Source: Gammaproteobacteria bacterium (GTDB taxonomy: Bacteria; Pseudomonadota; Gammaproteobacteria; Steroidobacterales; Steroidobacteraceae). Taken from it: a DNA stretch of 64,000 nt. The first letter of the stretch is position 1. The number at the start of each line of letters is the position of its first letter. The stretch lies in assembly GCA_004297335.1 (NCBI GenBank), contig SCUD01000078.1:1-64000 (forward strand), in the 5' to 3' direction. The notes beneath the pieces were generated by a model. The model was not told the origin of the DNA. It saw nothing but the letters and a program-made list of their open reading frames with translations, and did no database searches. Position numbers and translations under genes: made by a program. Positions 1 through 64,000 of the stretch are shown one piece after another.

Positions 1-1
1 G

Positions 2-754
2 GCGACCATTCCACCGGGCACCCAGGTCCGCGCGGAGATCCGCAGCCGGGTACCAGGCCGCATCGCCGGCGTGGACGTCATCCCGCTGGCACTCGCACGT
101 TTCCCCGAACCGGCCAGCGCCACGATCGTCGCGGCGGACGGCAGCGCTGTCGCCGCGGGCGACACGGTGGCCCGCATCACCGGCGCGGCGCGCACGGTGC
201 TCAGTGCGGAGCGCACGATCCTGAACGTGCTCGGCCGCCTGTCCGGCATCGCGACCGCGACCGCCATCGCCGTCGCCGGTACCGCCGGAACCCGCGCCGT
301 CATCAAGGACACCCGCAAGACGACGCCGGGCCTGCGCACGCTGGAGCGCTACGCGGTTGCCGTCGGCGGCGGGGTCAATCACCGCTTCGGTCTGCACGAT
401 GCGATCCTGATCAAGGACAACCACATCGGCATCGCCGGATCGATCACGGTGGCAGTCGCGCGAGTGCGCGGGCGACACGGGGCCGCGATGCCGGTGCAGG
501 TGGAAGTGGACACCCTCGCCCAGCTCGAGGAGGCGCTTGCCTGCGACGTCAGCGCGGTGCTGCTCGACAACATGTCGCCGGAGATGCTGCGCCGCGCCGT
601 GGCGCTGGTCGCCGGACGCTGTCACACCGAAGCCTCCGGTGGCATCACGCCCGACAACATCCGCGAGGTCGCCGCGACCGGCGTCGATTCGATCTCGCTG
701 GGCTCGCTCACCCATTCGGTGCGGGTACTGGACCTTGGGCTTGATCTCGGCTGA
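2..754 (+). CDS. nadC: Nicotinate-nucleotide pyrophosphorylase (carboxylating), 5' truncated
   Basis: Quinolinate phosphoribosyltransferase, the last step of de novo nicotinate mononucleotide synthesis, cytosolic. The frame is open from base 2 with no start, so the gene begins outside the window. About 250 residues are visible against a usual 280-290, so roughly 30 N-terminal residues are missing. Family motifs seen include KDTRKTTPGLR, a glycine-rich GGGVNHR followed by ALIKDNH-type residues (AILIKDNH), VEVDTL, LDNMSPE and the phosphate-binding EASGGI near the C-terminus. In E. coli nadC sits beside the pilin genes ppdD-hofBC. Here it lies on the far side of the window from pilA. An internal GTG at 71 is in frame but lies within conserved sequence and is not the start. 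Confidence 0.95.
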   Translation, partial: ATIPPGTQVRAEIRSRVPGRIAGVDVIPLALARFPEPASATIVAADGSAVAAGDTVARITGAARTVLSAERTILNVLGRLSGIATATAIAVAGTAGTRAVIKDTRKTTPGLRTLERYAVAVGGGVNHRFGLHDAILIKDNHIGIAGSITVAVARVRGRHGAAMPVQVEVDTLAQLEEALACDVSAVLLDNMSPEMLRRAVALVAGRCHTEASGGITPDNIREVAATGVDSISLGSLTHSVRVLDLGLDLG

Positions 755-886
755 GGCCGGTCCGATGACGGAACTGTGCGCCGGGTCACGGCGGATTGCC
801 GATGCGGGTCACGGTTGCCATGGCCCGATCGGTGTTACATATGCTGGCGAACGCCTGCCGAGGGGGCAGGACGGTATTCCGGGGCG

Positions 887-3697
887 ATGCAACCAGCACA
901 TTCACCAGGTTTGCCCACCGTACCGCGCGCGCCCCTGATGACCGGACGGACCGGCTGGCTGGCGGTCGGGCTCGCCGGCTACGTCCTGGCCGCGATCGTG
1001 CTGACTGTCGCTGGTCCCGACAGCGCGGCCTGGCTCGACACCTTCATCCTGTTCTCCGACTTCCCGGCCAGTGCCGCCGCCACGCTGCTCGCAGCCGTGG
1101 CGGCATTGCGGGCGACGGACCCGGCAGCGCGCCGCACCTGGCGGCTGCTCGCCGCGGCCCTCGGTGTCTACAGCACCGGCAACCTGCTGAATTCACTGTA
1201 CTGGTACTTCGACCGGGATCCATTCCCGTCGGTCGGCGATGTCTTCTTCCTGGCCTTCTATCCGCTGCTGTTCGGCGCGGTCGTCACCGTGATCCGGGCC
1301 AGCGCACAGCGCGCGCCGTGGGCCCGGCTGGTACTCGACAGCACGATCCTGATCCTCGGCTTCGGTGCCTTCTTCTGGTTCTTCGTGATCCAGCCAACGG
1401 CGAACGCCGAACAGGACCCCGACCTGCTGAAATACGCACTGACGCAGGCCTACATCGCACTGAACTGCCTGATGGTGCTGGCCTTCGGCATGCTGCTGAT
1501 GAACAGCGGCGATGGTCCGCTCGGCCGGCGGACGCTGGTGCTGCTGACGATCGGCTTCGCCACCATGTTCCTCGCCGACATCGTCTGGGCGATGTCCAAG
1601 GTGAGCGGCGAGTACCTGCCCGGCGGCCTCTCCGATGCAATCTACCTCTCCTGCTACATCTGGCTCGGCATCGCCGCGCGCGAGCAGCTGCGCGGCTGCC
1701 CGCTCACCGAGACCACGCCCGGCACGGTCGGCACCGCGCTGATCCAGGGCCTGCCCTACCTGGCGATGCTGGTGTCCTTCCTGGTGCTCGTGTACTTCGA
1801 GAGCGGTGAGGTCGATACGCCATCGTCGACGATGACGATGATCATCTTCGCGCTGACCCTGCTGGTGATGCTGCGCCAGGGCGTCGTCTCGCGCGAGGAT
1901 GCCCTGCTGCGCGCGCGCCGCGCGGCCAGCCTGGTCGAGGCCCGCTACGCCTCGCTGATCCGCAATGCCTCGGACGTGATCGTCATCACGACGACGGATG
2001 GCCGGCTGCGCTTCGTCTCGCCGGCGGCCGAGCGAACCTTTGGCCGGACCCCCGGCGAACTGCTCGGCACGAGCCTGTTCGAGCTGTGCCCGGAGGCCGA
2101 GCGCGTCCGGCTGGCGGCCTTCTTCGATGAGCTCATGGCCACGCGCGGCCGGCCGGTCGGCCCGGTCGAGCTGGTCATCGGCGGCGAGCAGGCGCGCTTC
2201 ACGCTGGAATGCGTCGGTAACAACCTGCTGGAGGACGCCGCGGTCGGCGGGCTGGCACTCAACCTGCGCGACGTCACCGAGCGCAAGCAGCTCGAGGAAC
2301 AGCTGCGCCAGCTCGCCTTCCATGATCCGCTGACGCTGCTGGCCAACCGCAGCCTGCTGCGCGACCGCGTGGAGCACGCCCTGGCGCTTGCGCAGCGGAC
2401 CGGTCTCGAAATCGCGGTGATGTTCCTCGACCTCGATAACTTCAAGAACGTCAACGACACGCTCGGCCACGAGGCTGGCGACCGCCTGCTGCAGACCGCG
2501 GCCCAGCGCCTGGTCACGCGCACGCGCGGGACGGATACCGTGGCCCGGCTGGGCGGTGATGAGTTCGCGATCCTGCTCGAGGGCTTCGGCACCCGCAGCG
2601 ACGTCGAGCGCATCGCCGCGACCCTCGTGGCGTCCTTCGACGAGCCGATGGTGCTGGACGGGATCGAGGCCCAGACCGCGGTCAGCATTGGCGTGGCCTT
2701 CTCGCAGCCAGGTGATGACACCGAGCAGTTGCTGCGCAAGGCGGACATCGCGATGTACGGCGCGAAGTCCGCGGGCAAGAGCCGCTACGTCGTGTTCGAG
2801 CCGCGGATGCAGGAGCTGCTGCACGAGCGGCTGCGCCTCGAGGGCGATATCGCGAGCGCGCTGAAGCGCAACGAATTCTTCCTCGAGTTCCAGCCGATCA
2901 TCGACCTCGATACCCGCGAACTCCTCGGACTCGAAGCCCTGGTGCGGTGGCGGCACCCTGAGCAGGGCCTGCTGCTGCCTGGACAGTTCATCGCAGTCGC
3001 CGAGGAGTCCGGGCAGATCGTCGAACTCGACCGCTGGGTCCTGCTGGAAGCCAGCCGCAGCCTGCGGGCCTGGCGGCAGACGGTCGCCAGCGGCGAGGGC
3101 CTGCGCATCGCGGTCAACATCTCCGGCCGCCACCTGCAGCATGCCGACCTGCCGCAGGACGTCCGCCACGCCCTGCGGATCTCCGGCCTCGAGCCCGGCA
3201 ACCTGGTGATCGAGCTGACCGAGAGCACGATCATGCACAACACCGAGGCCAACCTGGCCCGCCTGACCGAACTCAAGAAGCTCGGCGTACGGCTGGCGAT
3301 CGACGACTTCGGCACCGGCTATTCCTCCCTGTCCTACCTGCACCGCTTCCCGATCGACATCCTGAAGATCGATCGCTCGTTCGTGAGCCGCCTCGGTGAA
3401 TCCGGCAACGGCGCCGACCTGGCGCGCGCCGTGGTCATGCTTGGCAGGACGCTCGGGCTCGAGACGATTGCCGAGGGCATCGAGGAAGAGGACCAGGTGG
3501 CGAAACTCGCGGACCTCGGCTGTGTCGCCGGCCAGGGCTATCTGTTCGCAGCGCCCGGCTCGCTGGACGCGGCGCGCAACAGTCCGTTCGCCGAACGGCG
3601 CGCCGAACTGCGCCTCACGCATCCGGACCGCAGCCGGCTGACGGCCACTGGCCGGTTCACGATCGAGCGCCGCGGGCGCAGGGGCTCAATCGCCTGA
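887..3697 (+). CDS. Membrane-bound PAS-GGDEF-EAL c-di-GMP signalling protein
   Basis: Bifunctional-type c-di-GMP enzyme in the inner membrane. About ten hydrophobic segments fill the first 340 residues, then a PAS domain (about 350-465), a GGDEF domain and an EAL domain. The cyclase signature GGDEF is intact at about residue 556, with an RGTD inhibitory (I-site) motif five residues before it. The EAL motif at about 683 is intact, as are NIS, ELTES, DDFGTGYSS, LKIDRSF, AEGIE and GQGYLF, so both activities are plausible. Start choice is uncertain. ATG 887 follows CCGGGGCG, while ATG 938 would begin just before the first membrane helix. A CCTGCC/GGCAGG hairpin lies at 854-870. What the membrane domain senses cannot be told from the sequence. 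Confidence 0.9.
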   Translation: MQPAHSPGLPTVPRAPLMTGRTGWLAVGLAGYVLAAIVLTVAGPDSAAWLDTFILFSDFPASAAATLLAAVAALRATDPAARRTWRLLAAALGVYSTGNLLNSLYWYFDRDPFPSVGDVFFLAFYPLLFGAVVTVIRASAQRAPWARLVLDSTILILGFGAFFWFFVIQPTANAEQDPDLLKYALTQAYIALNCLMVLAFGMLLMNSGDGPLGRRTLVLLTIGFATMFLADIVWAMSKVSGEYLPGGLSDAIYLSCYIWLGIAAREQLRGCPLTETTPGTVGTALIQGLPYLAMLVSFLVLVYFESGEVDTPSSTMTMIIFALTLLVMLRQGVVSREDALLRARRAASLVEARYASLIRNASDVIVITTTDGRLRFVSPAAERTFGRTPGELLGTSLFELCPEAERVRLAAFFDELMATRGRPVGPVELVIGGEQARFTLECVGNNLLEDAAVGGLALNLRDVTERKQLEEQLRQLAFHDPLTLLANRSLLRDRVEHALALAQRTGLEIAVMFLDLDNFKNVNDTLGHEAGDRLLQTAAQRLVTRTRGTDTVARLGGDEFAILLEGFGTRSDVERIAATLVASFDEPMVLDGIEAQTAVSIGVAFSQPGDDTEQLLRKADIAMYGAKSAGKSRYVVFEPRMQELLHERLRLEGDIASALKRNEFFLEFQPIIDLDTRELLGLEALVRWRHPEQGLLLPGQFIAVAEESGQIVELDRWVLLEASRSLRAWRQTVASGEGLRIAVNISGRHLQHADLPQDVRHALRISGLEPGNLVIELTESTIMHNTEANLARLTELKKLGVRLAIDDFGTGYSSLSYLHRFPIDILKIDRSFVSRLGESGNGADLARAVVMLGRTLGLETIAEGIEEEDQVAKLADLGCVAGQGYLFAAPGSLDAARNSPFAERRAELRLTHPDRSRLTATGRFTIERRGRRGSIA

Positions 3698-3720
3698 AGC
3701 CCGCGCGCGGCGGCAACAGC

Positions 3721-4926
3721 CTACGGCGGCAGGATCGCCGGGTCGAAGCCAGCGGCACGGATCGCCGCGATCACCGCGGCGCCGTGGCGCGCATCGCGAG
3801 CCTCGAAAGTCAGCTCGAGCGTGGCGGAACGCGCCGGCAGCGCCGGCGACAGCCGATGGTGCTGGACTTCGAGCACGTTGGCGCCCAGGTCGCCGATCGC
3901 CTGGCTGATGCGCGCGAGGACGCCGGGCCGGTCCGGGATCGGGATGCGCATGCTGACGATGCGGTTCTGCCGCAGCAGGTCGCGAACGACGACCGAGGCC
4001 AGCAGCCGCGGATCGATGTTGCCGCCGGAGAGCACGATGCCGGTCTGGCGGCCACGGTAACGCTCCGGCTCGCTCAGTACGGCCGCAAGCGCGGCGGCGC
4101 CGGCCCCCTCGGCCACCGTCTTCTCGACGTTCAGCAGCACGGTGATCGCCTTCTCGAGGGCCGGCTCGTCAACCAGCACGATGTCGTCCACGTAACGGCG
4201 CACGACCTCGCGGGTCATGAGGCCGGCGGTCTTGACCGCGATACCCTCGGCGATCGTGTTGCCGCCGCAGGGGAGATCCTGGCCGCGGATCGCCGCCAGC
4301 ATGGACGGATGGCTGTCCGCCTGAACACCGATGATCGCGAGCTCCGGTTTCAGCGCCCGCGCCGCCACCGCCATGCCGGCGATCAGCCCGCCGCCGCCGA
4401 TCGGCACGACGAGCACTTCGAGGCCGGGCCGCGCCGCCAGCATCTCCAGTGCGATCGTCCCCTGCCCCGCCGCGACGCTCTCCTCGTCGTAGGGGTGCAC
4501 GAAGGTAAGCTTGCGCTCCGCGGTGAGCTCGGCCGCCCGTGCCGCAGTCTCGACCAGTGTCTCGCCGAAAAGGACGACATCCGCGCCGTGCGCCCGGGTC
4601 TGCTCGACCTTCACGAACGGGGTGTGCTCGGGCATCACGATCAGCGCCGGGATGCCGAGCCGACCGGCGTGATAGGCGAGCGCCTGGCCGTGGTTGCCCG
4701 CGGACATGGTCGAGACACCGCAGGCGCGCTCCTCCGGCGTGAGCTGCAGCAGCCGGTTCAGGGCGCCGCGCTCCTTGAACGAGGCCGTGAACTGCCGGTT
4801 CTCGAATTTCACATGGATTTCGGCGCCGGTCAGCCGCGACAACGGCGGCGAGTGCAGGCACGGCGTGTCGATGATCTGCCCGGCCATGCGGTCTGCCGCG
4901 GCCCGGACGTCGGCGAGGGTGATCAC
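3721..4926 (-). CDS. ilvA: Threonine ammonia-lyase, short form with one ACT domain
   Basis: PLP enzyme that deaminates threonine (and serine) to 2-oxobutyrate. Residues 1-320 form the fold type II catalytic domain: PLP lysine in SFKERGA (K51), the GNHGQA substrate loop and a tetraglycine phosphate-binding GGGGL. A C-terminal ACT-like domain (about 325-401) begins in [14 protein letters not shown]. At 401 residues with a single ACT domain it matches the shorter threonine ammonia-lyase class, not the E. coli IlvA type of about 510 residues with two ACT domains. No ATG fits; GTG 4926 gives the expected N-terminus. The gene is convergent with the GGDEF/EAL gene and divergent from panD, sharing the 4927-5083 intergenic region. 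A biosynthetic role is inferred; a catabolic TdcB-like role is possible. Confidence 0.88.
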
Positions 4927-5034
4927 GGTTGTAATTCGAGGTGGTGCATGGAGTTTGTCATCATCGGCGATGGGCCGGCGGCTGTCGAGCAGCGGTGCGC
5001 GCCATCGGGATGGCGTCCGGGACGGCAATTCAGG

Positions 5035-5070
5035 TATAAGGCGGCTCCGGAGGGCCGGATTGGCGGAGCC
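5035..5070 (+). promoter_or_regulatory. Candidate panD -10 element and leader hairpin
   Basis: TATAAG at 5035-5040 matches a sigma-70 -10 box at 5 of 6 bases; the -35 is poor (TGGCGT at 5011-5016). The predicted transcript would start near 5047. A perfect 7-bp inverted repeat, GGCTCCG (5043-5049) and CGGAGCC (5064-5070), lies 13 bases before the panD start, just ahead of its GAGG ribosome-binding sequence at 5073-5076. Confidence 0.35.
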
Positions 5071-5083
5071 CAGAGGATCGGCG

Positions 5084-5473
5084 ATGCAGCGGACGATGCT
5101 GAAATCCAAGCTCCACCGCGTGACGGTCACGCACGCGGAGCTGCACTACGAAGGCTCCTGCGCGATCGACGCCGAGCTGCTCGAAGCCGGCGACATCCGC
5201 GAGCACGAGCAGGTGCACCTGTGGAACGTCAGCAACGGCGCGCGCTTCGTGACCTATGCGATCCGTGCCGAGCGCGGCTCGCGGATCATCTCGGTCAACG
5301 GCTCGGCCGCCCGCAGCGCCGCTCCGGGCGACCTGCTGATCATCGCCACCTTTGCCAGCTACAGCGAGGCCGAACTCGCCCGGCACGAGCCGAAGCTGGT
5401 GTACGTGGATGCGAGCAACCGGATCACGCGCAGGGCACCCGCGCTCGCGGCCGGGGCTACTGCCCGGTGCTGA
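5084..5473 (+). CDS. panD: Aspartate 1-decarboxylase proenzyme
   Basis: Makes beta-alanine from L-aspartate for pantothenate and CoA synthesis. It is a pyruvoyl enzyme made as a proenzyme that cleaves itself between Gly24 and Ser25; the cleavage site reads HYEGSCAID here. Also seen are the N-terminal [10 protein letters not shown] stretch, [23 protein letters not shown] and the GDLLIIA strand, matching E. coli PanD closely over 129 residues. ATG 5084 is preceded by GAGG at a good distance; ATG 5096 is a weaker choice. The last 17 bases overlap the convergent lipoprotein gene. The product feeds CoA synthesis, whose last enzyme, coaE, is also in this window. Confidence 0.97.
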
Positions 5474-6095
5474 CGATGCCGCCGTTCGGCAGGAATACGG
5501 CGCCGGTCGTCCCATCCGAGAAGCCGCTGGCTCCGGTGACGCGTCCCTGCCAGGTATTGCTGCCACCGCCGCCGCCCTGGGTGGCCATCGCCGCCAGGTT
5601 CCACTGCGGCGGGCCACCCTCGTACCCGGCCAGCCCCTGCGCGGTGATGAAGTAACGACCGGGCACGATCGGGCCGGTGATCTGCTGCAAGGCCAGGACA
5701 TCGTAGGGGTGCAGCTCGCGGCCATTGACGACGACGCCGGTGCCGCCGCCCGAAGCGTCCGCCTGCAGTGGCCCGCCGAGGTTGAGGCCGGCAGCAATCA
5801 ATCCCATCGCCGGACCCCCACGCACGCCCCAGGCTCCGAGCACCGGGTCGTACCAGTAGTCAGCATCCCCGATCCGGACCTGGAGTCCCTGCTCGATCTG
5901 CGCGACCTCCGCGTCGCTGAGCCGCCGGCCATTGATCACCACGTTGCGCCCTCCTGGTGTTGCCACCGCATCCGGCCCGGCATCCGCGGCGCTGGCCGCG
6001 GCGGCGACGTCGCCTTCCAGCTTGTCCGCGCGGGCGCAACCGGCGGTCGTGAGCACCAGCAACAACAGCGCCGTCACTTCGTTGAAACGCTTCAT
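5457..6095 (-). CDS. Putative lipoprotein with two related NGR repeats, function unknown
   Basis: I do not recognise a named family. The 212-residue product starts MKRFNE, then a hydrophobic stretch ending TTAGC, a weak lipobox, so it is probably an exported lipoprotein. After a low-complexity linker it contains two related units. Each has a VV(I/V)NGR(R/E)L element, a 'V..(I/L)(E/Q)QG/QI' helix, a short strand with Y, and a G.(R/E)GGP motif (GVRGGPAMG, then [11 protein letters not shown]). The C-terminus is Gly/Thr-rich ([12 protein letters not shown]). ATG 6095 follows AAGGGGGGCG, a good ribosome-binding site. A TACAAT-like -10 lies upstream on the minus strand at 6134-6139. It overlaps the panD 3' end by 17 bases. 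Confidence 0.72.
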
Positions 6096-6211
6096 TCGCC
6101 CCCCTTTGCCGACAGACGGCAGCAATGGGCTGGATTGTACCGGCCGTCAGCCAAGCCTACCCGAGAACCAGGAGCGCCTGACCGACGCAGCACGTCACCA
6201 CCGCCCCGGGT

Positions 6212-6643
6212 CTATTCGGGGGATGTCAGCAATTCAATCGCCGCTGCCGGCGCGATGATCTGGAACTGCACCTGCCCGCTGAGGCTCAGCAGGTCCTGAT
6301 CGCCGGTCACCAGCCATTGCGCAGCACCGACGGCCGCGAGGTCGAGAAAGATCTGATCCTTCTCATCACGACACCTGGCCACGGCAGGACTGGATTGCCA
6401 GGGAGCTACGACCTCACCATACGGCAGATAGTCCGCCAGCAACTCGTCGCGCTCCTCCGGGGTGAGCTTGAACTTGGGATAAGCCAGCACGCGCAGAAGT
6501 TCTTCCACGGTTTGCGCGCACAGCAGCGGCGTCAACGCGCCGGCCTGCCAGGTGGTGCGCAGCAGCACCAGACGGCCGTGGACGAACAGCTGCGCCGACA
6601 GGACCGTGTTGGTGTCGATTACAACCCGCCAGGCCGCAGCCAT
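6212..6643 (-). CDS. PIN-domain toxin of a type II toxin-antitoxin system
   Basis: Probable Mg-dependent ribonuclease of the PIN (VapC-like) superfamily, 143 residues. The acidic residues expected in the active site are all visible: Asp in VVIDTN near the N-terminus, Glu in TVEELLRVL, Asp in RDEKDQIFLDLA, and Asp in VTGDQDLL. The start codon overlaps the stop of the upstream AbrB-type antitoxin by one base (TGATG), so the two are co-translated. It belongs to the group usually called 'putative toxin-antitoxin system toxin component, PIN family', and its RNA target is unknown. It lies beside tRNA-Arg. Confidence 0.87.
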   Translation of the reverse strand: MAAAWRVVIDTNTVLSAQLFVHGRLVLLRTTWQAGALTPLLCAQTVEELLRVLAYPKFKLTPEERDELLADYLPYGEVVAPWQSSPAVARCRDEKDQIFLDLAAVGAAQWLVTGDQDLLSLSGQVQFQIIAPAAAIELLTSPE

Positions 6644-6876
6644 CAGCGCTTGCTGCCCGCGGCGCGCGCCCAGGTGACAGCGTCCTCGACGTCCTGTTCC
6701 GAAATCTCGAGTTCGGCCAGCTTCGCGCGGACCGCGTCAGCCCGCTGAATCCGTACCGGAGTCAGAACGATCTGCCCGCCTTCCACGCGGATCTCGTAGT
6801 AACGAGGGTCACCTACCGCCTTCGTGACGGCCTTTGGCAGGGTCAGCTGGTTCTTGGCAGTCATTTTGGCAAGCAT
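6643..6876 (-). CDS. AbrB/MazE-type antitoxin for the PIN toxin
   Basis: Small DNA-binding protein (77 residues from ATG 6876) with an N-terminal SpoVT-AbrB swapped-hairpin domain: MTAKNQLTLPKAVTKAVG followed by YYEIRVEGGQIVLTPV. The C-terminal third (about 50-77) is helical and charged, as expected for the toxin-binding arm. A TTG at 6888 would extend it by four codons but would abut the operator-like repeat. ATG 6876, with TTGGA upstream, is preferred. It is first in a two-gene operon with the toxin and probably represses that operon through the inverted repeat at 6890-6906. Confidence 0.85.
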   Translation of the reverse strand: MLAKMTAKNQLTLPKAVTKAVGDPRYYEIRVEGGQIVLTPVRIQRADAVRAKLAELEISEQDVEDAVTWARAAGSKR

Positions 6877-6889
6877 GGCGTATTCCAAA

Positions 6890-6906
6890 AGTAAGGAATT
6901 CTTACT
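6890..6906. promoter_or_regulatory. Inverted repeat, candidate operator of the PIN/AbrB operon
   Basis: Perfect 6-bp arms AGTAAG (6890-6895) and CTTACT (6901-6906) around GAATT, lying 14 bases upstream of the antitoxin ATG. It is strikingly AT-rich against the surrounding sequence. AbrB-type antitoxins commonly bind such short palindromes at their own promoters. A possible minus-strand promoter just upstream has TTGGCT and TAGAGT with a 16-base spacer. Confidence 0.55.
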
Positions 6907-6975
6907 CTACCAGACTTGCCGTCGAAGCCAAGCTGCGTGAGCCACATACGACTGACGCAGGCGGTGGCCCGAATG

Positions 6976-7000
6976 AAAATGGGCACCGATCAAGTGCCCA
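6976..7000 (-). terminator. Rho-independent terminator downstream of tRNA-Arg
   Basis: Read on the minus strand: stem TGGGCAC, seven-base loop, GTGCCCA (7000 down to 6980), followed by TTTTC. The stem is a perfect 7 bp with a U-rich tail, 15 bases after the encoded CCA of tRNA-Arg. Confidence 0.75.
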
Positions 7001-7014
7001 CTTCTATGCTCAAC

Positions 7015-7091
7015 TGGCGCGCCCGGAGAGATTCGAACTCCCGACCCCATGGTTCGTAGCCATGTACTCTATCCAGCTGAGCTACGGGCGC
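7015..7091 (-). tRNA. tRNA-Arg(ACG)
   Basis: Complete cloverleaf on the minus strand. The acceptor stem GCGCCCG pairs with CGGGCGC and the D-arm contains AGCTCAGCTGGATAGAG. The anticodon stem CATGG/CCATG carries loop CTACGAA (anticodon ACG, read as inosine-CG), and the T-arm contains GGTTCGAA-type sequence (GAGTTCGAATC). The discriminator is G and CCA is encoded (7017-7015). In E. coli, Arg(ACG) genes follow csrA and tRNA-Ser(GCU). The same order holds here, but with about 2.8 kb inserted between the two tRNAs. Confidence 0.97.
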
Positions 7092-7115
7092 GTGGTGGGC
7101 GCGAATCCTACCACA

Positions 7116-8990
7116 TCAGGCTGAGCGGACCAGAGCCGTCACGTCGAGCCGCGCCGTCTGTTCGAAGTCCCGGCGCGGCTTCGCCGCTTGGGCGACGGCA
7201 GGGTCGCCCACGGTCGCGCGGTCCCGCCCGCCTTCCTTGGAGCGGTATAGCGCGTCATCGGCGATGCGGACCAGATGATCGAACCGGGTGGCCATCGTGG
7301 AATCGGCAATGCCGAAGCTGGCCGTGAACGGCCGCGCGCCGACGGCCCCGACAGCGGCTGCCAGTTCCTGGCGCAGCCGCTCGAGCACCTCGAGGGCCGC
7401 AGCGGCGTTCGCCTCGGGCATCACGATCGCGAATTCCTCGCCGCCCCAGCGGGACACATGGTCGCCGGCCCGGACGACCCGGCGCAGCACATCCGCAAAC
7501 TGCCGCAGCGAGTTGTCGCCGACCCCGTGGCCATAGGTATCGTTGAGTTTCTTGAACTGATCCAGATCGGCCATGACGAAGGCATAACCCTGCCGCCGGG
7601 CCCCGAGCTGGCGCACGATCTCCTCGAGGGCGCGGCGATTGGCGAGCCCGGTGAGGCTGTCGGTGGCCGCCTGGATCTGAGTGCGCTCGAACGCGCGCAC
7701 CGTGCCGATGCGATTGCCAGCCTGAACGCCGAGTGCAGCGAGCCGCGCGATCTGCTCGCGGGTTGGCGGCTCCAGGACCGGGCCGGTGGTGTGGAGCACC
7801 CCGAGCGCCCGCCCCATGAAGTTCACGGGAACGCACAGGGCGCCCATAGGCCCGCCGGGCCGCCCGCGCAGCTGCGGGCAGGCATTAAGCGCGTCACTGT
7901 CGGCGAAAGCGACGCGACTCCCGCGGCGCACGGCAACGCAGTCGAACGGCGACTCGACGCCGCAGCCGGGCGCTCCGGCGAGCGGGTGCTGGGCAGCGCG
8001 CTCCAGCTGGGCGCGGCTGGAATCGGCGAGCAGCAGTTCCATCGGGCGATCGGCAGCGACCAGCTGCATGGCGCGGGTGACCGTCCCGTACACGGCCTCC
8101 TCGGTGTCGACCATCTCGAGCGCTTCGCCGAGCTGCGTACTGAACGCGTCGCGATCCGCATCCGCGCGCAGCCGGGCAATCATCTCTCCCAGGCTGCCGC
8201 CCATGCGATCGATGGCCTGAGCAAGCTCCCCGACCTCGTCCTGCGAGGTGACCTCGGTGCGCACGCTCAGGTCGCCATCGGCCATGGCGGCCGCTACGTC
8301 CCGCATCGCTCCCAGGGATCGGCGGATCGACCGGGCCAGCGCCCAGACAATCAGCGTGACAATGATCGACAGCAGGATCACGGCGGAGGTGATCCGCGTC
8401 CGCGCCAGCGCATTGGCGCGCCGGGCCAGCTGGTCCGCCGTGGCCAGGCGCGCCCTGATCAGGTCGGTCTGCGCATCCAGGGCAGTGCCGAGCGCATGCG
8501 ACATGGACTCGAATTCGCTGAGCCGCGCCACGGCGGCTAGCCGGTCACGGCTGGCCAGCGTCGCAATCTCGCCGGCCGTCGCGACATAGATCGCCGTTGC
8601 TGCCCGCGAGCGCTGTACCGCGGCCACGTCGTCTGCTCCGCCCGCCAGGCGGACCAGCGACTCCATCTCATCGAGGAGGGCCCGCGAATCCTCGCCAAGC
8701 CCCCGCAGGTTGGCGATCGAGTCGGCCGGGTCGCCAGCATCGGCATAGGAGTACAGAGCGGCAAAAACGCGGCTGCGCAGTACTTCCTGGCGCGTCCCGG
8801 CGTCCAGCGTCAGCTGCTGCTGGACATTGACGTTGGCCAGTTCCTCCATGGCGCGCGCCTGATGACCGAGAGCGCTGATCGCCAGGATGCCAACGACGGC
8901 CAGGGATGCACCGAACAGCCCGACGATCGCGAACAGGCGCGCCCGGACCGAGAGGTCGCTCCACCAGGAGAGTCGAATTACGGTTCCCAT
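7116..8990 (-). CDS. Membrane diguanylate cyclase (sensor-HAMP-GAF-GGDEF)
   Basis: Makes c-di-GMP. Two membrane helices (about residues 15-38 and 205-225) flank a helical periplasmic sensor region, followed by HAMP (about 226-280), a GAF-like domain (about 290-440) and a C-terminal GGDEF domain. The catalytic motif is GGEEF at about residue 514 with an RAGD I-site five residues before it, so the enzyme should be active and product-inhibited. ATG 8990 follows TGGCAGGC and lies 25 bases below a predicted transcription start. TTG 9032 would add 14 residues but falls upstream of that start. It sits between tRNA-Arg and the RHH/MazF pair. A CRP-like site lies upstream (9049-9064). Confidence 0.92.
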   Translation of the reverse strand: MGTVIRLSWWSDLSVRARLFAIVGLFGASLAVVGILAISALGHQARAMEELANVNVQQQLTLDAGTRQEVLRSRVFAALYSYADAGDPADSIANLRGLGEDSRALLDEMESLVRLAGGADDVAAVQRSRAATAIYVATAGEIATLASRDRLAAVARLSEFESMSHALGTALDAQTDLIRARLATADQLARRANALARTRITSAVILLSIIVTLIVWALARSIRRSLGAMRDVAAAMADGDLSVRTEVTSQDEVGELAQAIDRMGGSLGEMIARLRADADRDAFSTQLGEALEMVDTEEAVYGTVTRAMQLVAADRPMELLLADSSRAQLERAAQHPLAGAPGCGVESPFDCVAVRRGSRVAFADSDALNACPQLRGRPGGPMGALCVPVNFMGRALGVLHTTGPVLEPPTREQIARLAALGVQAGNRIGTVRAFERTQIQAATDSLTGLANRRALEEIVRQLGARRQGYAFVMADLDQFKKLNDTYGHGVGDNSLRQFADVLRRVVRAGDHVSRWGGEEFAIVMPEANAAAALEVLERLRQELAAAVGAVGARPFTASFGIADSTMATRFDHLVRIADDALYRSKEGGRDRATVGDPAVAQAAKPRRDFEQTARLDVTALVRSA

Positions 8991-9021
8991 GCCTGCCACA
9001 TCCACTCGAGGCGACGGGCGA

Positions 9022-9064
9022 ATTATTGACAAATCGGCAGGCCGCCTCTGTGCTCCGGCTCACA
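9022..9064 (-). promoter_or_regulatory. Candidate CRP/Vfr-type site and -10 box of the diguanylate cyclase gene
   Basis: TGTGC-N6-TCACA at 9049-9064 matches the CRP consensus TGTGA-N6-TCACA at 9 of 10 positions, and one further pair of flanking bases extends the dyad (TCTGTG/CACAGA, 9047-9066). On the minus strand AATAAT (9027-9022) is a 5-of-6 -10 box with no recognisable -35. A start near 9015 would put the site centre at about -41.5, the class II activator position. Confidence 0.45.
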
Positions 9065-9208
9065 GAAATCCGGCGCGGCGGAGTTGCGAAGTTGGAGGAG
9101 AGAGGAGTCAACCTGCCGGTGTAGGTGATTGCTTCACAGGGACATTCTCGACCGCCCGGATAATCGTACCAGCAGAATACCCACCGTGATCGCTAGAGCC
9201 AGGCGCGG

Positions 9209-9240
9209 ATGTGGAGTAATATGTGGATATGTATCCACAT
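9209..9240 (+). promoter_or_regulatory. Palindromic operator of the RHH/MazF operon
   Basis: Perfect 9-bp arms ATGTGGATA (9221-9229) and TATCCACAT (9232-9240) separated by TG. A further half site ATGTGGA lies at 9209-9215, exactly 12 bases before the first arm, on about the same helix face. The palindrome ends 14 bases before the antitoxin ATG. Ribbon-helix-helix antitoxins bind tandem half sites of this kind, so autorepression is likely. Confidence 0.7.
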
Positions 9241-9254
9241 TCGGTTCGACAGCC

Positions 9255-9488
9255 ATGAAGACGATTCAGATGACGATCGACGAGCGGCTGCTGAAGCTGG
9301 TCGACAAGATGAGCCGGGCTCGCAAGACCAACCGGTCGGCATTCATCCGCCAGGCACTCGAGGCCGAGATCCGGCGACAGCGAGTTCGCGAGGATCAGGC
9401 CCGTCATGCCGAGGGCTACGCGCGCAATCCGGTCGCGCCAGGCGAGTTCAATGACTGGCTCACTGAGCAGGATTGGGGCGCATCGTGA
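9255..9488 (+). CDS. Ribbon-helix-helix (CopG/MetJ-type) antitoxin
   Basis: A 77-residue protein. The N-terminus MKTIQMTIDERLLKLVDKM is the beta-strand and first helix of an RHH DNA-binding domain. It is followed by the turn KTNRSAFIRQALEAEI, typical of antitoxins. The tail (HAEGYARNPVAPGEFNDWL...) is the probable toxin-binding segment. Its stop overlaps the toxin start (GTGA, 9485-9488). The N-terminal strand supplies sequence-specific contacts in this family, and the palindrome at 9221-9240 just upstream is the likely binding site. No strong ribosome-binding site precedes ATG 9255. Confidence 0.9.
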   Translation: MKTIQMTIDERLLKLVDKMSRARKTNRSAFIRQALEAEIRRQRVREDQARHAEGYARNPVAPGEFNDWLTEQDWGAS

Positions 9489-9805
9489 ATCGAGGTGACG
9501 TCTGCTGGTACATGTTCAAGCCCCCTGACAGGAAGCGGCCGGTACTGGTCCTGACGCGCAACTCCGCCATTGCCGTGCTGAACTCCGTAACCATTGCGCC
9601 GATCACGTCGACGATTCGCAACATCCCGACAGAAATCATTCTCACGCGAGACGACGGCTTGCCGAATACCTGCGCGGCGAACTTCGACAACATCCAGACC
9701 GTGCCCAGGAGCAATGTCGGCGATCGCATCGCGCGGCTGACGGCGCGAAGAATGAGAGATGCTGCCGCAGCCATTTCGTTTGCGCTCGGATTCGACGACG
9801 AGTGA
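9485..9805 (+). CDS. MazF-family (PemK-like) endoribonuclease toxin
   Basis: Toxin partner of the RHH antitoxin, 106 residues. The MazF fold is shown by MNRGDVCWYMFKPPDRKRPVLVLTRN at the N-terminus (split here by the Pro-rich loop). VTIAPITSTIRNIPTEIIL, the active-site region, follows, then CAANFDNIQTVPRS. MazF enzymes cut single-stranded RNA at short motifs, but this one's specificity cannot be read. The start is GTG 9485, four bases of which overlap the antitoxin stop, so translation is coupled. The pairing of MazF with an RHH rather than an AbrB antitoxin is common. It is convergent with tRNA-Ser. Confidence 0.9.
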   Translation: MNRGDVCWYMFKPPDRKRPVLVLTRNSAIAVLNSVTIAPITSTIRNIPTEIILTRDDGLPNTCAANFDNIQTVPRSNVGDRIARLTARRMRDAAAAISFALGFDDE

Positions 9806-9877
9806 ATCTGCACCCTGCGCCGGAACACCCGGAGATTCAGGGATTCCAGGTATTCCGCCGGCAGTCTGTACTGAAGT

Positions 9878-9968
9878 TGGCGGAGAGAGAGGGATTCGAA
9901 CCCTCGATGGGCTTTTGACCCATACGCCCTTAGCAGGGGCGCGCCTTCGACCACTCGGCCATCTCTCC
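9878..9968 (-). tRNA. tRNA-Ser(GCU)
   Basis: Class II tRNA of 91 bases with encoded CCA (9880-9878). The acceptor stem GGAGAGA pairs with TCTCTCC and the anticodon loop CTGCTAA carries GCT. A long variable arm (GTATGGGTC-type stem) and a T-arm with GGTTCGAATCC follow. It lies directly downstream of csrA on the same strand, as in E. coli csrA-serV. Confidence 0.97.
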
Positions 9969-9974
9969 TGGTCG

Positions 9975-9991
9975 CCTTCCCACCGGGAAGG
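9975..9991. other. Perfect 7-bp hairpin between csrA and tRNA-Ser
   Basis: CCTTCCC (9975-9981), loop ACC, GGGAAGG (9985-9991). It ends seven bases before the tRNA-Ser 5' end. There is no T tract, so it is not a canonical terminator. It could be a csrA 3' end structure or a tRNA-leader processing element. Confidence 0.4.
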
Positions 9992-9998
9992 GGCGCAA

Positions 9999-10028
9999 AT
10001 GATACTGGCCGGGCCGGTGCCCGGTAAA
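9999..10028 (-). promoter_or_regulatory. Candidate tRNA-Ser promoter
   Basis: On the minus strand TTTACC (10028-10023), an 18-base spacer and TATCAT (10004-9999), with a GC-rich stretch (GCGCCCC) just after the -10, as at stable-RNA promoters under stringent control. The predicted start is about 24 bases upstream of the mature tRNA. Confidence 0.4.
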
Positions 10029-10045
10029 GGCCGACGACGACTCGG

Positions 10046-10273
10046 TCAGCAGCCGAGGCCGCTCACGCGTCGCTGGCCGTTCCCGTTCGGCACGAGTTCG
10101 TCCTTCTCGTGCTCGTGCTGAATGCGCTCGTAGATCTCTTCACGGTGCACGGAAACGGTCCGCGGGGCGTCGACGCCCAGCCGGACCTGGCTGCCCTTGA
10201 TTCCGAGTACCGTGACGGTGACTTCGTCACCGATCATCAGCGCCTCTCCCACCCGGCGGGTCAGTATGAGCAT
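10046..10273 (-). CDS. csrA: Carbon storage regulator, RNA-binding protein CsrA
   Basis: Small dimeric post-transcriptional regulator that binds GGA motifs in mRNA leaders and controls central carbon flux, motility and biofilm formation, often together with c-di-GMP enzymes such as the two in this window. The 75-residue protein begins [12 protein letters not shown] and retains the RNA-contacting Leu4 and Arg44 ([12 protein letters not shown]). The C-terminal tail is about 14 residues longer than in E. coli and ends in Cys. ATG 10273 is preceded by GAGAGGGGG. The bases immediately before the start contain AGGGAAT, a CsrA-type motif that would permit autorepression. The gene lies between lysC and tRNA-Ser, the usual gammaproteobacterial position. 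Confidence 0.97.
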
Positions 10274-10371
10274 TCCCTGGCGCCCCCTCTCGTTCCGCCC
10301 TGGCTCGCCCAAAATTCGCTTTGCAGTATGAACCAGGACGGTGCACTTTGGCAGGAAATCACCGTGGCCGC

Positions 10372-10402
10372 AAAAAATCCTGGCTGGAATCAATCCAGAC
10401 CA
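10372..10402 (-). terminator. Terminator at the lysC 3' end
   Basis: On the minus strand TGG-t-CTGGA (from 10402) pairs with TCCAG-CCA, an 8-bp stem with one bulged T and loop TTGAT, followed by GGATTTTTT ending at 10372. The stem overlaps the last codons and stop of lysC. Confidence 0.55.
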
Positions 10403-11598
10403 TAGGCCTGGTGCAGCGCCCGCACTGCGCGCTCGAGCTCGGCCTCCGCGACCAGCACGCTGATCTTGATCTCGGAGGTCGAGACCAGGCGGATGTTGAT
10501 GGCCAGGGCGGCCAGCGTCGCAAACAGCGTGGCAGCCACCCCGGCATGGGAGCGCATCCCGGAACCGACGATGGCAAGCTTGGCGACCTGTGGATCGCCG
10601 CTGACCCGGGCGCCGTCGCAGCCGGTGGCGGCGGCGCTGCAGAGCTCCAGCGCCTGGCGGAAGTCGTCCCGGTGCACGGTGAAGGTCAGGTCCACGCGCC
10701 CGCCCCGCGGCGCATTGACAACGATCATGTCGATCTCGATGCCGGCGGCTGCGATCGGTGCCAGCAGCGCGTGCGCCATGCCCGGCCGGTCCGGCACGTC
10801 GGCGACGGTGATGGCGGCCTCATCGCGATTGAAGGCGATGCCGGACACTAGCGGTGCTTCCATCGTGGACTCCTCCCTGCAGATCAGGGTGCCCGGCCCG
10901 GGCGTGAAACTCGACAGTACCCGCAGGCGGACCCCATGGCGGGCGGCGCATTCAACCGAGCGCAGGTGCAGGACGCGCGAACCCTGGCCGGCGAGTTCGA
11001 GCATTTCCTCGAAGCTGACCCGCTCCAGCCGCCGGGCCTGCGGCACCATCCGCGGATCGGTCGTATAGACGCCGTCGACGTCGGTCAGGATCTGGCATTC
11101 GTCGGCCCCGATTGCGGCCGCGAGTGCGACCGCGGTGGTGTCCGAGCCGCCGCGGCCGATGGTCGTGAGATCCCCGTTCGCGGCACGGCCCTGGAATCCG
11201 GCGACGACCGGCACGAGGCCCCGCGCGAGATCCTCGCGCAGCCCGGCCACGCCGATGCGTTCGAGCCGGGCTCGCCCCGCGAAGCCGCTGGTCTCGATCG
11301 GCAGCTGCAGTGCATTCCAGGAGCGCGCCGGCTGGCCACGCGCGCGGAGCGCCATCGCCAGCAGCGCCGTCGACACCATCTCCCCGGTCGCGAGCAGCGC
11401 GTCGAGCTCGCGCACATCAGGCGTCGGTGCAATTTCACGGGCGAGGTCGAGCAGCCGGTCGGTCGTGTCGCCCATCGCTGAGACGACGACCGCGACCTGG
11501 TGCCCCTGCCCCGCCAACTCCGTGACCTGGCCGGCCACCGCGGCGATGCGGGCGGCAGAACCCACCGACGTACCGCCGTACTTGCGGACGATCAGCAT
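10390..11598 (-). CDS. lysC: Aspartokinase with tandem ACT domains
   Basis: Phosphorylates L-aspartate, the first step towards lysine, threonine, methionine and diaminopimelate. The 402-residue protein has the kinase signature KYGGTSVG at the N-terminus, [12 protein letters not shown], and the [15 protein letters not shown] aspartate-binding stretch. Two ACT domains (about 265-402) include [17 protein letters not shown] and [16 protein letters not shown], so allosteric inhibition by lysine and/or threonine is expected. Start ATG 11598. The gene is in the usual alaS-lysC-csrA order, but a protease gene sits between it and alaS. No lysine-riboswitch leader is present, as only 45 bases separate it from the upstream gene. 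Confidence 0.95.
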
Positions 11599-11643
11599 GC
11601 AGGGCCGGCAGCGATGGCGATCGACGGGAACAGGAGCTGCGAC

Positions 11644-12561
11644 TCAGGAGCGCGGCAGGCGGATGTGGAGCTCGCGCCGGCGATAGTCGATGACCAGTAC
11701 TTCGAGCAGTCCCAGTACGTCCATGCCGATCAGCATCGCCGGTTCGCGCGTGAGCCGCCAGTGCCGGAAGATCTCCAGGTCGACGAAGGTCATCGCTGAG
11801 CTGCGCACGATGAGGTCACCCATCACGATTGGCGGTGTCGCGGCACGGTCCCCGGACTGCTGGTCCAGCGTCGTTCCGGTAATGGTATCGGGAACGGGCT
11901 GGCGGTGCCGGCCCTGCCGCTGCAAAGCGTCGCGCAGCGCGAGGTTGCCGAGGGTCGCCTGGCCACCGGTATCGATGATGGCCATGACCGGCACGCCGCC
12001 GATCTTCGCCTCGGCAACCAGCAGGCGCCCGCGCATGAACCGGAACGGGACGGTCACGAAGCCTTGCGCGGCCCGCTCCGAGTGCGAGCGCCGGATCTCG
12101 ATGCGGTCGCCGCGGAAGTCGATGAACACCCGCTTGTCGGCGAGTCCCTCAGTGCCCAGCACCCCTTCGGCGCCACCCAGCGCATCCGGGATGATGGCCA
12201 GCCGCCGCGGCTCGACCAGCAGGTCACCAAACTCCAGGCTTGCGACCGGAATCGTCGGCACGGTCGCGGACCCTGTTGCGCCGCGCAGGACCATCATCTC
12301 CTGTTGCTGCAGTGGAATGCCGAGTGCCTCGGCAACTTTCGCGGTCACGGCGGAATGGCTGGCGCCGGTGTCGAGCACGAGCCGGAACGGTCCCTGGCCG
12401 TCGATCTGGACCGGGGCCCAGATGCGGCCGATGCGGTCCCGGCGGGTCGGTGCCACGAAACGCGGCTCCGGCGCCGTCACAGCCAGCTCCTCGAGCAACG
12501 GGGGATCCGCTGCCGGGGCCAGACCGAGCAGCAGCGTGGCAGTCAGCGGCACCGTGAACAT
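11644..12561 (-). CDS. Exported aspartyl protease-like protein with two DTG motifs
   Basis: A 305-residue protein with an N-terminal hydrophobic signal (MFTVPLTATLLLGLAPA). It then has two retropepsin-like half domains: the first with LVLDTGASHSAV (about residue 63), the second with AIIDTGGQATLG (about residue 198). Both contain the catalytic Asp-Thr-Gly. Each half also carries an ALG(I/T)-type or LGMDVLG-type hydrophobic element (VLGTEGL and IGMDVLGLLEVLVIDY). Bacterial clan AA proteins with this two-lobed layout resemble pepsin in organisation, but their substrates are mostly unknown. A periplasmic location is inferred from the signal. It lies between alaS and lysC, which are neighbours in most relatives. 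Confidence 0.8.
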   Translation of the reverse strand: MFTVPLTATLLLGLAPAADPPLLEELAVTAPEPRFVAPTRRDRIGRIWAPVQIDGQGPFRLVLDTGASHSAVTAKVAEALGIPLQQQEMMVLRGATGSATVPTIPVASLEFGDLLVEPRRLAIIPDALGGAEGVLGTEGLADKRVFIDFRGDRIEIRRSHSERAAQGFVTVPFRFMRGRLLVAEAKIGGVPVMAIIDTGGQATLGNLALRDALQRQGRHRQPVPDTITGTTLDQQSGDRAATPPIVMGDLIVRSSAMTFVDLEIFRHWRLTREPAMLIGMDVLGLLEVLVIDYRRRELHIRLPRS

Positions 12562-12625
12562 ACCGGCTCTCCATTGGCCGGAGGCCCCAATCTACTCCTG
12601 GGACCGCTCGCGGAGCTCGGGAGTT

Positions 12626-15232
12626 TCAACCGGCCGAGAGACGCTCGGCGACCAGCCCGGCCACAGCGGCGAGCGCAGCATCCAGCCGCTCTGGATCGTT
12701 GCCTCCGGCCTGGGCAAAATCCGGCCGGCCGCCGCCGCGGCCGCCGACCGCCGCAGCCACCTGGCCGGCGAGATCCCCGGCCCGGATCCTCGCGGTGAGG
12801 TCGGGCGTGACGCCCGCCACGAGGGCGACCTTGCCCTCGGGGGTCACGGTGCCGAGCACCGCGATGACGCTGCCGAGCCGGCTCTTCAGCTGGTCCACGG
12901 CCTCGCGCAGCGCCGCGGCATCGGCACCCTCGAGCCGGGCAGCAACCACCCTGGCGCCGTGGACCTCGATCGCCGCAGCGGCGAGATCCTGCCCGCCACC
13001 GGCGGCGAGGCGCGACTTCAATGCCGCCAGCTCGCGCTCGAGCTTCTTGTGTCGCTCCGACAGCTGCTGCACGCGGTCGACCACTTCGGCCGGGGTGCCG
13101 CGCAGCAGCTCCGCGGCCCGCTGCAGGCGCTCATCCGCCTCCCGGACGGCCGCGAGCGCACCCTCCCCGGTCACGGCCTCGATGCGCCGGATGCCGGCCG
13201 CGACGCCGCTCTCACTGGTGATCCGGAACAGCCCGATGTCGCCGGTGCGCCCGACGTGGGTGCCGCCACAGAGTTCGGTCGAGAAATCACCGAGGCGCAA
13301 GACCCGCACCTCGTCACCGTACTTCTCGCCGAACAGCGCCATGGCACCGGACTTCACCGCCTCGTCGTAGGGCAGGAGGCGGACCTCGGCGGCGACGTTG
13401 CGGCGGATCTCGGCGTTGACCAGCCGCTCAACCTCGGCGAGCTCGGCCGGCGCGACCGGCTGGAAGTGCGAGAAATCGAAGCGCAGACGGTCCGGGGCGA
13501 CCAGCGAACCCTTCTGCGCGACATGCGTGCCGAGTACACGGCGCAGCGCCGCGTGCAGCAGATGCGTCGCGGAATGGTTGAGCACGGTGGCCTGCCGGGT
13601 CGCCGCGTCGACCTGCGCCATGACCTGCAAGCCTGGCGCCAGCATGCCGGACTCGAGATGGCCGACATGCAGCTGCGCCTCGCCCAGCTTCCGGGTATCC
13701 CGGACGACGAAGCGGCCCTGCGGGCATTCCAGCACGCCGACGTCACCGACCTGCCCGCCGGATTCCGCATAGAACGGTGAGGAATCGAGCACGATCTGCG
13801 CTTCCTGGCCGGCCGCGAGCGCCGCGACCTCCCGGCCGTCCTGCAGGATCGCGCGGATTGCGCCCTCGGCGACCAGCCGGTCATAGCCACAGAACTCACT
13901 CGCCAGGTCGAGCACCGGCTGGCCGCGCAGGTCCACGCCAAAGCGGCTGGCCGCGCGCCCGCGTTCACGCTGCTCCGCCATCGCGGCGTCGAAACCGGCC
14001 TGGTCAATCGCGAGCCCGCGCTCACGGGCGATGTCGGCCGTCAGGTCGACCGGGAAGCCATAGGTATCGTAGAGACGGAAGACCGTATCGCCCGGAATCG
14101 TCGGGCCCGTCAGCCGCGCGATGGCCCCCTCGAGCAGCACCATGCCCTTGCTCAGGGTCTCCGCGAAACGCTCCTCCTCCTGCCGCAGCACGCGGCTGAC
14201 GTGCCCCGCGCTCCGCGCCAGCTCCGGGTAGGCCTCGCCCATCTGCGCGACCAGCGCCGGTACCAGCGCGTGGAAGAACGGCTGCTCCTGGCCGAGCTTG
14301 TAGCCGTGGCGGATCGCGCGGCGGATGATCCGGCGCAGCACGTAGCCGCGGCCGTCGTTGCCCGGCAGCACGCCGTCAACGATCAGGAAGGAACAGGCCC
14401 GGATATGATCGGCGATCACGCGCAGCGACGGATTGTCGCGCTCCGGCTGGTTCGTGGCTTGCGCGGCCGCGGTGATCAATCCCTGGAACAGGTCGACGTC
14501 GTAGTTCGAGTGCACGCCCTGCATCACGGCCGCGGTGCGTTCGAGGCCCATGCCGGTGTCCACCGAAGGGCGCGGCAGCGGCACCAGCGTGCCGTCGGTC
14601 CCGCGCTCGAACTGCATGAAGACCAGGTTCCAGATCTCGACGAAGCGATCGCCGTCCTCGTCGGCCGAGCCCGGTGGTCCGCCGGCGATGCCGGGGCCAT
14701 GGTCGTAGAAGATCTCGCTGCAGGGCCCGCAGGGTCCGGTCTCGCCCATGGCCCAGAAATTGGACTGCTCGCCTAGGCGCGTGAACCGCTCCGGGTCCAC
14801 GCCGATGGTGTTGAGCCAGAGATCGGCGGCCTCATCGTCGTCGCGGAAAACGGTGACCCACAGCCGCTCCGGGGGAATGCCGAGCGTTCCGGTCACGAAC
14901 TCCCAGGCGTAGCCGATCGCCTCGCGCTTGAAGTAGTCGCCAAAACTGAAGTTGCCGAGCATCTCGAAGAAGGTGTGGTGGCGCGCCGTATAGCCGACGT
15001 TCTCGAGGTCATTGTGCTTGCCGCCAGCGCGAACGCAGCGCTGGGAACTGGCCGCACGCCGGTAGTCGCGCTGGTCGCGACCGAGGAACACGTCCTTGAA
15101 CTGCACCATGCCGGCATTGGTGAACAGCAGCGTCGGGTCATTGCCCGGGACCAGCGGGCTCGACGGCACGATCGCGTGCCCGCGCGCCCGGAAGAACTCC
15201 AGGAACGCCTCACGCAGTGCCGCGCTGGTCAT
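12626..15232 (-). CDS. alaS: Alanine-tRNA ligase
   Basis: Class II synthetase of 868 residues. The N-terminal catalytic core includes [34 protein letters not shown] (split over the family motif) and [12 protein letters not shown]. The editing domain carries the zinc-type motif HSATHLLH and CGGTHV, and a C-terminal DHHA1-like domain ([15 protein letters not shown]) ends the protein. ATG 15232 follows GCGGAG and gives the E. coli-like N-terminus. ATG 15256, overlapping the recX stop, would add eight residues. It is in a minus-strand run pncC-recA-recX-alaS. The gene ends 64 bases before the aspartyl protease gene. Confidence 0.97.
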
Positions 15233-15255
15233 GCCACTCCGCCCGGGATCCGCCA

Positions 15256-15730
15256 TCAGTCTCCGTCCTCGTCGCCACCCACCGCCGCGCGCACCTGGTC
15301 CGCGGCGAAGCCACGCTGGGCCAGGAAGCGGGCCTGCCGCGCACGCTCCTTCCAGTCGCCAGGCAGACCGGCACCGAAACGCCGGCGCCGGACCCCGGCG
15401 CAACGCTGGCGCCAGGCCGGATCGCGCGCATCCACGGCCCCGGCAATGAGCTCCGCGCTCACGCCGGCCTCGCGCAGCCGTTGGGCGATCAGGACCGGGC
15501 CGTGGCCGCGGGCCGCATGATACGCGACGAAATGCTCCGCATAGCGGCCGTCGTCGACCAGGCGTTCCCGGGCCAGCCCCGCCACCGCCTCGGCCACCGA
15601 CGCCGGCCCGAAGCCCGCCGCCGAGAGCCGTGCCTCAAGCTCGGCCATCGCATAGTCGCGCCGGTTCAGGAGTCGGAGCGCCGCGAGCCGCGCCGACAGC
15701 GGATCATCCGGACCCGCGGCCGCGGCCCGG

Positions 15731-15750
<20 letters not shown>
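15256..15750 (-). CDS. recX: Regulatory protein RecX
   Basis: Modulator that blocks RecA filament growth. The 164-residue helical protein has the three-repeat RecX pattern, including [32 protein letters not shown] and [17 protein letters not shown]. The start is inferred as GTG 15750, which overlaps the recA 3' end by 20 bases and implies translational coupling. Longer readings run into recA coding sequence. The stop overlaps an in-frame upstream ATG of alaS. The order recA-recX-alaS is the standard gammaproteobacterial one. Confidence 0.9.
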
Positions 15751-16762
<1,012 letters not shown>

Positions 16763-16881
16763 TGCGGTCATTCCTTTTGACGTGGAGCGATTATTTCACA
16801 AAGCTTCGGCGCGGGGCGCGCGGCGATTAACACCTGCGTTCGCACCGATTTGGCGTGGCCCATCCTGCGCCGCCCGGTAGC

Positions 16882-17403
16882 TCACCGCGTGACCCCGCCG
16901 GCCGGCGGCGTCCGGCACTGTTCCAGGGCGGCGGCGACACTGCGCCTGCGGATGGCGTCCCGGTCACCGCGAAACCGGAACCGCCTGGCCACTAGCCGCA
17001 GCCGGCCGCGCTGCCGCCAGCCCCAGGCGATCCAGACGGTCCCGACGGGCTTGCCAGGCGTGGCTCCGCCGGGGCCGGCGATCCCGGTCACCGCGATGGC
17101 GCAGGTCGCCGCCGGGGTCCGCAGCGCCCCGCGCGCCATCGCCAGCGCAACCGCCCGGCTGACGGCCCCATTCCGGGCCAGCAGCCGCTCGCCGACCCCC
17201 AGCAGGTCGCGCTTGGCCGCGTTGGAATAGGTGACCCAGCCGCGATCGAAGTAATCCGAGCTGCCCGGCAGGTCGGTCAGGCACTTGGCCAGCAACCCGC
17301 CGGTGCAGGACTCGGCCGTCACCAGCCGGGCCCCATCGCGGCGCAACTGCCGGGCGACCCGACCGGCCAGTCGCTGCAACCGTGCATCGTCCGGCCCGGA
17401 CAT
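16882..17403 (-). CDS. pncC: Nicotinamide-nucleotide amidohydrolase (CinA C-terminal family)
   Basis: Deamidates NMN to nicotinic acid mononucleotide in the pyridine nucleotide cycle. The 173-residue stand-alone CinA C-terminal domain has TAESCTGGLLA, SSDYFDRGWVTYSNAAK and VTGIAGPGGATPGKPVGTVW. The lone-domain form next to recA is the E. coli ygaD/pncC arrangement. ATG 17403 lies six bases after the stop of the enoyl-CoA isomerase-like gene, so the two may be co-transcribed. NAD metabolism genes nadC and nadE are elsewhere in the window. Confidence 0.93.
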   Translation of the reverse strand: MSGPDDARLQRLAGRVARQLRRDGARLVTAESCTGGLLAKCLTDLPGSSDYFDRGWVTYSNAAKRDLLGVGERLLARNGAVSRAVALAMARGALRTPAATCAIAVTGIAGPGGATPGKPVGTVWIAWGWRQRGRLRLVARRFRFRGDRDAIRRRSVAAALEQCRTPPAGGVTR

Positions 17404-17409
17404 TCGACT

Positions 17410-18174
17410 TCACCCGAGGCGCGAGAAGTCTGGCGCACGCTTCTCCAGCAGGGCGTTGATGGCCTCGCGCGCCTCGGCCGTGGCCAGCCGGGCAGCAAAC
17501 ACCTCAGTCTCCCGGCGCATGACCTCGACGATCGGCACACCCCGCCCCACGCGCAGCAGGCGGCGGGATTCGCGTACCGCCCCGGCCGGCAGCGCCGCCA
17601 GCGCCGCCGCCGCCTCGGCAGCCTGCGCCGCCAGGCGCTCCACCGGCACGACCGCATTGGCGATCCCCATCGCCACGGCCTCGGCCGGCGTGATCGGCCG
17701 CCCGAGCACCAGCTTCTCGAAGGAACGCGCATGGCCCGCCAGCCGCGGTAACAGGGCGCTCGAACCGAACTCCGGTACCAGGCCGAGCTGCACGAAGGGT
17801 GTGGACAGCCGCGCGTCGTCCGCCAGATAGACCAGGTCGCAGTGCAGCAGGATCGTCACGCCGATGCCGATGGCCAAGCCCCCGACCGCCGCGACGATCG
17901 GTTTGGTGAATCCCGCAAAGGTATTGATGAACTGCCAGACCGGCGCGCCGGGCTCGGAAAAGGCGCCGCCCAGGAAGTCCCGCAGGTCGTTGCCGGCGGT
18001 GAAATTGCCGCCGGCGCCGGTGAGCACGACGACCCGCACAGCGGGGTCGGCTTCGGCCGCGGCCAGGTGCTGGCTCAGCGCCGCGTACATCGCGGTGGTC
18101 AGGGCGTTCTTCTTCTCGGGACGGTCGAAGCAGAGCGTGAGGATGCCACGCTCGCAATGATGGCCGATGTTCAT
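17410..18174 (-). CDS. Crotonase-family enoyl-CoA hydratase/isomerase, isomerase-like
   Basis: A 254-residue crotonase-fold protein. The oxyanion-hole segment is GNFTAGNDLRDF, and a second glycine-rich segment is GLAIGIGVTILLHCDL. The segment TPFVQLGLVPEFGSSALLPRL places a Glu where delta3,delta2-enoyl-CoA isomerases of the ECI2 type have their catalytic Glu (PEGCSS), rather than the paired Glu of classic hydratases. It therefore probably shifts double bonds in fatty acyl-CoA oxidation, though this is inferred from one motif. ATG 18174 follows GGGAGTC. It is upstream of pncC on the same strand. Confidence 0.82.
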   Translation of the reverse strand: MNIGHHCERGILTLCFDRPEKKNALTTAMYAALSQHLAAAEADPAVRVVVLTGAGGNFTAGNDLRDFLGGAFSEPGAPVWQFINTFAGFTKPIVAAVGGLAIGIGVTILLHCDLVYLADDARLSTPFVQLGLVPEFGSSALLPRLAGHARSFEKLVLGRPITPAEAVAMGIANAVVPVERLAAQAAEAAAALAALPAGAVRESRRLLRVGRGVPIVEVMRRETEVFAARLATAEAREAINALLEKRAPDFSRLG

Positions 18175-18231
18175 GGGTTGCGGTGACTCCCTGGCTGATT
18201 CCCGGGCGGAATTTCCATCCGGCTCCAGTGG

Positions 18232-18666
18232 CTACAGTGCCACATTTGACCACTGCGGTCGCCCCCAGTGCGACTGGAAATCAAACGACAGTTGGCGGTG
18301 ATGCCTGATCGCCAGCAGATAGAGATTCGCGTCGATCTGTGCGTACAGCATCAGGTAGTGGTCGAGAATGTATTCGCGCAGCGCTTCCGGGTCCGGCGTC
18401 AGCGCCAATAACTTTGCTCGCAGTGCTTCCGTAGCGTTCGTGGTTTCGACAGAGCGAGCTGCTTTCGCCAGGAACGGTCGTCCGATACCGGGAAATCGTT
18501 CGAGGTTCGGAATCACGGTGTCCAGTAACTCATCGAGCAGCGTGTCGTACGCCTGGGGCGCCTCTGCTTCGGTCAGATAGCGCTCGATGTCAGCGAGATT
18601 GCGCTCGAAGTTCGCAGTGAGCCGGACGGTGAGCCTGGCAGCGGGCTTCCTCGCCAAGGGGACCAC
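18232..18666 (-). CDS. RelE/ParE-family toxin
   Basis: A 144-residue product (from GTG 18666) with the ParE-type core: RLTVRLTANFERNLADIERYL, then EAPQAYDTLLDELLDTVIPNLERFPGIGRPFL and a C-terminal strand pair YILDHYLMLYAQIDANLYLLAIRHHRQLSF. It is longer than typical ParE proteins (about 100 residues), with an extra segment around ETTNATEALRAKLLALTPD. GTG 18666 has AGGA eight bases upstream and lies 10 bases after the antitoxin stop. ParE proteins poison gyrase and RelE proteins cut mRNA; which applies here is unknown. It is paired with the Phd-type gene upstream. Confidence 0.8.
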   Translation of the reverse strand: MVPLARKPAARLTVRLTANFERNLADIERYLTEAEAPQAYDTLLDELLDTVIPNLERFPGIGRPFLAKAARSVETTNATEALRAKLLALTPDPEALREYILDHYLMLYAQIDANLYLLAIRHHRQLSFDFQSHWGRPQWSNVAL

Positions 18667-18676
18667 CCCGACCGTC

Positions 18677-18967
18677 CTACGCGCTGCGATGGCGCCTGAT
18701 GGACTGAATGACGCCGCGGGCATCCTTCACGCGGCGGGCGGCGACATCATCAATCCCCCTGCCCGCCTCATCGATCAACAGCAAGTGAATGCGTTCGCGC
18801 TCCAGCCGATGGTAATGATCCAGTCGCTTCGCGTCGATCAGCGCCACGTAGCTCTGGCCGTTCCTGGTGATGATCTTCTCGGCGCCAGCCTTGACCTCCT
18901 CCGCCAGCTCCGAGAAATTGGCGCGGGCCTGCGACAGCGGAATAACGTCGTTCGCGGAAATTCCCAT
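18677..18967 (-). CDS. Phd/YefM-family antitoxin
   Basis: A 96-residue protein whose N-terminus (NDVIPLSQARANFSELAEEVK) and following KIITRNGQSYVALIDAKRLDHY are the Phd/YefM DNA-binding fold. The C-terminal third (about 60-96), rich in Arg and Asp, is the expected toxin-neutralising part. ATG 18967 has a perfect AGGAGG six bases upstream. It is first in the pair with the ParE-type toxin. The upstream 18968-19118 region contains a TATCAT -10-like box on the minus strand (19028-19023), but I see no clear palindromic operator. It is divergent from mutS. Confidence 0.87.
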   Translation of the reverse strand: MGISANDVIPLSQARANFSELAEEVKAGAEKIITRNGQSYVALIDAKRLDHYHRLERERIHLLLIDEAGRGIDDVAARRVKDARGVIQSIRRHRSA

Positions 18968-19042
18968 TGCCGGCCTCCTGGCGGGAAAAATAACAGCGCT
19001 TAATATGTACGCAACCCTGCACATGATACGCGCGTCCCGGAA

Positions 19043-19077
19043 GAAGGGGAAGTGAGTGAATGCGTGTCCCCACCTTC
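19043..19077. repeat. Imperfect inverted repeat GAAGGGGA...TCCCC-ac-CTTC
   Basis: Arms GAAGGGGA (19043-19050) and TCCCCACCTTC (19067-19077), with a two-base bulge and a 16-base loop, upstream of mutS. The core AAGGGGA/TCCCC also forms the terminator at 31226-31252. The sequence recalls short GGGGA/TCCCC intergenic repeats seen in some gammaproteobacteria, but two copies are too few to define a family. Confidence 0.4.
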
Positions 19078-19118
19078 GGCGGGTGAGCGGCCGGCATCAT
19101 TGCTAGACTTCGCCGGCC

Positions 19119-21704
19119 ATGCCGCCGCTGCCGCCCACCCCGCCCGCGACCCGGCCCCTGTTCGAGGGCGAGGCCGCGCATACGCCGATGATGCAGCAGT
19201 ACCTGCGGATCAAGGCCGGGAACCCCGATGTGCTGCTGCTGTACCGGATGGGCGACTTCTACGAACTCTTCTACGACGATGCACGCCGCGCCGCGCGCCT
19301 GCTCGACATCGTGCTCACCCAGCGCGGCGAATCAGCCGGCGCACCGATCCCGATGGCCGGCGTGCCGGTCGAGAAGCTCGACACCTACCTCGCCCGGCTG
19401 GTGCGGCTCGGGGAGTCGGTCGCGGTCTGCGAGCAGGTCGGCGAGGTCGGCAAGGGCAAGGGACCGGTCGAGCGCGCGGTCGTGCGCATCGTCACGCCCG
19501 GCACCATTACCGACGATGCGCTGCTCGAGGAACGCCGGGAGACGCTGCTCGCCGCCGTCACGACCGACGGCGCAGCCTTCGGGCTCGCCTGGATCGACCT
19601 GGCAGCCGGGAGGTTCAGCGTGCTCGAGGCCGAGGGCGCCGCGGCGCTCGCCGCGGAACTGGACCGCCTGCGCCCGGCCGAACTGCTGCACCCGGAAGGC
19701 GCGGCACCGGCGTGGAGCAGCCCGGGCCTGCGCGAGCGTCCGCCCTGGCACTTCGAGCAGGCCGCGGCGCGGCGCGCGCTGACCGCGCAATTCGGCACCC
19801 GCGATCTGGCCGGCTTCGGCTGCGAGGAACTGGGCCCGGCGCTCGGCGCTGCCGGGGCCCTGCTGCAGTACCTGCGCGATACCCAGCGTTCTGCGCTGCC
19901 CCACCTGACCGGCCTGGTGCGCGAGGAGCGCGACCAGGCCCTGGCGCTGGATCCGGCCACGCGGCGCAATCTCGAGCTCGATCGCAGCCTGGCCGGCCGC
20001 GACGAACACACGCTCGCCGGCGTCATCGACCACACCGCGACGGCGATGGGCGCACGCGAACTGCGGCGCTGGATCGGGCGCCCGCTGCGCGACCACCCGG
20101 TGCTGCACCAGCGCTACCGCGCAGTCGCCGCGCTGATCGAGGCCAGCCGTGCGGCGGCCCTGCACGAACTGCTGCGCCCGGTAGGCGACGTCGAGCGCGT
20201 GCTCGCGCGTATTGCGCTGCGGAGCGCGCGCCCGCGCGACCTGGCGATGCTGCGCGAGGCGCTCGGCATGCTGCCGGCACTGCACGCGGCACTGGCTGGC
20301 CTCGAGTCCGACCTGCTCGCGGCCGCTGGCGCCGCGCTCGCGCCCCGGCCGGCGCTGCAGCAGCTGCTCGGGCAGGCGCTCGCCGCCTCGCCGCCGCAAC
20401 TGCTGCGCGATGGCGGCGTCATCGCCGCGGGCTTCGATGCGCTGCTCGACGAACTGCGGGCGCTCGCCGCCGGCAGTGACCGCAGCCTGCTCGAGCTCGA
20501 GGAACGCGAGCGCCGGCGGACGGGCATTGCGCAGCTCCGCCTCGGCTACAACCGCGTGCACGGCTACTACATCGAGCTGCCGCGCAGCCAGGCCGAGCGC
20601 GCGCCCGCGGAGTATCACCGGCGCCAGACGGTCAAGAACTCCGAGCGCTACATCACGCCGGAGCTGCGCGAATTCGAGCAGCGCGTGCTCGGCGCGCGCG
20701 ACCGCGCACTGGCGCGCGAGCGTGAACTCTATGACACGCTGCTCGATCGCCTGACTGCGGAGCTGCCGGATTTGCAGCGCCTGGCGGGGGCGCTCGCCAG
20801 CACCGACGTGTTCGCCAACCTCGCCGAGCGCGCGGTCACGCTCGGCTACGTCGAGCCCGAGCTCGGCGACGAGCCGGGCCTGATGATCGAGGCCGGCCGC
20901 CACCCGGTGGTCGAGCGCGTCCTCGACGAGCCCTTCGTCCCGAACGATCTCGAGCTGCGCGACGGCCGGCGCATGCTGGTCATCACCGGCCCGAACATGG
21001 GCGGCAAGTCCACGTACATGCGCCAGGCAGCGCTGATCCTCGTGCTCGCCTCGATCGGCAGCTTCGTGCCGGCCGCACGCGCAGTGATCGGCCCCTTCGA
21101 CCGCATCTTCACCCGCATCGGCGCCTCCGACGACCTCGCCGGCGGGCGCTCCACGTTCATGGTCGAGATGACCGAGGCCGCGGTGATCCTCAATTCCGCC
21201 ACCGAGCGCAGCCTCGTGCTGATGGACGAGATCGGCCGCGGCACCAGCACCTACGATGGCCTCGCACTCGCACAGGCCTGCGCCAGCCACATCGCGCGCC
21301 GCCTGCGCGCGTTCACGCTGTTCGCGACCCACTACTTCGAGCTGACCACGCTCGCGACCGAATTGCCCGAGGTCGACAACGTGCATCTCGACGCCGCCGA
21401 GCACCACGATGGCATCGTGTTCCTGCACGCCGTACGGCCCGGCCCCGCGAGCCGCAGCTATGGCCTGCAGGTGGCACAGAAGGCCGGCGTACCGCGCGAG
21501 GTCATTGCGAGCGCGCGGCTGGCCCTGGAAAAGCTGGAGCGCCGGCAACCGGCCGTTGCGGCGGATGACCCGCAGGCCGCCCTGCCCCTCACACCGGCGG
21601 CGCGGCCGGAGGCCGCGCTCGAACTGCTGCGCGCGCTCGACCCGGACCGGCTGACGCCGCGCGAAGCACTGCAGGCGCTCTACGAGCTGAAATCGCAGCT
21701 CTGA
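19119..21704 (+). CDS. mutS: DNA mismatch repair ATPase MutS
   Basis: Recognises base mismatches and starts methyl-directed repair. The 861-residue protein has the N-terminal mismatch-binding domain with the Phe-X-Glu motif in [11 protein letters not shown]. Connector, core and clamp domains follow, then an ABC-type ATPase with Walker [10 protein letters not shown] (about 625), an ST(F/Y)M signature ([10 protein letters not shown]), Walker [17 protein letters not shown] and the [11 protein letters not shown] switch. The start ATG 19119 is a few residues upstream of the conserved HTPMMQQYL. It is divergent from the Phd/ParE pair and convergent with the aspS operon. Confidence 0.98.
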
Positions 21705-21723
21705 AAAAGGGACGTTGCCCAGT

Positions 21724-22353
21724 TCAGAGGTGCCCGGAATCGAGGAACCGGATGACCGCGCCGGCGACCTCCGCCGACAGCAACATGCCGAGGTGGCTGA
21801 CATCGAAGACGGCCTGGTCCTGCAGCCCCGGGATACCGGTCTCGTCGACTGCCACCGTGCCGTCGTTCGGTACCGGCAGCTCGGCGAGCATCCGGCCCAT
21901 GCCGACCGAGCGGGAACCGGCGATGACACCGAGCTGCTGTGGCCCGCGCCACACCGGCTGGCGCTCCCGCGTCAGTTCGTTCGTGGCGAGACTGCCGAGC
22001 AGCTGCGGGCCGACTGCCCAGGACGCGACCGCGCGTGCGGCGCGCGAGCCACGCACCGGCGAGCCGAGCAGCACGACCCGCCCGTCCGGCAGCCGTCTTT
22101 CCCGCTCGAAGGCCGCGAGGATCACGAGGCCGCCCAGGCTGTGACCGAGCAGATGCGCCGGGCCGGCGCCGAAGCCGCGCAGCTCCTCGGCGAGCGCGGC
22201 TGCCGCCTCACCGAGGCTGGCGCGCGTCGACGGATAGCGGAACAGGCGCGGTACGAAGCCGGCCCGTGCGAGCCGGCCGCGCAAGGTGAAGGTTTCCAGC
22301 CCGCTCATCCACAGGCCGTGCACGACGATGACCGGGATCCCCCGGGCGGCCAA
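21724..22353 (-). CDS. Alpha/beta hydrolase, esterase/lipase-like
   Basis: A 209-residue alpha/beta-hydrolase fold protein with oxyanion segment VIVVHGLWMSGLE, nucleophile elbow GHSLGG, Asp candidates in VPNDGTVAVDET, and His in VSHLGML, an arrangement typical of small esterases. The start is TTG 22353, three bases after the aspS stop, with GGGGAGTGA as a ribosome-binding site inside aspS; no ATG or GTG upstream of the core fits. The substrate is unknown. It is the last gene of the run clpB-fmdB-DUF502-aspS and convergent with mutS, with 19 bases between stops. Confidence 0.83.
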   Translation of the reverse strand: MAARGIPVIVVHGLWMSGLETFTLRGRLARAGFVPRLFRYPSTRASLGEAAAALAEELRGFGAGPAHLLGHSLGGLVILAAFERERRLPDGRVVLLGSPVRGSRAARAVASWAVGPQLLGSLATNELTRERQPVWRGPQQLGVIAGSRSVGMGRMLAELPVPNDGTVAVDETGIPGLQDQAVFDVSHLGMLLSAEVAGAVIRFLDSGHL

Positions 22354-22356
22354 CAG

Positions 22357-24135
<1,779 letters not shown>

Positions 24136-24152
24136 GGACCAGGCTCGCGCTG

Positions 24153-24836
24153 CTACGTTTCCGGGCTGACCAGCGGCAAGCCCATTTCCGGGCTCCAGGC
24201 CGGGGTCACGACCCCGAGAGTCAGGATCACGCGCATCGCCTCGTCCACGCTCATCTCGAGCACGATGGCGTCCTCGCGCGGAACCATGATGATGAAGCCG
24301 CTGGTCGGGTTGGGCGTCGTCGGCACGAAGACCGCAACCAGATCCTGCCCGGTGCGATGGCTGGGCTCCGGGTTCGCGTTGCCGGTCTGGAAGCCAAGCA
24401 CCCACATGCCGTGGCGCGGATACTGGACCAGCAGCACGCGCTTGAATGCATTCCCCTTGTCGGACAGCACGGTCTCGGTAAAGGTCTTGGTGCCGCCATA
24501 GATCGCGCGCACGAACGGGATGCGCTGAACCAGATCCTCCGACCACCGCAGCAGCCGGCGGCCGGCAAGATTGGTCGCGGCAAGGCCCGTCGTGATCAAC
24601 ACGACAAGCGCCAGCAGCAGTCCGAGTCCCGGGATCCCGAAACCGAGCAGCGCCTCCGGCCGCCAGCGCTCCGGCACCAGCAGCAGCGTGCGGTCCATCA
24701 GGCCCACGAGGGTCTGTACTACGAAAACGGTCACGAAGATCGGAATCCAGACCAGCAGGCCGGCGATCAGGTAACGCCGCAGCCGCTGGGCCCAGGTCAC
24801 CACGCTCGGGCCTTCTGCAGGTTCAGCGCCGGACAC
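24153..24836 (-). CDS. DUF502 family inner-membrane protein
   Basis: A 227-residue membrane protein of the DUF502 family, function unknown. Two strong membrane helices are seen: [19 protein letters not shown] (about 21-42) and [19 protein letters not shown] (about 67-88). They are followed by the family signatures [29 protein letters not shown] and [13 protein letters not shown]. The start GTG 24836 is four bases after the fmdB stop. The family is regularly found between fmdB and aspS. The conserved soluble part probably faces the cytoplasm, which is an inference from the charge of the flanks. Confidence 0.88.
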
Positions 24837-24840
24837 GGAG

Positions 24841-25230
24841 CTACCGGCGCGGGCGGCGGCGCGCCGCTGCCCGGCTGCGCGTAGGCCGCTTGGCGGCCGG
24901 TGTCGGGCTGGCGGCGGCTGGCTTGGCTGCTTCGGCAGGTTTCGCCGGAGTCGCCGTGTCGGCCGGCTTGGCGGCGGTCGCAGCCGGTTCCTTCGCGGGT
25001 TCGGCCGCGGGCTCCTTGTCGCCGGCCAGATTGCGCTTGCGCTCCTCGCCAGCCTTGAAGTCGGTCTCGTACCAGCCGCTGCCCTTCAGCCGGAATACCG
25101 GTGCTGAAACCAGCCGGCGCAGGGTATTGCGCCCGCAGCCCGGGCACTTGCGCAATGGCCGGGCAGAAACCTTCTGCAATTCCTCATGGTGGTGCCCGCA
25201 ACCCGAGCACTGGTATTCGTAGAACGGCAT
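24841..25230 (-). CDS. FmdB-type zinc ribbon protein with Ala/Lys/Pro-rich tail
   Basis: The N-terminal 45 residues form an FmdB zinc ribbon (MPFYEYQCSGCG ... KCPGCGRNTLRRL) with two CxxC pairs. The segment VSAPVFRLKGSGWYETDFK is the second conserved family element. Residues 75-129 are a low-complexity Ala/Pro/Lys/Arg tail (EPAKEPAATAAKPADTATPAKP-like), probably disordered and basic at the end. The function is not established; members are annotated as putative regulators. It starts five bases after the clpB stop, so it belongs to the same transcript. Confidence 0.88.
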   Translation of the reverse strand: MPFYEYQCSGCGHHHEELQKVSARPLRKCPGCGRNTLRRLVSAPVFRLKGSGWYETDFKAGEERKRNLAGDKEPAAEPAKEPAATAAKPADTATPAKPAEAAKPAAASPTPAAKRPTRSRAAARRRPRR

Positions 25231-25234
25231 GCGG

Positions 25235-27808
<2,574 letters not shown>

Positions 27809-27841
27809 GAATCGGCTCCCGGGTTGGGCAATGCCCGTTCG

Positions 27842-27867
27842 ATGAGGCCGGCAGGGCCGGAATTCAA
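27842..27867 (-). promoter_or_regulatory. Candidate sigma-32 (heat-shock) promoter of clpB
   Basis: On the minus strand TTGAA (27867-27863), a 15-base spacer and CCTCAT (27847-27842) approximate the sigma-32 pattern CTTGAA-N13-17-CCCCAT. The -35 overlaps the last codon and stop of the upstream ZIP gene. The predicted start is near 27835, giving a leader of about 27 bases. Confidence 0.4.
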
Positions 27868-28643
27868 TGCGCGAAGGCGTGCGAGCCCGCGATCACCAGG
27901 ATGCCGAGGGCAATCAGCACGACCTGTTCGACGGAGGTCCGCGCGTCCACGCGCCGGTGCAGGCCGGGGATCAGGTCGGCGACCGCGATGTACAGGAAGC
28001 TCGCGGCCGCGATCGCCAGTGCATAGGGCAGCACCTCGAGGGCCGCAGCCAGCAGGAACCAGGCCACGACCGCACCGAGTACCGAGCTCAGGCTGACCAG
28101 GATGTTGAGGACCAGCGCCCGCCGCCGCCCCATGCCGCCGTGCAGCAGGATGGCCAGGTCTCCAATCTCCTGCGGGATCTCGTGGGTGAATACCGCAATC
28201 GCGGTGACCACGCCGAGATGCGGGTCGGTCAGGAAGGCCGCCGCGATCAGCACGCCGTCGAGCGCATTGTGGAAGGCGTCGCCCCACAGGATCAGGTGGG
28301 CCGACGCGCGCGCGCGGTGCTGGTCGGTCGGCGCATGCGCCTCGCAGGGGTCGGCGTGGCAGTGCCGCCAGAGCACCAGCTTCTCGAGCACGAAGAAGAC
28401 GATGATGCCGGCCGCCAGCGCAATTCCGATCCCGTGCGTGCCCTCGGGACCCGCACCGGCGATCGCATGCGGCAGCAGCGCGAGCAGCGCGGCGCCGAGC
28501 AGCGCACCGGTCGCGAAACTGATCAGGTGCGGCACCAGCTGGTCGCGGCGCGACTCGGGCAGCAGCAGGAAGCCGCCGGCCAGCAGGGCACTCAGCACCC
28601 CGCCACCAGCGGTCAGGACCAGGAGCAGCGCCAGGGTGGACAT
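27864..28643 (-). CDS. ZIP-family divalent metal transporter
   Basis: A 259-residue inner-membrane protein with about eight helices. The metal-binding helices IV and V carry [10 protein letters not shown] and HEIPQEIGD, the ZIP signature, so it probably imports zinc or another divalent metal. The loop between helices III and IV is rich in His and Cys ([18 protein letters not shown]), a common ZIP metal-sensing or sequestering segment. It resembles the SLC39/GufA-like group. Start ATG 28643. It lies between pgeF and clpB on the same strand, with small gaps. Confidence 0.9.
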
Positions 28644-28672
28644 CGCGACAGCCTACACCACGGTCCCGGCGC

Positions 28673-29410
28673 TCATTCCATCCAGATCAGCGAGGCCATG
28701 CGGCCGGTGGTCTGGTCACGGCGGTAGGAATAGAAGCGCTGCCGGTCCCGGTAGGTACAGAGTCCCCCTCCGGAGACCGCGGTGACGCCGCAGGCTGCCA
28801 GCCGCCGCCGGGCCAGGCCATAGAGATCGACCAGCCAGCGGTCCGGTCCCTGCGGCCGGCACTCGGCCGCCGCGGCGGGATCCACCGCGACGAAGGCCTC
28901 GCGCACCTCGGGTCCGACTTCGAAGGACTGCGGCCCGATCGCCGGCCCGAGCCAGGCGACGAGACCACCCGGGTCGCCGCCGAGAGTCCGTACGGTGGCC
29001 TCCAGCACGCCGTCAGCCAGGCCGCGCCAGCCCGCGTGGGCGACGCCCACCCGGTCGCCGGCCCGACCCGCGAAGAACACCGGCAGGCAGTCGGCGGTCA
29101 GCACGGCACAGACCCGGCCGGGCTCCAGGGTCACCGAGGCATCGGCCGCTGGCTGCTCCTGCTCTCCGGCGATGGCCACCACCGTGCCGTGGACCTGACG
29201 CAGCCAGCAGGGCTCTGATGGCAGCGCAAGCGCAGCGCGGATCCGCCGGCGGTTCCCGGCCACCGCGTCCGGATCGTCGCCGACGTGATCGGCCAGGTTG
29301 AGGCTGGCCCAACTGCCACGGCTCGCGCCGCCGGCACGCGTCGTGACGACCGCCCGGACCCCGGGGGGTACCGGCCATTCTGGCCACAGGTACCGCAGTT
29401 CGCCTGTCAT
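28673..29410 (-). CDS. pgeF: Peptidoglycan editing factor PgeF (YfiH, laccase-domain protein)
   Basis: Cytosolic zinc enzyme of the multicopper-polyphenol-oxidase-like (DUF152) family. The E. coli protein removes wrongly incorporated serine from UDP-MurNAc precursors, and mammalian relatives act on purine nucleosides. The His/Cys metal ligands are visible in RQVHGT, LTADCLPV and GVAHAGWRGLADG. N-terminal VTTRAGG and C-terminal RFYSYRRDQTTGRMASLIW are also family features. At 245 residues it has normal length. Its ATG overlaps the rluD stop (ATGA, 29407-29410), so the two are translationally coupled, as in many gammaproteobacteria. Confidence 0.92.
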   Translation of the reverse strand: MTGELRYLWPEWPVPPGVRAVVTTRAGGASRGSWASLNLADHVGDDPDAVAGNRRRIRAALALPSEPCWLRQVHGTVVAIAGEQEQPAADASVTLEPGRVCAVLTADCLPVFFAGRAGDRVGVAHAGWRGLADGVLEATVRTLGGDPGGLVAWLGPAIGPQSFEVGPEVREAFVAVDPAAAAECRPQGPDRWLVDLYGLARRRLAACGVTAVSGGGLCTYRDRQRFYSYRRDQTTGRMASLIWME

Positions 29411-30378
29411 CGCACCGATCCGGCCCGGTTGAGATCCTCCCGCAGGGCGTCCAGCAGCTCCGCGAAATCCTCCGGCAGCGGCGACTCAACCTCGATCATG
29501 CGGCCATCCAGCGGATGCGGGAAGGCCAGCTTCGCCGCATGCAGGGCCTGGCGCCGAAAGCCGCGCAGCGTCGCCTGCAGGCGCGGCGTGGACCCCGGTG
29601 GCAGCCGCAGCCGGCGGCCATACACCGGATCGCCGACCAGCGGATAACCCGCATGCGACAGGTGCAGCCGGATCTGGTGCGTGCGGCCGGTCTCCAGCAT
29701 GACGCGCAGCCAGGTATGGCCGCGGAAGCGCTCGATGACCCGGTAATGGGTGACCGCGGGCCGGCCATCGGCGCGCACGCTCATGCGCAGCCGGTCCACC
29801 GGGTGGCGCTCGATCGGCGCATCGATCGTGCCCCCGGCGGTCATCGTGCCGATGCAGATGGCCTGGTACTCACGGTGGATCGCGCGCTCCGCCAGCGCTG
29901 CGGTCAGGTGCATCCGCGCCGGCTCGGTACGGGCCACCAGCAGCAGGCCGGAGGTGTCCTTGTCGAGCCGATGTATGATCCCGGCGCGCGGCAGCTGCCC
30001 GAGTGCCGGATCCCGCGCCAGCAGCGCATTCTGCAGCGTGCGGTCCGGGTTGCCGGCCCCTGGGTGCACGACCAGCCCCGCCGGCTTGTCGATCACCAGC
30101 AGCTCCCGATCCTGCCAGCGCACGGTGAGCGGGATTTCCTGGGGCAATGGCTCAACCGCGTCCTCGACCGGCGCGTCCACCCGCACCAGTTCACCACCCA
30201 CGACGGCATCACGCGGCCGCGGCACCCGGCCGTCCACGAGGATCTGGCCATCATCGATCCAGCGCCGCAGGCGCGAGCGCGAGTGCTGCGGCAGGGCCGC
30301 GGCCAGCGCCTGGTCGAGACGGCGCCCGGCGGCGGTCGCCGGCAGGTGCAGGACATGCTGGATGCGCGTGGAACTCAT
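29407..30378 (-). CDS. rluD: 23S rRNA pseudouridine synthase RluD
   Basis: Makes pseudouridines at 23S rRNA positions 1911, 1915 and 1917 (E. coli numbering). The 323-residue protein has an N-terminal S4 RNA-binding domain (GRRLDQALAAALPQHSRSRLRRWIDDG) and a catalytic domain. In the latter, HRLDKDTSGLLLVA contains the catalytic Asp; ETGRTHQIRLHLSH and GDPVYG are also seen. The start ATG 30378 gives MSSTRIQH; an upstream in-frame extension to 30468 runs into the divergent bamD region and is rejected. It is divergent from bamD with a 34-base gap, the standard gammaproteobacterial arrangement. Confidence 0.95.
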   Translation of the reverse strand: MSSTRIQHVLHLPATAAGRRLDQALAAALPQHSRSRLRRWIDDGQILVDGRVPRPRDAVVGGELVRVDAPVEDAVEPLPQEIPLTVRWQDRELLVIDKPAGLVVHPGAGNPDRTLQNALLARDPALGQLPRAGIIHRLDKDTSGLLLVARTEPARMHLTAALAERAIHREYQAICIGTMTAGGTIDAPIERHPVDRLRMSVRADGRPAVTHYRVIERFRGHTWLRVMLETGRTHQIRLHLSHAGYPLVGDPVYGRRLRLPPGSTPRLQATLRGFRRQALHAAKLAFPHPLDGRMIEVESPLPEDFAELLDALREDLNRAGSVR

Positions 30379-30403
30379 GCGGCTCGGCCCGGGTCTTTGC
30401 CGG

Positions 30404-30409
30404 TATACT
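30404..30409 (+). promoter_or_regulatory. Candidate bamD -10 box
   Basis: TATACT, a 5-of-6 sigma-70 -10 match, within the 34-base rluD-bamD gap. A start about seven bases downstream would fall inside the ATG 30413 reading, which favours the TTG 30440 start for bamD. Confidence 0.35.
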
Positions 30410-30412
30410 GCG

Positions 30413-31228
30413 ATGGTCCAACAGCCGGGGTCCAGTCCTTTGCAGCGAACCAACCATCTGGCGCGCACGCTTCTCCTCGCATGCTGCGCCCTGGCGATGA
30501 CCGCCTGCGGCGGGCGCGACCGCGCCGCCGAACAGCTGGCGCCGGAAAAGCTCTACGAACGCGCGCATCGCACGCTGATGTCGGGCGACCACCGCAACGC
30601 CGTCCGCTATTACGAGGCGCTCGAGGCCCGCTACCCGTTCAGCGACTTCGCCCGGCAGGCGCGGCTCGACATCCTGTACGCCTACTACAAGTCCCGGCAG
30701 CCGGAATCCGCGATCGATTCGGCCGACCAGTTCATCCGCGAGAATCCGGCGCATCCGCGGGTCGACTATGCCTGGTACATCAAGGGCCTGGTGCACTTCG
30801 AACGCTCGGCCAATTTCCTCGAGCGCTGGTTCCGCGCCGACCTGACCGAGCGCCCGCCACAGGATGCACGCAGTTCCTTCCAGTCCTTCGCCATGCTGGT
30901 CGAACGGTATCCGGACAGCCCCTACGCCCACGATGCGCGCGCGCGGATGATCTTCCTGCGCAACCGGCTGGCGGACTACGAGGTGCACGTCGCCGGCTAC
31001 TACCTGAAGCGCAAGGCCTGGGTCGCGGCGCTCGCGCGCGCGCGCTTCTGCATCGAGAACTACGACGGCGCCCCGGCCATCCGGCCGGCGCTGGAGATCA
31101 TGGCGGCGGCTTATGAGGGTCTCGGCCTGGGCGAGCTCGCCGAGCGCTCGCGCGCCGTACATGCGCTCAACTACCCCGAGGCCCCGGCCCGCACCCGCAG
31201 CGGCCGGGACTGGTGGCCGTTCAACTAG
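30413..31228 (+). CDS. bamD: Outer membrane assembly lipoprotein BamD (ComL)
   Basis: Essential partner of BamA in beta-barrel protein insertion. The signal sequence ends ALAMTAC, a lipobox with Cys at residue 32 of this reading. The rest is five TPR-like repeats, e.g. LYERAHRTLMSGDHRNAVRYYEALEARYPF, SDFARQARLDILYAYYKSRQ, and GYYLKRKAWVAALARARF. The length (271) is normal. Start is uncertain: ATG 30413 lies just after a TATACT box. TTG 30440 would give a more typical 22-residue signal and has GGGG upstream. It is divergent from rluD, and its stop TAG is the first three bases of the terminator arm at 31226. Confidence 0.93.
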   Translation: MVQQPGSSPLQRTNHLARTLLLACCALAMTACGGRDRAAEQLAPEKLYERAHRTLMSGDHRNAVRYYEALEARYPFSDFARQARLDILYAYYKSRQPESAIDSADQFIRENPAHPRVDYAWYIKGLVHFERSANFLERWFRADLTERPPQDARSSFQSFAMLVERYPDSPYAHDARARMIFLRNRLADYEVHVAGYYLKRKAWVAALARARFCIENYDGAPAIRPALEIMAAAYEGLGLGELAERSRAVHALNYPEAPARTRSGRDWWPFN

Positions 31229-31252
31229 AAAAGGGGACTGTCCCCTTTTCTA
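31226..31252. terminator. Bidirectional terminator formed by a perfect 12-bp palindrome
   Basis: TAGAAAAGGGGA (31226-31237), loop CTG, TCCCCTTTTCTA (31241-31252). The A and T runs flanking the GC core serve both strands. The outermost three bases of each arm are the stop codons: TAG of bamD on the plus strand and TAG of nadE on the minus strand. Confidence 0.85.
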
Positions 31253-32872
31253 CGGCCGGTATCCTGAAGTGATCGGATAGCGCCAATCGCGGCCGAAGGC
31301 GCGGCGGCTCACGCGCACGCCCGGCGGCGCCTGGCGCCGCTTGTATTCGTTGCGCTTCACCAGTTCGAGGACCCGCACGACCGTGGCTCGCTCGAAGCCC
31401 TGGGCGACGATCTCGTCGACCGAGAGGTCGTCCTCGATGAAGGCCTCGAGAATCGGATCCAGTATCGCGTAGGCCGGCAGGCTGTCGGAATCCAGCTGGT
31501 TGTCGCGCAGCTCCGCGCTGGGCGGACGCTCGATCACGCGCTGCGGGATCACGGCCCCGCGCGCGTTGCGCCAGCGCGCCAGGCGATAGACCAGCGTCTT
31601 GCTGCAGTCCTTGATCGGCGCGTAGCCGCCAGCCATGTCGCCGTACAGGGTCGCGTAGCCGACCGCCATCTCGCTCTTGTTGCCGGTCGTCAGCAGCATC
31701 AGGCCGGTCTTGTTCGAGATCGCCATCAGCACCATGCCGCGACAGCGCGCCTGGATGTTCTCCTCGGTCGAATCCGGCGGCCGGCCGGCGAATTCCGCGG
31801 CCAGCGCCGCAAGCGTCGCCTCGAACATGCCCTCGATCGGGATCACCGAATAGCGCACGCCGAGACCCTGCGCCATCGCCGCGGCGTCCTCGCGCGACAT
31901 CGTCGAGGTGTAGCGCGAGGGCAGCATCACCGCGTGGACGCGCCCGGCACCGAGCGCGTCCACCGCGAGCGCGAGTACCAGCGCTGAATCGATGCCGCCG
32001 GACAGCCCGATCACGACGCCCGGAAAATCGTGCTTGCCGACGTAATCCCGCACGCCGGTGACGATCGCGCGATAGACACTCTCGTCCGGATCGAGGGCCG
32101 CCGCGAGCGTGCCGCCCGCCGGCCCGGGCCCGGCCGGACCGTCGCTGAAGTCGAGACAGTCCAGCGACTCGGCGAAGGCCGGGGCCCGGTGCACGACCGT
32201 ACCGGCGGCATCCACGACGAAGGAGCGTCCATCGAAGACCAGCTCGTCCTGCCCGCCGACCAGGTTCACGTAGACGAAGGGCATGCCGGTCTCGCGCGCG
32301 CGCCGTCCAAGCTCGGCCTCACGCCGGCGCTGCTTGAGCTGCTCATAGGGCGAGGCGTTCAGCACGACGCCAAGCGCCGCCCCGGCCGCGCGCGCGGCGG
32401 CGGCTGGCCCTGGCTTCCAGACGTCCTCGCAGATCAGCGGCGCAACCGGGACCGCGCCGGCCGTAATGACCAGCGGCCCGCTGCCCGCCGTGAAGTAGCG
32501 CTTCTCGTCGAACACCTGGTAGTTCGGCAACGCCTGCTTGCGATAGCTGGCCAGCACCGCCCCGTCGCGCAGCCAGGCCGCGCTGTTGTAGATCGTGCCG
32601 TCCGCGTACTCCGGGTAGCCGAGCAGCACGTCGATGCCGGTGGCTGCGGCGGTAACGCTCGCGAGCGCCGCCTCGACGCGGCGGCGGAAACCGCGATGGA
32701 ACAGCAGGTCCTCGGGCGGATAGCCGGACAGCACCAGTTCCGGCAGCACGACGAGCCCCGCGCCGCGGGCGCGGGCTGCCGCGATGCACTCGATCACGCG
32801 ACGGGCGTTGCCGGGCGCATCGCCGACGGTCGGGTCAAGCTGCGCCAGCGCAATCCGCAACGCCGCTGCCAT
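31250..32872 (-). CDS. nadE: Glutamine-dependent NAD+ synthase
   Basis: Final step of NAD synthesis. The 540-residue two-domain protein has an N-terminal nitrilase-fold amidotransferase (about 1-250). Its Glu-Lys-Cys triad lies in LPELVLSGYPPEDLL, YRKQALPNYQVFDE and LICEDVWKP. A C-terminal NAD synthase domain with P-loop GLSGGIDSAL follows, then TGNKSEMAVGYATLYGDMAGG. ATG 32872 gives the family N-terminus MAAALRIALAQLDPTVGD, 11 bases after the sucD stop. Open frame upstream runs through sucD and is not coding. sucC-sucD-nadE appear to form one operon. Confidence 0.95.
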   Translation of the reverse strand: MAAALRIALAQLDPTVGDAPGNARRVIECIAAARARGAGLVVLPELVLSGYPPEDLLFHRGFRRRVEAALASVTAAATGIDVLLGYPEYADGTIYNSAAWLRDGAVLASYRKQALPNYQVFDEKRYFTAGSGPLVITAGAVPVAPLICEDVWKPGPAAAARAAGAALGVVLNASPYEQLKQRRREAELGRRARETGMPFVYVNLVGGQDELVFDGRSFVVDAAGTVVHRAPAFAESLDCLDFSDGPAGPGPAGGTLAAALDPDESVYRAIVTGVRDYVGKHDFPGVVIGLSGGIDSALVLALAVDALGAGRVHAVMLPSRYTSTMSREDAAAMAQGLGVRYSVIPIEGMFEATLAALAAEFAGRPPDSTEENIQARCRGMVLMAISNKTGLMLLTTGNKSEMAVGYATLYGDMAGGYAPIKDCSKTLVYRLARWRNARGAVIPQRVIERPPSAELRDNQLDSDSLPAYAILDPILEAFIEDDLSVDEIVAQGFERATVVRVLELVKRNEYKRRQAPPGVRVSRRAFGRDWRYPITSGYRP

Positions 32873-32883
32873 GCGGCGGCCGC

Positions 32884-33753
32884 TCAGCCGAGCGCGGCCT
32901 GCATGCCGCTGCCAAGCTCGGCGGGCGAGCGCACCGTGCGCACCCCGGCCGCCTCGAGGGCCGCGAACTTGTCCGCGGCGGTGCCCTTGCCACCGGCGAT
33001 CACCGCGCCGGCATGTCCCATGCGCTTGCCCGGCGGCGCGGTGACGCCGGCGATGTAGGCCACGACCGGCTTGGTCACGTGATCGCGGATGAAGGCCGCG
33101 GCGGCCTCCTCGTCGCTGCCGCCGATCTCGCCGACCATCACGATGCCCTCGGTGGCCGGATCCTGTTCGAACAGCGCCAGCACGTCCACGAAGTTCATGC
33201 CACGTACCGGATCGCCGCCGATGCCGACACAACTGCTCTGGCCGAGGCCGAGGTTGGTCGTCTGGAATACCGCCTCGTAGGTCAGGGTGCCCGAGCGCGA
33301 GACGATGCCGATGCGGCCCGGGCGGTGGATGAAGCCCGGCATGATGCCGACCTTGCATTCGCCGGGGGTGATGACGCCCGGACAGTTCGGTCCGACCAGC
33401 CGGCAGTCCAGCCCGGCGAGCGCGGCCTTGACCTTGACCATGTCGCTGACCGGGATGCCCTCGGTGATGCAGACAATCAGCGCGATCCCGGCGTCGGCGG
33501 CCTCGAGGATCGCGTCGGCCGCATGCGCCGCCGGCACGTAGATCATGCTGACGTCGGCGCCGGTCCGCGCTACCGCGTCGTGCACGGTGTCGAACACCGG
33601 CAGGCCGAGATGCGCACTGCCCCCGCGCCCGGGCGTGACGCCGCCGACCAGCCGGGTGCCGTAGACAATGGCCTGCTCGGCGTGGAAGGTGCCCTGCCGC
33701 CCGGTGAATCCCTGGCAGATCACGCGGCTCTCGCGGTTGACGAGGATGCTCAT
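32884..33753 (-). CDS. sucD: Succinate-CoA ligase, ADP-forming, alpha subunit
   Basis: TCA-cycle enzyme subunit that binds CoA and carries the phosphohistidine. The 289-residue protein has the CoA-binding [15 protein letters not shown], then [29 protein letters not shown], and the active-site His in [15 protein letters not shown]. Its ATG overlaps the sucC stop (ATGA, 33750-33753), so the two subunits are translationally coupled. It is followed by nadE. In E. coli sucCD follow sucAB; here they are separate from any sucAB genes in the window. Confidence 0.97.
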
Positions 33754-34928
33754 GCCGGCACCCGCGCGCCGCCCGCGAGCGCGACCGCCTTGGTCGCCGC
33801 ATCGGTCAGGTCCCGGGCGGCGGTGATCGCCAGCCCGCTGGCGGCGAGCGCACTGCGCGCCTGCTCCGCGTTGGTGCCCTCGAGCCGCACGATCACTGGC
33901 ACTTTCACTCCAACCTGCTGCACCGCCTGCACGATGCCCTCCGCAATGACGTCGCAGCGGACGATGCCGCCGAAAATGTTGACCAGCACGGCGCGCACGC
34001 GCTCGTTCGACAGCACCAGCCGGAACGCGGCAGTCACCCGTTCCGCGGTCGCCGTGCCACCCACGTCGAGGAAATTGGCCGGTGCGCCACCATGCAGCTG
34101 GATCAGGTCCATCGTCGCCATTGCCAGGCCCGCACCATTGACCATGCAGGCGATGTTGCCGTCCAGCGATACGTAGTTGAGGTCGTGGCGCGAAGCCTCG
34201 AGTTCGTGCGCATCCTCCTGGGATTCATCGCGCAGCTTCGCCAGTGCCTGCTGCCGGTACAGCGCATTGGCCTCGACGTTGATCTTGGCGTCGAGTGCGA
34301 CGAGCTCGCCGGCCCGGGTCACGATCAGCGGGTTGATTTCGACGAGGCTGAGGTCCCGCTCGAGGTACAGGCGGTACAGCGCGCGGGCGATGCGCTCGAA
34401 CTGCGCGATCTGGCCGCCCTCGAGGCCGAGCCCGAAGGCCAGGCGGCGGCACTGGTAGGGCTGCAGCCCCGCCGCGGGATCGACGTCCACGCGCAGGATC
34501 TTCTCCGGCTCAGTCGCCGCGACCTCCTCGATGTCCATGCCCCCGGCGGCCGAGGCGACGAAGGCGACGCGGCCGCGATCGCGGTTCAGCAGCACGCTGA
34601 GATAGATCTCCCGCGCGATCGCGCTGCCGGCCTCGACATAGACCTGGTGGATCGGCAGGCCCGCCGCGCCGGTCTGCTTCGTCACCAGGCGCTGTCCGAG
34701 CATTGCCGCGGCAGCCTCGGCCACCGCTTCCGGCGAACGGCACAGGCGCACGCCGCCAGCCTTGCCGCGGCCGCCCGCATGGACCTGGGCCTTGACGACC
34801 CAGACCCCGCCGGGCAGGGCCGCAGTCGCTGCCTGCGCCTCCGCCGCAGTCGTCGCTACCCGCCCGGGCGGCACCGGGATCCCGTATTCGGCAAAGAGGG
34901 CCTTGGCCTGATATTCGTGGAGATTCAT
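33750..34928 (-). CDS. sucC: Succinate-CoA ligase, beta subunit
   Basis: Nucleotide-binding subunit of succinyl-CoA synthetase. The 392-residue protein has an ATP-grasp domain starting [37 protein letters not shown], and EINPLIVT. The C-terminal domain has [12 protein letters not shown], and [11 protein letters not shown] is the phosphate-shuttle surface. ATG 34928 has no recognisable Shine-Dalgarno sequence (GGCGCCCC precedes it). A TACAAT -10-like box is only nine bases upstream, which raises the possibility of a near-leaderless transcript. It is divergent from pilS. Confidence 0.96.
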
Positions 34929-34936
34929 GGGGCGCC

Positions 34937-34942
34937 ATTGTA
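34937..34942 (-). promoter_or_regulatory. Candidate -10 box of sucC-sucD-nadE
   Basis: TACAAT on the minus strand, a 5-of-6 match; a TTGCGA -35 lies 19 bases upstream of it. The predicted start would be only two or three bases before the sucC ATG. Confidence 0.35.
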
Positions 34943-35019
34943 GCGTCCAGCAGGAACCGCGTCGCAATCGCGAATGGTCCCGGCAGCACTTGCCAGCCTG
35001 CGTGCTAGAGTGACGCCCC

Positions 35020-36645
35020 GTGAAAATCCGTCGGGAATCCGAGCAGGCAGCGGGCGATCCGGAACTCGCGTGGCGAGTGCTCAGCCTGCTGAATCTCTAT
35101 CGCCTGGTCGTGCCGCCGATGCTCTCGGTGGTCGCGGCACTCGCTGGGCGGAGCTTCGCGCCGGGCTCGGCGTTTCCAGCGGCTTATTACTACACGCTGA
35201 CGGCCTGGTTCGCGACCGGCGTGCTGTGCATCCTGCTGCTGAAGCGGCGCTGGCCGAGCCTGCGCGGGCAGGCCTTCCTGCACATCGGCTGCGACGTGCT
35301 GGCGGTCACGCTGCTGCTGATCGCGAGCGCCGGGGCCGCCAGCGGCGTCGGCCTGCTGCTGATCCTGCCGGTCGCGGCCGTCAGCGTGCTGCTGCCGGTC
35401 AGGACGGCAGCGACCATCGCTGCCATCACCGCATTGATGGTGCTGGGACAACAGCTGCTGCTGGCGCTGGTCGGCCTCGCCGAATTCTCGGACCTGACCC
35501 AGGCCGGCCTGCTCGGCGCCGTGCTCTTCGTCGCTGCACTCGCCGCGGCGCCACTCGCCGGACGCCTGCGCGAGACCGAGGCGCTGGTCCGCCAGCGCGA
35601 CATCGACCTCGCCAACCTTGCGGAGCTCTCCCAGTATGTCGTCGAACGGCTGCGCGAGAGCCTCGTCGTCGTCGACGAGAGCGACCGGATCCGGCTGATG
35701 AACGAGTCGGCCCGGCAGATCCTCGGCGCCGAGGCCACCCCGAACGCGCTGCTTGGCGAGGTCTCGCCGCGACTGCTGTACCTGCTCGCGATGTGGCGCC
35801 AGGGCCCGCCCGACCTGGATACGACCGGTGGCAGCCTGCTGGCCGCGGATGGCCTGCGGGAAATCCGCCCGCATTTCGCCCCGCTCGGCCAGGCCCAGCC
35901 GGCGCCGGTGCTGATATTCCTCGAGGACCGCACGGCCCTCGACGACCGCATCCAGCAGACCCGGCTCGCCGCACTCGGGCGGCTCTCGGCGAGTATTGCC
36001 CACGAGATCCGCAACCCGATCGGCGCGATCAGCCACGCGGCCCAGCTGCTCGGCGAGGACGCGCAGCTGCCGGACCCGGACCGGCGCCTGACGGCCATCA
36101 TCCGGACCAACGCCGAGAGGGTCACCACGATCATCGGCAATATCCAGCAGCTGGCACGCCGCGAGACCACGCGACCCGAGCGCATGCCACTCGGCGAGTG
36201 GCTCCACGATTTCGTTCAGGAATTCCTGATCACCGGGGGCCATCGGGCCGAGCAGCTCGTCGTGGCACTGCCCGACCCGGAACTCGAGGTCCGCGTCGAT
36301 CCCTCGCACCTGCGCCAGATCCTGTGGAACCTCTGTGAAAATGCCTTCCGCTATGCGGCCGGCGCGGCCGGCGACCCCATCGAGCTGCGCGCGGACCGGC
36401 TGGCCGGCAGCAACCGTCCGTTCCTCGAGGTACTGGACCGCGGCCCGGGCATCGAGGCAGCCGCGGCCGAGCGGATCTTCGAGCCCTTTTTCACCTCGCG
36501 CGCCAGTGGCACGGGACTCGGGCTCTTCATCGCGCGCGAACTCGCCCAGTGCAACGGCGCGCTGCTGGTCTTCGAGCCGCGCCGCGGCGGTGGCAGCGTG
36601 TTCCGCATCGTATTCGCGGACCCGCAACGCTGGGAGCAGTTCTGA
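35020..36645 (+). CDS. pilS: Sensor histidine kinase PilS
   Basis: Inner-membrane kinase of the PilS/PilR system that controls pilin transcription; in Pseudomonas it senses pilin in the membrane. The 541-residue protein has six predicted membrane helices in the first 180 residues, then a PAS-like linker (about 195-310). The HisKA motif SASIAHEIRNPIGAI has phospho-accepting His328, and the HATPase domain has N-box NLCENAFRYA, G1 DRGPGI, F-box EPFFTSR and G2 GTGLGLFIAREL. Start GTG 35020. It is two bases from pilR and upstream of pilA, so assignment rests on context as well as on sequence. Confidence 0.93.
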   Translation: MKIRRESEQAAGDPELAWRVLSLLNLYRLVVPPMLSVVAALAGRSFAPGSAFPAAYYYTLTAWFATGVLCILLLKRRWPSLRGQAFLHIGCDVLAVTLLLIASAGAASGVGLLLILPVAAVSVLLPVRTAATIAAITALMVLGQQLLLALVGLAEFSDLTQAGLLGAVLFVAALAAAPLAGRLRETEALVRQRDIDLANLAELSQYVVERLRESLVVVDESDRIRLMNESARQILGAEATPNALLGEVSPRLLYLLAMWRQGPPDLDTTGGSLLAADGLREIRPHFAPLGQAQPAPVLIFLEDRTALDDRIQQTRLAALGRLSASIAHEIRNPIGAISHAAQLLGEDAQLPDPDRRLTAIIRTNAERVTTIIGNIQQLARRETTRPERMPLGEWLHDFVQEFLITGGHRAEQLVVALPDPELEVRVDPSHLRQILWNLCENAFRYAAGAAGDPIELRADRLAGSNRPFLEVLDRGPGIEAAAAERIFEPFFTSRASGTGLGLFIARELAQCNGALLVFEPRRGGGSVFRIVFADPQRWEQF

Positions 36646-36647
36646 AC

Positions 36648-37994
36648 ATGGCCGGCGCGGCGAATCCCAGGGCCCTGATCGTCGACGACGAACCGGATCT
36701 CTGCGAGTTGCTGTCGCTGACACTCGCGCGCATGGGCGTGGATTCGCAGGCCGTGCACGATCTGGCCGCGGCGCGCCGCGAGCTGCAGGGACGGCAGCAC
36801 TATGCGCTGTGCCTGACCGACCTGCGGCTGCCGGACGGTGACGGCCTGGAACTTGTCGCCTGGATCCAGGACCATGCCCCGGCACTGCCGGTAGCCGTGA
36901 TCACCGCGCATGGCCACGTCGAGGCCGCGGTGCGCGCACTGAAGCTCGGTGCCTTCGACTTCGTCTCCAAGCCGCTCGACGTGCCCGACCTGCGCAAGCT
37001 GGTCGGCCAGGCCCTGCGGCTCGCGGACGACCGCAAAGCCGCAGCGGCGGGTCACCGGCTGCTCGGCGACTCGGCGCCGATGCAGCAGCTGCGCGCGATG
37101 ATCGCCCGGGTGGCACGCAGCCAGGCGCCGGTGCACATCTGTGGTGAGTCGGGCACCGGCAAGGAACTCGTCGCGCGGCTGATCCACGAGTCCGGCCCGC
37201 GCAAGGATGCGCCATTCGTGCCGGTGAACTGCGGAGCCATTCCGGCGGAGCTGATGGAGAGTGAGCTGTTCGGCCACCGCAAGGGCAGCTTCACCGGCGC
37301 AGTTGCCGACAAGCCAGGGCTGGTGCAGGCCGCCGAGGGCGGCACGCTGTTCTTCGACGAAGTGGCGGACCTGCCCTTCACGATGCAGGTCAAGCTGCTG
37401 CGCCTGGTCCAGGAACGCACGGTACGTCCGATCGGAGAGCAGCTCGAGCAGCCGGTGGACGTGCGGATCCTGAGCGCGACCCACCGGGACCTCGGCGAAC
37501 TGGTGGCCGAGGGGCGCTTCCGCGAGGACCTGTACTACCGGATCAACGTCATCGAACTCCGGGTCCCGGCGCTCCGCCACCGACTGGAGGATATTCCGCA
37601 GCTGGCGACCGCGATCGTCGCGAGGCTCGCCGCGCGGATGGGCATGACGACTCCGGTGCTCAGCACCGAGGCGCTGGGGCTGCTCTGCGCTCACCGTTAC
37701 CCGGGCAACGTGCGCGAGCTGGAAAACGTGCTGGAGCGCGCCATCACCCTGTGCAATGGGGCCACGATCGAGGCGGCCGACATCGAGCTGCGCCCGACGC
37801 CGGCTGCGGATCCCGACGGCGCCGGCGACCCGCACGGCGCCACGGCCCTGCACGAGCAGTTGGAGGGCATCGAGCGCCTGAGCATCCAGCGGGCACTGGA
37901 GCAGGCCCGCTACAACAAGACCGCGGCCGCCAGGGCCCTCGGCATCAGCTTCCGGGCGCTGCGCTACCGGATCCGCAAGCTCGGCCTCGAGTGA
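36648..37994 (+). CDS. pilR: Sigma-54-dependent response regulator PilR
   Basis: NtrC-type activator of 448 residues. The receiver domain has the phospho-acceptor Asp58 in CLTDLRLPDGDG. The AAA+ domain has Walker A GESGTGKELVARLIH (about 166) and a sigma-54 contact loop GSFTGAV in which the usual GAFTGA reads G-S-FTGA. Walker B FFDEVADLP is followed by a C-terminal Fis-type helix-turn-helix (YNKTAAARALGISFRALRYRI). ATG 36648 follows pilS by two bases. It is expected to activate pilA from the sigma-54 promoter at 38115-38132, probably by binding the GTGAC repeats directly after its own stop codon. Confidence 0.95.
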   Translation: MAGAANPRALIVDDEPDLCELLSLTLARMGVDSQAVHDLAAARRELQGRQHYALCLTDLRLPDGDGLELVAWIQDHAPALPVAVITAHGHVEAAVRALKLGAFDFVSKPLDVPDLRKLVGQALRLADDRKAAAAGHRLLGDSAPMQQLRAMIARVARSQAPVHICGESGTGKELVARLIHESGPRKDAPFVPVNCGAIPAELMESELFGHRKGSFTGAVADKPGLVQAAEGGTLFFDEVADLPFTMQVKLLRLVQERTVRPIGEQLEQPVDVRILSATHRDLGELVAEGRFREDLYYRINVIELRVPALRHRLEDIPQLATAIVARLAARMGMTTPVLSTEALGLLCAHRYPGNVRELENVLERAITLCNGATIEAADIELRPTPAADPDGAGDPHGATALHEQLEGIERLSIQRALEQARYNKTAAARALGISFRALRYRIRKLGLE

Positions 37995-38015
37995 CGCGCG
38001 GCGTCACTTTGTGAC
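37991..38015. promoter_or_regulatory. Three alternating GTGAC repeats, candidate PilR upstream activator site
   Basis: GTGACGC (37991-37997) and GCGTCAC (38001-38007) form a perfect 7-bp palindrome. GTCAC (38003-38007) and GTGAC (38011-38015) form a second one sharing the middle half site. The array begins inside the pilR stop and lies about 100-125 bases upstream of the sigma-54 -24 element, the usual place for an enhancer. It has no T tract, so it is unlikely to be a terminator. Confidence 0.5.
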
Positions 38016-38114
38016 ACCCAGGGTCCAGGCCGAGGCCGGGGCGGAAGGCCGGCCGTGAGTCATGATGCGGAGCTGATTTCTTCCTTATCAACCACTTACA
38101 GATCGATCCGGGCG

Positions 38115-38132
38115 TTGGCACGAACCTTGCTT
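38115..38132 (+). promoter_or_regulatory. Sigma-54 promoter of pilA
   Basis: TTGGCACGAACCTTGCTT matches the RpoN consensus TGGCACG-N4-TTGCW, with GG and GC separated by exactly 10 bases. The predicted start is near 38142, 52 bases upstream of the pilA ATG. Confidence 0.9.
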
Positions 38133-38193
38133 ATCCCCAGTGGCAACGGCGCATTGGCGCCGCCCGACAATTACCCGCAAGGAGACGACTCTC

Positions 38194-38724
38194 ATGAAGG
38201 CAATCCAGAAGGGCTTCACGCTCATCGAACTGATGATCGTGGTGGCCATCATCGGCATCCTGGCCGCGATCGCGATCCCGGCGTACCAGGACTACACGAT
38301 CCGTTCGCAGGTGACGGAAGGCATGACCCTGGCCGGCGACCTCAAGGCGTCGATCGCCGAGTTCACGGCACAGACCGGCGAATGGCCGGCGGACCTGTCC
38401 GAAGCAGGACTGGGTTCCGCGGCCGTGGCGGCAAACAAGACGGGCCGCTACGTGTCCGGGGTGGACGTCACGAACGGCACCATCACGATCACCTACGGCA
38501 AGGATGCCAACCAGGCGATCCAGACCAAGACTCTCGCTTTCCAGCCGGTCGCGAATGACAACCAGGACATCGTCTGGCGGTGTGGGAAGGCCGATCAGCC
38601 GACCGACACTTCGACCAAGGCCACACCGACGAGCACAGTTGATTCGGACGACAGCGCTGCCGCTACGTCCGTCATCGACAAGTATGTGCCGTCTTCGTGC
38701 CGTGACGGGTACGGCGGTGCCTGA
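38194..38724 (+). CDS. pilA: Type IVa major pilin
   Basis: Pilus subunit precursor of 176 residues. The prepilin leader MKAIQKG is followed by the class III cleavage context [23 protein letters not shown], with Phe+1 and Glu+5 conserved. The hydrophobic N-terminal helix is followed by a globular domain. Two Cys (130 and 169) bound a C-terminal disulphide loop rich in Asp/Thr/Ser ([18 protein letters not shown]), a possible exposed and modifiable region. ATG 38194 follows AAGGAG. Transcription from a sigma-54 promoter under PilSR is supported upstream and a strong terminator follows. PilD (44019-44906) is the expected processing enzyme. Confidence 0.97.
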
Positions 38725-38760
38725 GACAGGTAGCACTACTGCCTGAGACTGCTGATATGC

Positions 38761-38793
38761 GCAGGGCCCCTGACGGCAGGGGCCCTGCCTTTT
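38761..38793 (+). terminator. Rho-independent terminator of pilA
   Basis: GCAGGGCCCC (38761-38770), eight-base loop, GGGGCCCTGC (38779-38788), then CTTTT. A perfect 10-bp GC-rich stem, separating the pilin transcript from the following enzyme gene. Confidence 0.9.
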
Positions 38794-38806
38794 CGGAATC
38801 CTGAAC

Positions 38807-40864
38807 ATGCCACACTGCTCCAGGAACCCGGATCGACCACTGCCCGGGTTCCTTCTCAGCCAGCTGCTCGGTGCCGGATCGCTGGCCCTCGCCGTCTGGT
38901 GGACGATGAGCGACCTGGCGCTCGCGCTGGCCAACAACAAGGTCACGGCGGCGCTGGTGTACGGGCAGGTGCTGGGACCGGTCCTGTCGCGCCGGCTGCT
39001 CGAATTCGCCATTGCTCTGCTCGCCGTGCATCTCGCCCTGGGCGGGCTCGCCTTTGCACTCGCCAGGCTCACGCTGGCCGCCGCGCCGCAGCGACTCGCC
39101 GGATGCCAGGCCCGGCTTGTCCTCGGATGGTTCACTGTCCTGGCGGCACTGGCCTGGCTCGCGAACGCGAGCTGGTATCCCGGATCGCGATTCGCCCCGG
39201 ACGCCGCCTGGCTCACCCGGGAATGGCACGGCTGGCGCTGGGCCCACCTGCCCGTACTCCTGGCCGCGGGCCTCACCGCGGCCCTTGCGCTGCGGTGCCT
39301 GTCCCGCTGGCGCCGTGTTCCGGGCCATGTTCCTTGGCTGGTCGTCGCGCTGGCAGCAGCCTGGGCGGGCGGATTCCTGCCGTTCCAGGACTCGGCGGCC
39401 TCGCGCCCGGCACCCCGGTTCGAGGCGCCACATGTGGTGATTCTCGGACTGGACTCGCTGCGGGACGACCTGGCCGGCAGCCAGTCCGACCCGCACCTGA
39501 CGCCGAACATCGATGCCTTCCTGGACGGCGCCCATCGTTTCGGTGACACGATCAGTCCGCTGGCCCGTACCTATCCGGCGCTGGTCTCCATCCTGACCGG
39601 CAGGCACCCGGTCGCGACCCAGGCCCGATTCAACCTGATGCCGCGCGCCCGGGTCGCGGAAGGCGACACGCTGGCCGACGCGCTGCGCAGCTCCGGATAC
39701 CAGACGATCTACGCGACCGACGAAGTGCGCTTCGCCAATCTCGACGAGTCCTTCGGTTTCGACCAGCTGGTCACGCCGCCAGTGGGTGCCTCCGACTTCC
39801 TGCTGGGCAAGGCCGGCGACCTCCCGCTCGTGAACCTGTTGTCGGCAACTGCGGCAGGAGCTGCGCTGTTCCCCGCCAGCCATGCGAACCGCGCCGTGCC
39901 CGTGACCTATCAACCCCGGCATTTCGTGGCCCGGCTCAAGCAGGAAATCACGGTGGACCGCCCGACCTTCCTGATGATCCACCTGACGCTGTCCCACTGG
40001 CCCTACAGCTGGGCGGGCCTGCGCAGTCCGACGACACCACAGGAATATCGCCCGGCGTACACGCGCGCGGTTGCAGCACTCGACCAGCAGTTCGCCGAGG
40101 TCACCCGGCTGCTCGAGGACAAGGGCGTGCTCGACAACGCGATCGTCGTCGTGCTGTCGGACCACGGCGAGGCCCTGGGCTGGCCTGGCGACAGCATGCT
40201 GCGCAAGACCGGCACCCCTCAGGAAATCTGGAATTCCCTGTGGGGCCACGGCACCAGCGTGATGAGCCCGCACCAGTACAGCGTCTTCCTGGCGATGCGC
40301 GGTTTTGGCCGCACGGTGCTGCCCGGCGACCCCGTCAATCACGGCTGGCCCGTTTCCCTCGAGGATGTCCGGCCGACACTGCAGCAGATCGCCACCGGCA
40401 CGGTGCCAGCGGACGTGACCGGCAGGTCGCTGCTGCCGCTCCTCGATGGAACCCTGGACCCGGCAGCACTCGCGGAGCGCATCCGCTTCACCGAGACCGA
40501 CTTCAACACACCGATGGTGCTCGCCGGCAAGTACAATCCCTCCGGCCTGGTCCACGAAGGGGCCGCCTACTATGAGATCATGCCAGCCAGTGGCTGGATG
40601 CAACTGAAGGCCGCGCGCCTCCCGGAACTGATGAATCGCAAGGAGCGTGCGGCCGTGTCCCGGGAATCCCTGCTCGCCGCGATTCCTTCCGGGAACGGGG
40701 AGGCCGTGTCGTACCTGTTCACCGACCGACGGTCGCCGCTGCCACGGCGCCTGGCCGGCCGGCCTGACCCGGGCGTCGAGCCGGAAGCCGCGCGGCTCTG
40801 GGATGCCCTGCACGAACGGTTTGCCGGCGAGCTCCCGCCAACCCGGGACACGCCGCATCTGTGA
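38807..40864 (+). CDS. Membrane alkaline-phosphatase-superfamily enzyme with Thr nucleophile, candidate pilin phosphoform transferase
   Basis: A 685-residue inner-membrane protein: four predicted helices (about 15-200), then a periplasmic sulfatase/alkaline-phosphatase fold. Metal ligands are visible at Asp216 (ILGLDSLRDD), Asp452/His453 (LSDHGE) and His481 (GHGTS). Where sulfatases have CxPSR, this protein has Thr255 in RTYPALVSILTG, as in LtaS and phosphoethanolamine transferases, so a phosphotransfer role is more likely than sulfate hydrolysis. It lies directly after pilA and before pilB, which suggests that it modifies the pilin or the envelope near the pilus, as PptA does in Neisseria. 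That role is inferred. ATG 38807 is 14 bases after the pilA terminator. Confidence 0.8.
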   Translation: MPHCSRNPDRPLPGFLLSQLLGAGSLALAVWWTMSDLALALANNKVTAALVYGQVLGPVLSRRLLEFAIALLAVHLALGGLAFALARLTLAAAPQRLAGCQARLVLGWFTVLAALAWLANASWYPGSRFAPDAAWLTREWHGWRWAHLPVLLAAGLTAALALRCLSRWRRVPGHVPWLVVALAAAWAGGFLPFQDSAASRPAPRFEAPHVVILGLDSLRDDLAGSQSDPHLTPNIDAFLDGAHRFGDTISPLARTYPALVSILTGRHPVATQARFNLMPRARVAEGDTLADALRSSGYQTIYATDEVRFANLDESFGFDQLVTPPVGASDFLLGKAGDLPLVNLLSATAAGAALFPASHANRAVPVTYQPRHFVARLKQEITVDRPTFLMIHLTLSHWPYSWAGLRSPTTPQEYRPAYTRAVAALDQQFAEVTRLLEDKGVLDNAIVVVLSDHGEALGWPGDSMLRKTGTPQEIWNSLWGHGTSVMSPHQYSVFLAMRGFGRTVLPGDPVNHGWPVSLEDVRPTLQQIATGTVPADVTGRSLLPLLDGTLDPAALAERIRFTETDFNTPMVLAGKYNPSGLVHEGAAYYEIMPASGWMQLKAARLPELMNRKERAAVSRESLLAAIPSGNGEAVSYLFTDRRSPLPRRLAGRPDPGVEPEAARLWDALHERFAGELPPTRDTPHL

Positions 40865-40990
40865 CGGGGATCACCCGGGGCGAAGCTGGCTTGTGGGAGC
40901 ATCTTGGCCGATTTAACAATTGCCGGCGGGCCCTGAAGGGGTTCATTATTTGCCGCCAGGGACCATGAATGTCCAGGACGAACTGACCGG

Positions 40991-42730
40991 ATGAACGAAA
41001 GCGCAAGCGCGATGGCGAGCCCGGTGCGGGCAGTCCTGTCAGGACTGCCCCAGCGCCTCGTGCAGGACGGCCTGCTCGACGAGGCGGCAATGCTCGATGC
41101 GATCGCCAGTGCCCGTGAGCGCAAGACCCACCTCGTCAGCTGGCTGGTGTCGCGCGAACTGGCCGGCGCCCGTGACATCGCGGTCGCCGCGGCCCAGGAG
41201 TTCGGCGTCGCGCTGCTCGATCTGGACGCCGTCAGTATCGACATCGACACGGTCCGGCTGGTCAACGAGAAGCTGCTGGCCAAGCACCGGGTCCTGCCCC
41301 TGGTCAAGCGCGGCAAGCGCCTGCACGTCGCGGTCTCGGATCCGACCAACCTGCACGCGGTCGACGAGATCAAGTTCCAGACCGGGCTGTCGATCGAGGC
41401 CGTGGTCGTCGAGGACGACAAGCTGCAGCGCGCGGTGCAGAAGGCCATCGAGCAGGTCGACACCTCGATGCCCTCGCTTGGCGAGGACGACTTCGCGCTC
41501 GACAACCTCGAGATCACCTCGGACGAGGAGGTCGAGGCCAGCGTCACCCGCGACGACGTCGAGGACGCGCCGATCGTCCGCTTCGTCAACAAGATCATGC
41601 TCGACGCGATCCGCCGCAACGCCTCGGACATCCACTTCGAACCCTACGAGAGGTACTACCGCATCCGGCTGCGCATCGACGGCGTGCTGCGCGAGATTGC
41701 CCAGCCGCCGGTGCAGCTCGCGACCAAGCTCGCCGCGCGCCTGAAGGTCATGTCGCGGCTCGACATCGCCGAGCGGCGCGTGCCCCAGGACGGGCGCATC
41801 AAGATGCGCCTGTCCAAGAACCGCTCGATCGACTTCCGCGTCAGCAGCTGCCCGACGCTGTTTGGCGAGAAGATCGTGCTGCGCATCCTGGACGCCAGCA
41901 CCGCCATGATGGGCATCGATGCGCTGGGCTACGAGCCGTTCCAGAAAGATCTGTACATGAAGACGCTGGCGCGACCCCAGGGCATGATTCTGGTGACCGG
42001 CCCGACCGGCAGCGGCAAGACGGTCTCGCTGTACACGGGCCTGTCGATCCTGAATGTCGAGGACACCAACATCTCGACCGCCGAGGATCCGGCGGAAATC
42101 GTCCTGCCGGGCGTCAACCAGGTCAACGTGAATCCCAAGGTCGGGTTGACCTTCGCCGCCGCGCTGCGCGCCTTCCTGCGCCAGGACCCGGATGTCATCA
42201 TGGTCGGCGAGGTCCGTGACCTGGAAACCGCCGAGATCGCGATCAAGGCGGCGCAGACCGGCCACCTGGTGCTGTCCACGCTGCATACGAACGATGCGCC
42301 GCAAACGCTGACCCGGATGATCGACATGGGGGTCAAGCCCTATGCGATCGCGACCTCGGTGAGCCTGATCATCGCCCAACGGCTCGCCCGGCGACTGTGC
42401 AACAGCTGCAAGGCCGAGTTGAAGCTGCCGGCCGAGGCGGCGCTGCGCGAGGGCTTCTCTCACGAACAGGTGGAACGGCCGGACTTCCGGATCTACCGGG
42501 CGGTGGGCTGCAGCCAGTGTACGGACGGCTTCAAGGGCCGCGTAGGCATCTACGAGGTGCTGCCGGTGACCGAGTCGATCGGCCGGATCATCCTCGAGGG
42601 CGGCAGTGCCCCCCATATCCGCGACCAGGCCCGCAAGGAGGGGGTCTGGGACCTGCGCACGTCTGCGCTCAAGAAGGTGCTGGACGGGGTCACGAGTCTC
42701 GAGGAAGTCAACCGCGTCACGGTCGAGTGA
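40991..42730 (+). CDS. pilB: Type IV pilus extension ATPase PilB
   Basis: Cytoplasmic GspE-family hexameric ATPase driving pilin polymerisation. The 579-residue protein has an N-terminal GspE-N domain (about 20-170). The ATPase domain has Walker A GPTGSGKT (about 337), an Asp box and Walker B-type RQDPDVIMVGEVRD, and a His box GHLVLSTLHTNDA. A tetracysteine zinc motif (CNSCKAEL ... CSQCTDG) lies near residue 475. ATG 40991 gives a plausible N-terminus. The upstream 126 bases contain a CATTAT -10-like box with a TTGCCG element 18 bases upstream, but no sigma-54 promoter. It is first in pilB-pilC-pilD-coaE-zapD-yacG. Confidence 0.97.
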   Translation: MNESASAMASPVRAVLSGLPQRLVQDGLLDEAAMLDAIASARERKTHLVSWLVSRELAGARDIAVAAAQEFGVALLDLDAVSIDIDTVRLVNEKLLAKHRVLPLVKRGKRLHVAVSDPTNLHAVDEIKFQTGLSIEAVVVEDDKLQRAVQKAIEQVDTSMPSLGEDDFALDNLEITSDEEVEASVTRDDVEDAPIVRFVNKIMLDAIRRNASDIHFEPYERYYRIRLRIDGVLREIAQPPVQLATKLAARLKVMSRLDIAERRVPQDGRIKMRLSKNRSIDFRVSSCPTLFGEKIVLRILDASTAMMGIDALGYEPFQKDLYMKTLARPQGMILVTGPTGSGKTVSLYTGLSILNVEDTNISTAEDPAEIVLPGVNQVNVNPKVGLTFAAALRAFLRQDPDVIMVGEVRDLETAEIAIKAAQTGHLVLSTLHTNDAPQTLTRMIDMGVKPYAIATSVSLIIAQRLARRLCNSCKAELKLPAEAALREGFSHEQVERPDFRIYRAVGCSQCTDGFKGRVGIYEVLPVTESIGRIILEGGSAPHIRDQARKEGVWDLRTSALKKVLDGVTSLEEVNRVTVE

Positions 42731-42780
42731 CCGCGCCGGCCCTTATCATATAAGCGTCAAGCCAGAGGACGACTGCCACC

Positions 42781-44001
42781 ATGCCGCCGAGCGCCGCTCT
42801 CGCCAGGGACACCCCGTTCGTTTGGGAAGGCAAGGACCGCAAGGGCAACAAGATCCGGGGACGTTCGCTCGCCAACAACGAGAAGGACGTCCGCGCCGAA
42901 CTGCGTCGCCAGAACATCGTCCCGACCCGGATCCGCAAGCAGCGGCAGCTGTTCAGCACCGGCGGCAAGATCACGCCCGGGGACATCGCGATCTTCAGCC
43001 GCCAGCTGGCGACGATGCTGACCGCGGGTATCCCGCTGGTCCAGGCCTTCGAGATCGTCGGCGTCGGCCACGAGAAACCGGCGATGCAGAAGCTGATCCT
43101 CGACATCAAGCTGAATATCGAGGGCGGCAGCACGCTGCATGAGTCGCTGGCCAAGCACCCGCTTTATTTCGACGATCTCTTCATCAACCTGGTCGAGGCC
43201 GGCGAGCAGGCCGGCGCGCTCGAGAGCCTGCTCGACAAGGTCGCGACCTACAAGGAGAAGACCGAGGCGCTGAAGAAGAAGATCAAGAAGGCCCTGTTCT
43301 ACCCGGCGGCCGTGCTGGTGGTCGCCGTCATCGTCACGCTGATCCTGCTGATCTTCGTGATCCCGCAGTTCGAAGCGCTGTTCAAGGGCTTCGGCGCCGA
43401 CCTGCCGGCGTTTACCCGCATGGTCATCAGCCTGTCGCAGTTCGTGCAGACCCAGGGCTGGTGGATGGGCCTGCTGGCCGGCGGCACCATCGCCGCGTTT
43501 GCGTACTTCAAGAAGCGCTCGCGGGCGATGCGCCAGCTGCTGGACCGCCTGATGCTGAAGCTGCCGGTGGTCGGCCCGATCCTGGTGAAGGCGGCGATCG
43601 CACGCTACGCCCGCACACTCGCCACGATGTTCTCCGCCGGCGTGCCGCTGGTCGAAGCGATGGAATCCGTCGCGGGCGCCACCGGCAACATCGTCTACGA
43701 GCAGGCCGTCATGCGCATGCGTGACGAGGTCGCCACCGGCCAGCGCCTGCAGCGGGCGATGGAGAACACCGGGCTGTTCCCGAACATGGTCGTGCAGATG
43801 ATCGCGGTCGGCGAGGAGTCCGGCTCGCTGGACGAGATGGCCAGCAAGGTCGCCGATTTCTATGAACTGGAGGTCGATGCCGCCGTCGATGCCCTGTCGA
43901 GCCTGCTCGAGCCCTTGATCATGGCAATCCTGGGCGTGCTCGTCGGCGGGCTGGTCATCGCGATGTACCTGCCGATCTTCAAGCTGGGCGCCGTGATCTG
44001 A
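42781..44001 (+). CDS. pilC: Type IV pilus inner-membrane platform protein PilC
   Basis: GspF-family protein of 406 residues that couples PilB to the growing pilus. Two T2SSF repeats are seen. Each has the FSRQLATML(T)AGIPL or YARTLATMFSAGVPLVEA element, and three membrane helices follow (about 175-200, 225-245 and 375-400). VGEESGSLDEM and the C-terminal LVGGLVIAMYLPIFKLG are family hallmarks. ATG 42781 follows GAGGACG. The 50-base gap after pilB contains an AT-rich palindrome, CTTAT-CAT-ATAAG (42742-42754), a possible internal promoter element. Confidence 0.97.
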   Translation: MPPSAALARDTPFVWEGKDRKGNKIRGRSLANNEKDVRAELRRQNIVPTRIRKQRQLFSTGGKITPGDIAIFSRQLATMLTAGIPLVQAFEIVGVGHEKPAMQKLILDIKLNIEGGSTLHESLAKHPLYFDDLFINLVEAGEQAGALESLLDKVATYKEKTEALKKKIKKALFYPAAVLVVAVIVTLILLIFVIPQFEALFKGFGADLPAFTRMVISLSQFVQTQGWWMGLLAGGTIAAFAYFKKRSRAMRQLLDRLMLKLPVVGPILVKAAIARYARTLATMFSAGVPLVEAMESVAGATGNIVYEQAVMRMRDEVATGQRLQRAMENTGLFPNMVVQMIAVGEESGSLDEMASKVADFYELEVDAAVDALSSLLEPLIMAILGVLVGGLVIAMYLPIFKLGAVI

Positions 44002-44018
44002 ACGCGCCGGCGGGGCTC

Positions 44019-44906
44019 GTGGAGCTGTTCGCAGCCAGCCCGGCCGCATGGGTGGCTGCGGTGGCGGTCCTCGGACTCGTCGTTGGCAGTTTCCTCAACG
44101 TCGTGATCCTGCGCCTGCCGCCGCTGCTCGAGTGGCGGTGGCGGCGCGAGTGCGCGCAAGTACCCGGGGTCACGGTACCGGCAGAGACCGGGAAGCCGGC
44201 TGGCCTGGTGCGGCCGCGCTCGCGTTGCCCGTCCTGCCGCGCACCGATCCGCGCGCTGCACAATATTCCGGTGCTGAGCTGGCTCGCGCTGCGCGGCCGT
44301 TGCGCCGCCTGCCAGGCACCGATCTCCCCGCGCTATCCGCTGGTGGAGCTCGCCACCGCGATCCTGTCGGCGCTGGTCGCGTCGCGGTTCGGATTCACGC
44401 CCGAGGCCGGTCTCGCGCTGGTCCTGACCTGGGCCCTGGTCGCGCTCACCGGCATCGACCTCGACCACCAGCTGTTGCCCGACCTGCTGACGCTGCCGCT
44501 GCTGTGGATCGGCCTGCTCGCCAGCCTGGCCCATGACCCGGGTGGAGCCCTGGCCCTGCCCGCCAGCCCGCAGGACGCGATCCTCGGGGCTGCCGGCGGC
44601 TATGCGTTCCTGTGGCTCGTTTTCCAGCTCTTCCGGCTGCTGACCGGCAAGGAGGGCATGGGCTATGGCGACTTCAAGCTCTTCGCCGCCGCGGGCGTCT
44701 GGCTGGGCTGGCAGATGCTGCCGCTCGTACTGCTGTTGTCCGCGGTCGTGGGTGCCACGGTCGGACTGGTGATGATCGCCGCCAAGCGCCACGGGCGCGG
44801 CATCCCGATCCCGTTCGGACCCTTCCTCGCGGGGGCCACCTGGATCGCGGCACTGTGGGGCCCGACCATCGTCGATGCGTACCTCGGCGTCGCCGGGCTG
44901 CGCTAA
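44019..44906 (+). CDS. pilD: Prepilin leader peptidase and N-methyltransferase PilD
   Basis: Aspartic membrane peptidase that cleaves and N-methylates prepilins such as PilA. The 295-residue protein starts at GTG 44019. The N-terminal methyltransferase domain has GSFLNVVILRLP and a cytoplasmic zinc motif with two CxxC pairs (CPSC ... CAAC). The peptidase Asp residues lie in ALTGIDLDHQLLPD and in GMGYGDFKLFAA (the GxGD motif), and about seven membrane helices are predicted. It is 17 bases from pilC. A GspO-type role for a type II secretion system cannot be excluded. Confidence 0.95.
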   Translation: MELFAASPAAWVAAVAVLGLVVGSFLNVVILRLPPLLEWRWRRECAQVPGVTVPAETGKPAGLVRPRSRCPSCRAPIRALHNIPVLSWLALRGRCAACQAPISPRYPLVELATAILSALVASRFGFTPEAGLALVLTWALVALTGIDLDHQLLPDLLTLPLLWIGLLASLAHDPGGALALPASPQDAILGAAGGYAFLWLVFQLFRLLTGKEGMGYGDFKLFAAAGVWLGWQMLPLVLLLSAVVGATVGLVMIAAKRHGRGIPIPFGPFLAGATWIAALWGPTIVDAYLGVAGLR

Positions 44907-44913
44907 GGTGGGC

Positions 44914-45528
44914 ATGCGCCCGCTCCGAATCGGCCTGACCGGCGGCATCGCCAGCGGCAAGACGACCGTGGCCAGGCACTTCGCCGCCCTGGGCGCCACG
45001 GTCATCGACACGGATCAGCTCGCCCGCGAGGTGGTCGAGCCGGGCCGGCCGGCACTCGCGGCACTGGTAGACGCACTTGGCGCCGGGATCCTGGACGCCA
45101 GCGGCCGGCTCGACCGCCGCCGCCTGCGGGACCGGATCTTCGCGGATACCGCGACCCGGCGCGTGGTCGGGAACATCGTTCATCCGGCGATCCACACCGA
45201 ACTGCGACGCCAGGTGGAAACTGCAGGCGGGCCCTACCAGATGCTGGTCATCCCGCTGCTGGTCGAGGGTGGCCGCCGCCCGGAGCTGGTGGATCGCGTC
45301 CTGGTCGTCGATTGCCCGGAGGAACAGCAGCTCGAGCGCCTGATCCGGCGCGATGGCGAGACCCGCGAATCGGCGCTGCGTGCGCTCAGCGCGCAGGCCT
45401 CGCGGGCACAGCGCCTCGCCGCCGCGGATGAGGTGATCGACAACACCGGCGACGAGGCCGGACTGGCCGCCCGGGTTGCCGAGCTGGATCGCCATTACCG
45501 CGAGCTGGCGGCGGCAATCGGAGCCTAA
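44914..45528 (+). CDS. coaE: Dephospho-CoA kinase
   Basis: Last step of CoA synthesis. The 204-residue P-loop kinase has GLTGGIASGKTTVARHFA at the N-terminus, then VIDTDQLAREVV, IPLLVEGG, and VVDCPEEQQLERLIRRDG of the lid. ATG 44914 has AAGGTGGGC upstream and overlaps nothing. GTG 44908 is possible but less well spaced. It follows pilD by seven bases and precedes zapD, the order also found in E. coli (hofC...coaE-zapD-yacG). Together with panD it places two CoA-pathway genes in the window. Confidence 0.96.
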   Translation: MRPLRIGLTGGIASGKTTVARHFAALGATVIDTDQLAREVVEPGRPALAALVDALGAGILDASGRLDRRRLRDRIFADTATRRVVGNIVHPAIHTELRRQVETAGGPYQMLVIPLLVEGGRRPELVDRVLVVDCPEEQQLERLIRRDGETRESALRALSAQASRAQRLAAADEVIDNTGDEAGLAARVAELDRHYRELAAAIGA

Positions 45529-45531
45529 ACC

Positions 45532-46398
45532 ATGTCTCAGGACGACCTGCAGCGGGATCTGCTGTTTACGGGGCCGGAAGCCCTGCCGCAGAATAGCAGG
45601 ATGTTCGAACCCGCCCCGGAACCACGCGCTGAACTGGCCGCGCTCACCTATGAGCAGCCGCTCAACGAACGCATGCGCATGTTCATGCGCCTCGAGTTCC
45701 TGTGGCAGCAGATCAGCCACCATGCCGGTGCCAGCCATGCCTGGGGCAGCCGGGCGGCCGTGTCCGGGCTGCTCGAGATCCTCGCGATCACCTCGCGGGG
45801 TGATGCGCGGGGTGATGCGCTGAAGGAACTCGAGCGACAGATGACGGCGCTGCGCGACTACCAGAACCGACCCGGCGTCGATGACAGTCGGCTGCGCTCG
45901 ATCGTCCGCGTGCTCGAGCAACGCCGCGACGAGCTGAACGCCGCGGGCGCCAACTTCATGCAGCGGCTGCGCGAGTCCGAGTTCCTGAACGCGATCAAGC
46001 ACCGCAGCGCGATCCCTGGCGGCACCTGCGAATTCGACCTGCCCGACTACTTCTACTGGCTGAACCTCGATCCGGCCCGGCGTGACAGCGACCTCGCCGA
46101 CTGGCTGGCGACCATCCGCCCGCTGTGCGAAAGCGTGTCGGAGCTGCTGTGGATCACGCGCGAGAACGCGCGGCCACGCGCAGAAATCGCACCGGGCGGC
46201 GTGTACCAGATCGCCTTCGAACGCGAGCGCCCGGTGCAGCTGCTGCGCGTGACGCTTCCCGGCGATTGCGGGCTGTTTCCAGAGGTCAGCGGCAGTCACC
46301 ACCGCTGCAGCCTGCGCTTCCTGCGCTGGACCGGCTTGAATCAGCGTCCCGTGCAGGCCGAGCTGGACGTGCAGTTCCTGCTGACCACCTGTTATTGA
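45532..46398 (+). CDS. zapD: Cell division protein ZapD
   Basis: Cytosolic FtsZ-bundling protein (YacF, DUF1342). The 288-residue product is about 40 residues longer than E. coli ZapD because of an N-terminal extension (MSQDDLQRDLLFTGPEALPQ). Conserved parts are YEQPLNERMRMFMRLEFLWQQ, LLEILAITSRGD, KELERQM, AIPGGTCEFDLP, WLNL and LRVTLPGDCGLFPEVSG. ATG 45532 is four bases after the coaE stop. A later start inside the extension is possible. ftsZ itself is about 11 kb away. Confidence 0.93.
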   Translation: MSQDDLQRDLLFTGPEALPQNSRMFEPAPEPRAELAALTYEQPLNERMRMFMRLEFLWQQISHHAGASHAWGSRAAVSGLLEILAITSRGDARGDALKELERQMTALRDYQNRPGVDDSRLRSIVRVLEQRRDELNAAGANFMQRLRESEFLNAIKHRSAIPGGTCEFDLPDYFYWLNLDPARRDSDLADWLATIRPLCESVSELLWITRENARPRAEIAPGGVYQIAFERERPVQLLRVTLPGDCGLFPEVSGSHHRCSLRFLRWTGLNQRPVQAELDVQFLLTTCY

Positions 46399-46410
46399 GG
46401 GCCATGGGCG

Positions 46411-46590
46411 ATGCTCGTCTGCTGCCCGCAGTGTCACCGCCAGCACGAATGGGACCGCACCAGCCACTGGCGGCCCTTCTGCAGCGAGCGCTGCCAGCTC
46501 ATCGACCTCGGCGCCTGGCTGACCGAACGCCATGTGATCCCGGGCGAGTCGAGCCCGGAACCGACCGACGACGAGCTACGCCGTCACTGA
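46411..46590 (+). CDS. yacG: DNA gyrase inhibitor YacG
   Basis: A 59-residue zinc-finger protein that binds GyrB and blocks DNA binding in E. coli. It has the motif CPQC, then [12 protein letters not shown] (C-x2-C...C-x3-C), followed by [17 protein letters not shown]. The acidic tail ([14 protein letters not shown]) matches the family. ATG 46411 is chosen. An ATG at 46404 in another frame overlaps it but encodes no recognisable protein. It is the last gene of coaE-zapD-yacG and convergent with the prolyl oligopeptidase gene, 15 bases apart. Confidence 0.93.
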
Positions 46591-46605
46591 ACCCCGGTCA
46601 CGCGA

Positions 46606-48768
46606 TCAGCGGCCGTCCGGCATGCCGAGCGCCCGCACGAGAAAGGCCCACTGGTCGGCCAGGTCCTCGATCTGCATCCACGCCGGCTTGCCTGCACCGT
46701 GGCCTGCCCGGGTTTCGACCCGCAGCAGCACCGGGTTCGGGCAGGCCTGCGCATACTGCAGCGCCGCGGCGAACTTGTAGCTGTGCCACGGCACGACGCG
46801 GTCGTCGCGATCAGCCGTCGTGACCAGCGTGGGCGGATAGCAGCGCCCGGGCCGGACGTTGTGCACGGGCGAGTAGTCGTGGAGCGCGCTGAACTGCTCC
46901 GGGTCCTCGACCGTTCCGTAGTCGCTGGACCAGGCATAGGCGTTGGCACTCGCAGTGTGGTAGCGCAGCAGGTCGAGGACGCCGACGGCGGGCAGCGCCG
47001 CGCCGAACAGCTCCGGGCGCTGCGCGAGCACCGCACCGACCAGCAGGCCACCGTTGCTGCGCCCATGGATCGCGAGCCTTTCCGGCGCCGTATACCGGCG
47101 GTCGATCAGCCACTCCGCAGCGGCGATGAAATCGTCGAAGACGTTCTGCTTGCGGGTCTTCGTACCGGACTCATGCCATTCCGCTCCGTACTCGCCACCG
47201 CCGCGCAGGTTGGCGACGGCATAGATGCCACCGCGCTCGAGCCAGGCGGCGATGGCCGGGGCATAGGCCGGCGTCAGCACGATATCGAACCCCCCGTAGC
47301 CGTACAACAGCAGCGAATGGCTGCCGTCGAGATCGAGTCCGCGGCGTCGGGTGATGAACATCGGCACGCGCGTGCCATCGCGGCTGGTATAGAACACCTG
47401 CTCGGTCAGGAACGGGCTGGCATCGAATGGCACCGCGGGCCGCCGGAACGGCCGGACCTCGTCCTTCGCGAGGTCATAGCGATACAGCGCCTGCGGAGTC
47501 AGATAGTCCGTGTAGGCGAAGAAGGTCTCGTTCCCCTCCGGGGCATCGGGAAAGCCGGCAACTGTACCGGGCCCGGGCAGCGCGATTTCGCCCCGCAGCG
47601 TGCCATCCAGCCGGTACACACGCAGGCGTGCGCGCGCATCCTCGAGGTAGCTCGCGATGACGTGCCCGCCGACCAGGCTGGCCGAGTGCAGGACCAGCGG
47701 TGACTGGCCAACGATCTCGGCTGGCATGGGAGGGCCAGCCTGGTCCGGCTGGATCGCGATGACGCGCCCGCGGGGTGCGCCCTGGGTGGTCTTGAAGTAC
47801 AGCCGGCCGTCCAGTGCACCAAGGAACTCGTAGAGCCCGTCCCAGGCATCGAAGACCCGCTCCACCGGTGCCTCCGGCCGGTTCAGATCCCGCAGGTGAA
47901 TCGCGTTCGCGGCAAAGCCGTAGGAGATGTTGAGCACCAGCCAGCGCCCATCCTCCGAGACGACGCCGTAGGGGTTGTGGCGCGGGTGGTCGTTGACCGC
48001 GTAGACGAGTTCGTCGGCGGCCTGTGCCGTGCCGAGGACGTGCCGGTAGACCCGCACCTGCTGCTGGTCGTCCCCCCGGCCCTCCGGCCCCGGCGGATAC
48101 CGCGAGTAATAGAAGGCGCGGCCATCGCGCTCCCAGGACACGCCGGTGAACTTCGTGTCGACGATCTTCTCGGGCAGGTCGCGCCCGCTGTCCACCTCGC
48201 GCACCTGCCAGGTGTCCCAGTCCGTGCCGCCATCGGACACCGCCCACGCGACATGCCGGCCATCCGGGCTGACCGAGAAATCGGCAAGCGATGCCGTGCC
48301 ATCCGCCGACAGCGCGTTGGGATCCACCAGCACGCGCGGCTCCGCGGCGAGTCCTGGCGCCCAATACAGTACGCCCTGGTCTTGCCGGCCTTTCTTCTCA
48401 ACGAAGAAATACCGGTCGCCCCGCCGGATCGGCACGCGCGCCTTGGCGTCCAGCCAGGGGTACCCGTACTGTTCGTAGTCCCACAGTTCGGTCAACCGCG
48501 CGCGCAGCTGCTCGCGGGCCGGGATCCCCTCGAGCCATGGCCGGGACAACGCATTCTGGGCCTCGACCCAGGCGCTGACTCCCGGCCCCGGTGTCTCCAG
48601 CCAGCGATAGGGATCGGCCACCGGCGTACCGTGGTGGCTGTCCACCACGGCGCCGCGCCCGGCCGGCGGATACCGCAGCGACTCGGCCGCCAGCAGCGGA
48701 CGGTTCGGTGAACCCATCGCGGCGCCCATGGCCAGGCAGGCGATCACGAGGCCGGAAATGACAGGCAT
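46606..48768 (-). CDS. Prolyl oligopeptidase family serine peptidase, S9A, exported
   Basis: Cleaves after proline in short peptides. The 720-residue product has an N-terminal signal ([20 protein letters not shown]), a seven-bladed propeller (about 70-420) starting with DPYRWLE. The C-terminal alpha/beta-hydrolase domain has Ser in [10 protein letters not shown] (about 571), Asp in [11 protein letters not shown] (about 656) and His in RAGHGAGK (about 692). The length is normal for S9A. Start ATG 48768; GTG 48774 is an alternative, and no strong ribosome-binding site is visible. It is divergent from a DPP4-type peptidase gene, with a 92-base gap. The two together could degrade proline-rich peptides in the periplasm. 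Peptide nutrition is inferred from family. Confidence 0.93.
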
Positions 48769-48860
48769 GTGCACGGTGCTTACACTCCGCGATACCCGGG
48801 GCGCAGGCAGTCTAGCAAAGCCAGCGCGTGACCCGGTCAGCCGGCGGCTGAGGAGTGTCG

Positions 48861-51161
48861 ATGCGTACACCGGGAACCGTCCTGCTGGCAAGCCTGCTGC
48901 TGATTCCAGCGGCGCGGGCTACCGAACTCACCGTGGAACGCCTGTTCGAGGCGCCGGATCTCGGCGGGCCGACACTGCGCCAGCCCCGCTTCTCACCGGA
49001 CGGCCGGCTGGTGAGTTACCTGCGCGCGCGCGAGGACGACCCGAGCGCCTACGACCTCTGGGCCTATGACCTGGCGGCGCGGCGCCACCGCCAGCTGGTC
49101 GATTCGCGCCTGTTGCTGCCGCAGGCGGAAGTGCTCTCCGCCGCGGAAGAAGCCCGCCGCGAGCGCCAACGCACGGCTGCGCTGCGCGGCATCGTCGAGT
49201 ACGCCTGGGCGCCCGACTCACAGGGCCTGCTGTTCCCGCTCGGCGGCGACCTGTATCACTACGATCTGGCGCGCCCCGCCGACGCGGCCGTCCGCCGGCT
49301 GACCGCGACCGAGGCCGGTGAGACCGATGCGCGCTATTCTCCGCGCGGGCGCTACGTCAGCTTCGTGCGCGACCAGGACCTGTACGCCGTCGAGGTCGCG
49401 ACCGGCATCGAGCGTCGCCTGAGCAGCGGTGGCGGCGGCCCCATCAGTCACGGTGTCGCCGAGTTCATTGCGCAGGAAGAGATGGGTCGTGACACCGGTT
49501 ACTGGTGGTCACCCGACGAGCGCCACCTGGCCTTCGCGCGCGTCGACGAGACGCCGGTCGCCGAGATCGAACGCTTCGAGATCCATGCCGACGGGGTCCG
49601 CAGCCACCGCCAGCGCTATCCGGAAGCGGGTGCCGCGAACGCCAGCGTGCGGCTCGCGATCCTCTCACTCGAGACGGGCACCACGGACTGGGCCGACCTT
49701 GGCCCGGACGACCATTACCTCGCCCGCGTTCACTGGTTCCCGGAAGGCGGCCACCTGCTGGTGCAGCGCCAGTCACGCGACCAGAAGCGCCTGGATCTCC
49801 TTGATATCCCGGCCAGCGGCGGCAGCGGCCGCCTGCTGTTCACCGAGACCAGCCCGACCTGGGTCGAGCTGCACGACGACCTGCATTTCGTCCCGGGCCG
49901 GCGCGAGTTCCTGTGGAGTTCGGCGCGCAGCGGTCACAACCACCTCTATCGCCATGACTACGACGGACAGCTGCTGGGCGCCGTGACTTCCGGCGACTGG
50001 GACGTCGCCGGCGATACCGGGGAGCCGGCCGTGCGCGGCATCGACGCCAGGCCTGGGCGCGTGTATTTCATGGCGACCCTGAAGTCGCCGCTCGAGCGCC
50101 AGCTCTACGTCGCTGACCTCGATGCGGGCGCTTCCGGCGCGCCGCGCGCGCTGACTGCAAACGCCGGCTGGCACAGTGTCACGATGAGCCAGGACGCACG
50201 GCGCTTCCTGCTGCACTACAGCGATCCCCTGCAGCCGCCGCAGCTCTCCCTGCACGATGCCGCGGGGAAGCGGCTCGCCTGGCTCATCGAAAACCGCCTG
50301 GATGACCGCCACCCGTACGCGCCGTACCGCGACCACTACAGCGTACCGGAATTCGGCACCTTGCCGGCCGGCGACGGCACGCCGCTCCACTGGCAGCTCT
50401 TGCGCCCGACCGGCTTCGATCCAGCGCGCCAGTACCCGGCAATCGTGCTGGTCTACGGCGGGCCGACGGCGCAGACCGTCCAGCGGCGCTGGGGCGATCG
50501 TCGCGGTGGCCAGGTCGCGCAGATCCTCGCCCAGCGAGGCTACGTCGTCTTCCGGCTCGACAACCGCGGCTCCGGAAGCCGCGGCCACGCCTTCGCGAGC
50601 TCCCTGTACCGCGCGCTCGGCACGGTCGAAGTCGAGGACCAGCTGGCCGGCGTGGCCTGGCTCGCGAGCCAGCCGTGGGTGGACCCAGCGCGGATCGGCG
50701 TCCAGGGCTGGAGCTATGGCGGCTACATGGTGCTGCTGCTGCTGGCGCACGCGCCAGGCACTTTCGCGGCGGGTGTCGCCGGGGCACCAGTCACGGACTG
50801 GCGCCTGTACGACACCCACTACACCGAACGCTATCTCGGCCGGCCGCAGGATGAATCCGAGGCCTACCGTCGCGCGAGCGTGCTGAGCCATGCCGGCGCG
50901 ATCCGGGACCGGCTGCTGCTCATCCACGGCATGGCCGACGACAACGTGCTGTTCACGCACACGACGCAGCTGATTCCGGTACTGGTAGCGACCGGGCGGC
51001 CCTTCGAGGTACTGCCGTATCCAGGCAGCCGTCACGCCGCGCTCAGCTTCCGCGACACCGGCATCCACGGCTGGAAGACGATCCTGGATTTCTTCGACCG
51101 CTACCTGGTGCCGGGCGATGGGGTGGCTGGATCCCGGCCGGACCATTCAGCCGGCGATTGA
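48861..51161 (+). CDS. Dipeptidyl peptidase IV-type serine peptidase, S9B
   Basis: Releases X-Pro or X-Ala dipeptides from peptide N-termini. The 766-residue product has a signal peptide (MRTPGTVLLASLLLIPAARA) and a beta-propeller with the Glu-Glu pair that holds the substrate amine, in EFIAQEEMGRDTGYWWSPD (about 204-205). The hydrolase domain has Ser in GWSYGG (about 615), Asp in GMADDNVL (about 690) and His in PGSRHA (about 722). ATG 48861 has AGGAG at a good distance. The gene overlaps mutT by 15 bases at its 3' end, on the opposite strand. Confidence 0.93.
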   Translation: MRTPGTVLLASLLLIPAARATELTVERLFEAPDLGGPTLRQPRFSPDGRLVSYLRAREDDPSAYDLWAYDLAARRHRQLVDSRLLLPQAEVLSAAEEARRERQRTAALRGIVEYAWAPDSQGLLFPLGGDLYHYDLARPADAAVRRLTATEAGETDARYSPRGRYVSFVRDQDLYAVEVATGIERRLSSGGGGPISHGVAEFIAQEEMGRDTGYWWSPDERHLAFARVDETPVAEIERFEIHADGVRSHRQRYPEAGAANASVRLAILSLETGTTDWADLGPDDHYLARVHWFPEGGHLLVQRQSRDQKRLDLLDIPASGGSGRLLFTETSPTWVELHDDLHFVPGRREFLWSSARSGHNHLYRHDYDGQLLGAVTSGDWDVAGDTGEPAVRGIDARPGRVYFMATLKSPLERQLYVADLDAGASGAPRALTANAGWHSVTMSQDARRFLLHYSDPLQPPQLSLHDAAGKRLAWLIENRLDDRHPYAPYRDHYSVPEFGTLPAGDGTPLHWQLLRPTGFDPARQYPAIVLVYGGPTAQTVQRRWGDRRGGQVAQILAQRGYVVFRLDNRGSGSRGHAFASSLYRALGTVEVEDQLAGVAWLASQPWVDPARIGVQGWSYGGYMVLLLLAHAPGTFAAGVAGAPVTDWRLYDTHYTERYLGRPQDESEAYRRASVLSHAGAIRDRLLLIHGMADDNVLFTHTTQLIPVLVATGRPFEVLPYPGSRHAALSFRDTGIHGWKTILDFFDRYLVPGDGVAGSRPDHSAGD

Positions 51162-52014
51162 GCCCGTGGCACAGCCGTGGGCACCGCCCGCCTGCAGGCG
51201 GGCCTCGCGGGATGCATCGGCATACCAGCCGGCGTACACCGGCACCGCGACGGCCTCGCACAGCGCGAAGAGCTCGGCCTCCGGCAGGGGCGCACCCGGC
51301 GGTGCCACGAGCAGGAACTGTGCGCCCGCTGCAGCCGCAGCCACGGCTGCCGGGGCATCCGCGCAGCAGGCACCAATCAGGAATCGCCCGGCCGCGTCGG
51401 CGTCCAGGGTCTCACCCTGCCACTGCAGCAGGACGCCGTCGGCCCCGGCGATGGCGGCATCGCGGATCGCCCCGCTGCCCTGCCCGAGCACGAAGACACG
51501 GTGCCCGAATGCACGGGCCGCCTGCACGGCGGTGCTGTCCGGAATCCCGGCCCCTTCCCGGTCGAGCGGCCACAGCAGCGCCACGGGATCGCCCGGCCCG
51601 CAGTCCGCCGGACCGGAAACCAGCCGCGCGCGCCGCGGCAGGCGCAGCGCGGCGACGATCGTGCGGTCGGCCTCGAGCAGGTCCTGGGCCGGCAGTTCAT
51701 CGGGCCGCACCCAGGCGAGCGCCTGGGCATCGAGGCCTTGCGGCTCCCCGTCATAATGGGTGACCTGCCAGACGTCGAGCAGGACCCGCCGGTCGGGATA
51801 GCGATGCCGCAGCCGGATCAGGGGCCGCGCCGCGCGCACCTCGACGCCCAGTTCCTCGCGCAACTCGCGCCGCAGTCCGGCGAGCGCTTCCTCTCCCGCC
51901 TCGAGCTTGCCGCCGGGGAACTCCCAGCGCCCGGCCATGAAGCGGCCGCGCGGCCGCTGCGCGATCAGCACGCGGCCCTGCCCGTCCCGAAGCGCGCCAG
52001 CGACGACGTGGATC

Positions 52015-52022
<8 letters not shown>
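51147..52022 (-). CDS. mutT: Nudix hydrolase MutT fused to a thiamine-phosphate-synthase-like domain
   Basis: Hydrolyses 8-oxo-dGTP to prevent A:T to C:G mutation. Residues 1-130 form a Nudix domain with the box [24 protein letters not shown] (catalytic REXXEE split) and the preceding [14 protein letters not shown]. Residues 150-291 resemble a ThiE/TIM-barrel fragment: [23 protein letters not shown] and [16 protein letters not shown]. The ThiE phosphate-binding and catalytic residues are mostly not apparent, so the tail may be structural or regulatory. ATG 52022 overlaps the secA stop by eight bases, implying co-translation. secA-mutT is the standard order. Confidence 0.9.
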
Positions 52023-54783
<2,761 letters not shown>

Positions 54784-54816
54784 GCGCCGGGAACCTCAGG
54801 CGAGGGATAATGGGAC

Positions 54817-54852
54817 GGCGGCCGGCGGGCCATCCTGGGTCCGCCGGCCGCC
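54817..54852 (-). promoter_or_regulatory. secA leader hairpin with perfect 12-bp stem
   Basis: GGCGGCCGGCGG (54817-54828) and CCGCCGGCCGCC (54841-54852), 12-base loop. A minus-strand TACAAT -10 box (54869-54864) would start the transcript about five bases before the hairpin, which would then cap the 5' end and lie 33 bases upstream of the GTG. No T tract follows it, so it is not a canonical terminator for the upstream gene. Confidence 0.5.
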
Positions 54853-54908
54853 AATAGACCGCGATTGTACGTCGGCAGCAGGCCCGGCTGGAAATCGTCG
54901 CCGCAGAA

Positions 54909-55817
54909 TCAGCGCTGTACGAAGGACAGCGGGTTGACGGCGCGCCCGTCGCGCAGTACCTCGAAGTGCAGGTGTGTACCGGTCGCGCGGCCGCTCGAGC
55001 CCATCAGCGCGATCGGATCGCCGCGCCGCACGGTCTGGCCCGGCCGTACCAGCAGGCTGGAATTGTGCGCATAGCGGGTCAGGTAGCCGCTGCCATGCGT
55101 GATCTCCACGATCCGGCCATAGCCCCCGTCGCGGTTGGCCAGGCTGACGATGCCGTCGGCAGCCGCAAGGACGCGCGTGCCCGGCGCCGCGGCAAAATCC
55201 ACGCCGCTGTGAAAGGTGTTCTGGCCATGGAACGGATCGGTCCGCTGGCCATAAGTCGAGGACACGTAACCGGACTCGACCGGTCGTCCACCCGGCACGA
55301 CCTGCCGCGCGAGTTCGCGGGCCAGGATCAGGTTCTGCAGCGCCAGCAGCTGGCGCTGGCGATCGTTGATGGTGTCGCCGACCGAATCGAGGAGATCCTG
55401 CAGCGCCGGCACCACCGGACCGCTTCCAGCCTGTTCGGCCAGCGGACCGCCGACTGCGGGTGGGCCATCGAAATCGAATTCCCCACGGTCCAGGCGGGCC
55501 ATTTCCGTAAGCTGGCGTCCCAGCGCATCGAGCCGCATCAGTTGCGCCTGCATGCGGCCAACCCTCGTGGCCAGCGCCGTGACCTGGGCATCGACCCGGC
55601 TGCGGGTTGCGTCGAGCTCGGCGCGCTGCCCGGCGAGTTCTTCGGTCCAGCGATCGACCGAGTTTGCCGCCGGGTCGCGGTTCAGTGACCAGACGCTGCC
55701 GGTGATGAACGCCGCGCCCAGCAGCAGCAGCACACCGGCGCCCGCCGCCAGCGTACGAGGCCGGGCAACGGCCCGGAACCATGCAGGTCGACGGTCACCC
55801 AAAGTGCTGGAAGCCAT
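54909..55817 (-). CDS. M23-family peptidoglycan endopeptidase/regulator with N-terminal anchor
   Basis: A 302-residue protein with a single membrane helix (LAAGAGVLLLLGAAFITGSVW, about 24-44), a coiled coil (about 60-110, ELAGQRAELDATRSRVDAQ), and a C-terminal LytM/M23 domain. The metal motif HSGVDFAA (HxxxD) and the catalytic HLHFEVL are both intact, so it is probably an active endopeptidase acting on periplasmic peptidoglycan. ATG 55817 is the likely start. It occupies the position of secM between lpxC and secA and is divergent from dciA. Confidence 0.9.
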   Translation of the reverse strand: MASSTLGDRRPAWFRAVARPRTLAAGAGVLLLLGAAFITGSVWSLNRDPAANSVDRWTEELAGQRAELDATRSRVDAQVTALATRVGRMQAQLMRLDALGRQLTEMARLDRGEFDFDGPPAVGGPLAEQAGSGPVVPALQDLLDSVGDTINDRQRQLLALQNLILARELARQVVPGGRPVESGYVSSTYGQRTDPFHGQNTFHSGVDFAAAPGTRVLAAADGIVSLANRDGGYGRIVEITHGSGYLTRYAHNSSLLVRPGQTVRRGDPIALMGSSGRATGTHLHFEVLRDGRAVNPLSFVQR

Positions 55818-55983
55818 TGGCTGTTCCCGAATTTCCTTGCTGCCCCACTCCAACCGGCACTTGCCTTGTCGCGATCGGCACCAGTACCCTGCGGGCAGGT
55901 GCATTCTGGCCGGCAAGTCCGCGGCAAAATGCCAAAGCAGGCCCTGGAACTCAAGCACTATTGCCACCACCCAGGACGGCCCC

Positions 55984-56298
55984 GTGAGTCGGCTAACCGG
56001 AAAGCCAATATCTGTCAGTGAGTTGCTGGAACAAGGTCAAGGGTTACTGCAACAACTTCGTGACGGTGCCGCGGCCTCGAATCGGGCCCAGGCAGCGCTG
56101 CAGCGCCACCTTCCAGCGGAGCTCGCCGACCAGATCCGGGGCGCGACCGTCAAGGACGGTACGCTGACCCTGCTGGTATCGTCGGCCAGTTGGGGGACCC
56201 GCCTGCGCTACCACATGCCCCGGATCAGCGCGGCAATCGGCCGCGAACTCGGCCTCGAGATCGAGCGGGTCTCGGTCAGGGTACGGCCGGGGGCCTGA
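55984..56298 (+). CDS. dciA: DUF721 protein, probable replicative helicase operator DciA
   Basis: A 104-residue protein of the DUF721 type. DciA is the ancestral helicase loader that most bacteria use instead of DnaC or DnaI. Features seen are ISVSELLEQGQGLLQQLR, LQRHLPAELADQIRGATVKDGTLTLLV (strand-rich KH-like core), and SASWGTRLRYHMPRISAAI. The C-terminus is short, with no obvious disordered DnaB-contact tail. The start is GTG 55984; the upstream part of the frame has no coding character. It is convergent with lpxC, whose stop is seven bases away, and divergent from the M23 gene. Confidence 0.82.
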   Translation: MSRLTGKPISVSELLEQGQGLLQQLRDGAAASNRAQAALQRHLPAELADQIRGATVKDGTLTLLVSSASWGTRLRYHMPRISAAIGRELGLEIERVSVRVRPGA

Positions 56299-56305
56299 AC
56301 GGGCC

Positions 56306-57220
56306 TCAGGCCCAGGCCGCGGCGGTCCCGGCATAGGAGATCGGCGCGACACTGCCGTCGCGAAACGTGACCTCCTCCCAGGCCGTCGCGTCCGCGAGCA
56401 GGGCCCGCAGCAGCCGGTTGTTGAGCCCGTGGCCCGACTTGAAGCCGGTGAATTCACCGATCAGCGAATGACCGAGCAGGTACAGGTCACCGATCGCGTC
56501 GAGGATCTTGTGGCGCACGAACTCGTCCTCGTAGCGCAGCCCGTCCTCGTTCAGGATCCGGTAGTCATCGAGCACGATGGCGTTGTCGAGCGTGCCGCCC
56601 AGGGCCAGGTTGCGGGCCCGCAGCACCTCGAGGTCGCGCATGAAGCCAAAGGTCCGGGCCCGGCTCACCTCGCGCAGGAAGGTACCGGTCGAGAAATCCA
56701 TGCTCGCGCGCTGGTTGTGCCGGCGGAACACCGGGTGATCGAACTCGATCTCCAGGTTGACGCGGAAGCCCTCGAAGGGATCGAAGCGAGCGTACTTGTC
56801 CCCATCGCGAATCTCCACGCCGCGACGCACCCGGACAAAGCGCTTGGCTGCCGCCTGCTCCTCGATACCGGCCGACTGGACCAGGAACACAAACGGCCCG
56901 GCACTGCCGTCCATGATCGGGACCTCGGCAGCCGTCAGTTCGACGAAGGCGTTGTCGACTCCCAGTCCGGCCAGTGCCGACAGCAGGTGCTCGACCGTGG
57001 AGGCGTCGGCACCGCCAGCAGAAAGCGTGGTTCCGAGCGTGGTTTCCGTGACGTTGGTAGCACGGGCAGCGATGTCGACCGGCGGATCGAGATCCATCCG
57101 CCGGAAGACAATGCCGGTATTGGGCGGCGCCGGCCGCAGCACCATCAGGGCCTTGCGGCCGGAATGCAGCCCTACGCCGCTGGCGCGTATCGGTGTCTTG
57201 AGCGTCCGTTGCTGAGCCAT
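56306..57220 (-). CDS. lpxC: UDP-3-O-acyl-N-acetylglucosamine deacetylase
   Basis: Committed step of lipid A synthesis, cytosolic Zn enzyme. The 304-residue protein has [21 protein letters not shown] with zinc-ligand His, [18 protein letters not shown], and [19 protein letters not shown] with the remaining His and Asp ligands. Start ATG 57220. It closes the mur-fts block, 25 bases after a small Arg-rich ORF that separates it from ftsZ. In relatives its level is controlled by FtsH proteolysis through the C-terminal tail, which here ends AGTAAAWA, apolar as in E. coli. Confidence 0.97.
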
Positions 57221-57244
57221 GCCTGGTCCGTCCGGTTCAGCCGG

Positions 57245-57370
57245 TTAATCTACCACAGTGGCCTGGCGGGCCCGGGCCGCGCGCCGACCGGAGGCGGCGC
57301 GCCGGGCCCGCAGCCGCAGGCGTGCCTGGCGCAGGTTGTCATAACCCCGCCCGACCCGGGGCGTCCCCAT
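57245..57370 (-). CDS. Small Arg-rich ORF between ftsZ and lpxC
   Basis: A 41-codon ATG-initiated frame three bases after the ftsZ stop, ending 25 bases before lpxC. The product begins MGTPRVGRGYDNLRQARLRL and is about a third Arg with many Ala, so it is highly basic. The ribosome-binding site is weak (AGGCGG about 10 bases upstream). It resembles no family I know and may be a leader, a small protein, or chance in GC-rich sequence. Confidence 0.3.
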   Translation of the reverse strand: MGTPRVGRGYDNLRQARLRLRARRAASGRRAARARQATVVD

Positions 57371-57373
57371 GGC

Positions 57374-58579
57374 TCAGTCCGCCTGGCGGCGCAGGAACGC
57401 CGGGATGTCCAGTACGTCCTCGCTGAAGTCAGCCGTGAGTCCGTCGCCCACGGCCCGTTGGGGTGCGGTCTGGCGCTGGATCGCCGGCCGGTCCAGGTGG
57501 CTGTAGTCCGGCGCCGCCGGCCGGGCGCGCCCCGCGACCAGCCGCACCTCGGCACCATTGCGGCGGCCGGCAGCCGGCACGGCTGCTGCCGGCACCGCGA
57601 CCACAGGCACCGCCTGTGGCGGGTTACGCCTGAGGCCGGTCGCAACGACGGTGACCCGCAGCTCCGCCTCCATCTCCGGATCGATGACCGTACCGACGAC
57701 CACCGTGGCATCGTCCGCGGCGTACTGCTTGACCGTGTTGCCGACTTCCTCGAACTCGCCGATCTGCAGGTCGAGTCCGGCCGTCACGTTCACCAGGATG
57801 CCCTGCGCGCCGGCAAGGTTGATGTCCTCGAGCAGCGGGCTCGACACCGCCATCTCGGCCGCGGCCCGCGCACGGTTTTCACCAGTGCCGAATCCGGTGC
57901 CCATCATGGCGAGACCGGTCTCGGTCATCACGGTGCGTACGTCCGCAAAGTCGACGTTGATGAGGCCCGGCCGCGTGATCAGCTCGGCGATGCCCTGCAC
58001 GGCGCCTTGCAGCACCTCATTGGCCCGCCGGAAGGCCTCGAGCAGGGTGGTCGTGCCCCCGAGCACCGACAGCAACTTCTGGTTCGGGATGGTGATCAGC
58101 GAATCCACCTGCCGGGAGAGTTCCTCGATGCCCTGGTCGGCCACGGTCTGGCGCCGACCGCCCTCCATCAGGAAGGGTTTGGTCACCACTGCGACGGTCA
58201 GGATGCCGAGCTCGCGGGCGACCTGGGCGACGACCGGTGCGGCGCCGGTGCCGGTACCACCGCCCATGCCGGCGGTGATGAACAGCATGTCGCAGCCCTC
58301 GATGAGCTCGATGATGCGATCGCGGTCCTCCATTGCCGCCTGCCGGCCGACCTCCGGATTCGAGCCCGCGCCGAGGCCCTTGGTGATGTTGCAGCCGATC
58401 TGCAGCGCCGACTTCACCTGCGAGTGCTTCAGGGCCTGCGCGTCCGTGTTCACGCAGATGAACTCGACGCCCTCGATGCCGCTCCGCGCCATGTGCGCCA
58501 CGGCGTTGCCGCCGCCGCCGCCGACACCGAGGACCTTGATGATCGCCGTCTGGCTGTAGGTATCCATCAGTTCGAACAT
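57374..58579 (-). CDS. ftsZ: Cell division GTPase FtsZ
   Basis: Tubulin-like protein of 401 residues that polymerises into the division ring. It has IKVLGVGGGGGNAVAHM at the N-terminus, the GTP-binding tubulin signature GGGTGTGAAP (about 108-115), NVDFADVRTVM, and a variable linker rich in Pro/Ala/Arg (about 315-380). The C-terminal conserved peptide is DVLDIPAFLRRQAD, the FtsA/ZipA contact. ATG 58579 is preferred over 58585 because AAGGAG is then eight bases away. It follows ftsA by 13 bases. zapD, encoded at 45532, should bundle its filaments. Confidence 0.98.
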   Translation of the reverse strand: MFELMDTYSQTAIIKVLGVGGGGGNAVAHMARSGIEGVEFICVNTDAQALKHSQVKSALQIGCNITKGLGAGSNPEVGRQAAMEDRDRIIELIEGCDMLFITAGMGGGTGTGAAPVVAQVARELGILTVAVVTKPFLMEGGRRQTVADQGIEELSRQVDSLITIPNQKLLSVLGGTTTLLEAFRRANEVLQGAVQGIAELITRPGLINVDFADVRTVMTETGLAMMGTGFGTGENRARAAAEMAVSSPLLEDINLAGAQGILVNVTAGLDLQIGEFEEVGNTVKQYAADDATVVVGTVIDPEMEAELRVTVVATGLRRNPPQAVPVVAVPAAAVPAAGRRNGAEVRLVAGRARPAAPDYSHLDRPAIQRQTAPQRAVGDGLTADFSEDVLDIPAFLRRQAD

Positions 58580-58592
58580 GTCCATTTCTCCT

Positions 58593-59831
58593 TCAGAAGT
58601 ATCCCTGGAACCAAGACTTCATCCGCTCGACAACCGTCCTCACACCGGCACCCGCGCTGGCGAGCCGCGCTACCGGCACGCCGGCGTTGGCCCGGCCATA
58701 CAGCAGCAGACCCACGCCGGTGGCGTGGATCGGGTTGCGCACCACGTCGGCGAGGCCGGTCACACCCTGCGGGCAGCCGAGCCGCACCGGCATGTGGAAG
58801 ACCTCCTCCGCCAGTTCGACCGCGCCCTCCATCCGCGCGCTGCCGCCGGTCAGCACGACCCCGGCGGCCACCGCTTCCTCGAAGCCGGAGCGCCGCAGCT
58901 CGTCGCGGATCAGCGCGAACAGCTCCTCGTAACGTGGCTCGACGATCTCGGCGAGTGTCTGGCGCGCGAGGCGGCGCGGCGGCCGGTCGCCGACGCTCGG
59001 CACCTCGATGGTCTCGTCGGGATTCGCCAGCTGCGACAGCGCGCAGGCGTAACGGATCTTGATCTCCTCGGCATACGGCGTCGGCGTGCGCATCGACACC
59101 GCGATGTCGTTGGTGACCTGGTCACCGGCCACCGGGATCACGGCGGTGTGGCGGATGGCCCCGCCCGAGAACACCGCGATGTCAGTGGTGCCGCCGCCGA
59201 TGTCGACGAGGCAGACACCGAGGTCCTTCTCGTCGTCGGTCAGCACCGCGAAGGACGAGGCGAGCTGTTCGAGCACGATATCCTCGACCTCGAGCCCGCA
59301 GCGCTGCACGCACTTGACGATGTTCTGCGCGGCGCTGTCGGCGCCGGTGACGATGTGTACGCGCGCCTCGAGCCGCACGCCGGCCATGCCGACCGGCTCG
59401 CGGATGCCTTCCTGGCCGTCGATGATGAATTCCTGCGGCAGCACGTGCAGGATCTTCTGGTCGGCGGGGATCGGCACGGCCTGGGCCGCATCCATCACGC
59501 GCGCCACGTCACCGGCGACCACCTCGCGGTCGCGGATCGCGACGATGCCATGCGAATTGAGGCTGCGCACGTGGCTGCCGGCGATGCCGGCGAACACCGA
59601 GCGGATCTCGACGCCGGCCATCAGCTCGGCCTCCTCGACCGCGCGCTGGATCGACTGCACCGTCGAGTCGATGTTCACGACCACGCCCTTCTTCAGGCCG
59701 CGCGACGGGTGCGAGCCGAGGCCGACGACCTCGAGGCTGCCATCGGCGTGCACCTCGCCAACCATGGCGACGACCTTGGACGTGCCGATGTCGAGACCGA
59801 TGATCAGGTTGCGGTCGGAGCGCTTAGCCAT
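58593..59831 (-). CDS. ftsA: Cell division protein FtsA
   Basis: Actin-like membrane anchor of FtsZ, 412 residues. The ATPase fold is shown by NLIIGLDIGTSKVVAMVGEV, an IDGQEG-type 1C domain, CLVDIGGGTTDIAVF (phosphate 2 motif) and VLTGGSARMEG (adenosine motif). The C-terminus ends in an amphipathic membrane-targeting helix (VERMKSWFQGYF). ATG 59831 has AGGGA upstream and overlaps the ftsQ 3' end by eight bases, so the two are translationally coupled. Confidence 0.97.
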   Translation of the reverse strand: MAKRSDRNLIIGLDIGTSKVVAMVGEVHADGSLEVVGLGSHPSRGLKKGVVVNIDSTVQSIQRAVEEAELMAGVEIRSVFAGIAGSHVRSLNSHGIVAIRDREVVAGDVARVMDAAQAVPIPADQKILHVLPQEFIIDGQEGIREPVGMAGVRLEARVHIVTGADSAAQNIVKCVQRCGLEVEDIVLEQLASSFAVLTDDEKDLGVCLVDIGGGTTDIAVFSGGAIRHTAVIPVAGDQVTNDIAVSMRTPTPYAEEIKIRYACALSQLANPDETIEVPSVGDRPPRRLARQTLAEIVEPRYEELFALIRDELRRSGFEEAVAAGVVLTGGSARMEGAVELAEEVFHMPVRLGCPQGVTGLADVVRNPIHATGVGLLLYGRANAGVPVARLASAGAGVRTVVERMKSWFQGYF

Positions 59832-60648
59832 CAGTTTCCCTGTGATTGTTGCTGTCGCCGTCACTGGCCGGTCCGGCCACGGCGGCCACCGGTCCCGCCG
59901 GCGGCGGGGTGCCGTTCCAGCCGATGGCAAAGCCATTCGAGTAGCGCATGTCGATGTAGCGGATCTCGGCGGCGCGACCGGCAATGACGCCCGCCGCAAC
60001 GTCGACGAATCGATCCATGCGCTCGTCCACCTGGCGCCGGCCGAGGCGCACGCTCACGCCGTTCAGCAGGCCGAGTTCCCAGGCGCCGCGGGCATCGACC
60101 CTGAGCGCCATCAGGCGCAGGCCCTGCTCGATGAGCCGTCCCTGGATCGCCAGGTAGCGCTGCGCCACCTGCGACTCGCTGCCCGGCGGCCCGTCGAGGC
60201 GCGGCAGCTCCGGCGGTGGATGCAGCACCCCGGTCGCGAACAGCTCGCCGCGCGTATTCAGCAATCCGTCCTCGCCCCAGCGCGCGGCCACCTGCTGCTC
60301 GACGATCTCGATGACCACGCGGTCCGGCCAGCGCCGCTCGACGCGGGCGCGGTCGACCCAGGTGAGGCCCTCGAGTGCGCGGCGCAGCGCGCCGAGATCC
60401 GCACTGATGTAGCCGCCGTCGAGCGCACGACGCGCGGCCTGTTCGATCTCGAGCGCGGTGACCCGCTCGAGGGCCCCGTGCACGACGATGCGCCGCACCG
60501 GCTGGTCGAGCCCGGCGGCCATCAGGCCGGTGAGCGCGGCGACCGCCAGCAGGGCGCCGGCCGTGCGCAGGACCACCGGCCAGGCGATCTCCGGCAGCTG
60601 GAACCTGGGGCCGGGCGGACGCCGGCGATTGCGCCTGCGCTTCAGCAT
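59824..60648 (-). CDS. ftsQ: Cell division protein FtsQ
   Basis: Bitopic divisome protein of 274 residues that recruits FtsB and FtsL. A basic cytoplasmic N-terminus (MLKRRRNRRRPPGPRF) precedes one membrane helix (VVLRTAGALLAVAALTGLMAAG, about 25-47). A POTRA domain follows (RRIVVHGALERVTALEIEQAARRAL, GLTWVDRARVERRWPDRVVIEI), then a beta domain ending YSNGFAIGWNG. The C-terminal 20 residues are polar and disordered. ATG 60648 overlaps the ddlB stop by seven bases. Confidence 0.95.
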   Translation of the reverse strand: MLKRRRNRRRPPGPRFQLPEIAWPVVLRTAGALLAVAALTGLMAAGLDQPVRRIVVHGALERVTALEIEQAARRALDGGYISADLGALRRALEGLTWVDRARVERRWPDRVVIEIVEQQVAARWGEDGLLNTRGELFATGVLHPPPELPRLDGPPGSESQVAQRYLAIQGRLIEQGLRLMALRVDARGAWELGLLNGVSVRLGRRQVDERMDRFVDVAAGVIAGRAAEIRYIDMRYSNGFAIGWNGTPPPAGPVAAVAGPASDGDSNNHRETDG

Positions 60649-61622
60649 GACGGCTCCGAACGCGAGCGCGCGAAGCTCGTCTCGAGCACGCGCCAGGCCA
60701 GTTCCGCGAAGTCGATGCCAGCCGCGGCCGCGGCCATCGGCACGAGGCTGTGGCCGGTCATGCCGGGTACCGTGTTGATCTCCAGCAGCAGCGGGACACC
60801 ATCGCCGCCGGCGATGAAGTCGACCCGACCCCAGCCCTGGGCGCCGACCGCGGCGAAGGTGGCGAGCGCCGCGCGCGCCAGCGCCGCCTCCTGCGCCGGC
60901 GCCAGGCCACAGGGAATCCGGTAGCGCGTGTCGCTGGCGAAGTACTTGGCCTCGTAGTCGTAGAATTCCCGCGGCGTTTCGATCGCGATCGCCGGCAGCG
61001 CCGCACCCTGCAGCACGGCCACCGTCAGTTCGCGCCCGCTGATCCAGCGCTCCGCGATGACGACCGGATCGTGCGCAGCGGCCCCGCGCCAGGCCGCTTC
61101 GAGTTCGCTGGCCGCGACCACGCGGCTCATGCCGACGCTCGATCCCTGGCTGGCCGGTTTCACGGCCAGCGGCAGGCCGAGCGCGGCCAGCGCTGGTGCG
61201 AAATCCGCAGGCCCGGCCAGCAGGTGAAAATCAGGAGTCGCGATCCCCGCGGCCCGGGCCACGCGCTTGGTGCGCAGCTTGTCCATCCCAAGGGCCGATC
61301 CCAGCACGCCGCTGCCGGTGTACGGCAGACCCAGCCACTCGAGCGCACCCTGCACCGCGCCATCCTCGCCGCCCGGTCCGTGCAGCGCGATCCATGCGCG
61401 ATCGAAGCCATCGGCCACCAGCTCGGCCAGCGGCCGGCGTGCCGGGTCGAAGGCCAGGGCCGCGACGCCGCGCGCGCGCAGGGCCTCGAGTACCGCGGCA
61501 CCGCTCAGCAGCGAGATCTCGCGTTCCGCCGAATCGCCGCCCATCAGCACGGCGACGCGGCCGAATTCCGCGGCAGCACTGACGCGGCGGAACTCAGCCC
61601 CGGCAGCACGCACACGGCTCAT
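60642..61622 (-). CDS. ddlB: D-alanine-D-alanine ligase
   Basis: ATP-grasp enzyme that joins two D-Ala for the peptidoglycan stem. The 326-residue protein has VAVLMGGDSAEREISLLSG, ALHGPGGEDGAVQGALEWLGLPYTG (the conserved Glu and omega loop region), VKPASQGSSVGMSRV, and EINTVPGMTGHSLVP at the C-terminal active site. ATG 61622 gives MSRVRAAG and overlaps the murB stop (ATGA). The longer upstream reading belongs to murB. Confidence 0.96.
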   Translation of the reverse strand: MSRVRAAGAEFRRVSAAAEFGRVAVLMGGDSAEREISLLSGAAVLEALRARGVAALAFDPARRPLAELVADGFDRAWIALHGPGGEDGAVQGALEWLGLPYTGSGVLGSALGMDKLRTKRVARAAGIATPDFHLLAGPADFAPALAALGLPLAVKPASQGSSVGMSRVVAASELEAAWRGAAAHDPVVIAERWISGRELTVAVLQGAALPAIAIETPREFYDYEAKYFASDTRYRIPCGLAPAQEAALARAALATFAAVGAQGWGRVDFIAGGDGVPLLLEINTVPGMTGHSLVPMAAAAAGIDFAELAWRVLETSFARSRSEPSC

Positions 61623-62518
61623 GCGGCTTCTCCAAGGATGCGCACTTCGGGTTCGAGCCGCACTCCATGTACGTCCTGGACCACGGCCTGCACGTGACGC
61701 AGCAGGGCCTCGAGATCCGCGGCAGTCGCGGTCCCCTCGTTGACGATGAAGTTTGCGTGCCGGGTCGAGACCACGGCACCACCGATGCGGCAGCCCTTCA
61801 ATCCCGCAGCCTCGATCAGGCGGGCCGCATGGTCGCCGGGTGGATTGCGGAACACCGACCCGCAGGTCCGCTCGTTGATCGGCTGGGTCTGCCGCCGCCG
61901 CTCGAGCAGCGCGTTGATCGTCGCGAGATCGGCATCCGGCCGCTGCTCGAGGCCGAAGGTCGCCGCGAGGAACCACTCGTCCGGGACGGGCGGGGTCACA
62001 CTGCGGTAGCCCCAGTGATATTCGCTGGCGGCACGCCGGCGCCGCTCACCGGCACGGTTGATCACCTCGACCTCGGCGACCAGCGGCCAGGTCTCGCCAC
62101 CCCAGGCTCCGGCATTCATCGCCAGCGCACCCCCGACCGTGCCCGGGATGCCCGCGAAGAACTCCGCCGGCCCAAGCTGCCACTGCACGCAGCGTCGCCC
62201 GAGCCGGGCGCAGGCGACTCCGGCCTCCGCGCGCACCCGCAGCTCGCCGACCCGCTCGAGGCCGTCCAGGATGCCGTGCACCGAGATCACCGCGCCCCGG
62301 ATGCCGCCGTCGCGCACCAGCAGGTTGCTGCCGAGGCCAACCCAGGTGACCGGCTCCTGCGGCGGCAGCGCGCGCAGGAATGCCGCGAGATCCTCGGCAT
62401 CGCGCGGCTCGAACCACAGCTCGGCGGGGCCGCCGGCGCGCCAGGAGGTATGGCGCGACATCGGCTCGGCGAGCCGCACGCGATCCGCGAATGCTGCCGG
62501 GGCCGGGCGCCCGTTCAT
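61619..62518 (-). CDS. murB: UDP-N-acetylmuramate dehydrogenase
   Basis: FAD-dependent reductase of peptidoglycan precursor synthesis. The 299-residue protein is of the shorter MurB class. Seen are [21 protein letters not shown], the FAD-binding [18 protein letters not shown], the Gly-rich [27 protein letters not shown], the catalytic Ser in [24 protein letters not shown], and Glu near the C-terminus (EPEVRILG). The ATG overlaps the murC stop (ATGA). Membership of the murG-murC-murB-ddlB order is the usual one. Confidence 0.96.
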
Positions 62519-63924
62519 GCCGGAGCTCCTGCCGCCAGCCGCGCCGGCAGTTCCTGCGCGACCGCACCGATGCTGCCCGCTCCCATCGTCAGCACGACGT
62601 CGCCGTCCCGCACCAGGCCGGCGAGCGTCGCCGCAATTTCACCCGGGTCCTCGACAAACACCGGCTCGATCCGGCCGCGGCCACGGACCGCGCGGCAGAT
62701 CGCGCGCCCGTCGGCATTCGGTATCGGCACTTCGCCGGCCGCATAGACCTCGGTGACTACCAGCGCATCCGCACCGGCAAGCACGCGGCCGAAATCCTCG
62801 AGCAGGTCGTGGGTGCGGGAGTAGCGGTGCGGCTGGAACACGAGCACCAGGCGGCGGCCCGGCCAGGCCTGGCGGGCGGCCGCGAGCGTGGCCTCGATTT
62901 CGGTCGGATGATGGCCATAGTCATCCACCAGCGTGACGAGGCCCGCCGGCGTGCGGACGTCGCCAAGCTGCTCGAGCCGGCGGCCGATGCCCTGGAATGA
63001 CTGCAGCGCCTGCTGGATCGCGGCATCGGCGACCTCCAGTTCCGTCGCCACGGCGATCGCGGCGAGGGCATTGCGGACGTTGTGCAGTCCCGGCAGGTTC
63101 AATGTCACCGGCAGCGGCGGTCGGCCCGGACGCAGCACGTCGAACCGGGTCTGCCCGCCCTGCGGCTCCACTGCGACGGCACGCAGGTCGGCCTCCGCGC
63201 CGAGCCCGTAGGCGGTCACCGGCCGGCCGACTTCCGGCAGCAGCCCGTGGACGACCGGATCATCGATGCACAGCACCGCGAGGCCCCAGAACGGCAGGTT
63301 GTGCAGGAACTCGACGAAGCTCTGGCGCAGGCGCGCGAAATCCCCGCCGTACATCACCAGGTGATCGTTGTCGATGTTGGTGACGATCGCGATGACCGGT
63401 TGCAGGTGCAGGAACGAGGCATCGCTCTCGTCGGCCTCGGCCACGAGATAACGGCCGGCACCGAGCCGCGCATTGCTGCCGGCGCTGTTGAGCTGCCCGC
63501 CGATCACGAAGGTCGGGTCGAGGCCGCCTTCGGCGAGCACGCTCGCGACCAGGCTCGTGGTCGTGGTCTTGCCATGGGTCCCGGCCACGGCGATGCCCTG
63601 CCGGAAGCGCATCAGCTCGGCCAGCATCTCCGCGCGCCGCACGATCGGGATGCGCGCCTCGCGGGCCGCGACCAGTTCGGGATTGTCCGCCGGAATGGCC
63701 GATGAGATGACCACGACGTCGGCACCGGCGACCTGCGCGGCGGCATGACCCATGAAGACCGTGATGCCCAGCCGTCGCAGCCGCTCGGTGACCGCGCCAG
63801 CACGCCGGTCGGAGCCCTGCACCCGGTAGCCGAGATTGACCAGCACTTCGGCGATGCCACCCATGCCGGTGCCGCCGATGCCGATCAGGTGGATCAGGCC
63901 GACGCGGCGCATGCGCTCGCTCAC
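62515..63924 (-). CDS. murC: UDP-N-acetylmuramate-L-alanine ligase
   Basis: Adds L-Ala to UDP-MurNAc in the cytosol. The 469-residue Mur ligase has the N-terminal UDP-binding [25 protein letters not shown]-loop [13 protein letters not shown], the central DEGD-type [11 protein letters not shown], and a C-terminal domain with [20 protein letters not shown]. The start is GTG 63924, with AGGAGG eight bases upstream and a GTGA overlap with the murG stop; ATG 63912 is less likely. Confidence 0.97.
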
Positions 63925-64000
63925 CGGCGTTCCTCCTCGGCCGCGAGGCACAGCCCGGCAACGCGCTCCGCGGCATCGGTGATTGCCCGGGCCCGCGCGG
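63921..64000 (-). CDS. murG: MurG C-terminal tail (partial)
   Basis: The frame runs from the window edge to a TGA at 63921-63923. The last 25 or so residues, [16 protein letters not shown]..., match the MurG C-terminal helix. The position before murC and the GTGA overlap with its start agree with the standard murG-murC order. Only the tail of the undecaprenyl-diphospho-muramoyl-pentapeptide N-acetylglucosaminyltransferase is visible. Confidence 0.85.

Follow-up and report, generated by a model that had tools for sequence, protein, structure and literature searches.

Within the window (the whole stretch of DNA analysed, 64,000 nucleotides), the genes for the major type IV pilin, pilA, and the pilus extension ATPase, pilB, are separated by an additional gene that encodes a predicted membrane enzyme of the alkaline phosphatase (AP) superfamily. 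This gene (hereafter X; 38807..40864, + strand) starts with ATG and specifies a protein of 685 residues, with five predicted transmembrane helices and an AP-superfamily domain (PF00884) in which Thr255 occupies the nucleophile position. On balance, we lean towards the view that X is a pilin-accessory phosphotransferase of the inner membrane, acting on pilin or on its glycan and doing a PptA/PptB-like job from another branch of the superfamily.

The gene order in the window is pilS-pilR-pilA-X-pilB-pilC-pilD-coaE-zapD. The sensor kinase gene pilS (35020..36645), the sigma-54 response regulator gene pilR (36549..37994), pilC (42781..44001) and the prepilin peptidase gene pilD (44019..44906), all on the + strand, were recognised by profile matches. 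The product of pilA (38194..38724, + strand) matches PF00114 (E 1.9e-19) and carries the N-methylation motif, and that of pilB (40991..42730, + strand) scores 838.7 bits with TIGR02538 against a cut-off of 675.65, which confirms the position between the two genes given for X in the original prediction. The frame itself, also proposed there, is taken as a real gene because homologues of similar length with the same conserved residues occur in other genomes; the window protein matches the PF00884 Sulfatase model with 85.4 bits against a gathering score of 25 (E 5.6e-24). Elsewhere in the window, genes for tRNA-Arg and tRNA-Ser lie on the - strand at 7015-7091 and 9878-9968.

A sigma-54-like -24/-12 promoter, TGGCACGAACCTTGCT, is found 5' of pilA (38116..38131, + strand). 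It is the sole match in the window to the pattern at one mismatch or fewer, and with a chance mean of 0.63 matches per window the match alone is weak. The 82-base gap between pilA and X folds with a z of -5.3 and contains a 12-pair GC hairpin followed by CTTTT (38761..38788, + strand), a candidate attenuating terminator, in agreement with the earlier claim of a pilA terminator just before X; it is absent from the output of a terminator scan that demands five T in eight. Given this hairpin behind pilA, and since a search of the + strand between 37900 and 41100 revealed no promoter of the sigma-70 type, X is probably expressed by read-through.

The catalytic residues assigned to X, namely Asp216, Thr255 (within RTYPAL), Asp452, His453 and His481, were all located in the translation, and an alignment of 30 X relatives shows how closely they are kept. 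The Asp216 position is Asp, and the Asp452 and His453 positions are invariant, in all 30 sequences; His481 is conserved in 28, and His392 and His397 in 29 each. The metal ligands predicted to be retained are therefore near-invariant, and the predicted exchange of the sulfatase Cys for Thr holds equally well, with Thr in 29 members, Ser in one and Cys in none. Two sequences excluded from this alignment (L005 and L055) both retain the Thr, L055 with GQG in place of GHG. Thr and GHG are furthermore kept in all 16 pilin-linked rows of a separate alignment, and in a PDB alignment Thr255 pairs with C84, the mutated residue of the sulfatase entries 6pt6 and 6ptk.

The hallmarks of S1 sulfatases are an FGly motif, C/S-x-P-x-R, and an Asp-Asp pair at the first metal site. 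As a candidate S1/FGly sulfatase, X failed on both: besides the missing Cys, the position of the CxPxR Arg is W/L and that of the second sulfatase Asp is Ser/Ala in every one of the 30 aligned members. Because neither the Cys nor the Arg is present in any of them, X does not belong to the FGly sulfatases. Sulfatases do give its best matches in Pfam and the PDB; against these changes at the nucleophile, the Arg and the second metal Asp, a true sulfatase is hardly credible.

The AlphaFold model of X (pLDDT 87.0, pTM 0.90) has five long N-terminal helices, with the AP domain beginning at about residue 205. S1 sulfatases and phosphonate monoester hydrolases (PMH) fill the leading rows of a Foldseek search with this model. 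VIA-align, in which rows within 1 Z were treated as ties, gave sulfatases at Z 33.0 and 31.0 and the periplasmic domain of YejM at Z 29.7 (3.1 A over 315 residues), and a profile search of PDB sequences returned sulfatases at 9e-31 and PMH at 4e-20. Folded alone, the membrane domain was uninformative, reaching only Z <= 5.2, to unrelated helical proteins. PF00884 matches all 30 members at E<=1. No NCBIfam model attains its cut-off for the window protein, the phosphoethanolamine--lipid A transferase model giving 9.2 bits against 500; among the members, 18 of 30 match the LtaS model and 17 of 30 the EptA domain model at E<=1, far under cut-off. PF08019, which we take to be the EptA_B N-terminal domain, is absent from the four Pfam families that match the window protein at E<=1 and from the 25 Pfam families, of 26 in all, that were listed for the 30 members. 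EptA and LtaS are unnamed among the 50 structure matches listed for X, an absence that excludes nothing.

EptA and LtaS share a Thr nucleophile and a five-helix membrane topology with X, whereas their first metal ligand is Glu and that of X is Asp. The original prediction of an LtaS/EptA/PptA-type active site thus stands for the nucleophile and the topology but not for the nearest branch, given the Asp first ligand in 30/30, the missing PF08019 and the sulfatases, PMH and YejM that rank first. The structural search, proposed with the LtaS, EptA and PptA families in mind, returned sulfatases, PMH and YejM first; the active site contradicts a true sulfatase. As far as sequence and model can indicate, X appears nearest to S1 sulfatases, phosphonate monoester hydrolases and YejM, not to EptA/PptA. 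Its AP domain is closest by sequence and fold to S1 sulfatases and PMH, from which X differs in having Thr for Cys/FGly, no CxPxR Arg and a membrane anchor. With YejM/PbgA/LapC it shares a membrane part joined to an AP-fold periplasmic domain; the YejM model (NF038282) nonetheless gives only 13.9 bits on the window protein against a cut-off of 825, and X retains the Thr/Asp/His set.

These relationships bear on two further readings. X could act in the opposite sense, as a phosphodiesterase of the periplasm that strips a group off pilin, the pilin glycan or a lipid carrier. The closest solved folds are indeed sulfatases and phosphonate monoester hydrolases, all 30 members match the phosphodiesterase model PF01663 (31.4 bits for the window protein against a cut-off of 23), and the TFPAW motif is reminiscent of the NPP family, which uses a Thr nucleophile. 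A five-helix anchor is, however, typical of lipid-donor transferases such as LtaS and EptA, and an enzyme that adds a group is the simpler reading for a gene beside glycosyltransferase genes; we regard removal as improbable. Still less probable, and in our view very unlikely, is a role in assembly or regulation without catalysis, resembling that of TfpY or the hydrolase-like domain of YejM. YejM/PbgA is among the closest folds and, according to PMC11841053, TfpY contributes to assembly and no modification is reported for pilins of group III, but the near-invariant catalytic positions, including Thr and GHG in 16/16 pilin-linked rows, speak against such a factor.

The phosphotransferase reading draws much of its pilin connection from the distribution of X. 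Within the GTDB family of the window, X is rare (10 of 217 genomes, 11 copies, E<=1e-20), and every copy belongs to the pil locus, although its place varies: X can precede or follow pilA, in either orientation. The order is pilSR-pilA-X-pilB in G1102 and X-pilA-pilB in G1092, whereas X lies between pilR and pilA in G024 and G167; in the latter, other genes spanning about 5 kb follow pilR. X is divergent from pilA in G219, and in G215 one copy precedes pilA with a second, divergent copy beside it; the two stand side by side, adjoining pilA, at 7641-12034 of locus L032. X adjoins pilB in G1129 and G1130, where the upstream side lies beyond the contig (locus L003 is identical in sequence to that of G1129), and a C-terminal piece of X is found beside pilR at a contig end in G1119.

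Among 30 X-minus relatives examined by a PilA search, 20 have pilA and pilB within a single 3-3.5 kb locus that shows no match to X. Within this family, the claim that X is not part of the standard pil cluster agrees with this count. The other ten comprise three contig ends, G048 (which has two other genes between pilA and pilB), one locus with partial matches only (L123) and five loci in which no pilA was clearly recognisable. In the window, the stretch from X to pilB aligns to the pilA-pilB gap of an X-free genome of the same genus (G289) with a score of 101, whereas none of 100 shuffles exceeded 58. The pilB leader (40871..40990, + strand), which resembles that gap, marks the right edge of the change; the gain or loss of X was a clean one, confined to the interval from pilA to this leader.

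Beyond the family, the association with pilin genes is looser. An order-level sample yielded X in 5 of 296 genomes at E<=1e-20, all from the window's family. In a class-level sample X was present in 21 of 369 genomes at E<=1e-15, with 20 loci in 19 genomes outside the window's family; five of these (G432, G538, G598, G592 and G336) have a pilA-type pilin gene nearby, at distances ranging from immediately adjacent to 5.1 kb, and 15 were scored as unlinked within the stretches read, some of which were cut by contig ends. A phylum-level sample gave X in 4 of 398 genomes, two of them new, and both new loci lie near Flp/Tad pilin genes (1.3 kb in L058, 3.1 kb in L059). The Flp_Fap scores of these pilins, 28.3 and 20.1 bits, are under the curated 32.2, and the call rests also on CpaA/CpaB/CpaC-like neighbours named by eye from translations. 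Finally, the family of Thauera phenolivorans has X in 7 of 297 genomes, two of them pilin-linked (Thauera and G1303) and five scored unlinked.

In Thauera phenolivorans strain ZV1C (L006), X lies directly 3' of a pilin gene. There, at 3280-4315, this complete pilin gene is preceded by the beginning of another, almost identical one that is interrupted by undetermined sequence, a possible tandem pilin duplication. At about 5212-8988 of the G1303 locus (L164), a pilin gene is followed by an X that an insert of about 1.5 kb divides into two parts, so that the pilin-X pair is disrupted.

In total, 20 of 40 surveyed loci are pilin-linked (11/11 in the window's family, 5/20 in the class sample, 2/2 in the phylum sample and 2/7 in the Thauera family). 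The proposed co-occurrence of X with pilA consequently holds for all family copies but for only half of the loci overall. L005, a short contig with no pil match, is omitted from this count. Three loci were scored as unlinked by judgement: L038 has a PilT/PilU-like ATPase about 3.6 kb from X, L054 a GspG-like pseudopilin and a GspF/PilC-like gene about 5 kb away, and L163 a pseudopilin-like frame about 4.7 kb away; L049, with pilA 5.1 kb off, was scored as linked.

In a tree of 32 X rows, those from the window's family form a supported group of eight, and a separate supported group contains 14 unlinked rows, L038 and L054 among them. The pilin-linked label, which covered 14 rows without the two Flp loci, requires five changes on this tree, compared with a shuffled mean of 10.6. 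Most genomes with unlinked X (13 from the 14-member clade, and G535) do contain a PilA-like match at E<=1e-4 (13/14, some N-terminal only, with G460 the one in which this search gave none), and 7 of the 14 reach the PilB cut-off. No recurrent neighbour was found in more than 3 of the 14 loci of the unlinked clade. A relative of X away from pil genes also occurs in Legionella adelaidensis (WP_058462547.1; L060, 6443-8449), beside a DUF547 gene, recR and dnaX.

Chance linkage was assessed in 12 X-plus genomes, chosen because X is linked there, in which PF00884 matches at 48 places (13 X and 35 other). Thirty of these places were taken as loci, comprising 7 X and 23 of the 35 others. No type IV or Flp pilin motif was found within about 1.5 kb of any of the 23 non-X loci, compared with 4 of the 7 X loci fetched in the same way (p 0.0013). 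Measuring flanks from the X match and taking the full set of X loci in these genomes, 9 of 13 have such a motif (p 8e-6). Because the control genomes were picked for linked X, a fairer figure is 9 of 28 X loci from the order, class and phylum surveys (p 0.0023). A stricter Flp pattern gives 8/13 and 8/28, the looser one adding the Flp pilin beside L056; a motif match at L023 was dropped, being inside a 437-residue frame with non-pilin-like sequence. The neighbourhood of X and pilin genes is beyond chance.

A different explanation for this neighbourhood is that X modifies another envelope molecule, such as LPS or exopolysaccharide, and that accessory genes in general are simply tolerated as insertions beside pilA. 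Twenty of the 40 surveyed loci have no pilin link, and the same slot also holds a methyltransferase-like and beta-lactamase-fold pair (in G024 and the X-free G048) and an acyltransferase (in G1102), all of which would fit. A merely tolerant site accounts less well for the absence of other PF00884 genes beside pilins (0/23, from the 23 fetched of 35), for the presence of X near the Flp pilins of a separate Tad system in two genomes, or for the persistence of the link while the position of X around pilA varies. We therefore consider action on another envelope molecule unlikely.

The immediate surroundings of X point towards surface modification. Pilin-accessory cassettes consist of an accessory gene beside pilA, behind a terminator (PMC11841053, part of the text), and X likewise adjoins the major pilin gene and, where it lies 3' of pilA, is separated from it by a terminator hairpin. 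Strong hairpins were present in 5/5 same-strand pilA-X gaps tested (the window, L097, L037, L046 and L006; the control was a simple mononucleotide shuffle); in L037 the hairpin overlaps the beginning of X as called, and the start of that frame is uncertain. The pilA of the X-free locus L100 also carries a terminator hairpin, so the hairpin marks pilA, not X. PMT_2 and GT2 proteins accompany X both beside pilA (L034) and near flp (L059), and are 31% and 42% identical between the two loci; LPG_synthase_TM is above cut-off in L059 and only below it in L034, with no BLAST match between them. A GT2 and an O-antigen-ligase-like protein lie near X in L049.

Other genes occupy the same region. Related proteins of 640-680 residues (37-38% identity) are encoded beside pilA and X at L049 7033-8967 and L050 1534-3570; that of L050 has borderline TPR matches and that of L049 no Pfam match, and they are possibly an uncharacterised pilin glycosylation protein. 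An Acyl_transf_3 membrane acyltransferase lies between X and pilB in G1102 (L097, 4798-6072). Methyltransferase-like (ICMT/PEMT) and beta-lactamase-fold genes form a pair between pilA and pilB at L033 10522-12881 (G024, with X) and L165 3838-6324 (G048, X-free), which is a candidate for another pilin-accessory module. Together, these genes suggest that the pilA flank is a slot for surface-modification genes.

Several other leads failed. The Ser/Thr/Asp-rich pilin loop, originally taken as a hint of modification, is not distinctive: the last two Cys are 28-39 residues apart in seven X-plus pilins and 29-44 apart in X-minus full-length PilA-type pilins (L099-L120), and with overlapping lengths the disulfide loop was rejected as a substrate clue. 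Phage carriage was likewise rejected, with two weak relatives in viral contigs (23 and 26% identity) and one partial match in a phage collection. Among plasmids, 19 records have partial matches to X, the best in Legionella adelaidensis, beside housekeeping genes. Composition gave no signal of recent foreign origin (X GC 0.692, window 0.694; X GC3 0.840 against 0.836-0.929 in six pil genes).

The phosphotransferase reading can be set out as a sequence of steps. Five predicted helices would hold X in the inner membrane, with its catalytic domain probably in the periplasm, where metal bound at Asp216, Asp452 and His453 would activate Thr255. The Thr could then attack the phosphodiester of a membrane-borne donor, perhaps a phospholipid head group or a lipid-linked phospho-sugar, giving a Thr-phospho intermediate on X from which the group would pass to a hydroxyl of pilin or pilin glycan before pilus assembly. 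The promoter-like element and hairpin seen in the window would place expression of X in read-through past the hairpin, behind a PilR/sigma-54-driven pilA. In favour of an accessory phosphotransferase are the near-invariant active site, the model of the AP domain, the pilin linkage, the control at 0/23, the hairpins in 5/5 gaps and the modification-gene neighbours. Against it are the 14-copy unlinked clade, the unlinked majority (5/7) of Thauera-family copies, nearest folds that are hydrolases, ordinary pilin loops, a hairpin that is not specific to X, the choice of linked-X genomes and the five changes of label on the tree.

There is precedent for such chemistry. Meningococcal pilin carries phosphocholine (PC) or PEA on Ser69 with pptA, and phosphoglycerol with pptB (PMC10948894, part of the text). 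By analogy, Neisseria PptA/PptB may resemble X in the proposed job only, the placing of phospho-groups on pilin. The EptA-type Glu first ligand and N-terminal domain are not found in X, a distinction drawn from these features and not from PptA/PptB sequences. In genomic position, the TfpO/TfpW/TfpY cassettes of Pseudomonas aeruginosa are similar, each with an accessory gene beside pilA behind a terminator (PMC11841053, part of the text). The same text describes TfpY as an assembly factor and the other two as glycosyltransferases, whereas X is an AP-superfamily enzyme whose gene may precede or follow pilA. Glycosyltransferases and assembly factors are the only classes of pilin-accessory gene covered in that part of PMC11841053, and among the titles and abstract openings listed from the open-licence literature we found none describing a sulfatase-like or phosphotransferase gene linked to pilin.

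Taken more broadly, and with slightly less than even confidence, we propose that X founds a pilin-accessory family from the sulfatase/YejM branch that places phospho-linked groups on the pilins, or their glycans, of two separate pilus systems (type IVa and Flp/Tad), and that is acquired and lost as a movable cassette beside the pilin gene, possibly under selection by phages that bind pili. If the proposal is correct, another enzyme class would occupy the pilin-accessory slot, beside both type IVa and Tad pilins, which would widen the pilus chemistry to be expected, and X would serve as a sequence marker for modified pili.
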